From a virus: a stretch of 31,948 nucleotides of DNA. The DNA lies in the IMG/VR virus record IMGVR_UViG_3300018420_000062, positions 1 through 31,948 of that record; one strand, given 5' to 3'. This document shows, piece after piece, positions 1-31,948 of the stretch. Below the pieces are notes generated by a model, which worked only from the letters and a program-made list of their open reading frames with translations, searched no databases and was not told where the DNA came from. Numbering within the stretch: position 1 is the stretch's first letter; each line of letters starts with the position of its first letter. The translations under genes were made by a program, and so were the position numbers.

Positions 1-1
1 C

Positions 2-1150
2 AGTTATAATACTACTACGGCTTTCGTATCGAGCTTTAATACTACTATAGGCACAGATAAAGATACTACTACAGCCTTTAATACCTCGACTACCTTTGTA
101 TCGAGCTTTAATACAAGTATTGCCACAAGCCGTACTACTACTTCTACTTTTGGTACTAGTAATGTTACTGGTACGGCTTTTAATACTACTACAGCTTTCG
201 TATCAAGTTTTAACACTACTATAGCTACAAGTCGTGTAACTGGTACAAGTCGTGTAACTGCGACTAATCGTGCAACTACAACTGTGTTTAATACTACGAC
301 TGCGTTTATTACTACCTTTACTACAAGTATCGGCACCAATAGAAGTACTTCTACAGTATTCAGCACAAGTCGTCTAACTGGCACTAGTCGCGCAACTACT
401 ACTGCGTTTACTACCGTATTCAATACAACAAATACTACTGCACGTAGTACAACCACTACATATAATACTGCATTGGCTACAGGGACAAGTATTGGAACAA
501 GTAGGGCTACAAGTACTGTGTTTAATACTACGCAGTCTACTACTACCGCATTTACTACTGTGTTTAATACTACGACTGTGTTTAATACTACTAAGTCTAC
601 TACTACAGCGTTTAATACTACTACAGCGTTTAATACTACTACAGCGTTTACTACAGCTTTCGATACTGCATTGGGAACTAGTAGAAGCACAGCGTTTAAT
701 ACTACTACAGTGTTTAATACTACTCGGGCGACTACGACTGTATTTAATACTACGACTGTATTCAACACTAATCAGTCCACTACCACGGCGTTCACTACTG
801 TATTTGGTACTAGCGTAAGCACAAGTAGAGCAACTGGTACTGCGTTTACCACAGTATTCAACACTAATCAGTCCACAAACACTGTGTTTAATACGTCACT
901 CGCGACTAGTAAAGCTACAAATACTATTGTTAATACCGTATTTGCAACAGTATTAAGTACCTCTAGAACTACAAGTACTGTATTTAGTACTGTATTTGGT
1001 ACTAATAAGCCAACAAACATTAATACTACTACTACGTTTGTAACGACGTTTAATACATCGTTAGGAACAAGTAAGGCAACAAATACAGGTATATCAACTG
1101 TATTCGCAACAAGCAAGGCAACAAGCAAGGCTACCGCTACGTCCATACTC
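2..1150 (+). repeat. Degenerate tandem repeats inside the Thr-rich gene
   Basis: The DNA is a mosaic of short direct repeats built on tttaatactact, agtactac and acaagt words. The clearest perfect tandem is an 18-base unit (acagcgtttaatactact) at 605-622 and 623-640, with a third partial copy starting at 641. The units encode 4- and 6-residue peptides in one frame, so the array expands or contracts without frameshift when whole units are gained or lost. Confidence 0.8.
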
Positions 1151-1264
1151 ACAGATACCACTGTATTCGAGAGAATTACTGAAGGTAATGTAGTAACGGA
1201 AGTAAGTTCTGGCTCTGCACACAACACAATTTACTGGGATGGATCACAATGGACAGAAGTTTAG
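2..1264 (+). CDS. Thr-rich repeat protein, probable tail fibre or other virion protein (5' end outside window)
   Basis: The frame is open from the left window edge to a TAG at 1262-1264, so the true start lies upstream. Almost the whole product is built of short units such as FNTTTA, FTTV, TSRA and FNTNQS, with Thr at about every second position and Phe, Val or Ala at intervals. Only the last 35 or so residues are ordinary sequence, with a Trp-containing tail (IYWDGSQW). Hydrophobic residues spaced in 4- and 6-residue units would suit a beta-solenoid or fibrous shaft, which is an inference. It leads the late + strand cluster, and the next reading frame overlaps its end by 16 bases, so it is probably co-transcribed with the following genes. 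A structural fibre protein is the likeliest role, but no family is recognised. Confidence 0.75.
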   Translation, partial: SYNTTTAFVSSFNTTIGTDKDTTTAFNTSTTFVSSFNTSIATSRTTTSTFGTSNVTGTAFNTTTAFVSSFNTTIATSRVTGTSRVTATNRATTTVFNTTTAFITTFTTSIGTNRSTSTVFSTSRLTGTSRATTTAFTTVFNTTNTTARSTTTTYNTALATGTSIGTSRATSTVFNTTQSTTTAFTTVFNTTTVFNTTKSTTTAFNTTTAFNTTTAFTTAFDTALGTSRSTAFNTTTVFNTTRATTTVFNTTTVFNTNQSTTTAFTTVFGTSVSTSRATGTAFTTVFNTNQSTNTVFNTSLATSKATNTIVNTVFATVLSTSRTTSTVFSTVFGTNKPTNINTTTTFVTTFNTSLGTSKATNTGISTVFATSKATSKATATSILTDTTVFERITEGNVVTEVSSGSAHNTIYWDGSQWTEV

Positions 1265-1407
1265 AAGAAGAGATAAAATCAATGTCTCGAAGGTTAGAAA
1301 CAACTTTAGAGATAATCATGGAGCACTTTCGAGAAACGGAAGATCGCTTAGAAGAACTGGAAGACAAAATAGAGGAGTTGTCAAGTGGCGTTAGAGAGGT
1401 TAGCTGA
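1249..1407 (+). CDS. Small coiled-coil protein, 52 aa
   Basis: An ATG at 1249 opens a 52-codon frame ending at TGA 1405-1407. The product is rich in Glu, Arg and Leu, with heptad-like spacing from about residue 5 to 45 (for example RLEELEDKIEEL), typical of a short coiled coil. It overlaps the end of the Thr-rich gene by 16 bases and the start of the next gene by 23 bases, a packing common for small phage genes. It may be a trimerisation or assembly factor for the fibre upstream, which is inference. Another frame from ATG 1239 is also open but encodes an Arg-rich, featureless peptide, so the coiled-coil frame is preferred. Confidence 0.6.
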   Translation: MDRSLEEEIKSMSRRLETTLEIIMEHFRETEDRLEELEDKIEELSSGVREVS

Positions 1408-2260
1408 GAATGATGTACTTGGTAATCCAACTGCACACTTTTTTAAATCTGGTAATATTATTCGTGGAGAAGAGAATGATAAATTATCAGAACTTAGGGA
1501 GCTGTTACCAGTTATAGGGCCAGAGCATACTCGTGTAGAGTATGATGTTTGGTATGACCTTGGGGATAAAGAGAAAGTGCATGGTTATGTATATACTGAT
1601 GCCATGGCTAAATTTATCTATCTTCGAGTAGCTGGAGCATATTTCTCGCATAAAATTATGGTAGAAGCTGCAAAAGAAAAAATAACCGAAGAAGGGGAGA
1701 GAATTTTCGAAGATTTGGGAAAGAATAGCGTAGATAAGTATAGACTTAGAAAAGCGCGGGAAACCTTCCCATTTGTAGTATTTTTACCTGGCACCAATAT
1801 AATAAACGATGCCGTTAATTGGGACAAATTAGATAATGCTGTAAAGCAAGGCGCAAAGTTAAAATGCCACCCATTATCTGCAGCAGGACTTGTAGCCAAT
1901 CTAAAGCATAAATATGGTGCAGATAACATATTAGATAAGAAGTTATCGGGGCACCAACTACTAGCAGGCGCTAGTATAGTAGGTTGTTGTGAGAACTCTG
2001 AGATGGGGATTGTAGCTCTTGCTCAAGGTAAGACTACTTATCTTTTTGGTAAGGGGGCAAAACATCTAACCTACAGTGCTATATATAATACCGTTTGGGC
2101 GGGTGGTAAACCTAATAAAGATATGCTAAAAGCTATTTTATCTTCAAAGTATTCTGGTCTAGTTCCTGTAGTTAGTGATACTCCGGCAGACTATATAAAT
2201 TCATTTTTTAACTATTACAAGGATATGCCGCATGTCAGCCCTAGAAATATTAGTACTTGA
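1385..2260 (+). CDS. Unknown protein with GT-B / capsule-synthesis-like C-terminal half, 291 aa
   Basis: The start is a GTG at 1385 with a GAGGAG-like ribosome site just upstream. The second half has the pattern of a GT-B glycosyltransferase C-terminal Rossmann domain of the capsule-polysaccharide (KpsC/KpsS) kind: a strand leading to KCHP (H162, P163), an AGAS strand, CCENSE (N204, S205, E206) and ALAQGK (G215, K216), followed by an aromatic segment. The order and spacing match a nucleotide-sugar binding site, but the match is by eye only. It overlaps the next gene by 29 bases. Its place behind a Thr-rich protein makes modification of a virion protein conceivable. It could equally be a structural protein of unknown family. 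Confidence 0.75.
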   Translation: MALERLAENDVLGNPTAHFFKSGNIIRGEENDKLSELRELLPVIGPEHTRVEYDVWYDLGDKEKVHGYVYTDAMAKFIYLRVAGAYFSHKIMVEAAKEKITEEGERIFEDLGKNSVDKYRLRKARETFPFVVFLPGTNIINDAVNWDKLDNAVKQGAKLKCHPLSAAGLVANLKHKYGADNILDKKLSGHQLLAGASIVGCCENSEMGIVALAQGKTTYLFGKGAKHLTYSAIYNTVWAGGKPNKDMLKAILSSKYSGLVPVVSDTPADYINSFFNYYKDMPHVSPRNIST

Positions 2261-2948
2261 GTCTAACGATTTAACTTCTCTAACGGTTAACTCAATACGT
2301 AAGAATATGCCAAGAGCAAAGTATAAAGTAGTAAAATGTGGAGCTAGTAAGGTAGGAACAGCACTAGCACATGCCACAGATACTACACTAGTAGTAACGA
2401 GCGGGCTAGTGCTGAATATTAGGCAGGGAGACCTTCCTCCAGATTCTAAACTTAAACAGTATGCTATTTCTGTTAGTAGAGAGGGGGTGTATGTAGATCA
2501 CCCAAAGCATGGAAAGGTATATGAACTTATTAACAGCCCCATTACTAAAGGCTTTGTAGATTTATCAATTTTTGTAATAAATCCAGATAGCTGGTATGAG
2601 ATGCCAAAAACAGATGCTGGTATATTTAAAGATAAGAAATGCTTGTATATGCCAAGATACATTAATCATAAACATGACGTAATAATAAAAGACTGCATAG
2701 GTGGATATGAAGCATTTAAATATGGTATGGCAGGGGAAACGGCGGCGGTATATAATTATATTCCACACTTACTCTCTGGTGAAGCCACACCAATAGAAAC
2801 AATTGCATATTGTTTTGATAAATTAGAAGAATACAGCGGAGGTCTATCGCCCGAAGCCAAGGCTAGAGTTTGTAAACTAGCCAAGAAAACTAAGGTGCGT
2901 GTAGGTAAAATGCGAAAAGGCTTATTTGAGCTAAGTTTAGGAGACTAA
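2232..2948 (+). CDS. Unknown protein, possibly GT-A-like, 238 aa
   Basis: ATG 2232 follows an AAGGAT ribosome site and lies inside the end of the preceding gene. The first 60 residues read like the nucleotide-binding start of a GT-A fold: a hydrophobic strand (EILVLES), a helix containing SIRKNMP, a second strand (KYKVVKCG) and a third (DTTLVVTSG). The usual DxD metal motif is absent, with TSG in the expected place, so a catalytic role is doubtful. A Lys/Arg-rich C-terminal tail begins near residue 210. The gene is coupled to its upstream neighbour, so the two products may act together. No confident family. Confidence 0.72.
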   Translation: MSALEILVLESNDLTSLTVNSIRKNMPRAKYKVVKCGASKVGTALAHATDTTLVVTSGLVLNIRQGDLPPDSKLKQYAISVSREGVYVDHPKHGKVYELINSPITKGFVDLSIFVINPDSWYEMPKTDAGIFKDKKCLYMPRYINHKHDVIIKDCIGGYEAFKYGMAGETAAVYNYIPHLLSGEATPIETIAYCFDKLEEYSGGLSPEAKARVCKLAKKTKVRVGKMRKGLFELSLGD

Positions 2949-2950
2949 TA

Positions 2951-3055
2951 ATGAACGAAGAAGAAGAAGTACTTGTTGTAATCACATACGAAGGTGACGA
3001 ATCTGTTGCTAAGCCAGGCATGACAGAATTCCCTTCAGAACCAGAGGAATTGTAA
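2951..3055 (+). CDS. Small acidic protein, 34 aa
   Basis: ATG 2951 is preceded by GGAG with seven bases of spacing. The stop TAA at 3053-3055 shares a base with the next ATG (TAATG), so translation is coupled. The peptide is strongly acidic at both ends (MNEEEE at the start, PSEPEEL at the end) with a short hydrophobic strand between. No family is recognised. Good ribosome site and junction spacing support it as a real gene. Confidence 0.6.
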   Translation: MNEEEEVLVVITYEGDESVAKPGMTEFPSEPEEL

Positions 3056-3744
3056 TGATAACTTATAATATGCCAATACAGTATATAGGCACTTATGAGA
3101 ATGAGATAAAGTTGGGATTTGCTGAACTAATGCCTGCTAATAGGTACATCTCTAGGGATGATCTTGCAGACTCCGTACATAATCGGGGCACCCCAACTTA
3201 CAGCTTAGAGTACCCAGCACTAATAAAGAATAGAAACTCTAACATACTTATGAAAGGGTCTTGGGATGTAACATGGGAATGGGATGCAGGGACTTTTACA
3301 GAGGCTGATGTAGACCAGTTTATTAATCAACCCTACCCCCACCCAAATGCAATAGCAAAAAAAGATTTTGCAAATAATACCGCATCTTTATCTATAGTGG
3401 AGAGCAATGTTCCTACTGATGGATGGCAGGACCGTAGAGCTCCTTGGATATTACCTGCAAGAATAGCTACTGTAACGGCTACCTCTGAAGCTAGCATGTT
3501 GTGTGCAACTATCTTGAACGGGCAATATGATAGGTATAGCATTCTCAGCAATACCGTATCCCCTGGTGCTAGTATTACTGTGGAAAAGATAGGCGATGTG
3601 CATTGTTATATGATTCTCGGTGGGCCTTTAATGAAAGATACTACTCAGCTATCTGCATATACGGCGTATAAACTTACATCCCCTAGTATCACTATGACGA
3701 ATACTGGCACTGAACTAGTTCGAATAGTCAGAATAAGTAAATAA
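3055..3744 (+). CDS. Probable virion-associated protein, 229 aa
   Basis: ATG 3055 has an AGAGGA ribosome site and a TAATG junction with the small acidic gene. The protein is rich in Thr, Ser and Asn with alternating hydrophobic residues, mainly predicted beta by eye. There are no transmembrane segments and no enzymatic motif. The C-terminal third (GASITVEKIGDVHCYMILGG region) resembles a beta-sandwich or cupin-like barrel. Location in the late cluster downstream of the fibre-like gene suggests a structural role, for example a tail or head-decoration component. Function otherwise unknown. Confidence 0.75.
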   Translation: MITYNMPIQYIGTYENEIKLGFAELMPANRYISRDDLADSVHNRGTPTYSLEYPALIKNRNSNILMKGSWDVTWEWDAGTFTEADVDQFINQPYPHPNAIAKKDFANNTASLSIVESNVPTDGWQDRRAPWILPARIATVTATSEASMLCATILNGQYDRYSILSNTVSPGASITVEKIGDVHCYMILGGPLMKDTTQLSAYTAYKLTSPSITMTNTGTELVRIVRISK

Positions 3745-3755
3745 GGAGAAATATA

Positions 3756-4607
3756 ATGTGGAACCCAATTAAAATAACAAAGTCTCTTTACCACTTGCTA
3801 ACCACATATGGTGAGATACAGACTCAAAAAGGGTATACTGAAGATCTAAAAGGCGATCCTAGATTAGATCATGTCTTAGTGCTCTACCGAGAATTAAACT
3901 TTCCTTTCGGTTGGGTCTCTATGACAAAGCTCAGGAATAGCCGTGCCGGTAGAGATATGGTGTGGGGACGTGGATATAATGAGTTTAACCATGTGAATGA
4001 TGTGGTCCTCCCCAAGCTAACCGATCATGAATACCTAGCTACTCTAGCGCCTAATACTGTTGGGGCTCACTACTACCACCTTGTGAAACAATGGGGTCTT
4101 GAGGATCTGTATAATCAAAGATTTAAGCCCGAAGAAATGCGTCCAGATAATTCACTCTATCATAGCTTTAGTGATGATATAAGAGCTAACCACTCAAGGC
4201 ACGTTATTATATCACATGATCTTTGGCACGCTATTTTTAGATACGACACATCTCCAATTGGCGAAGGCATGATTCAATCTATCTCAGCTCACCAGACATA
4301 CTTTTGGCCTATGCACATTATAGGTTGGGGCGTTACTTTTAAGGAGATACTTAGAACAAAGAGCTTTGCTCCTTGGAAAGTGTGGATGGAAGGGTTGCGT
4401 ATCGCAAAGGCAGCATCTAAGGATCTGCTATTGCAGTCACCGCTAGATCTGTTAGAGATGGACATTGAAGAGTGTCGGGAAAAGTTTAATATTGGGGAAG
4501 CAAGAGTGTTTGCTGAATATGTTAAAAATCGCCCAGATGATTTCCGTATGGATACTATACACCCAGAGTATAGAGATAAAGTATTCCAGGAAGCTATAGA
4601 GCTATGA
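3756..4607 (+). CDS. COQ4-like protein (ubiquinone biosynthesis family fold), 283 aa
   Basis: ATG 3756 has a clear AAGGAG site. The centre carries SHDLWH followed eleven residues later by Glu: H154, D155, H158 and E170 make the HDxxH-x11-E zinc/metal signature that defines COQ4. The surrounding helices (RELNFPFGWVS, GAHYYHLVKQWG, an amphipathic helix after residue 170) fit the all-helical COQ4 layout, and the length is close to the 220-290 residues usual for the family. COQ4 proteins act in coenzyme Q synthesis at the membrane and have been linked to removal and oxidation at ring carbon C1. Whether the phage protein works on quinones or has been recruited to another task cannot be told from sequence. 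It is coupled by ATGA to a membrane protein gene. Confidence 0.85.
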   Translation: MWNPIKITKSLYHLLTTYGEIQTQKGYTEDLKGDPRLDHVLVLYRELNFPFGWVSMTKLRNSRAGRDMVWGRGYNEFNHVNDVVLPKLTDHEYLATLAPNTVGAHYYHLVKQWGLEDLYNQRFKPEEMRPDNSLYHSFSDDIRANHSRHVIISHDLWHAIFRYDTSPIGEGMIQSISAHQTYFWPMHIIGWGVTFKEILRTKSFAPWKVWMEGLRIAKAASKDLLLQSPLDLLEMDIEECREKFNIGEARVFAEYVKNRPDDFRMDTIHPEYRDKVFQEAIEL

Positions 4608-4822
4608 TTAAATGGAACTTCCCAATATTCAGGGCCATAGTAGGCCAAGGTCCTGTTACTTGGAAAAGCATATTCAAATTAATACTAGTTGGTTGGGGCT
4701 TAAAGATACTTCTCTTTAATACGGTAGCTATTCTCTATTTTGATGCCGCACCATTTCCAGTATTTCGATTTATTGGGTACTTATTTAATTCTACTACCTG
4801 TAACTATTACTGTAATTTATAG
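4604..4822 (+). CDS. Small membrane protein, 72 aa
   Basis: The start ATG overlaps the COQ4-like stop as ATGA, so the two are translationally coupled. The peptide has a basic N-terminus, one long hydrophobic segment at about residues 24-45 (IFKLILVGWGLKILLF and onward) and a second hydrophobic patch near 50-62, ending in a Cys/Asn/Tyr-rich tail. It is probably an inner-membrane protein with one or two spans. It is the last gene before the convergent terminator. It could be a membrane partner of the COQ4-like protein or a holin-type peptide. No family is recognised. Confidence 0.62.
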   Translation: MIKWNFPIFRAIVGQGPVTWKSIFKLILVGWGLKILLFNTVAILYFDAAPFPVFRFIGYLFNSTTCNYYCNL

Positions 4823-4829
4823 TCCATAA

Positions 4830-4853
4830 AAAAGCCCCGATTAAGGGGCTTTT
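4830..4853. terminator. Bidirectional rho-independent terminator between convergent gene blocks
   Basis: AAAAGCCCC at 4830-4838 pairs with GGGGCTTTT at 4845-4853 around a six-base loop. The A-run on one side and T-run on the other give a U-tract in both directions, so it closes the + strand late cluster and the - strand replication cluster that ends at 4857. Confidence 0.93.
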
Positions 4854-4856
4854 CCA

Positions 4857-5081
4857 TTATTCACCAGACTTGAATTGCTCCATGCCTTCTTTCAGCATTG
4901 TAGTATATCCAATTTGTTGCATCTCAACTCTTTGTAGCTCTAGCTTCAGTCGATTTAACTCATCGGTACAATGTGATAGTTGTGTTACTGAGTGTTGTAC
5001 TACCTCTGGCAAATCTTCGTAATAATACTCTACGTTGTCAATGGTAATTGCGTGCTTTTCGTAAGTTACTTCTTCTGTCAT
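4857..5081 (-). CDS. DUF6447-like small protein, 74 aa
   Basis: The frame is open further upstream into nrdB, but ATG 5081 has a good AAAGGGAAA ribosome site and begins immediately after the nrdB stop (13 bases away), so it is preferred. The product starts with a short beta segment (ITIDNVEYYYEDLPE) followed by a helical stretch rich in Leu, Glu and Gln up to a YTTMLKEG end. This arrangement is that of DUF6447-type proteins common in cyanobacteria and phages, of unknown function. It is the last gene of the ribonucleotide reductase unit. Confidence 0.72.
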   Translation of the reverse strand: MTEEVTYEKHAITIDNVEYYYEDLPEVVQHSVTQLSHCTDELNRLKLELQRVEMQQIGYTTMLKEGMEQFKSGE

Positions 5082-5094
5082 TTTATATTTCCCT

Positions 5095-6054
5095 TTATTT
5101 AAATATGTCTTGCCAATTGCCAGTGGTACTCGCTTTAGAGTATTCAGTAGCACGATTTTCAAAAAAGTTTGCGTGTTCAACGCCATTTAACATATAGTCT
5201 AGCCAATCCAAAGGATTCTTCTCACTCCCAAAAATCTTCTTCAAGCCTAGCCCTAATAGCCTTCTGTCTGCAATATATCGAATATAATCTTTGACTTGTT
5301 GAGGAGTTAAATCAGGTACATCAGCTCCTTCAAAACAAAGATCAATAAACGCATCTTCTAACTCTACTGTACGTTCCGCTGCACAATAAATTTGGTACTT
5401 GAGATCATCATTCCATAATTCTGGGTTTTCTTGAATGAAAGTCCTAAATAGCTGGCTCATACCTTCTACATGTAAACTCTCATCCCGAACAGACCAAGTT
5501 ACAATCTGCCCCATACCCTTCATTAAGTTGTGTCTTGGGAAATTTAGTAGAATTGCAAAACTACTAAATAACTGTACACCTTCAGTAAACCCAGAGTAGA
5601 TAGCCATTGTTTTAGCAATATCCATCTTAGTTTCCATACCAAAATTACTCAAGTACTCGTGCTTATCCAGCATTTCTTTGTGCTCAAAGAACTTCTGGTA
5701 TTCATCATCACCAAACCCAAGGGTTTCTAACAATAATGAATAGGCTTCCTGATGCACTGCTTCCATAGCGGCGAATGCAGATAGCATCATTCTTATTTCA
5801 GGCTGTTTAAATGTTGGTAAATAATGCGTAGCATAACCACAACATACATCTACGTCAGCCTGTGTAAAGAATCTAAAGATATTGGCAATAAGTTTCTTAT
5901 TACCATCTGTCATCTTCTCTCGATAGTCTTTCAAGTCATCTGCAAGGTTAACTTCATCAGGTAGCCAGTGCATATGCTGTTGCGACTTATAATGTTCAAA
6001 AGCCCAAGGGTAGTTGAACGGTTTGTAATACTCTCTTTCGTCTAATAAACTCAT
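5095..6054 (-). CDS. nrdB: Class Ia ribonucleotide reductase, small (beta) subunit
   Basis: The radical-bearing subunit of ribonucleotide reductase, which supplies dNDPs for phage DNA synthesis together with NrdA. The diiron ligands can be placed by spacing against E. coli R2: D67, E98 and H101 (in AAMEAVHQEAY), E158 (GFTEGV), and E192 with H195 (DESLH). The radical tyrosine is Y105, seven residues after E98 as in E. coli Y122. This makes it a tyrosyl-radical class Ia type rather than a metal-free or Phe-substituted variant. Length 319 aa is slightly short of the bacterial 370 or so but normal for phages. The C-terminal NWQDIFK would be the tail that docks into NrdA. It starts three bases after nrdA ends, with GAGGGA as ribosome site. 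Confidence 0.96.
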   Translation of the reverse strand: MSLLDEREYYKPFNYPWAFEHYKSQQHMHWLPDEVNLADDLKDYREKMTDGNKKLIANIFRFFTQADVDVCCGYATHYLPTFKQPEIRMMLSAFAAMEAVHQEAYSLLLETLGFGDDEYQKFFEHKEMLDKHEYLSNFGMETKMDIAKTMAIYSGFTEGVQLFSSFAILLNFPRHNLMKGMGQIVTWSVRDESLHVEGMSQLFRTFIQENPELWNDDLKYQIYCAAERTVELEDAFIDLCFEGADVPDLTPQQVKDYIRYIADRRLLGLGLKKIFGSEKNPLDWLDYMLNGVEHANFFENRATEYSKASTTGNWQDIFK

Positions 6055-6056
6055 CT

Positions 6057-7826
6057 CTATCCCTCACAAGAAAGGCAAATGCTTTCATCTATACTTGTAA
6101 ACATGTACTTCCTTAAAGCCTCATCAGATACTGTTTCGGCGCGTTTCATTGCTTCACTACGCAAGTAATATAATGTTTTTACCTTTTGTTTCCAGGCCAT
6201 CATATGTACTGCATGTAGTTCTTGTTTAGACACGCTTGCAGGGAAGAATACGTTTAGTGACTGACTTTGACAAATGTAGGCTTGTCTATCTGCCGCAAAC
6301 TCAATAACCCATCTCTGGTCTATTTCAACCGCCGTTTTAAATACGTCTTTAGTGTACTCATCAAGGAAATCAAGATGCTGAACACTTCCGCTATTTGTAA
6401 TAATAGACTTCCAAACTTCATCCGTATTTTGCCCAATCTCATCGAGAGCGAACTCCAGATACTCATTTTTAAGAAGGCTTGAACCACTCTTAGTTTTTTG
6501 AGTAAACGCATTAGCTCTATAAGGCTCAATACTAGGACTAGTATTGCCACAAATAATACTGCTACTAGCATTAGGGGCAACAGCAAGAAGATGAGCATTA
6601 CGAACCCCCGAACCGACACCATCAGGGCACTCACCCCTTTCAATTGCGAGCTGTCTTGTTGCACGAACTGCTTCCTCCTTTAATCGCTTAAACATTCTAT
6701 TGTTTGCACCTTTTGCAAGGACGCTTTCAAAAGGAATATTATGGCGCTGTAAGTACGCATGGAACCCCATTGCTCCCAGGCCAATACTTCTTTCTCTTTC
6801 TGCACTTAACTTTGCTCTGTATAGCTCATCTGGTGCGTTTTCGATAAAATATGTTAATACGTTATCTAACATTCTTACTAGATCAGGTATAAATTGGTCA
6901 TTGTTCTTCCACTCATCATACTCTTCTAGATTTACACTTGATAGACAACATACTGCTGTTCTTTCACTTGTAGTCGCAAGAGTAATCTCAGAGCAAAGAT
7001 TAGAGTGATGTACCTGTAACCCTAAATCTTTCTGAAATTGCGGTAAAGCTGCCTGAACTGTATCTTTGAACATGATATACGGTTCGCCAGTTTCAACGCG
7101 ATTCTGGATCAATTTTACCCAAAGTGTTTTAGCTGATACAGTCTTCACTACTCTCTTGCTATGTGGGTCAATCAACTCCCAGGAATCATCAAAACCCGCA
7201 ATAGTAGTAGCTAGGTAAATAAGCTCCATGAACTTATCTGGTATAACAACAGCATGATGAAGATTAGTAGATTTTCTATTAACGTCACCCCCAGTAGGCT
7301 TACGTATATCAAGGAACTCTTCAATTTCTGGGTGAGTAATGTCCAAATATGCTGCATAACTGCCTCTCCGTGTTACGCCTTGCGAGAATGCTAACATCTC
7401 CGCATCGACTACTTTCAAAAATGGGATTACTCCAGTACTTTCCGACCCCGCAGAGGTTTTACTCCCTACAGAACGAATATCATTCCAGCACCCACCAATA
7501 CCACCACCAACAGAAGAAAGAAAAGCATTTTCTGTGTAGTGACCCGTTATACCTTTACGACTGTCTTCTGCATAATTCAAAAAACAACTAATAGGCATTC
7601 CTCTGTTTGTACCGCCATTCGTAAGAACAGGAGTAGAGAACATGAACCATAGCTTACTAGCATAGTCATATAATCTTTGTGCGTGTTCCTCATCATCCGC
7701 GAAGGCTTTTGCAGCACGGGCAAACGCGTCTTGAGGGGAGTTTTCGCCCTCTACTAAATATCTATCCTTTAGTGTTTTAATACTAAATTCAGATAAATAG
7801 TTATCTCTTTTATAGTCAATCCGCAT
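6057..7826 (-). CDS. nrdA: Class Ia ribonucleotide reductase, large (alpha) subunit without ATP cone
   Basis: Catalytic subunit for reduction of ribonucleoside diphosphates. Active-site residues are all present: C81 (PISCFLN), N276, C278 and E280 (NLCSE), C293 (AVCCLSS), the tyrosine pair in KTLYYLR, and a C-terminal redox CxxC (C584, C587) for regeneration by thioredoxin or glutaredoxin. At 589 aa it is far shorter than E. coli NrdA (761 aa). The missing part is at the N-terminus, where the dATP-sensing ATP cone should be. The specificity loops (VGGGIGG, GVTRRGSYAAY) remain. It overlaps the upstream exonuclease gene by 11 bases and is followed directly by nrdB. Confidence 0.96.
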   Translation of the reverse strand: MRIDYKRDNYLSEFSIKTLKDRYLVEGENSPQDAFARAAKAFADDEEHAQRLYDYASKLWFMFSTPVLTNGGTNRGMPISCFLNYAEDSRKGITGHYTENAFLSSVGGGIGGCWNDIRSVGSKTSAGSESTGVIPFLKVVDAEMLAFSQGVTRRGSYAAYLDITHPEIEEFLDIRKPTGGDVNRKSTNLHHAVVIPDKFMELIYLATTIAGFDDSWELIDPHSKRVVKTVSAKTLWVKLIQNRVETGEPYIMFKDTVQAALPQFQKDLGLQVHHSNLCSEITLATTSERTAVCCLSSVNLEEYDEWKNNDQFIPDLVRMLDNVLTYFIENAPDELYRAKLSAERERSIGLGAMGFHAYLQRHNIPFESVLAKGANNRMFKRLKEEAVRATRQLAIERGECPDGVGSGVRNAHLLAVAPNASSSIICGNTSPSIEPYRANAFTQKTKSGSSLLKNEYLEFALDEIGQNTDEVWKSIITNSGSVQHLDFLDEYTKDVFKTAVEIDQRWVIEFAADRQAYICQSQSLNVFFPASVSKQELHAVHMMAWKQKVKTLYYLRSEAMKRAETVSDEALRKYMFTSIDESICLSCEG

Positions 7827-8646
7827 TCATCATTCTCCGCTCAATTTCTGACACGTTGTCAGCCCCAATTGCATCATCGCAATATGTTACTAAATCCATT
7901 AATTCATAGTTCTTTAGCAGAACTTCCCCATTTTGGTTTAACTCCTGAATATACTTATAATGTCCTGGGATAGGCAAGCTATCATAGATAGTCAGTGCAT
8001 CCCCATACTCCTTTATTAACTGCTCTGCTCTTTTAGGGCCGATGCCATTAATGCCAGGAATATTATCACCTTTATCACCTGTTAAACACTTAAAGGATAT
8101 ATACCCATCTCTGGTTACGTCATAGTGGTCAGACCAGTTTTCTACTGTTACTTCTTTACGAGTTACATAAGAAAACCTATGTACTCCATCTTGTATTAGT
8201 AGATCCCAGTCACGGTCACTTGACACTAGCCAAATATTACTTAAACCGTACTCTTTTTTTCTTTTAACAAGGTGGGCAGCAAGATCATCTGCCTCTACAC
8301 CTTTGAACCGTAATACTTTGTAACTTTCAGACAGCAGTTCTAGCGTTGCTTCATACTCATCAAAAAAGTCTTTGAAAGCCTGTGCTTCTGCCTCTGTTTG
8401 TGTCTCGTATTTATCTTTTCGGTTCTGTTTATACTCTGGTAAAATCTCCTTTCGGTAGCTAGACGATCCCCAGTCGGCTGTGATAATCACATTCCCACAT
8501 TTATAAGACGTTGCTAAAGATTTTACTGTTGTTACATAATCATGTCTAAAGTCTGATCTTCCTGCATGCTTCCATCGGAAGGCTAAGTTCAGGGCATCCA
8601 CTACTAGAGTAGAGCCTGCCTGTATATCATTAAAATTAAAAGCCAC
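7816..8646 (-). CDS. 5'-3' exonuclease / flap endonuclease (Pol I N-domain family)
   Basis: A PIN-fold nuclease of the T5 D15 / T4 RNase H / Pol I 5'-exo family, expected to remove RNA primers and flaps or degrade host DNA. Metal-binding acidic motifs occur in order: VVDALNL (D17), the helical arch region with RKEILPEYK, VEADDL, SSDRDWDLL, and TGDKGDNIPG followed by the helix-3-turn-helix GIGPKRAEQL that grips duplex DNA. Length 276 aa matches stand-alone phage enzymes. It lies between a resolvase-like gene (11-base overlap) and nrdA (11-base overlap). Processing of Okazaki fragments with the ligase halves and polymerase is the probable main role. Confidence 0.93.
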   Translation of the reverse strand: MAFNFNDIQAGSTLVVDALNLAFRWKHAGRSDFRHDYVTTVKSLATSYKCGNVIITADWGSSSYRKEILPEYKQNRKDKYETQTEAEAQAFKDFFDEYEATLELLSESYKVLRFKGVEADDLAAHLVKRKKEYGLSNIWLVSSDRDWDLLIQDGVHRFSYVTRKEVTVENWSDHYDVTRDGYISFKCLTGDKGDNIPGINGIGPKRAEQLIKEYGDALTIYDSLPIPGHYKYIQELNQNGEVLLKNYELMDLVTYCDDAIGADNVSEIERRMMNAD

Positions 8647-9082
8647 CGATAAACTCCACTGTTTCGTTTTTTAACCATTCTTCTGCAAGTAGTGCATAAC
8701 AATTTAGAAACGAGATGTAGATCCAATCTTCACAGACGTCTGGCTTCTCTTCTGTACACACGAATACTTTAGAACGATCATACTTAAAAAATAATAAAGG
8801 CTTTTGTTGGCCTCCTCCTGCCTGGATTACTACTTTCTTCCACCAACGAATCAGATCATTCGTCTTAGGCTGGGTAAACATTTTATCGCTCAAGGGTGAT
8901 TCTTTATAGTTCTTTACTTCTATACAGTAATGATTTCTCTGATTGGGGACGTATAAGTCCCCTTTCAGATATTCAAGTGCCCCAGAAGCAGGAACTCTTT
9001 CAAACTTCAGTCCGGTCATCTCCCTTAGCATGTCCCGTACTAGATACTCCCCCCTCGCTCCCTTCGCTCTCGAATCTACCAT
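8636..9082 (-). CDS. PD-(D/E)xK nuclease, Holliday junction resolvase-like
   Basis: The first 60 residues hold an Hjc-type endonuclease core: GARGEYLV (E12), KGDLYV (D42) and IEVKNYK (E55, K57), giving the E...D...ExK catalytic set. After this comes an aromatic segment (IRWWKKV) and a strand (LLFFKYD) completing the fold. At 148 aa it is the size of archaeal-type resolvases and related phage enzymes. Context with SbcCD-like, SSB and flap exonuclease genes supports a role in recombination or resolution of branched replication intermediates. A structure-specific or VRR-type nuclease of another substrate preference is possible. Confidence 0.85.
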   Translation of the reverse strand: MVDSRAKGARGEYLVRDMLREMTGLKFERVPASGALEYLKGDLYVPNQRNHYCIEVKNYKESPLSDKMFTQPKTNDLIRWWKKVVIQAGGGQQKPLLFFKYDRSKVFVCTEEKPDVCEDWIYISFLNCYALLAEEWLKNETVEFIGGF

Positions 9083-9179
9083 CTTCTTCCCCTTCTTCTA
9101 GGATTTTTATCTCTGATAACCCTAACTCTTTTCTAGTTTGTGGATGCATCCACCAAATACGACGTCTGCCTGCTCCCAT
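9000..9179 (-). CDS. Small overlapping protein, 59 aa, between sbcC-like and resolvase genes
   Basis: ATG at 9179-9177 shares its A with the TAA stop of the SbcC-like gene (TAATG), a coupling junction seen elsewhere in this genome. The product begins with a basic, Trp-containing stretch (GAGRRRIWWMHPQTRKELGL) and continues with an acidic Gly/Glu/Ser tail. Its last 83 bases overlap the resolvase gene in another frame. Without it 96 bases would be empty in a block that otherwise has no gaps. The N-terminal part looks protein-like, while the overlapping tail may be unconstrained. Function unknown. Confidence 0.5.
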   Translation of the reverse strand: MGAGRRRIWWMHPQTRKELGLSEIKILEEGEEDGRFESEGSEGGVSSTGHAKGDDRTEV

Positions 9180-10972
9180 TATTCTAGTCCACTTACGTTT
9201 CCGTTCTTGACTACCTCTATCTTCTCTAGTAGTGGGTGCGTCCATCCATGAGATACAATATAAGTATTTAAGTCTTCCTTTAGCAATACTTCTACCATCT
9301 TCTCGCGACCAGCATCATCTAGTACGTTGATAACTTCATCTAAAAATAAAATATTGATCCTGGACTTTGAAATACTACTCATTAACTTGCGAATTGCGAT
9401 AAGGGTAGCGGTATTCACTCTAGCCAACTCTCCAGAAGAAAGAGCTAGAATGTCTACTATGTTACCGTTATCTGTGATCTGCACGTTCAGCTTATCGTTT
9501 GACACTACAAATTCAAGTGTAAAACGACCGTCTGAGAGTTCGCCTAGGTACTCATTTGTTAACTCTTCTAACTCTTTTACTAGATTTTCTATCTTGTACG
9601 CCAGTAAGCCATTTGTGCTAAATGCTTTCTTTAATACCTCTAAATTATTATCTAACTTACTATACTCATCTAATTCTGCTTGGCACTTATTCAACTGATC
9701 CGTGAACTTATCTGTTTGCTCTTGGATTACTTGGATTCGGGTGTTTCTACGGGTTCTATTTTCGTTTTCTTTCGATACCAGTTCCAATCGTCCTCTTGAC
9801 TCTTGTATTCTACTCTGTAAGCGTGATATGCTGCCATCAAGCTCTCCTTTGTCCACTGGCTCACTCTGTAGCCCCTGCTCGATAGATCTATACAGGTCTG
9901 CCCAGCTTTCCGCAGCTTTGGTATTAGCGGTGAAGATACTATTATTTCTCTTAATTCCCTCAATTTCATTAGTTAACTCCTGTATTCTACTCGTAGCTGA
10001 GGACGCTTTTTCGGCTTCCGCGTCAATAAGGCCCTGTTTAAACAAATTATCAACAGATTGTTCACAAGTAGGGCAGTGATCACCCAATCCTTGTAACTTT
10101 GTTAAAAGACGTTGAGCACCCGCAGCGACTGCTTTTAGACTCCCAACCTCAGACTGTAACCCATCATAGCTTTCTAGACTAGTTATATCTGAGGCATTTA
10201 TTGCTGTAATATCAATACCTTGTATCATAGACTTGTATTGATTGTTTCTACTAATTTTTTTATTTTTTTCCGAAATATTTTGAAGTTCCATCGTTAATGA
10301 AGCCAATGCTTTCTCGTCTTCAGATGTATCCTCTTCAAAATCTAACAGAGGTAGTATATTCGTATCACTCAATTTATTGTCTTCGAGCCATTTTTCAACG
10401 GTCGCCAACTTAGAAGATACGCTTGCAATAGTTAGTCCCGTTGTTCTTGATGCGTCTTTAAAAATATCGAATAATTCGACATAATGTTCTAAGTGCAACA
10501 AATCGATCAAGAACTTCTTACGATTAGAGTCTGTAGCCGTTAAAAACTGCAAACTAGCATTTGTATTCTGGTAAACTAACTGTGAAAATGTTTTAAAATC
10601 AACACCTATAATATCTTGAATACTTTTATAGGTATTTGTAGCGGTATGGCTAGATATATCTTCTCCAGACTTTTCTAGCTTTACCTTTATATTATTACTT
10701 CGCTCTACTGTGATGGCATAATTTATACCATCTTTCATGAACGATAGATATATGTTGTACCCTTTATTAATGTAACGATTAGGGATATCGGCTTTCTTAA
10801 TACCCTTCGAGTTTTTATTATAAAGTACTTCTTCAATGATTAACGGTATGGAGGACTTCCCCATACCGTTAGTACCAATGATTTGTGTTACTGTATTGTC
10901 ATCTAACTGTAGCTCATTACCAGAACCATAGCTAAAGCAATTATCCCATTTCAGCTTTTGAAGCGTAATCAT
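9179..10972 (-). CDS. SbcC / gp46-like ATPase subunit of recombination nuclease
   Basis: ATPase with the Rad50/SbcC/T4 gp46 layout. The N-terminal half-site has a Walker A (GTNGMGKSS, residues 33-41). Two long coiled-coil arms flank a zinc hook CPTC (C300, C303). The C-terminal half-site has the ABC signature LSSGELAR, Walker B with ILFLDE, the D-loop NVLD and a switch His in VSHGW. At 597 aa the coils are short, like T4 gp46 (560 aa) rather than E. coli SbcC (1048 aa). It overlaps the SbcD-like gene by 32 bases. Together they should form the end-resecting nuclease used in recombination-dependent replication and perhaps host DNA breakdown. Confidence 0.95.
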   Translation of the reverse strand: MITLQKLKWDNCFSYGSGNELQLDDNTVTQIIGTNGMGKSSIPLIIEEVLYNKNSKGIKKADIPNRYINKGYNIYLSFMKDGINYAITVERSNNIKVKLEKSGEDISSHTATNTYKSIQDIIGVDFKTFSQLVYQNTNASLQFLTATDSNRKKFLIDLLHLEHYVELFDIFKDASRTTGLTIASVSSKLATVEKWLEDNKLSDTNILPLLDFEEDTSEDEKALASLTMELQNISEKNKKISRNNQYKSMIQGIDITAINASDITSLESYDGLQSEVGSLKAVAAGAQRLLTKLQGLGDHCPTCEQSVDNLFKQGLIDAEAEKASSATSRIQELTNEIEGIKRNNSIFTANTKAAESWADLYRSIEQGLQSEPVDKGELDGSISRLQSRIQESRGRLELVSKENENRTRRNTRIQVIQEQTDKFTDQLNKCQAELDEYSKLDNNLEVLKKAFSTNGLLAYKIENLVKELEELTNEYLGELSDGRFTLEFVVSNDKLNVQITDNGNIVDILALSSGELARVNTATLIAIRKLMSSISKSRINILFLDEVINVLDDAGREKMVEVLLKEDLNTYIVSHGWTHPLLEKIEVVKNGNVSGLE

Positions 10973-11900
10973 TATAAGTTCCTAGTATGTCTGGTATTCT
11001 TTCAGGTGAAATCTCTAAAATATAGGATAGATACTCTACTAGCTCTTCTTCTATACTCATATCTTTGTCTATAATTAAAGATGCTTCACTATTTCGTTTT
11101 ACTACTTTCTTGTCGAGCAGATCAGAATTCTTAACTCCTGCTAATTCTTGGATATCGCCTTCTAACTCATAGATAGTATGGTGATATTCAGTAGGTATCA
11201 TATCTTGTGGATCAGATACTGTCTTACGAATTAACTGTGGTAAGTGAAACTCTTCCCAAAACCAACTCCAATCTTTCTCATTAATAAGTAAATAGCCTGT
11301 TTTTACTTCATTTCTATGAAAAGAAGTGGTCATAGGACTACCAGGATAAACTATGTTACGTTGCGTATTGCTATGTGAGTGAAGGTCACCTGCGAACACA
11401 ATCGGGAAAGCATCAAACCTTTCTAAGTCAATCTCTGGTTTCACATGAGGGGGTATTTCTCCACGAACATGAGTAAACAAAGGGTGAGCTTTATTGAACT
11501 TTTCAATGCTATCCTTCCTGTGCAAATCTGCATATGGAAGTATGCCATATCCTAAATCGTTGTCAATGTAGGATATGTCTACAATATGTATTAACGGGTT
11601 TATGTCCCTAGAGACTTGCTTCAACTGTGAAAAGAATGTTTTATTCTTTTTAGTTGCTTCATGATTCCCGTCATAAATAAGGGTTGGAATCTTTACCGCT
11701 CGAATAAACGAGAAGTAAAGCTCCAACTCTTCCATGTTTGGCAGCCTATCAAATAAATCACCACCTATAATGTGCATACTGCACTCTTTCTCAAGATCAT
11801 AAATCTGCTGAAAGAATAGTTTATAGCGATTTAATGCCCACGCTACTGGGACGTTCTTCTGCCCCAGCTTTATGTGCCAGTCTGCCGTGTATAAAATCAT
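10941..11900 (-). CDS. SbcD / gp47-like metallophosphoesterase nuclease
   Basis: Calcineurin-fold nuclease partner of the SbcC-like protein. All five phosphoesterase motifs are visible: TADWHIK, GGDLFDR, YDGNHEA, a TH motif (FTHVRGE) and AGDLHSHS, providing the two-metal site. The C-terminal 100 residues are helical and acidic, consistent with the part that contacts the coiled coil base of the ATPase. Length 319 aa is close to T4 gp47 (339 aa). The start ATG overlaps the SSB stop as ATGA, placing recombination nuclease synthesis under the same control as SSB. Confidence 0.95.
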   Translation of the reverse strand: MILYTADWHIKLGQKNVPVAWALNRYKLFFQQIYDLEKECSMHIIGGDLFDRLPNMEELELYFSFIRAVKIPTLIYDGNHEATKKNKTFFSQLKQVSRDINPLIHIVDISYIDNDLGYGILPYADLHRKDSIEKFNKAHPLFTHVRGEIPPHVKPEIDLERFDAFPIVFAGDLHSHSNTQRNIVYPGSPMTTSFHRNEVKTGYLLINEKDWSWFWEEFHLPQLIRKTVSDPQDMIPTEYHHTIYELEGDIQELAGVKNSDLLDKKVVKRNSEASLIIDKDMSIEEELVEYLSYILEISPERIPDILGTYNDYASKAEMG

Positions 11901-12532
11901 CCTATGTTAAACTCGGCTTCGAGGGCTTCGTCGTCGTTATTAGTACTACCTGCACGCAAACGGTCAAGAAGTTCTTTCTGTGCGTCTGGAGTAGGGCGTG
12001 GCATAACGTCATCCATAGATTTAAGTTCAGCAATAGCTTCTAGCTCTGCTGCATCAAGTGGGCGGTTCTTACATTTTAGTACTTGTAACTGGTACTCAAC
12101 ATTGTAAGGAAGCGGGCCAGTTTTAACACGCTTGAAACAAATGTCCCAGCCTGTTACTGGATCTGTAGGGTCGCCGAGGCCATCCTGAGCAGTCTGTACG
12201 ATTTGCTCCCACAATTTCTTCTTCAAGTTTACAACTTTAACCTTGCCATCAGCAGGGTCAATTACTTGAGAGGCGTAAGACCAACCACACTTCAGATCGG
12301 GATAGTATTCACGAACCCAGTCTTTTTCCGCGTTGTTAAAGCGTTCTGCATTTCTATCGAAAGACAGGCACTCTAGTGGAAGATTTTTACCGTTCTCACC
12401 TTCGATCCAGTAAACATAGCGAGCTAGGATGTCGCCAACTACTCGCATCTTATTCTCACCATCTTTGAACCCGAAGGTATCCATGCTTGATTTTTGAGCT
12501 GAGCCTTTTTGCTTATTAAATGATATAGCCAT
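11897..12532 (-). CDS. Single-stranded DNA-binding protein, gp32-like
   Basis: The 211 aa product has a Lys-rich N-terminal segment, an aromatic and charged beta core (MRVVGDILARYVYWIEG, YASQVIDPADGK, GWDICFKRVKTG) and an acidic tail (NNDDEALEAEFNIG). This is the organisation of phage OB-fold SSBs of the T4 gp32 / T7 gp2.5 type, where the acidic tail recruits replication enzymes. The central RVVGD...YVYWIEG is a recurring opening of gp32-like proteins in marine phages. It is followed by SbcD and SbcC with coupled starts. Two Cys residues near the middle do not form a clear zinc site. Confidence 0.85.
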   Translation of the reverse strand: MAISFNKQKGSAQKSSMDTFGFKDGENKMRVVGDILARYVYWIEGENGKNLPLECLSFDRNAERFNNAEKDWVREYYPDLKCGWSYASQVIDPADGKVKVVNLKKKLWEQIVQTAQDGLGDPTDPVTGWDICFKRVKTGPLPYNVEYQLQVLKCKNRPLDAAELEAIAELKSMDDVMPRPTPDAQKELLDRLRAGSTNNDDEALEAEFNIG

Positions 12533-12963
12533 TAGTGTGTATTCTCCTTTGTGACTTCTTCATATAAGAAATGGATAGTATCCTTCTTAATACTCAGTAG
12601 CCTATTGCTGTTTATTAATTCTAAATCTACTGGACAATGCAGTATATCTAGTGTCGTTTTTCGTGAGGCGATATATTCTCCCAAACCTCTAACAGAGGCA
12701 AGGGCATAGTACTCCGCTAATTCACGTTGTGAGTACTTATAAGACTCGTACAGAAGCACGTCTGGGTGAACAAGAAAGCTCACACCGGAAAAGTTTTTAT
12801 TAGAAAATTTATATATAGGGTCGTACTTATTATTAGGAATTTGCTTTTTAATAAGCATTCCCATAATAAGATTACACGAGGAGATATTGCCCCTTGCCTC
12901 TTTATAAACCTTCTGCCAGTCATATAAGAACAATATTATACACCTTTTTAGGATTGTTGTCAA
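12532..12963 (-). CDS. Hypothetical protein, 110-143 aa, with a promoter inside its start
   Basis: The longest frame starts at TTG 12963-12961, whose bases overlap the TGA of the JmjC-like gene as TTGA. That TTG is also the first half of a perfect -35 box, and the -10 box occupies codons 8-10, so mRNA from this promoter cannot use it. The next in-frame ATG is at 12864 (MGMLIKK), giving a 110 aa form, though no strong ribosome site precedes it. The sequence between (YDWQKVYKEARGN) still looks protein-like. The product is Lys, Tyr and Leu rich, with no recognised motif. It ends on the SSB start with a one-base overlap. Confidence 0.7.
   Translation of the reverse strand: MTTILKRCIILFLYDWQKVYKEARGNISSCNLIMGMLIKKQIPNNKYDPIYKFSNKNFSGVSFLVHPDVLLYESYKYSQRELAEYYALASVRGLGEYIASRKTTLDILHCPVDLELINSNRLLSIKKDTIHFLYEEVTKENTH
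12935..12963 (-). promoter_or_regulatory. Sigma70-type promoter for the SSB-SbcCD-Nrd unit
   Basis: On the - strand TTGACA (12963-12958), 17 bases, then TATAAT (12940-12935): a perfect consensus. The -35 is preceded by the same A/T block (aaaatagttc) found at the other promoters of this phage. Confidence 0.88.
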
Positions 12964-13664
12964 GAACTATTTTTTGTGAAGTCACAGTAGTTACGATTAA
13001 GCGGAACAATTCCTGGGTGTTTAGCCATAGGCACAGAGATCGAGATTCTAGCGCTCTTTGCTTCTGCCTTATGATATATGCCTTTAGGTATATATAACAT
13101 ATCTCCTGGGCCTAGTACCTTATCAATTATACATTCTGTCTGTGAACCTCTTGCGTATACCTGCCATCTAACTGTTCCGATGGCATGTATTAAGAAATTA
13201 TCGTCCTCATCTGCATGTATAGGAAAAGATAGCGAGCCCTCCCGTGGGGAGCAGTAAAAATGTGCGTCGGCTGCAGTATCAGGTATTGAGGCTTCTATAC
13301 AACCAGCTATGGCTGAAATGTTTGGAGTAAGCATAGATGCTTTAGTAAGAATTATACTATCTCCTGAATTCCAGTGTCTTAATGCTTTCTGAACTTCGAA
13401 GCGTTCTTCTTTAGTCCAGTGTGGCTTTTTATCTGCAAAAAGGTTTCCCTTCTCCATGCAAAGTTTTCCATTTTTTGTAATTACCTGGAATCCAGATACA
13501 GCTCTATGGTTATTTATATAGTCAGAGAATTGCTTCCAAGTAATAATATCGGAAAAGAACTTCTTCTTATAGTCAGTAGCATAGAATACAAAAGGCTTTT
13601 TGCCTAGTACTAAGGTCTTAAATACGTCTTCGCTCATTGGAGCTATTAAGTCTGCTAGTTTCAT
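12960..13664 (-). CDS. JmjC / cupin-fold 2-oxoglutarate oxygenase-like protein, 234 aa
   Basis: The C-terminal half has the JmjC double-stranded beta-helix pattern of ribosomal-oxygenase-type enzymes. FPIHADEDDNF supplies the HxD iron ligands (H140, D142), followed by a strand with WQVY and the turn GDMLYIPKG, then YHKAEA with the distal ligand H188, and a final strand ISISVP. The N-terminal part (EDVFKTLVLGKKPFVF) is the usual lead-in of cupin_8/JmjC proteins, where an FV strand follows a short helix. Such enzymes hydroxylate protein residues using Fe(II) and 2-oxoglutarate. The target is unknown. It is coupled by ATGA to the UvsW-like helicase upstream. Confidence 0.85.
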   Translation of the reverse strand: MKLADLIAPMSEDVFKTLVLGKKPFVFYATDYKKKFFSDIITWKQFSDYINNHRAVSGFQVITKNGKLCMEKGNLFADKKPHWTKEERFEVQKALRHWNSGDSIILTKASMLTPNISAIAGCIEASIPDTAADAHFYCSPREGSLSFPIHADEDDNFLIHAIGTVRWQVYARGSQTECIIDKVLGPGDMLYIPKGIYHKAEAKSARISISVPMAKHPGIVPLNRNYCDFTKNSS

Positions 13665-14947
13665 AGTTGTTTTATATGGTAGCCTTGTTTCATATAGTAT
13701 CCCATCCTATTTGAGGCTTGACGTTGTGCTGTCTTACCTCTAAGGTGCATATCTATAACTACTGGACTAACCTTCCCCTCTCTGGTTCTTATTACACGTC
13801 CTATCAACTGTGTTAATAGGGGTTCATTGTTAACAGGTGTACCTAATATAAGGCAGCTTAGGTTATCTACTGAGATACCTTCGGAGAATATTGCCTGAGT
13901 TCCATACAATACATTCTTATTACCCTCTAGTACCTCTAATATTAGCTTCTCTCTTTGCTCATGTGGTACCTCACCTGTAACACATACTGCTCTGTCACCA
14001 GTCAGCTCGGCGCAAGCTTTAAGGAAACTAACTCGGTCGCTTACTACTAACACTTTATGCCCTCTTGCGGCGTAGGCCGCCGCTAGCATTGCTATAGTGT
14101 GTCGATACTCCTCATCGTTTGATAATTTTGTCACTCTATTAGCCCAGGGGATGCCTGCACCGTCCATAAACCGTATTTCCGAGTAAACTATGTGTATGCT
14201 AGGCACCATATAGTTCTCTTTGGGTGGTTTAAAGATTTTACTGCCAAAGTAGTCTCGAAACACGACGTGCTTGCCATCTTTTCTTTCTATAGTGCCTGAA
14301 AGACCTATCTTATATTTACAGTAATTTGTATCTATAATCTTGGAAAAGGTAGGGCTACTAACATGATGCATCTCATCTAGTATGATAGTTCCAAATTCCT
14401 TGCGGATCTTGGGTATGTTTCGGTACAAGCTCTGAGTATTCCCAATTACGATAGGGTTATCAATTTCAAACTTACCACTGCCAATGATTCCTGCCGTAAT
14501 CCCAAAGACTTTTTCTACTTCTTTTGCCCACTGGTTTCTTAGGGATACAGTGTGCGTTACAATAAGAGTTTTCTGTCCTAGTTTAGCAGCTATGGCAAGA
14601 CCTGTAAAAGTCTTGCCCCAACTGACCCAAGCGTTGATTATAGCATTATCATCAATCTCATCATAGACTGCCTGTTGGCTTGGTCGCAGAGGAAACTTAA
14701 ATGTTGGAAAGTCTACAGGCTTTGTAACCCGCCTATCATGTACCTCATAGTGAGCAGGAATCAAATCCACTCTGCCAATTGGTAAAGATATCAATCCACT
14801 ACGAATCAACCCCATGGTTTTAATAACCTGGGGAGGATCCATCGGATTATGGGAGGGAATCATATATGTAAGTTCTTTGTCAATACTGTGCTGAAGCTCA
14901 GGAGAACAGTCCATATAGATTCTATTACTTATTACTGCTTTGCTCAT
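13661..14947 (-). CDS. SF2 DNA helicase, UvsW-like
   Basis: A superfamily 2 helicase with an N-terminal DNA-binding part, motif Q region LRPSQQAVYDEI, Walker A variant (AWVSWGKTF, G111-T113), motif Ia TLIVTHTVSLRNQW, DEMHH box (191-195), motif III LSGT, a second RecA domain with VLVVSDRV, and motif VI LIGRVIRTREGK. Family and size (428 aa) match T4 UvsW and T5 D10, which unwind branched DNA and R-loops and help switch replication modes. The usual small residue before GKT is replaced by Trp, which is uncommon. Starts are coupled on both sides (ATGA with PhoH upstream and JmjC downstream). Confidence 0.92.
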   Translation of the reverse strand: MSKAVISNRIYMDCSPELQHSIDKELTYMIPSHNPMDPPQVIKTMGLIRSGLISLPIGRVDLIPAHYEVHDRRVTKPVDFPTFKFPLRPSQQAVYDEIDDNAIINAWVSWGKTFTGLAIAAKLGQKTLIVTHTVSLRNQWAKEVEKVFGITAGIIGSGKFEIDNPIVIGNTQSLYRNIPKIRKEFGTIILDEMHHVSSPTFSKIIDTNYCKYKIGLSGTIERKDGKHVVFRDYFGSKIFKPPKENYMVPSIHIVYSEIRFMDGAGIPWANRVTKLSNDEEYRHTIAMLAAAYAARGHKVLVVSDRVSFLKACAELTGDRAVCVTGEVPHEQREKLILEVLEGNKNVLYGTQAIFSEGISVDNLSCLILGTPVNNEPLLTQLIGRVIRTREGKVSPVVIDMHLRGKTAQRQASNRMGYYMKQGYHIKQL

Positions 14948-15609
14948 AGACCCAATTCATTTTTAGATATAATATAATTTTTCACAAAGCTACTACGAAC
15001 TATGTCTTCAACTTCAAACTCGATGAAGTCAAACTCTTCCATTCGTTTTAGAATCTGAAGGAAGTCTAACATACCACTCTGCCCAGTTTTTAAATCTGCC
15101 TGTCTAAAGTCCCCACAGAATATTACCCTACAATGCTCGCCCATTCGGGTGATAATTGAGTCTAGTTCGTGGAATGACATATTCTGGCATTCGTCAATAA
15201 CAATAACCGCATTTCGTAATGTAATACCTCGAATAAAAGAAGTTGTCATAAAATCAACAATATTTTTAGTCTTTAGTATCTGGTACGCATCTCCTCTACC
15301 AAATAGGTCATTGCATATATCTCTGTAGGGCTCTTCGTACACAGAGGACTTTTCGCTCATATTGCCTGGCAGAAAGCCAATATCTCTAGTTGGTACGGCG
15401 CTTCGAATTATTACTAACCGCTCGTAACAATTCTTTGCCATATCATCAAATGCTAAATAGCATGAGATAAACGTCTTTCCTGTTCCTGCTAGTCCATGTA
15501 GTACTAGATTCTTATTAGATTCAAATACTTTTAATTGGTTTCTAGTAAGCGGCTCTATTTCTCTGAGTTCTAGTCCTGCGCCTGCTATTGTGCGGTTTTT
15601 CTTAGCCAT
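14944..15609 (-). CDS. phoH: PhoH-like ATPase
   Basis: PhoH family P-loop ATPase: LTRNQLKVFE, Walker A HGLAGTGKTF (39-46), conserved RLVIIRSAVPTRDIGFLPG, Walker B VIVIDECQNM, and IFCGDFRQ. At 221 aa it consists of the ATPase domain alone, as in most marine phages. Its function in phages is unresolved. It has been proposed to act as an RNA helicase or nuclease-associated factor and is used as a diversity marker. It is placed between a conserved unknown gene (7-base gap) and the UvsW-like helicase (ATGA overlap). Confidence 0.95.
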   Translation of the reverse strand: MAKKNRTIAGAGLELREIEPLTRNQLKVFESNKNLVLHGLAGTGKTFISCYLAFDDMAKNCYERLVIIRSAVPTRDIGFLPGNMSEKSSVYEEPYRDICNDLFGRGDAYQILKTKNIVDFMTTSFIRGITLRNAVIVIDECQNMSFHELDSIITRMGEHCRVIFCGDFRQADLKTGQSGMLDFLQILKRMEEFDFIEFEVEDIVRSSFVKNYIISKNELGL

Positions 15610-15616
15610 AATGCTC

Positions 15617-16111
15617 CTACACCTTCCTTTGAGTATCCTTTAGCTGTTCCTCAGCATACTCGTAAAGCATCCACGGTATTCCTTGTAGATGCAAGATGCC
15701 CGCCCAACGCATTCCCTGCTCGGGGGGTCTCGGTACGGTAAATGGGGTCTTACACCCTTTTACCCAGATAAGTGATGCTACATCCTTTTGCACCACTTTC
15801 ATAATCTTATAATACTTTAAAAGGCACATTTTAGTCTTTTCATAGATAAAGGGGAACCCGTGACTATCTATAAAATACTTTGTACTCTGCTTTAGTATTC
15901 CATTTTGTGTAAATATTGCTTTCTTTAAGGGCTGTAGCGCTTTATGTGGTGTCTGCATTCTGCGTATCCCTAAAGTGGCTCCTGGCATATTCTTATCATC
16001 TACTAGCTTCTGGTCTACAAATAATAAACCGTCTGCTAATTCCCAGTTATCTGACCATAGTAGGTATACTGGGAACTTTACTAAATGTAAGGTTTTATAT
16101 GTTATTACCAC
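15617..16111 (-). CDS. Conserved phage protein of unknown function, 164 aa
   Basis: GTG 16111 is the start, preceded by GGGAG and overlapping the end of the radical SAM gene by 17 bases. The sequence has many aromatic and proline signatures (LWSDNWELADGLLFVD, a RRMQTPHK segment, TPFTVPRPPEQGMRWAG, GIPWMLYEY) and ends in a short Arg/Lys tail. I recognise this pattern as a conserved hypothetical protein carried by many T4-like and other marine lytic phages, but no biochemical role is known to me. No membrane segment or catalytic motif stands out. Coupled to the radical SAM gene and followed by PhoH. Confidence 0.82.
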   Translation of the reverse strand: MVITYKTLHLVKFPVYLLWSDNWELADGLLFVDQKLVDDKNMPGATLGIRRMQTPHKALQPLKKAIFTQNGILKQSTKYFIDSHGFPFIYEKTKMCLLKYYKIMKVVQKDVASLIWVKGCKTPFTVPRPPEQGMRWAGILHLQGIPWMLYEYAEEQLKDTQRKV

Positions 16112-17048
16112 TTTTCAAAGACTCCCTGTAGGCTAATCCTTCTTCTCCAGCTATCTTTGTGACGATGAATTTATACTCGTCTGTTTGTTTAAAGTTATCT
16201 ATAGTTTTCTTACTTTTTGGGTTTGCGCCCTGTACGTCATCACACATAGAGCAAGGCTTTACGTCCTCTCTTCTTCCGTTTAATAAAGACCACCGTACTC
16301 TATTCATTTTTGGATCGTTTGCATACATATCCATAAGGCTTCGTTCTAGTACATGGCCTATTTTTACCTGATAAGTCCAATCATTGCAACACATCTGGTA
16401 AAACCCATTATAATCTATGAATATTTGCCTCATTGGATGCCAGCAAGGTGCGTTTCGTACTTTATTATTAAAAAAGCCAGCTCTATTATTGAAGTTATAA
16501 GCCCAAGTAATCGGTTTCTCTTCCCCCGAATTTGGCAATATAAAGCCAGGCAAATTATTCATTTCCTCAATAGATAAACCATTAGGCTTATAATACTGTT
16601 CTAGTGCTTTACCATTTGGCAAGAAAGCATAATCTCTTATACGTTCCTGGTACTCTTCTTTTGTAGTATAAGTATTAAGAATAACCTCATCAAGTTTCTT
16701 AGCGGTTTCTGTGTTCCACCATCTATCTATTCTATACCCATTAGTGGTTAATCGCAGCTTCCATTTATCTTTTGATAGCATATCTACTACTTCTAGAAAC
16801 TGCGGGTGAAGAGTACTTTCTCCCCTACCCGCAAGCTCTATCCACCCACTATAATCTATAGAGCGTAGCTCGTCCATTACTTCCCTTATTACTTCAAAAG
16901 ACATATGTTTATTCTCATTTGGGTAAGAATCATCTGCCCTAGGACAGAAGCTACATCTTTTATTGCAAAGGCCAGTTAGGTCTAAATCAACTCTGTAAAT
17001 ATTGCTGTGCATATACTTTCTCAAATTTTCCCATTGAGTAATCGTCAC
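16095..17048 (-). CDS. Radical SAM protein with SPASM-like cysteines, 317 aa
   Basis: The N-terminal CNKRCSFC (C28, C32, C35) is the CxxxCxxC motif that binds the 4Fe-4S cluster and S-adenosylmethionine, followed by a GRGES segment (the GE motif) and TTNGY, both usual in radical SAM barrels. The C-terminal part carries further Cys in the order APCWHP, MCCNDW and CSMCDD, as in SPASM domains that hold auxiliary clusters, often in peptide- or protein-modifying enzymes. Its first 62 bases lie within the polymerase gene. ATG 17012 is an alternative start that keeps all motifs. Substrate unknown. The directly coupled downstream protein is one candidate partner. Confidence 0.92.
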   Translation of the reverse strand: MTITQWENLRKYMHSNIYRVDLDLTGLCNKRCSFCPRADDSYPNENKHMSFEVIREVMDELRSIDYSGWIELAGRGESTLHPQFLEVVDMLSKDKWKLRLTTNGYRIDRWWNTETAKKLDEVILNTYTTKEEYQERIRDYAFLPNGKALEQYYKPNGLSIEEMNNLPGFILPNSGEEKPITWAYNFNNRAGFFNNKVRNAPCWHPMRQIFIDYNGFYQMCCNDWTYQVKIGHVLERSLMDMYANDPKMNRVRWSLLNGRREDVKPCSMCDDVQGANPKSKKTIDNFKQTDEYKFIVTKIAGEEGLAYRESLKSGNNI

Positions 17049-19275
17049 CTACCTCAAAGTCGCAACCAACTGCAACCCCAGGTATTGAGATGCCTCTATC
17101 CATTTGAATGAAATTTAATAATTTCTCCGTGTAATGATCTACTTCATTATCGGGCACCTCTGCTAAGATGGAGTCGTGTACTAGTGCGAAGATACGTGCC
17201 TTCATACCAGAAGTTTTAATGTACGACCCCATATCAATAGCGCCTAGTAAGTTAATATCAGAAGCAGCAGACTGCACCAGAAAATTAAGACCAGACCTAA
17301 TGCTATGACTCTTGATGCCCGCGTCAGTCGATGCGACATTCGGTAATCTCCTTTTCCTTCCGAAGAAGCTGTATATAAATCCATTAGCAGCAATGAACTT
17401 TTGGTTTTCTTCAATCCATGACTTTAACTTATGGAACTCTTTAAAGTAGTCACCGATTACTTCTTGAGCTTCTTGAGGGCTAAAGTACTTTCCAGAATCT
17501 TTAGTCACTTGCTCACTGATTTTCTTTGGGCCTGCACCATACATGATACCGAAGGTTACAGCTTTTGCAGCCTGGCGCTTCTCTTTATATAGCTCTGCGA
17601 CTTGATCTGCTTCGCAGGGTAGATTAAATACTTTCTTCGCAATATTACTATGGAAGTTACCACCGCTACGGAATACATCCATAAGGGCTTTGTCTTCTGC
17701 TAGTACTGCTGCTACATACACTTCCGCTGTTGTTAAGTCCATTGCTACAATCTTATGCCCTGGAGCTGCCATAATACAACCCTTTACAATAGGGTTGTCC
17801 CGAGGAAGCTGTTGCATATTAAGCTTGCCACTAGAACTAAGACGTCCGCTAGTAGTACTATGAAGATTAAAGCCTGTGCGGAGTCTAGAATCTCTATCCA
17901 ACTGTGGTATGATTTTGTCCAAATAAGTATTTTTAATTTTGGATTTTTGCCTAATCGCCAATATAAGACCTGGGACTTCGGATTTTTCCGCCAATTCGCC
18001 AAGAACCTCCGCATCTGTTGAAGCTGCGCCTGTACCTGTTTTCTTTCCAGTAGGCTGCAAACCAAGGAAGTCAAAAAGAAGAGAGCGGAGCTGCACAGTG
18101 CTATTAGGATTAAAAGTTTTTCCATTTATTGCCTCGAACTTTTGAATAGCAGGATTCTTATATAACTCAGCAATTGCCTCATCAATTTCCTTCTGCATAA
18201 GCTCTTGAGATACAATTAAGCGATCTCGGTTAAAGGGTACACCATTATTTTGTACATCTGTCAAAAACCGTGATCCTGGGATAAGTATATTATCATACAC
18301 TTTGGCCAGTTTCTTATTTTGCTTAATTTTTACAAACTTCTCGTATAGAAGAAAGGTACATACCGCATCCATAGCTGCATAGGTTTTCATAGTGTCAAAA
18401 GGGATACTATCCCAAGTGAACTGATCTTTTAAAATGCCATGCTCTTTTCGGTATTTATCCATCCAATCATACATTGGCTTCTCATAATCCCCGTAGGGAG
18501 TAAACTTAATAGCGAGCTGTTTAAGGCCATGACCGCCTGGGTTCTCATCAATAAGATAATGCAAAAGCATGGTATCTTCAAATCGTGGGAACTTAAAGTT
18601 GAAATGGTACTCAAAAAACGCTACGTCAAACTTAGCATTGTGGAACACTACAATCTTTTTCTCGAACAGCTCTTGGAGCAGTCGCTCAGTTTCTTCGTCA
18701 AAACACTGTGTATCAATGTACACGCCCTGATCTCGCTGATAAGACAGCGAGATACCTAACATATACCCATCTCTAGGATATAATCCTGTAGTCTCTGAGT
18801 CTAGTGCAATATATGGCAAAGGGTAGTCAATAGCAGCCTGAATATAGGCATTCGCTTCTACAGTATCCTGAATACCATAAGCATTATCATTTGTTATAAC
18901 TACATCTTCGATTTCGCCTTTGATGTACTTAATAATACTATCACGAGAATCTTCCCAGGTACGTCTAGCTTCAGGCTTAAACGCCAGCATCGCAGGATTT
19001 ATAATAGGCAAGAATTTCTCGTCTACTTTTTTACCAGAATACTCAGTTACTGAATTATTTTTAGTGAAGTACTTAAGAGCATCACTACCTACTAGAATGA
19101 CATAGTCGTAGGCATCAATGTCTATCTTGATATCACAATCGCGTTTCAACACCTTCGTAATCGAAGCGTTAGAACATAGGTGATAGTGGTCGAAATCAAA
19201 CTCATGGTCAAATTCCGATCTGAAATTAGTCTTGCTTGGCTTAGTCTCTATTAGAGCGACTCTTGGGCTCGTCAT
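16987..19275 (-). CDS. Family A DNA polymerase with 3'-5' exonuclease
   Basis: Replicative polymerase, 762 aa. An unassigned N-terminal region of about 150 residues is followed by the proofreading domain: Exo I ALDSETTG (D159, E161), Exo II VFHNAKFDVAFF and Exo III YAAMDAV. The polymerase has motif A MDLTTAEV (D513, E518), motif B RQAAKAVTFGIMYG (K571, F575, Y579) and motif C LVHDSI (H700, D701). Motif A departs from the DYSQIELR form, while both metal/gate acids remain. F575 aligns with E. coli F762. No 5'-nuclease domain is fused; that activity is the separate gene at 7816-8646. It follows primase by eight bases and overlaps the radical SAM gene. Confidence 0.96.
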   Translation of the reverse strand: MTSPRVALIETKPSKTNFRSEFDHEFDFDHYHLCSNASITKVLKRDCDIKIDIDAYDYVILVGSDALKYFTKNNSVTEYSGKKVDEKFLPIINPAMLAFKPEARRTWEDSRDSIIKYIKGEIEDVVITNDNAYGIQDTVEANAYIQAAIDYPLPYIALDSETTGLYPRDGYMLGISLSYQRDQGVYIDTQCFDEETERLLQELFEKKIVVFHNAKFDVAFFEYHFNFKFPRFEDTMLLHYLIDENPGGHGLKQLAIKFTPYGDYEKPMYDWMDKYRKEHGILKDQFTWDSIPFDTMKTYAAMDAVCTFLLYEKFVKIKQNKKLAKVYDNILIPGSRFLTDVQNNGVPFNRDRLIVSQELMQKEIDEAIAELYKNPAIQKFEAINGKTFNPNSTVQLRSLLFDFLGLQPTGKKTGTGAASTDAEVLGELAEKSEVPGLILAIRQKSKIKNTYLDKIIPQLDRDSRLRTGFNLHSTTSGRLSSSGKLNMQQLPRDNPIVKGCIMAAPGHKIVAMDLTTAEVYVAAVLAEDKALMDVFRSGGNFHSNIAKKVFNLPCEADQVAELYKEKRQAAKAVTFGIMYGAGPKKISEQVTKDSGKYFSPQEAQEVIGDYFKEFHKLKSWIEENQKFIAANGFIYSFFGRKRRLPNVASTDAGIKSHSIRSGLNFLVQSAASDINLLGAIDMGSYIKTSGMKARIFALVHDSILAEVPDNEVDHYTEKLLNFIQMDRGISIPGVAVGCDFEVGDDYSMGKFEKVYAQQYLQS

Positions 19276-19283
19276 TGTTTCCT

Positions 19284-20111
19284 CTACTTATATAGTTTGT
19301 TTAGTAGTTTACTTACTTGTCCCTGAGTTAAAGCCCCAGGATCTGTTCCACTTAAATGAATATTTCTAGTTAATAACTCTGCTGTTTCGCACATAATTTT
19401 TACACGTTCAGCAGCCTGTTGTCCTGGATCATCCCCATCAAAGAAGATGTCTATAGTATCCACTCCTTGAATAGAAAGCATACGCAATTTATCCTCATTG
19501 ATGTTCTTTGTCCCAAAGGTACAAACTGCATTAGTCATACCTTTGTCATGCAAGTTAATCATATCATATATACCCTCTACTAGTACAACACTACCATTGA
19601 TAGGTTTTACTATAGGGAATAAAGGCATCTTAGCACCCGCAGGCGAGATCATGTACTTAGGTGTACCACCTGTAGTATGTCTACCGTTAAAGGCTACTAT
19701 TCTTCCTGATATATCTCGAATAGGGAAGTTAATCCTACCTACAAAGTCTGCTCCTGCATTCTGGAATGCTTCAAATCTTTTATATGTTTCTGGCTTTATG
19801 TCCCGCCAGTTGCCAGTATAAGTTGTACTATTTTTGGGAAAAGACAAACCAACGCTTTCAGACCTCTTATCTTTAAGTTTCTTTTTCAGAAGTTCTCGTC
19901 TTAGTTGTAGTTGGTTTGCCTTTTCCCCAAAATAGGTAAACAAATTACCTTTGTACTCGCAAGAAAAGCACTGAAATATACCAGTGATTCGGTCTATACG
20001 CATACTAGGATTTCTATCTGGATGCTCTGGATTAAGGCATGAGACTAGATAATCTCCGCCTTTGGGTATGAAATACACATCTCGTGATTTCAATAACTCT
20101 TCTACGTTCAT
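19284..20111 (-). CDS. DnaG-type DNA primase
   Basis: Makes RNA primers for the polymerase. The N-terminus has the CHC2-type zinc finger C25, H30, C48 and C51 (CLNPEH ... CFSC). The TOPRIM domain shows the acidic pattern VVLVEGIYD and FFDGDDPGQ. Between them is a short RNA-polymerase basic stretch (INFPIRDISGRIVAFNGR). At 275 aa it is a compact primase comparable to the primase half of T7 gp4, with the helicase in its own gene upstream. A leader of about 60 bases separates it from its promoter, and AAGGGTAG is near the ATG. Confidence 0.94.
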   Translation of the reverse strand: MNVEELLKSRDVYFIPKGGDYLVSCLNPEHPDRNPSMRIDRITGIFQCFSCEYKGNLFTYFGEKANQLQLRRELLKKKLKDKRSESVGLSFPKNSTTYTGNWRDIKPETYKRFEAFQNAGADFVGRINFPIRDISGRIVAFNGRHTTGGTPKYMISPAGAKMPLFPIVKPINGSVVLVEGIYDMINLHDKGMTNAVCTFGTKNINEDKLRMLSIQGVDTIDIFFDGDDPGQQAAERVKIMCETAELLTRNIHLSGTDPGALTQGQVSKLLNKLYK

Positions 20112-20171
20112 AAGTGCTACCCTTATCCTTTAAAGAATGCCAAAAAAACCCTTCTCTACTTTAGAAACAAT

Positions 20172-20200
20172 ATTATACTAAAATAGAGGAGGGAAGTCAA
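20172..20200 (-). promoter_or_regulatory. Sigma70-type promoter for primase-polymerase unit
   Basis: TTGACT (20200-20195), 17-base spacer, TATAAT (20177-20172) on the - strand, with an A-run and GTTC directly upstream as in the other cassettes. It sits between the helicase stop and the primase start. Confidence 0.86.
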
Positions 20201-20209
20201 GAACTTTTT

Positions 20210-21532
20210 TTAGATATCATCAATGCTTTCGCCAGTCTTCGATGAGGAATCATCCCTCTCTTGAGGAGTTTGAGATGACTCAGGCCCGATCTTCAGGCTT
20301 TCCCAATCTACTACTGAACTGAATGAAGTCATGGCTCCGTTACGCATTTTCACACAATTGAGGGTAATACAATTATCCTCGTGATCCCAGGTCTCCAACG
20401 TGAATGCTGCGTCTGCTGCATCCAAGATACCTTTTGCGAATCGGGCTTCACCCGTTGCATCTGTCTGATAGGGCGAGAATACAGTACATTCGTACTCTTG
20501 GGCCATAGATTTCAATGCTTTACTTACTTCGATCTGCTCTGTCCAGTCATACTGACCGCCAGACCTAGAAGGAAGGTTGGATCGTTTTACTTGGTTAATA
20601 TAGTCAACTACGATAACACCAACATTCAATGCTCTTACCTTCTTATCCAGTTCGGCACGAATCTTAGACAATGTAAGTGACGGATCATAAATAACGTCTA
20701 ACTGTTGAGTTGGGAGAAGCTCACAGTTATTCTTTAAATTATAATGAAACTTAGCAAAGTCGCGGTCAGCTCTATACTCTTTCAAACGATCTTCCCCATT
20801 AACAAATCGAGAGGCCCACCATCCTGCAACCTTCTCCCACTCGCCAAGACTAAGATTCTTAGTCCGAAGTCGGCTAAAAGGAACTCCAGTTGCAATTGAA
20901 CAGCAGCGCTGTAGGATATTTCTGCTATCCATCTCAATAGTGAAATAGATAGCAGATTTACCACTAGCAAAGACATTTTGTGCTATATTGGCACAAATTA
21001 CGGATTTACCCGCACCTCTCTTACCACCTACCATCACAAGGTCTCTAGGAGAGAATTGTGTGGATAGGTCGTAATCGGCATTTAAACCGAGAGGAACGTA
21101 CTTCTCTAATTCCTCTTCTGGCTCGAACAAGTCAATATGTTGCATACTTTCTTGCGGATCTTGTAGGTCAACCTTCTTCTCTATGTCTAGGACAATTTGA
21201 TGAAGGTGATCTACGGACTCTTGTGCATCTTCAAAAGAGACACTGTTGTCAATATAATCTTCGAGCGAGTTGAGAATCTCTTTTTGAGTATATTCGTTCT
21301 TCAGGTACTGAAGAAGCATAGCGGCATCAGCATCAACAACGACACTTTCAACAGCGTATAACTTCTCTCTAGTAGCTGCGTCCCGAATCTCAAGTTTGAG
21401 ATCATCGAACGTGGGCATTACGTGGAAGCTTTCGCAGTGTTTAGTTATTACTGAATAAAGTGCATGATACTCAGTAGGCAAATAATGCCTATGAGTAACA
21501 CTCCAGGTCTGAAAGTCCTGGAGCGTTAACAC
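20210..21532 (-). CDS. Replicative DNA helicase, DnaB-type (start uncertain)
   Basis: RecA-fold replicative helicase: an N-terminal helical domain, linker helix near residues 100-145, Walker A GGKRGAGKS (169-177), IYFTIEM, Walker B VIVVDYI, and the DnaB motif with SPYQTD. GTG 21532 is the first canonical start, but no ribosome site precedes it and it would cut into the first helix. The frame continues upstream to a stop at 21619-21617, with protein-like sequence (GRITVNIASALLNK) and a GGGAG at 21574-21570 just before ATT 21568 / ACG 21565. A non-AUG start there is therefore possible. The Ser/Asp-rich C-terminal tail may be disordered. Downstream is primase, under its own promoter. Confidence 0.93.
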   Translation of the reverse strand: MLTLQDFQTWSVTHRHYLPTEYHALYSVITKHCESFHVMPTFDDLKLEIRDAATREKLYAVESVVVDADAAMLLQYLKNEYTQKEILNSLEDYIDNSVSFEDAQESVDHLHQIVLDIEKKVDLQDPQESMQHIDLFEPEEELEKYVPLGLNADYDLSTQFSPRDLVMVGGKRGAGKSVICANIAQNVFASGKSAIYFTIEMDSRNILQRCCSIATGVPFSRLRTKNLSLGEWEKVAGWWASRFVNGEDRLKEYRADRDFAKFHYNLKNNCELLPTQQLDVIYDPSLTLSKIRAELDKKVRALNVGVIVVDYINQVKRSNLPSRSGGQYDWTEQIEVSKALKSMAQEYECTVFSPYQTDATGEARFAKGILDAADAAFTLETWDHEDNCITLNCVKMRNGAMTSFSSVVDWESLKIGPESSQTPQERDDSSSKTGESIDDI

Positions 21533-21589
21533 TTTGTTTAGTAACGCACTTGCAATATTAACCGTAATTCTCCCAAATCCGATATGAAA

Positions 21590-21616
21590 CAGCCACGGAG
21601 CATAACCCAGTGGCTG
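21590..21616 (-). other. Hairpin upstream of the helicase coding region
   Basis: CAGCCAC (21616-21610) pairs with GTGGCTG (21596-21590) in the - strand transcript, with GG/CC continuing inside the loop. It is followed by only three T, so it is a weak terminator at best. It lies just before the GGGAG ribosome site of the helicase and could tune its translation or protect a processed mRNA end. Confidence 0.5.
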
Positions 21617-21640
21617 CTATTTATAACCTAACTACTAGTA

Positions 21641-22369
21641 TTAACCAGCAGCTTTGACACTCTTAGCCGCACCATCGTAGTCAGCAGCGCTGATACCACG
21701 GCGAGTAAGCATTGTCTTAACGCCACGAGCAGTTTTACCAATCGCGTCTGCAATCGCTTCAACAGTCATGCCGTCAATTCCAGTAAGGCCAGCCAAAGGA
21801 TCTTCCTTAGCGGCAGACTTAGTGGTTTCCTGACGAGGAATGGCATCGATCTCACCAGCACGCAACAGGCTAAGAGCCTTACCGCGTACAGAGTTCACAG
21901 TGCGACCCATAGCTTCAGCAATAGCCTCTACAAAAGCGCCGTCTTGTACCATAGATACAAACAATGACTCTTCTTCAGGGGTATAAGTGCGTACACTTTC
22001 TACCTTAGGGGCAGGCTTAACGTGGGCAGTCAATTCCATTGACAGGATCTTGCCTTGAATAGACTTAGGTGAGAAAGCGCCGTCTTCAAAGTGACCCGCA
22101 ATTTCAGCATAAGTATATTCGCCGCTGTTGTCTGTAACGAATGCAGACAGAGTAGCTTCTTGAGCACCAGAAAATGCGCGTGAAGCACCAGCAGAGGCTA
22201 GTTCTACGTCGTGGCCCATTTTTCGCAATTTGCTAGAAACAGAACGAGTAGAGGTTTCAAGGTTTTCTGCAGCGTCAGCTACAGTTGCTTGAGAAACGGG
22301 GCTTTCGCCACCGATAAAGTTTGTTAATTGAGCGGTACGCTCTTCAGTCCATTTAGGTAATGAGGACAT
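21641..22369 (-). CDS. Multi-HTH DNA-binding-like protein, 242 aa
   Basis: The protein contains a series of short helix-turn-helix-like segments: an N-terminal PKWTEERTAQL Myb/SANT-like opening with VSSKLRKMG as recognition helix, a second around YTYAEIAGHF with SIQGKILSM, a third around YTPEEESLFV with TVNSVRGKALSLL, and a fourth with TVEAIADAIGKTARGVKTMLTRRG. Each ends in a similar recognition helix, indicating internal duplication. Ala/Lys linkers separate them. It sits between the ligase C-terminal gene and the helicase gene, in the same unit. A role as a DNA-coating protein or transcription regulator is inferred. The 24868-25311 protein has the same fold in single copy. Confidence 0.82.
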   Translation of the reverse strand: MSSLPKWTEERTAQLTNFIGGESPVSQATVADAAENLETSTRSVSSKLRKMGHDVELASAGASRAFSGAQEATLSAFVTDNSGEYTYAEIAGHFEDGAFSPKSIQGKILSMELTAHVKPAPKVESVRTYTPEEESLFVSMVQDGAFVEAIAEAMGRTVNSVRGKALSLLRAGEIDAIPRQETTKSAAKEDPLAGLTGIDGMTVEAIADAIGKTARGVKTMLTRRGISAADYDGAAKSVKAAG

Positions 22370-22373
22370 ATAT

Positions 22374-23123
22374 TTATTCTCCAGTTAAGATTAAAAGATT
22401 AGTTACAATAGTTACGCCAGCAGCTCTGGCCTGTTTAGTTTTTGCGGACTCAATTCCGCTTTCGTTCACTAGAATAGTGACATCCCGTGTCAAGCTAGAC
22501 TTTACCTCATAGCCCTTCTCCTGAAGAGCTTCGTGAGCAAGGGCTTTCGTTTTATAACTAACTAACTTGCCAGTTATACACACTACACCATTCACCATGG
22601 AGGCATTCTGTGGTCTTACAAACTTAAAGTCAAAAGGAAGCATACTTACTAAAGGGAACTCCAGTTGCAGCCATCCTAATAGATTAGCTGTAGACTTCTC
22701 ACCAAGACCGGCAGCACGACAAGTTTCATAGTTTATATCGTCAATAGATTCGCAAACTACTGCTAGCTTTTGTGCCGCCGTCTTCCCAATAAGAGGAATA
22801 CTAAAAGCGGGTAATAACACATTTAGGGGAGCCCCTCGGGAGCGATCCAGTTCTTCCTTCAGCTTTACAGCAAGTCTCTCAGAACCAAGGCCGTGTACTA
22901 ATTCTTCTAGCTCGAACGAATAGATTTCTTCTAGTTCTTGAATATCTAGTTTTCGTATAGTAGCTGGGCCAAGTCCTTTGATCTTTAACGAGCTTGCAAA
23001 ATGCTCAATAAGTTTTTCTGTTTTCGCACCACAAGAGGCATTACGACAATACAGGAGATAGTTAACGCTTTCCAGAACCGCACTGCAACTAGGGCAGTGT
23101 GTTGGGGCTTGGATTGCTATCAT
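22374..23123 (-). CDS. NAD-dependent DNA ligase, C-terminal subunit (zinc finger, HhH, BRCT)
   Basis: This is the second half of a LigA-type ligase. It opens with a four-cysteine zinc finger (C10, C13, C26, C31), then helix-hairpin-helix motifs (KGLGPATIRKL, PLIGKTAAQKL and the AAGLGEKSTANLL segment) that hold nicked DNA, and a BRCT domain from about residue 175 (VNGVVCITGKL). It lacks the nucleotidyltransferase, which is encoded by the next gene upstream (23182-24123). ATG 23123 has GGAGAG and is served by its own promoter. The two products presumably associate to seal nicks during replication. T5 also has its ligase in two genes. Confidence 0.93.
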   Translation of the reverse strand: MIAIQAPTHCPSCSAVLESVNYLLYCRNASCGAKTEKLIEHFASSLKIKGLGPATIRKLDIQELEEIYSFELEELVHGLGSERLAVKLKEELDRSRGAPLNVLLPAFSIPLIGKTAAQKLAVVCESIDDINYETCRAAGLGEKSTANLLGWLQLEFPLVSMLPFDFKFVRPQNASMVNGVVCITGKLVSYKTKALAHEALQEKGYEVKSSLTRDVTILVNESGIESAKTKQARAAGVTIVTNLLILTGE

Positions 23124-23149
23124 CTGGTCTCTCCTGAAATTGAATGTAT

Positions 23150-23178
23150 ATTATACGCGTTTCTAAGATACTTGTCAA
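23150..23178 (-). promoter_or_regulatory. Sigma70-type promoter between the ligase halves
   Basis: TTGACA (23178-23173), 17 bases, TATAAT (23155-23150) on the - strand. The upstream aaaatagttc block contains the stop codon TAG of the ligase N-terminal gene (23184-23182). Confidence 0.9.
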
Positions 23179-23181
23179 GAA

Positions 23182-24123
23182 CTATTTTTCTTCAGGTAGA
23201 TCAACATTTATACGTCGAACTACGCGAGGTATAATTTCCCCTGACCGTATTACTTCTACCTGACATCCTATCTCTAGATTCAAATCCCTGATGTATTGAA
23301 TATTATGCAGAGTAGCTCGACCAACAACAGCCTCCCCAATTACAACTGGTTCTAGTATTGCTACTGGACTAACTACTCCGCTTTTGCCAACCTGCCAAAC
23401 AACGTCTAACAGGGTGGTTGCAATACCCTCCGCCTGCTCTTTCAGAGCAAAAGCTCCGCGAGGGTGGTGGGCAGTATAACCCAGCTCTTCAAAAGTCTCG
23501 TTCGACTTGGTACGAAACACTAGACCATCTGTAGGGTAATCATCCACATTAAAGCGAGTAACTACATTCAGACCCATCTGGTGTAGGACTTCAAGAGAAC
23601 AAGCATACTCAGGGGCGAGACTGGGTGATGCGTCGTAAGCTACGAACTGTACATCTCTACTCTTGAACTCTTGCAAGTCCTTAAGATTCAATGCACCCGC
23701 AGCGTAGTTACGAGCATTAGGTATACTACTTGGGGCAACGACTTCTCCAGTAATCTGAATAAGCTGTCTAGCACTAATCTGATTAGGGACTAGTAACCGT
23801 ATCTTATCAGTAATATCTCTACCGTGTATGCCATCACCCCTAGTTAGCGCAATCTTCAATAATCCATTAATATAGAGTATTGATACAGCAGCACCATCAA
23901 GCTTAGGTGTTTCTATGCAATCAGCAATATCCAAAGGAGCTTTCGATAAATCGAAACACTTCTGTAAAGAATACATCTGATACGCATGAGGAACAGCATC
24001 AGTAACTTCATAGCCAACAGTTTTATAGTTGTATTTAGCAGCTAAGAGATCAAATGAGGCATCCGAAATAATCGAGTTACCTTCATAATAGAACTTACTT
24101 GCCTTATCTAAGAAGTCGCGCAT
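23182..24123 (-). CDS. NAD-dependent DNA ligase, N-terminal subunit (adenylation and OB domains)
   Basis: First half of LigA. Residues 1-45 resemble the NMN-binding Ia domain (FYYEGNSIISDASFD), shorter than in bacteria. The adenylation site is ETPKLDG with K74. Further nucleotidyltransferase motifs are LTRGDGIHGRDIT, ITGEVV, NARNYAAGAL, DGLVFR and GAFALK, and the OB fold closes with WQVGKSGVVSPVA, GRATLHN and GCQVEVIRSGEIIPRV. It ends right after the OB domain, where bacterial LigA would continue to the zinc finger. Own promoter at 24150-24178. Probably works as a complex with the 22374-23123 product. Confidence 0.94.
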   Translation of the reverse strand: MRDFLDKASKFYYEGNSIISDASFDLLAAKYNYKTVGYEVTDAVPHAYQMYSLQKCFDLSKAPLDIADCIETPKLDGAAVSILYINGLLKIALTRGDGIHGRDITDKIRLLVPNQISARQLIQITGEVVAPSSIPNARNYAAGALNLKDLQEFKSRDVQFVAYDASPSLAPEYACSLEVLHQMGLNVVTRFNVDDYPTDGLVFRTKSNETFEELGYTAHHPRGAFALKEQAEGIATTLLDVVWQVGKSGVVSPVAILEPVVIGEAVVGRATLHNIQYIRDLNLEIGCQVEVIRSGEIIPRVVRRINVDLPEEK

Positions 24124-24149
24124 GGTCTTTTTCCTAATTTTGAAATGAT

Positions 24150-24178
24150 ATTATACGCGACTTTAACCTTCCCGTCAA
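24150..24178 (-). promoter_or_regulatory. Sigma70-type promoter for ligase N-terminal gene
   Basis: TTGACG (24178-24173), 17 bases, TATAAT (24155-24150) on the - strand. The upstream block aaatagttc carries the TAG stop of the PC4-like gene. Downstream bases (TTTCAAAATTAGG) match those after other promoters of the set. Confidence 0.88.
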
Positions 24179-24181
24179 GAA

Positions 24182-24481
24182 CTATTTATACATATCCTGA
24201 AGTAAATCAGAAAAATGTTCTTCAATAACACTTTTCGACTCTGCCAAGGATAGTATTTCTACTAGCCCAGCGAAAAGCTCTCTGGAGTTATTGAAGTCTA
24301 GGGGCATCGCGACGCCTTCAGGTGTGGGCTTCCATTCCTCGTCAAAATCCATATAGTACTTTCGGAGATGCAGATATTCTACTCCTCTGAAAGTATTTAC
24401 GGTTAACCTTACTTGAACTTCTTTTACTGTATCATAATGAACTACACGGGAATAGGCTTCGGGAGCCTCATGTAGATCCAT
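24182..24481 (-). CDS. PC4/p15-like ssDNA-binding transcription cofactor, 99 aa
   Basis: The central part matches the PC4 coactivator fold: a strand VQVRLTVNTFRGVEYLHLRKYY, an Asp/Glu-Trp stretch (DEEWKPTPEGVAMPL) and a closing helix RELFAGLVEIL. The FRG-x-x-Y-x-x-x-RKYY and PT-x-x-GV-x-x-L signatures are characteristic of PC4/YdbC proteins, which dimerise and bind single-stranded or melted DNA. N- and C-terminal extensions are short and acidic. The start shares one base with the stop of the upstream gene (TAATG). A role in early-late transcription, recombination or protection of melted promoters is inferred. Confidence 0.78.
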   Translation of the reverse strand: MDLHEAPEAYSRVVHYDTVKEVQVRLTVNTFRGVEYLHLRKYYMDFDEEWKPTPEGVAMPLDFNNSRELFAGLVEILSLAESKSVIEEHFSDLLQDMYK

Positions 24482-24753
24482 TACCGTCTACCTTCATTCT
24501 TTAGAATGGAGGAAAGCGGTAACACACTTGAGATGTTTCCAGGTTTTAATAATCTGTAGGAGTCCGTATCCCAACAGAAAAAAAGCAAAGTATCATCTGT
24601 CTCTGTAGCTCGATTCTTTTTTCCTTGAATATAAGGAGTACTAAAATCAAGCGTACAAACATTGTACTTTAGCTTATTTGATTGTTCACTACGATAAGTA
24701 ATTATGGCATCACCATATTCACGCACGAGGTGCGCTAGTTCTTGCTTTTTCAC
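24481..24753 (-). CDS. Hypothetical protein, 90 aa
   Basis: GTG 24753 is the start, with a perfect AAAGGAG site seven bases upstream. The product starts with a basic helix (KKQELAHLVREYGD) and a strand (AIITYRS), followed by alternating hydrophobic strands (TLLFFCWDTDSYRLL) and a Lys/Arg tail. It is not recognised. The strong terminator at 24827-24859 lies upstream, so the gene depends on read-through or on a promoter not clear by eye; no cassette of the common type precedes it. It is coupled to the PC4-like gene. Confidence 0.72.
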   Translation of the reverse strand: MKKQELAHLVREYGDAIITYRSEQSNKLKYNVCTLDFSTPYIQGKKNRATETDDTLLFFCWDTDSYRLLKPGNISSVLPLSSILKNEGRR

Positions 24754-24826
24754 TGTAGCTCCTTTGGTAGCAGTTTAGCAACAATAATTGCAAACGTGCC
24801 TACTCTAAGGTCATTTCTACAGGTAC

Positions 24827-24859
24827 AAAAAAACCTCTATTGGGCGAACCCAATAGAGG
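24827..24859 (-). terminator. Strong rho-independent terminator after the HTH protein gene
   Basis: In the - strand RNA, an 11-bp perfect stem (CCTCTATTGGG with its complement) closes a TTCG tetraloop and is followed by seven T. It lies eight bases after the stop of the 24868-25311 gene. Confidence 0.93.
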
Positions 24860-24867
24860 GTGTTTCA

Positions 24868-25311
24868 CTAGTCTGCTGAGAGCAGGGAGGTGAAGTACTG
24901 AGCCGCTTTGCCGGTCAACTTAGAGATAATCTCTTCATCAACAGGTTTCCCCGCATCAGTAATTGCAGCTATCAACGCTTCTGCGGCAGCTACTTTGGAG
25001 ACACGAGTGCCACCTGTAGATGCTGCTGCACTGGTTGCTTTAGCTGCTGGGGTTTTCTTAACATAGACGCCAGCCTTTGTTAGGATCATGCGAACGCCGT
25101 TAGGCGATTCGTCGAGTTCTTCTGCGATGTCTTTGACAATCTCCATTGATGTTTCTGGAGTTGGGTCTTGCGCTTCGTATAATTCAATTGCTTTTGCTTT
25201 GCTTTCGTCTGTCCAAGCCATTTTTTTAGTACCTTTATTGGTGGTTGATTTATTACGCCCTGGGCAGCTACCCAAGGCTTTAAGTTGTGAAAGGTAGAAT
25301 CTTTCTCCCAT
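24868..25311 (-). CDS. HTH DNA-binding-like protein, 117 or 147 aa
   Basis: From MAWTDESKAK the protein shows a single Myb/SANT-like helix-turn-helix (AIELYEAQDPT, IVKDIAEEL, SPNGVRMILTKAGVY) followed by an Ala/Thr linker and a small helical C-terminal domain (VSKVAAAEALIAAI, ISKLTGKAAQYFTSLL). The DNA-binding module is the same type as the repeats in the 21641-22369 protein. Two starts are possible: ATG 25311 with AGGGG, giving a 30-residue extension, or ATG 25221 (MAWTDES) with AAAGG. Domain logic favours 25221 and the promoter distance favours 25311. It stands alone between its own promoter and a strong terminator, suggesting a highly expressed, separately regulated protein. Confidence 0.82.
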   Translation of the reverse strand: MGERFYLSQLKALGSCPGRNKSTTNKGTKKMAWTDESKAKAIELYEAQDPTPETSMEIVKDIAEELDESPNGVRMILTKAGVYVKKTPAAKATSAAASTGGTRVSKVAAAEALIAAITDAGKPVDEEIISKLTGKAAQYFTSLLSAD

Positions 25312-25336
25312 GCTATTCCCCTAAATTTGAAAAACT

Positions 25337-25366
25337 ATTATAACTTAAATTTAAGGAAGCTGTCAA
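25337..25366 (-). promoter_or_regulatory. Sigma70-type promoter for the HTH protein gene
   Basis: TTGACA (25366-25361), 18 bases, TATAAT (25342-25337) on the - strand. The upstream block aaaaataattc contains the TAA stop of the 25370-26095 gene. Confidence 0.86.
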
Positions 25367-25369
25367 GAA

Positions 25370-26095
25370 TTATTTTTGTAATGCTTCTAGGTTTACGCCA
25401 TACTTTCGCAAATGTTCTAGCTTACCTAGTTCATACGCGGGTGTATACGCATTAAACCCACCTGCAGTTACACTAGTAAAGAAAGTATCTTCACTATTTA
25501 TTCTCTGTATAACATATATTGAGTAACATGGGCACCCATACTTATTCTCATAGTCTACGGTCTTCAAGCCAGGCTTGTTCTCTTGGTATTCTTTAGTTAG
25601 CTTAGAACCTACCATTACCGCACTATGGTATGTGGCAGACCATGCAATCTCACCTTCCTTGAAGTCTTCGGATACACACTCATCTGGAAAGTAGTTTACT
25701 TCTTTTCTTTCCTCTGCTCCGGTAGGACGTTGTGGGACTCCAACTCTTTCAAGTAACGATCGCACGAATCCTGCGCTTCGAAAAAGCCTTTTCGATATAT
25801 CTGTAATAGTTTCGCCTTGCAGGTAGTCTGTAACCGCTTCAGCAATCTCTGCATTGCTTGCAGGCTTGCCACGGTTTTGTGACTTACGAATTTTAACATA
25901 TTCTTTCTGTTCTAAGTGACCACTGATAATAGCTGCTAATCGCGTAGTATTATACGCGATATTGAGCATATCACATGCCTCTTTCTTTGTTATAGGTTTA
26001 GTAGAAGTGTCCTGCGGGTATAACATAGTGTTTACTTTTTCTATGTTCGTCGCTGTCAGGTTCTCGTAGTCCTTCTTCTTCACTGTTCTTTTCAC
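25370..26095 (-). CDS. HTH-containing protein, 241 aa
   Basis: GTG 26095 has GGAGG eight bases upstream. The first half has two helix-turn-helix-like segments: KKEACDMLNIAYNTTRLAAII and NAEIAEAVTDYLQGETITDISKRLFRSAGFVRSLLERVG, the latter close to a homing-endonuclease-associated or recombinase-type HTH, where a short module follows the recognition helix. The second half (residues 130-241) is a separate beta-rich domain with a GCPCYSIYVIQ strand and no known motif. It overlaps the dATP/dGTP diphosphohydrolase-like gene by 98 bases. No nuclease motif such as HNH or GIY-YIG is visible, so a regulator is more likely than a mobile element. Confidence 0.8.
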   Translation of the reverse strand: MKRTVKKKDYENLTATNIEKVNTMLYPQDTSTKPITKKEACDMLNIAYNTTRLAAIISGHLEQKEYVKIRKSQNRGKPASNAEIAEAVTDYLQGETITDISKRLFRSAGFVRSLLERVGVPQRPTGAEERKEVNYFPDECVSEDFKEGEIAWSATYHSAVMVGSKLTKEYQENKPGLKTVDYENKYGCPCYSIYVIQRINSEDTFFTSVTAGGFNAYTPAYELGKLEHLRKYGVNLEALQK

Positions 26096-26423
26096 TTAAC
26101 TTCACCTCCAATTTAAACATTAAACAGCATATTGCATGGGCTAAGTGGTCTAACCCAGTTTCTTCATCATACTCCTCTCCATCTATGTGGGCGAATATGT
26201 GACGCAAGGCTGCGCCGCTGTAGCGATTTTGAAGGTTGTCAAGTTTTTTCCAGTTATGTTCATCATACTTGGCTGCACCAAACGTCAGCACTTTACTTAC
26301 TTCTAGTAACGCTTTTGGAGGAAGTAGGTACATCTTAGGCTTCTCTCCATCATACTTTCTACCCTCTGGAACGAACTTTGGGAACTCTCCGCTGGGTGCT
26401 ACGTTAATCCATTTTTCTTCCAT
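25998..26423 (-). CDS. dATP/dGTP diphosphohydrolase-like (DUF5664) protein, 141 aa
   Basis: The region from RKYDGEKPKMYLLPPKAL through VLTFGAAKYDEHNW to LRHIFAHIDGEEYDEETGLDHLAHAICCLMF is the conserved core of the DUF5664 family, now often named dATP/dGTP diphosphohydrolase, related to all-helical NTP pyrophosphatases. Glu and Asp residues of the second helix pair could bind Mg. Such enzymes adjust purine dNTP pools and in some phages support 2-aminoadenine DNA. No PurZ-like gene is seen here. The last 30 residues are acidic and then basic, lie in the overlap with the next gene, and may be dispensable. ATG 26423 with AGGAG. Confidence 0.82.
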   Translation of the reverse strand: MEEKWINVAPSGEFPKFVPEGRKYDGEKPKMYLLPPKALLEVSKVLTFGAAKYDEHNWKKLDNLQNRYSGAALRHIFAHIDGEEYDEETGLDHLAHAICCLMFKLEVKLSEKNSEEEGLREPDSDEHRKSKHYVIPAGHFY

Positions 26424-26425
26424 TA

Positions 26426-27085
26426 CTATTCTCCTTCCTTAAACAACTCACTCAAGCTAGGAAAGTGACCTGCGATTATATCCCAGCACTTAGCCGCAAT
26501 AATGCTATGCTCTAGTTGAGTGCCGTTAGCCATTCTAAGTTCACAATAATGTATCCAAGAACGAAGAGTACCGGCCATATAAAGAGTTGTTTCAGTATTC
26601 CCTTCAGGGAGAACTGCTCTAGCTTGTTCTTTAGCGATTCCATTGTCTAGTGCCCATGCGTATGTCTCTTTTGCACTGTTTATAAGTGCCATTTGTTTCA
26701 TACTCCACTCTTCTGCTAAGGCTTTATTGTCCGTAGCATAGGAGTTTTGTCGATTCTTTTTATCCTGCAGCCTAGTCTCTCGCGTTTGAAAGTCTTGCGC
26801 TACAGCATACCGTTGGCTAAACTCTTGAAAAGAGAATGAGCGGTGGCGTAGAATCTGTCTAGAGATATCGCGTGTAGTCGTAATTGACATAGTAATAGAT
26901 ACCATCTCAAACGGACTAAAGTGATTCTCTTTAATTAAGTACTTAATTAGCTTACTAGCTGTATTAGTATTATTTTGGTTCGCAGGGTTACTTACTCTAG
27001 CAGTATATGCTATAAGCTCGTCTGCTGTACTGCACCCAGTAGCTGCACTGGGTTTAGTCATACCTATTAAACTTACGTTACTCAT
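26426..27085 (-). CDS. thyX: FAD-dependent thymidylate synthase ThyX
   Basis: Methylates dUMP to dTMP using methylene-tetrahydrofolate and FAD. The signature RHRSFSFQEFSQRY (from R80) fits the RHR-x7-S motif, and LPEGNTETTLYM and LEHSIIAAKCW belong to the conserved C-terminal part. ATG 27085 with GAGG is chosen; the frame extends 18 codons further, but that part lies inside the zinc-ribbon gene. Start and the upstream stop overlap as ATGA. Length 219 aa is usual. It complements the ribonucleotide reductase in dNTP supply and would help a phage in thymidine-poor hosts. Confidence 0.95.
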   Translation of the reverse strand: MSNVSLIGMTKPSAATGCSTADELIAYTARVSNPANQNNTNTASKLIKYLIKENHFSPFEMVSITMSITTTRDISRQILRHRSFSFQEFSQRYAVAQDFQTRETRLQDKKNRQNSYATDNKALAEEWSMKQMALINSAKETYAWALDNGIAKEQARAVLPEGNTETTLYMAGTLRSWIHYCELRMANGTQLEHSIIAAKCWDIIAGHFPSLSELFKEGE

Positions 27086-27261
27086 ATTTCTTCCTCTAAA
27101 CAATAATAAGGGCCAGAGTCTGGGGCTTGATACCACCATCGTTCCTCTGACGCATTAGGACAGCGAGCAGGCATTCCATACCCTTCAGTGCTAAGGTACT
27201 CTCCACAGTTGGGGCATTCTTCGCTATATAAAGATGTCAATATAGAGTTTGTCTCGCTCAT
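27082..27261 (-). CDS. Small zinc-ribbon-like protein, 59 aa
   Basis: A complete short gene fills the space between ThyX and the conserved phage protein. ATG 27261 overlaps the stop of the upstream gene (ATGA) and its TGA (27084-27082) overlaps the thyX ATG. Four Cys (C16 and C19 in CPNCG, C34 in RCPN, C54) could hold one zinc ion. The Trp pair in RWWYQAP and the Tyr-rich end suggest a compact fold. Function unknown; it may be a nucleotide-metabolism or transcription accessory protein. Confidence 0.72.
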   Translation of the reverse strand: MSETNSILTSLYSEECPNCGEYLSTEGYGMPARCPNASEERWWYQAPDSGPYYCLEEEI

Positions 27262-27857
27262 TTTCTTGTGATCCTTTTATCGTAGTCCGCATAATCGTCC
27301 GACCACCATTCCGGTCTTTCCCTATATTTCCAACTGGCAAAGGTGGCTTTATCAAGGTGGTAGTAATTCCTATACGATTGTATAGGGTTATCGTAGTCTT
27401 TAAGTTCATCTGGCATTGCTAGTCCGAAGGTTGTGAATCCGACTCGCTGCATGTTTTTTGGTTCTGGCAATTTGTTGACGACATCGACAATCGACTTATG
27501 GTCTTTTCCATAGCGATAGCGATATTCATCATTAAGAGCATTACCATAGCAGTGTGTCCATTCAAAGTTATCTAGTGATGATCTCACCCAGATAGTACAA
27601 GGGTGATTGTACATCATTGGTAAATAAGGTGTAAGAGGTCGCTCTTCAAGAGGAAGACTCTTAATTGGTTTTTTGAGAGCATTCAGTTTATCACTCTCTG
27701 GTTTGGTAAGTGCACGGGGCACAAAACCTAAGTGCTCGTCAATCCAGATAGCAGTACACATAAGCTGTGCTACTTCTAGCGGCATCTTAACGATATGCTT
27801 ATCTACATGGGCTTCTGCACATTTTTCGAAGTCCTCGTCGAGGTAAAATAAATTCAT
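27258..27857 (-). CDS. Conserved phage protein (MNxFYLDxD-type), 199 aa
   Basis: The start (MNLFYLDEDFEKCAEAHVDKH, then VKMPLEVAQL) is a distinctive N-terminus seen in many marine phages, with conserved Cys, two His and Asp that could form an active site. The middle has WVRSSLDNFEWTHCYGNAL and the C-terminus RPEWW. Related proteins are sometimes listed as pyrimidine-dimer glycosylase/endonuclease-like, but I cannot place the T4 endonuclease V catalytic N-terminus here, so that name is not used. It is the first gene of its unit, directly downstream of a strong promoter, and precedes ThyX and dNTP-pool genes. Confidence 0.85.
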   Translation of the reverse strand: MNLFYLDEDFEKCAEAHVDKHIVKMPLEVAQLMCTAIWIDEHLGFVPRALTKPESDKLNALKKPIKSLPLEERPLTPYLPMMYNHPCTIWVRSSLDNFEWTHCYGNALNDEYRYRYGKDHKSIVDVVNKLPEPKNMQRVGFTTFGLAMPDELKDYDNPIQSYRNYYHLDKATFASWKYRERPEWWSDDYADYDKRITRK

Positions 27858-27883
27858 CTGGTACTCTCTAAATTTGAAATAGT

Positions 27884-27912
27884 ATTATACTAGATTGAAG
27901 GTTTTTTGTCAA
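27884..27912 (-). promoter_or_regulatory. Sigma70-type promoter for the thyX unit
   Basis: TTGACA (27912-27907), 17 bases, TATAAT (27889-27884) on the - strand, followed by TTTCAAATTTAGAG, the same initial transcribed segment as in other cassettes. Confidence 0.88.
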
Positions 27913-27930
27913 GACTTAAATTCTGGACGC

Positions 27931-28671
27931 TTAGAGCTTATCCCCCAGCTTTGCTCCGTCTTTTGCAGGCTGTCTTGTGTTATCCCAGGCTGCTTCTTTA
28001 AGTACTATCTGTTGGTAGGCTTCTGGTATTGGCCCAATCATATGTACGTTATCTCTTTCTAGTAGATCGGAAAATAGCTTCTTCTCCACTGAGATAGTGT
28101 GTGCTGGATGCCCTCCTAATTTATCATTGTAGCTAAAGTATTCAGGACGAAGTATGGGAATATGCCAACTGCTGGCTACATTCACTACTCCATGCTTATT
28201 GTCGTTATATGTGCCAGCCGTGTGAAAGAAGTCAAAATTTATCAAAGTTATACTTGCAAACTCACACTCAGGGGTATTGCATAGCCAATGAGCTGTTACC
28301 GCACCCGCAGAGAGTCTTCCCACAGTGTCCCCGTAGCTAGATCCAATGATTTTTATCGTGGCGGGATCGTACATCTGTATGTACTCATAGTTAGGGAGGC
28401 TAGGCTCTACCTTACCGGCCCATCTGCCAGGGTTATATAGTACTTTAGCTTCTTTAGGCCAGTAGTCTCTCATTCCTTGACGAAATGCACCAGTAGACCA
28501 TATGTCTGTTCTAGTGCCTAACTGTTTAGGGTATGGGTCTGGTACTCCTTTTCCAAAACGTAGTACTAAATCATAGCTGTCTATCAGCTCTCCGTTATGT
28601 TTGTCTAGCGCACTTAACGAGTTCCCTACTAAAATTATATTCTTACCACGTATTAGATCGTAAAAGGTCAA
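27931..28671 (-). CDS. GT29 (sialyltransferase)-like glycosyltransferase, 246 aa
   Basis: The three sialyl motifs can be followed. Motif L: NIILVGNSLSALDKHNGELI then DSYDLVLRF and GTRTDIW. Motif S region: RLSAGAVTAHWLCN with ITLINFDFF. The very-short motif: HTISVE, the H-x4-E of the family (H191, E196). Family GT29 is best known from eukaryotes and transfers sialic acid from CMP-sialic acid; relatives occur in some bacteria and phages. There is no signal or membrane segment. The disordered Lys/Asp tail is odd. It overlaps the GT8-like gene by 29 bases and closes the lysis unit. The donor sugar in a bacterial cell is unknown. Confidence 0.85.
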   Translation of the reverse strand: MTFYDLIRGKNIILVGNSLSALDKHNGELIDSYDLVLRFGKGVPDPYPKQLGTRTDIWSTGAFRQGMRDYWPKEAKVLYNPGRWAGKVEPSLPNYEYIQMYDPATIKIIGSSYGDTVGRLSAGAVTAHWLCNTPECEFASITLINFDFFHTAGTYNDNKHGVVNVASSWHIPILRPEYFSYNDKLGGHPAHTISVEKKLFSDLLERDNVHMIGPIPEAYQQIVLKEAAWDNTRQPAKDGAKLGDKL

Positions 28672-29296
28672 GATATTCCTCCGCGAAAGGCTCGTTTCTA
28701 TATTTTTGGTGTATAGGGGTTCCGTCTGTAAAGTGTACAGCTACTGGGTCTGCATCAGGGTGATAATATCCAGCCAACCAGTTATAAGTCTCTGGTAGTC
28801 GGCCTAGTTTATCTGTCCATCCGAATCTATGTAACCAAGCAGGTGTTTGACTATTAACTGCTTCGACTGTTAGTTTTTTATTATCCTCATGCGAACAATT
28901 AAATAGCATCATGGATGACCACCACTTTCTAGGATACCATTCATTCTTATTGTTTGAGAACTTTACGTCTTCTCTTACCATCTTTATAAGGTGGTGTACT
29001 ACTGATATAGCCGTGTCTTCCTGGTAGTGGCCCAGCATTTGCATAGGGGATTTTCTCCATAGAAAATCACTATCACAGAACAGGGCCATGCCTTTGTAAT
29101 CGCATAAGAAAGGCACTAAGAAGCGTGTATATGCAAATTCTGTAGAACCGTCTTCAACCCCGCGATCATATCCATAGGTCTCTTTTAGTACTCTCCTGTC
29201 CAAAAGCTCAACAGTAAGCCCAAATCTTTCTAAGGACTTAACGCATACTTCTGTATTTTCGGGTTGAGTGCTGTCGTGACCTACAAATATTCTCAT
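28643..29296 (-). CDS. GT8-like GT-A glycosyltransferase, 217 aa
   Basis: Starts MRIFVGHDSTQPENTEVC, typical of a GT-A nucleotide-sugar binding strand, then EFAYTRFLVPFLC and the metal motif LFCDSDF (D75, D77). SSMMLFNC, the GRLPETYNWL loop and AVHFTDGTP complete the usual GT8 pattern of retaining glycosyltransferases such as glycogenin or lipopolysaccharide galactosyltransferases. A soluble protein. Its ATG overlaps the Rz1-like stop (ATGA). Together with the GT29-like neighbour it could decorate phage DNA, virion or host glycan; the target cannot be inferred from sequence. Confidence 0.86.
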   Translation of the reverse strand: MRIFVGHDSTQPENTEVCVKSLERFGLTVELLDRRVLKETYGYDRGVEDGSTEFAYTRFLVPFLCDYKGMALFCDSDFLWRKSPMQMLGHYQEDTAISVVHHLIKMVREDVKFSNNKNEWYPRKWWSSMMLFNCSHEDNKKLTVEAVNSQTPAWLHRFGWTDKLGRLPETYNWLAGYYHPDADPVAVHFTDGTPIHQKYRNEPFAEEYLDLLRSNTW

Positions 29297-29652
29297 GGCT
29301 TGGTTGCTTCTTCATAGTAAATGATGATCTGATTCTGTTGATTAATAAAGCGCCTTAACTCCGCTATATTAAGAGAGAGGTTTTCGTAGTCTTTGATACT
29401 GATGGAGATATAAACCAGCTCTCCATTCTTCTTAGTAAACTCTGCGGCAAATTCCTCAAAGTTATCCTTTGTAACTACATATATTTTTACATCGTTAAGC
29501 TGTACTGGCTTTGGTCTTACTACTGGTGGAACTAATGTTTTTACAGTATTAGTTACTGTTATTATTTTCGGTTCCTGTACCTTCGGCCACAGGCTGCACG
29601 ACGATAGGAGTGACATCGTTAGTAATGTCAACCCAAATTTTGTCAGTTGCAT
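29293..29652 (-). CDS. Outer-membrane lipoprotein, probable o-spanin (Rz1-like)
   Basis: ATG 29652 with GAGG is preferred over ATG 29673. The N-terminus is a lipoprotein signal with lipobox LLSSC, so the mature protein would start at Cys and be anchored in the outer membrane. A Pro-rich segment (PPVVRPKP) follows. The C-terminal half has a strand and helical pattern ending in IIYYEEATKP. It overlaps the Rz-like gene by 104 bases in another frame, which is diagnostic of Rz/Rz1 pairs. At 119 aa it is longer than many Rz1 proteins. It should span the periplasm with Rz to fuse the two membranes at lysis. Confidence 0.82.
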   Translation of the reverse strand: MQLTKFGLTLLTMSLLSSCSLWPKVQEPKIITVTNTVKTLVPPVVRPKPVQLNDVKIYVVTKDNFEEFAAEFTKKNGELVYISISIKDYENLSLNIAELRRFINQQNQIIIYYEEATKP

Positions 29653-29977
29653 TTTGCATCCTCGTCTGAACAAGCCCTGGCTTTTTAAGGGCCAAGGCTG
29701 TCAGGTTATGTCTTTGCAAAGTATTACGAAGCTCATCTCCGTATCTTTCTGCGTTTTGTAGAGCGCTTTGTAGCTGGTTATTTAACTCTGTATTCTTAGC
29801 GGCTTCGTTAGTTAGCATTGTTATACTAGCCTCACTTATTTGTACCGCTACTTCTAGCTTGGCTGCATTCTCTCTGAGAATAGCAATGTCCTCTTGCACA
29901 CTTTCGTAGTAATACTTAAAAGCGGCTGTTTCTGCCGCTAATAATAGTACTAGTACTCCTGCTATTTTAAACCACAT
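29549..29977 (-). CDS. Inner-membrane i-spanin (Rz-like), 142 aa
   Basis: A single N-terminal membrane segment (IAGVLVLLLAAETAAF) is followed by a long periplasmic coiled coil (from about residue 28 to 90: ESVQEDIAILRENAAKLEVA and onward) and a RHNLTALALKKPGLVQTR segment like the conserved C-terminal portion of Rz proteins. The end is Gly/Asn-rich and encoded in the overlap with the Rz1-like gene. It begins inside the end of the lysozyme gene (11-base overlap). Role: lysis of the outer membrane after lysozyme and holin have acted. Confidence 0.88.
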   Translation of the reverse strand: MWFKIAGVLVLLLAAETAAFKYYYESVQEDIAILRENAAKLEVAVQISEASITMLTNEAAKNTELNNQLQSALQNAERYGDELRNTLQRHNLTALALKKPGLVQTRMQNATDKIWVDITNDVTPIVVQPVAEGTGTENNNSN

Positions 29978-30410
29978 TTTCCAGTCTCGTCATCAAACGC
30001 TCGGCTCGATTTCCTACTTGGCGATACCAAACAGAATCTCTACCTTCGTCTGCTGCTTCTGACCAAGCTCCACAGTCAAGTGCTTTCTTAAAGTTCTGGA
30101 ACTTTGAGAGTCGAGGCCGTCCAAGATTAAATAGCATGTTTACTAAGATCTCTTGGACTTCCTCTGGAAAACCATCCCATTTATCATATAGAACAGCACA
30201 CTCAGCTATAGCAACTCCAAGGTCGTGTTTAAACGCAGAATTTACCCGTTCGTGGGTAACAACTGATCCTATTGGCATACCCTTTTCTGGATCGGTCTCT
30301 AGTACTAAGTGACCTATTCCGAATGTAGCATAACCGAGATGATCCTCGTATATCTCGTATTTAACTCCCTCATCAATTTCTAACTGCTTTTGTACTTTAT
30401 CTATATTCAT
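29967..30410 (-). CDS. T4-type lysozyme (GH24 endolysin)
   Basis: Cleaves the NAM-NAG glycan bonds of peptidoglycan. The catalytic triad aligns with T4 lysozyme: E14 (IDEGVKY), D23 (YEDHLG) and T29 (YATFGIGH), with H34 after. The C-terminal part has NMLFNLG and WYRQVGNRAERL, the usual GH24 helix. At 147 aa it is a single-domain enzyme with no signal peptide or signal-anchor, so it needs a holin to reach the wall. It sits between a small membrane protein gene and the spanin pair, forming a lysis cassette. Confidence 0.95.
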   Translation of the reverse strand: MNIDKVQKQLEIDEGVKYEIYEDHLGYATFGIGHLVLETDPEKGMPIGSVVTHERVNSAFKHDLGVAIAECAVLYDKWDGFPEEVQEILVNMLFNLGRPRLSKFQNFKKALDCGAWSEAADEGRDSVWYRQVGNRAERLMTRLENVV

Positions 30411-30428
30411 ACGGTCTAATATCTCCTA

Positions 30429-30539
30429 TTAGTTTATGCTGGCGAAATATATCATAGCAAAGGGAATTGTTATAACCCCTAATGCCGTTACAGTGTTACA
30501 GAATAAACACGTTGCTCTGTGTTCAAGTATACTTCTCAC
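30429..30539 (-). CDS. 36-aa membrane peptide, holin candidate
   Basis: GTG 30539 has GGAG five bases upstream and reads 36 codons to TAA. The first twelve residues are polar and basic with a CLFC pair, then a hydrophobic run (VTALGVITIPFAMIYFA) forms one membrane span. It lies immediately upstream of the lysozyme gene, the position where holins are usual, and the neighbouring genes leave no other candidate. Size is below most holins. Supported by ribosome site and context only. Confidence 0.5.
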   Translation of the reverse strand: MRSILEHRATCLFCNTVTALGVITIPFAMIYFASIN

Positions 30540-30584
30540 TTTATCTCCATTTAGCTTGAGCTATGCTCGGTTAGTGGGGTGGAG

Positions 30585-31136
30585 TTATAGTCCTCCTGGA
30601 CTTTTCTTTGCTAGTTTAAACTCTACTGAACCTCTTCCTGGTGGAATGATAATGTGCAGTACATCAAATAGCTTCATTATTTTCTCTACCCACCACTCTG
30701 GAGGGTGTAGAGAGATGTGGGCGTTTCTTCCATCTGCCAATATTGATAATGCCAACTTACAATTTATGGAAATGTATCCGCCCACCATTATTACTCTTTG
30801 TAGATCTAAAAGTACATCGTCCACCAACTCTGGCTCCACATGCTCTAGTACGTCTATACACACTACTATATCGTGTGGCTCTGGTGGGCAATGTCCATTA
30901 GATGGCTCATAGTCTGTTACTAGAATATCTGGAAACTCTTTTTCCATTCTCATTCTTAGCCCGCTTGAGCCAGAGCCATAGTCTAATACTGTTTTACTTT
31001 TCCATCGGTTTATTACATTTATGGTATTAGCAAAGAAATGATCTTTCTCAGCAGTTACACCCCATCTTTTACCTTTAGCTTTATACGCATCATGGGTGTC
31101 TTTTAAAACTTTAGTGTACTCAGGCGTTATGAGCAT
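30585..31136 (-). CDS. Class I SAM-dependent methyltransferase, 183 aa
   Basis: ATG 31136 is chosen because GGAG lies six bases before it; a GTG at 31148 is possible (187 aa). Motif I VLDYGSGSSGL binds SAM, followed by an acidic strand end (VTDYEP), motif IV-like IVVCIDVLEHVEPE, and GGYISINCK. The DVLEH pattern occurs in small-molecule and sugar methyltransferases rather than in DNA methylases, which would carry DPPY/NPPY, absent here. It lies in the same unit as two glycosyltransferases, so sugar or glycan modification is plausible. Confidence 0.87.
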   Translation of the reverse strand: MLITPEYTKVLKDTHDAYKAKGKRWGVTAEKDHFFANTINVINRWKSKTVLDYGSGSSGLRMRMEKEFPDILVTDYEPSNGHCPPEPHDIVVCIDVLEHVEPELVDDVLLDLQRVIMVGGYISINCKLALSILADGRNAHISLHPPEWWVEKIMKLFDVLHIIIPPGRGSVEFKLAKKSPGGL

Positions 31137-31152
31137 TTGCTTCTCCACTGTA

Positions 31153-31344
31153 CTAGTGGGCTACCTTTCTCGCGACTAGCTCCTTGCGAATCTTGGCTCG
31201 GGTAGGGCCACGTGTGTTTTTGTTGTTGTATGCTGACAGTAATTCCTCTGTCGAGGTTTGTTTCATATAATAGTGTATTTGGCCCGAGACTTTTTTAGTT
31301 TGTTTGTTATATACATTTACGGATTCTTTAAATTTAACTGGCAT
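31153..31344 (-). CDS. Small basic protein, 63 aa
   Basis: ATG 31344 (MPVKFKES) has an AAAGGA site; longer ATG starts at 31371/31368 lie within the previous gene. The product is basic, with a beta segment (VNVYNKQTKKVSGQIHYYMK) and a C-terminal helix rich in Arg/Lys (TRAKIRKELVARKVA). It overlaps the preceding gene by 11 bases. It looks like a small nucleic-acid-binding or early host-takeover protein, but no family is recognised. Confidence 0.72.
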   Translation of the reverse strand: MPVKFKESVNVYNKQTKKVSGQIHYYMKQTSTEELLSAYNNKNTRGPTRAKIRKELVARKVAH

Positions 31345-31501
31345 TTTTTGAGTTCCTTTTATATTCATCATTAAGTAGGTTAAACGCGTATTCGGCTACA
31401 TTTTTATTGCTTGTTATCATATATACAGTGTAGGAGTCTTTTACCTTATACTTGACTACACCAGTATCTGTAAATTCTCTTACTATTACTAGATCATTCA
31501 T
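31334..31501 (-). CDS. Small protein, 55 aa
   Basis: ATG 31501 overlaps the preceding gene by 8 bases and ends TAA 31336-31334 inside the next gene. The residues alternate into short strands (DLVIVREFT, VVKYKVKDSYTVYMIT) followed by a helix (NVAEYAFNLLNDEYKRN). The tight packing in a three-gene string and the coherent amphipathic pattern support it as a gene. Function unknown. Confidence 0.66.
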   Translation of the reverse strand: MNDLVIVREFTDTGVVKYKVKDSYTVYMITSNKNVAEYAFNLLNDEYKRNSKNAS

Positions 31502-31634
31502 CTTCATCTAGCTGTATTACGCCAGTAGAGACGAAATGATCTATAGTACGGCTCATGCCTTCTTGTACTCCGAGCGCGTGTGCGTGATACCCGCAACCTA
31601 TTATACAAAATACAAATATGGCATATTCAATCAT
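31494..31634 (-). CDS. Small membrane-anchored protein, 46 aa
   Basis: First gene of the leftward unit at the divergent control region; AGGAG lies upstream of ATG 31634. A short hydrophobic N-terminus (IEYAIFVFCIIGC) could anchor it in the inner membrane, followed by GYHAHALGVQEGMSRTID and an acidic end (LDEDE). I have the impression of related small proteins in Vibrio phages, unproven. The first position suggests early expression. Confidence 0.68.
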   Translation of the reverse strand: MIEYAIFVFCIIGCGYHAHALGVQEGMSRTIDHFVSTGVIQLDEDE

Positions 31635-31668
31635 TTCCCTTCTCCTATAACTTTGCCTTTGAACGGGT

Positions 31669-31697
31669 ATTATACGCTAAAGCAATGAGTTTGTCAA
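31669..31697 (-). promoter_or_regulatory. Proximal leftward sigma70-type promoter
   Basis: TTGACA (31697-31692), 17 bases, TATAAT (31674-31669) on the - strand, with aaaatagttc upstream. It is the nearer of two tandem promoters reading into the small-protein and lysis unit. Confidence 0.9.
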
Positions 31698-31715
31698 GAA
31701 CTATTTTATGAGAGT

Positions 31716-31744
31716 ATTATACTATAATGAGCACCAGATGTCAA
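31716..31744 (-). promoter_or_regulatory. Distal leftward sigma70-type promoter
   Basis: TTGACA (31744-31739), 17 bases, TATAAT (31721-31716) on the - strand. It lies directly upstream of the proximal promoter, so the unit has tandem starts. Confidence 0.88.
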
Positions 31745-31779
31745 GAAGAATTTTTAACTAGGACTGTAAAAAATAATTC

Positions 31780-31808
31780 TTGACATCACTATCGAAAATC
31801 GGTATAAT
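31780..31808 (+). promoter_or_regulatory. Rightward sigma70-type promoter
   Basis: TTGACA (31780-31785), 17 bases, TATAAT (31803-31808) on the + strand, with aaaataattc upstream. It drives the gene at 31850 and, with the two leftward promoters, forms a divergent control region of about 140 bases. Confidence 0.9.
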
Positions 31809-31849
31809 AGTTTCATGAAAATAAAACCATACCAAAGAGGAACTATGAT

Positions 31850-31948
31850 ATGATCAGACAGTATGAGAAGGCTCCTTGGACTTACAAGGAACGCGAAAAG
31901 CTCGCACATTTTTACTTTCATGCAGGAATCGAGGAAATGATGGCAATA
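31850..31948 (+). CDS. Unknown early-type protein (3' end outside window)
   Basis: ATG 31850 has AGAGGA upstream and follows the rightward promoter by about 40 bases. The first 33 codons (MIRQYEKAPWTYKERE and onward, helical and charged) run off the window. Placement beside a strong host-type promoter suggests an early gene. No family can be judged from this fragment. Confidence 0.62.
   Translation, partial: MIRQYEKAPWTYKEREKLAHFYFHAGIEEMMAI

Follow-up and report, generated by a model that had tools for sequence, protein, structure and literature searches.

The coq4-like gene and its genomic surroundings

The window, i.e. the entire stretch of DNA analysed here, corresponds to an IMG/VR virus record with a length of 31,948 bases. 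Near the 3′ end of its plus-strand block, 5′ of a terminator-like hairpin beyond which minus-strand replication genes follow, lies an open reading frame for a COQ4-like protein, which is present exactly as an earlier, sequence-only reading had given it (3756–4607, 283 aa; table 1). That reading also placed the gene in a late cluster, and its position at the end of the plus-strand block and before the hairpin supports this placement; it is from this layout that we infer late expression of coq4. The phage origin proposed at the same time is confirmed by the minus-strand block of replication and nucleotide genes, which includes a T5-like polymerase (PolA-type, 45% identical to those of Vibrio T5-like phages) and thus identifies the window as a T5-like phage, i.e. 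coq4 resides on a genuine phage genome.

The protein encoded upstream of coq4 has no matches in Pfam or PHROG, nor does its homologue at locus L050 in INPHARED; the corresponding family of proteins of about 230 aa adjoins coq4 in 37 of 53 loci. On the other side of coq4, the hairpin separates the late plus-strand block from the minus-strand replication block. A stretch of 29 bases at this hairpin is 97% conserved in another contig (L148), and a simple consensus terminator scan did not list it.

Elsewhere in the window, a gene for a radical SAM/SPASM protein (16095–17048) is followed by one for a small protein belonging to a PHROG without assigned function (15617–16111), and the two may possibly form a peptide-modification pair. 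A JmjC_2/cupin protein, from a class to which ribosomal oxygenases belong, is encoded at 12960–13664, and a dATP/dGTP diphosphohydrolase-like gene beside thyX (25998–27139) hints at changes in nucleotide pools or at modified DNA. The NAD-dependent DNA ligase is encoded by two genes (22374–24123), and a fibre-like ORF at 2–1264 contains many Thr, Ser and Asn repeats, with a long antisense ORF (4–768) being the shadow of these repeats. Further quinone genes were not recognised in the window.

Table 1. Features at and around the coq4-like gene of the window.
Feature	Position	Strand	Basis or remarks
Block swapped as a whole in comparison with other T5-like relatives	2834–4825	+	DNA alignment, protein identities
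Upstream protein, 229 aa, no assigned function	3055–3744	+	Cluster 2
Shine–Dalgarno sequence AAGGAG of coq4	3743–3748	+	Read directly; strong; seven bases 5′ of start codon
Phage COQ4-like protein, 283 aa, ATG start	3756–4607	+	PF05019 match, AlphaFold2 model, structure match to 6e12 and 3msq
Small membrane protein, 72 aa, coq4 partner	4604–4822	+	Alignment, HMM adjacency, hydropathy
Terminator-like GC hairpin, A and T runs on its flanks, usable in both directions	4830–4853	.	Fold −15.2 kcal/mol, z −3.8
Replication and nucleotide block: ribonucleotide reductase, flap exonuclease, SbcCD-like, helicase, PhoH, DNA polymerase, primase, split NAD ligase, ThyX	4857–31948	−	

Conservation of the COQ4 fold and metal motif

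The window protein matches the Pfam family PF05019 (Coq4) with 26.9 bits (E 3.5e-6) at a curated cut-off of 22.9 bits, and the COQ4 identity first proposed by inspection is thus upheld by the profile check. As this is merely 4 bits above the cut-off, chance or a weak-profile artefact could be invoked. However, relatives score higher, with four of them also over the cut-off (the best at 37.5 bits, E 2e-9), and this explanation, to which we leave practically no chance, is refuted by profile–profile comparison and structure matches, both of which are unambiguous. The candidate metal-site residues H154, D155, H158 and E170, which had been numbered correctly in the sequence-only reading, are invariant across the phage copies: the motif HDxxH-x11-E is kept in 53 of 53 phage proteins of the first set as well as in all later copies that are long enough. 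For most pairs of phage coq4 genes with enough silent change, dN/dS is in the range of 0.04–0.16, i.e. they are under strong purifying selection. Family score, invariant motif and strong purifying selection together show that the COQ4 match is not due to chance. The isolated-phage collection contained no records matching the window protein.

An AlphaFold2 model of the window protein based on an alignment of 46 sequences (pLDDT 84.3, pTM 0.84) superseded a poor prediction obtained earlier with six sequences (pLDDT 59). With this model, the only Foldseek hits with an E-value below 0.001 were 6e12 and 3msq, both COQ4-like proteins from Nostoc; the BFVD structure library yielded no matches. In VIA-align the model superimposes on 6e12 with a Z-score of 18.5 (rmsd 2.6, 203 of 212 residues) and on 3msq with a Z-score of 16.5, whereas the next-ranked entry reaches just 4.5. 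In agreement with the site that had been read from the sequence, the model thus predicts a COQ4 fold, in which helix 134–161 carries HDxxH and E170 opens helix 167–181, as is the case in the COQ4-like proteins in the PDB. By fold match and sequence alignment, the putative metal ligands would be positioned as in Alr8543, where the counterparts of the motif residues (H120, D121, H124 and E136) bind Mg2+ (PMC9774615). The Alr8543 crystal also included oleic acid. Both Alr8543 (6E12) and Npun02000094 (3MSQ) of Nostoc share the fold of the whole domain and the motif with the phage protein, but they are only 16–19% identical to it and are cyanobacterial proteins without an assigned function.

A phage-only branch of the COQ4 family

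COQ4 is a ubiquinone-synthesis enzyme of mitochondria and some bacteria, with ubiquinone being a respiratory molecule. Scans of IMG/VR revealed 65 contigs with relatives of the window protein, of which 64 group with the window and one (L066) is of the cellular type; counting the window, the phage-only clade therefore consists of 65 loci. A degenerate DNA pattern of the motif gave no matches, and a looser pattern only recovered contigs that were already known.

With human and yeast COQ4 (PF05019), the phage protein has HDxxH-x11-E and the family profile match in common, and with the sampled bacterial COQ4 proteins also a Gly and a Tyr conserved ahead of the motif and, in the C-terminal part, a Glu and an Arg. 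In a profile–profile comparison of the phage set with 16 bacterial COQ4 homologues, the probability was 99.9 over 241 columns, and G103, Y106, H154, D155, H158, Y163, G169, E170, E212 and R241 are positions common to phage and cellular groups. Unlike other members of PF05019, however, the phage copies form a clade of their own on a very long branch: in a maximum-likelihood tree, in which the root position is not fixed and eukaryotic COQ4 was left out, 44 phage rows are found on one side of a branch with a support of 100/100 and a length of 3.03 changes per column. They also differ by a phage-specific conserved N-terminus (MWNxxKI) and by having their own small membrane partner, and any activity in ubiquinone synthesis would be ascribed to them only by analogy. 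Moreover, five positions before HD, all 43 phage proteins compared have His, but 15 of 16 sampled cellular COQ4 proteins have Arg, with this Arg being a conserved trait of this sample rather than an established criterion of the family; Alr8543 likewise has a His at this position. Because of the shared site residues on the one hand and the long branch and the Arg/His difference on the other, the phage proteins are, as judged from their sequences, COQ4 homologues with a preserved site and not close orthologues of any sampled cellular COQ4.

Alphaproteobacterial COQ4 homologues (L095, L126 and L135–L144) resemble the phage proteins in domain, motif and C-terminal region, but belong to their own clade (100/100 support), and the phage profile scores them at about 74 bits at best, as compared to 346–436 bits within the phage set. 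In cellular genomes, a tight profile scan revealed no close relatives, and a scan for the motif pattern gave 32 matches, many of them in unrelated proteins. Two of the 32 are phage-type copies on contigs of metagenome-assembled genomes (MAGs), i.e. a gammaproteobacterial MAG (L092, NYWC01000010.1) and a Trichodesmium MAG (L099, JAKQYG010000043.1); these are probably binned phage contigs and provide weak host hints only. Conversely, the viral contig L066 carries a cellular-type COQ4 (5275–5949) that groups with alphaproteobacterial COQ4, along with Mtd_N-like and depolymerase-like genes (weak matches), and possibly represents a separate acquisition by a phage. Among viral genes assigned to ubiquinone synthesis, a precedent on viral contigs is ubiG in Baltic Sea viruses, which encodes another enzyme, however, with COQ4 not being reported there (PMC9301287).

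A small membrane partner and exchange between phage backbones

The start codon of the gene following coq4 overlaps the coq4 stop codon as ATGA (4604–4607). Its 72 aa product contains a hydrophobic segment (hydropathy peak 2.1), and positions W4, P7, K34, N39 and P52 are invariant in this family, for which Pfam provided no convincing match. An HMM of this partner has a match directly 3′ of coq4 in 58 loci, and four further loci feature a diverged small membrane ORF at the same site (seen directly in L003 and L060, of which L004 and L061 are near-copies). Overall, 62 of the 64 loci that could be tested have the partner, or a diverged form of it, directly after coq4; L020 and L021 have no such gene, and one further locus is cut. 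A scan with the partner version of the podovirus-like group, to which this result is confined, matched 23 contigs, all of which carry coq4. We also considered the partner as a holin, which we judge unlikely because the window has its endolysin-like and spanin-like genes at 29293–30410. A phage-only COQ4 variant with a dedicated partner is thus real and well supported.

The carriers of this gene pair belong to several unrelated groups of tailed phages, apparently mostly marine, with coq4 and its partner being present in T5-like, T4-like and a third, podovirus-like backbone. For the T4-like backbone, the gp6-like baseplate wedge of L025 is nearest to those of Caulobacter and Sinorhizobium T4-like phages, and for the podovirus-like one, L034 has portal, scaffold and capsid genes of the podovirus type, with the nearest capsid being that of Pelagibacter phage HTVC106P (42%). 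Among the phage rows of the tree, the backbone label switches at least seven times, and the best match of the window protein (59%) is found at L009 in a T4-like gene neighbourhood. The T5-like kin of the window, by contrast, are only 33–36% identical to it in COQ4, although their ribonucleotide reductases reach an identity of up to 91%. Thus, coq4 has moved between phage backbones.

In the window the traces of such an exchange are found at the DNA level. On either side of 2834–4825, the DNA is about 67–81% identical to that of five T5-like relatives, whereas inside this stretch only 3718–3782 aligns to them; likewise, proteins encoded within it are 33–36% and flanking proteins 69–91% identical to those of T5-like relatives. 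Since the flanks align and the block does not, coq4, its partner and the upstream gene were swapped together as a single block. In the T5-like and podovirus-like backbones the upstream protein belongs to the exchanged block as well, as its third member, but the T4-like one lacks it. The short region that does align (3718–3782) comprises some 50–60 bases around the coq4 start, which are 85–92% identical to T5-like relatives with both neighbouring genes being diverged, and is possibly a recombination joint. The sequence-only reading had been right about homology, motif, origin and position of the gene, but had missed the partner, the block exchange and the presence in at least three backbones.

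That reading had also entertained a structural function, and in the T5-like and podovirus-like backbones coq4 is indeed preceded by tail-fibre-like genes and the upstream protein, as might be expected if it encoded a tail component of the virion. In T4-like loci, however, coq4 is apart from the structural genes: peroxiredoxin and phosphoribosyltransferase genes are located on one side of it, NifU_N and Fe-S_biosyn genes occur in 10 loci and glutaredoxin in 15. At L025, for instance, a redox cluster (8836–13330) consists of genes for peroxiredoxin, phosphoribosyltransferase, COQ4, its partner, NifU_N, Fe-S_biosyn, glutaredoxin and a glycosyltransferase. Such a setting among redox and Fe–S genes is consistent with host redox metabolism and makes it improbable that the protein is structural only. 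In addition, a single part would hardly suit T5-like, T4-like and podovirus-like tails alike, and the partner is a membrane protein. We therefore give very little credence to a virion component, and the structural alternative has lost ground accordingly.

Quinone synthesis in potential hosts

For the podovirus-like capsid, and likewise for a cyclase-like accessory gene found in the T4-like backbone, the nearest isolate is a SAR11 phage. We surveyed 58 genomes (G230 and others) from the order of one SAR11 genome, which we take to be SAR11 because of five SAR11 16S probe sites. COQ7 is present in 53 of these 58 genomes, and neither UbiD nor COQ4 was found in any of the 58. The enzyme for C1 decarboxylation in SAR11 ubiquinone synthesis is, as far as these gene counts indicate, not recognisable by the UbiD and COQ4 families. 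Some ubiquinone-making alphaproteobacteria are known to be without UbiD, with UbiN being one alternative and other decarboxylases not known (PMC10626278). Both MAGs with phage-type coq4 copies, on the other hand, possess UbiD.

Cyanobacteria use plastoquinone instead of ubiquinone and nevertheless have COQ4-like proteins, so that membership in the COQ4 family does not imply a role in ubiquinone synthesis.

What might the phage COQ4-like protein do?

COQ4 homology, fold, motif conservation, purifying selection, pairing with the partner and block exchange have been computed, and membrane docking, substrate, reaction, timing and benefit are what we infer for a putative enzyme. By analogy with cellular COQ4, the COQ4-like protein and its partner may constitute a membrane-bound, metal-dependent enzyme that operates late in infection on a ubiquinone precursor, a reading that we consider the likeliest, with a probability of roughly 0.4. 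Ancestral animal COQ4 decarboxylates C1 in a Zn-dependent manner, for which it requires the motif (PMC7615680), and human COQ4 has been reported as an oxidative decarboxylase (PMC11495197). The phage metalloprotein with the COQ4 fold and the small membrane protein would form a two-protein membrane unit late in infection, with the latter tethering the soluble COQ4 part to the inner membrane. Its metal site would act on the polyprenylated benzoate precursor of ubiquinone, from which the C1 carboxylate would be removed or replaced, as it is by human COQ4. In this way infected cells could continue to make quinones and respire aerobically, or else a C1 step that is missing or slow in the host would be supplied.

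In favour of such an enzyme we count the COQ4 profile, fold and motif, the pairing with the partner, the redox setting of the T4-like copies and the presence of COQ7 without UbiD or COQ4 in SAR11. Counted against it are the long branch, the Arg-to-His change, the cyanobacterial COQ4-like proteins, the lack of any other quinone gene in the window, UbiD in both MAGs and the two loci without the partner. In a more specific version, which we regard as unlikely, a COQ4-fold enzyme and a dedicated membrane subunit would make up a mobile phage module that decarboxylates or hydroxylates the precursor of ubiquinone at C1, in hosts without recognisable UbiD or COQ4 such as SAR11.

Because of the divergence, the Arg-to-His change and the cyanobacterial COQ4-like proteins, a different lipid or membrane role is almost as likely as the enzymatic one. 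Phages may have adopted the COQ4 fold for binding lipids or metabolites in another late membrane task, e.g. superinfection exclusion, lysis timing or envelope remodelling, for which the small membrane protein would be the working partner and quinone synthesis would not be involved. Deep divergence including altered positions near the active site, the near-constant pairing with a membrane protein, the location next to fibre-like genes where the late block ends, the exchange as a unit and the oleic acid in the Alr8543 crystal all make this a serious contender, if one still short of even odds. Binding alone, however, can hardly account for the strong selection on the four metal ligands and the other shared COQ4 positions; furthermore, the T4-like copies are found among redox genes and not beside fibres, and the endolysin-like and spanin-like genes of the window are located elsewhere, at 29293–30410.

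Fold, site and partner would also be compatible with a protein that diverts host ubiquinone synthesis against the host, either by holding a precursor or by joining the Ubi complex unproductively, and that thereby lowers respiration or favours another quinone. Eukaryotic COQ4 organises a multi-enzyme complex (PMC11495197), which is in line with such a role, but an intact metal site suggests activity rather than interference, and we consider such a diversion quite improbable.

Whatever its function, a COQ4 clade that is confined to phages and constantly accompanied by a membrane partner in three backbones appears to be undescribed; in the literature searched, we found no paper linking COQ4 to auxiliary metabolic genes. 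Overall, our sequence comparisons suggest that phages may adjust the membrane quinones of their hosts. If the pair does act on quinones, phages would steer the very electron carrier on which host respiration depends, and COQ4 chemistry, the eukaryotic form of which sits in a large complex, could be studied more simply in a compact module of two genes. A phage enzyme could help to test how SAR11 bacteria get rid of the C1 carboxylate; if the phage module did catalyse this C1 reaction, phages would arrive with an enzyme of their own for a step to which no known enzyme can be assigned in this bacterial group, one of the most abundant in the ocean.
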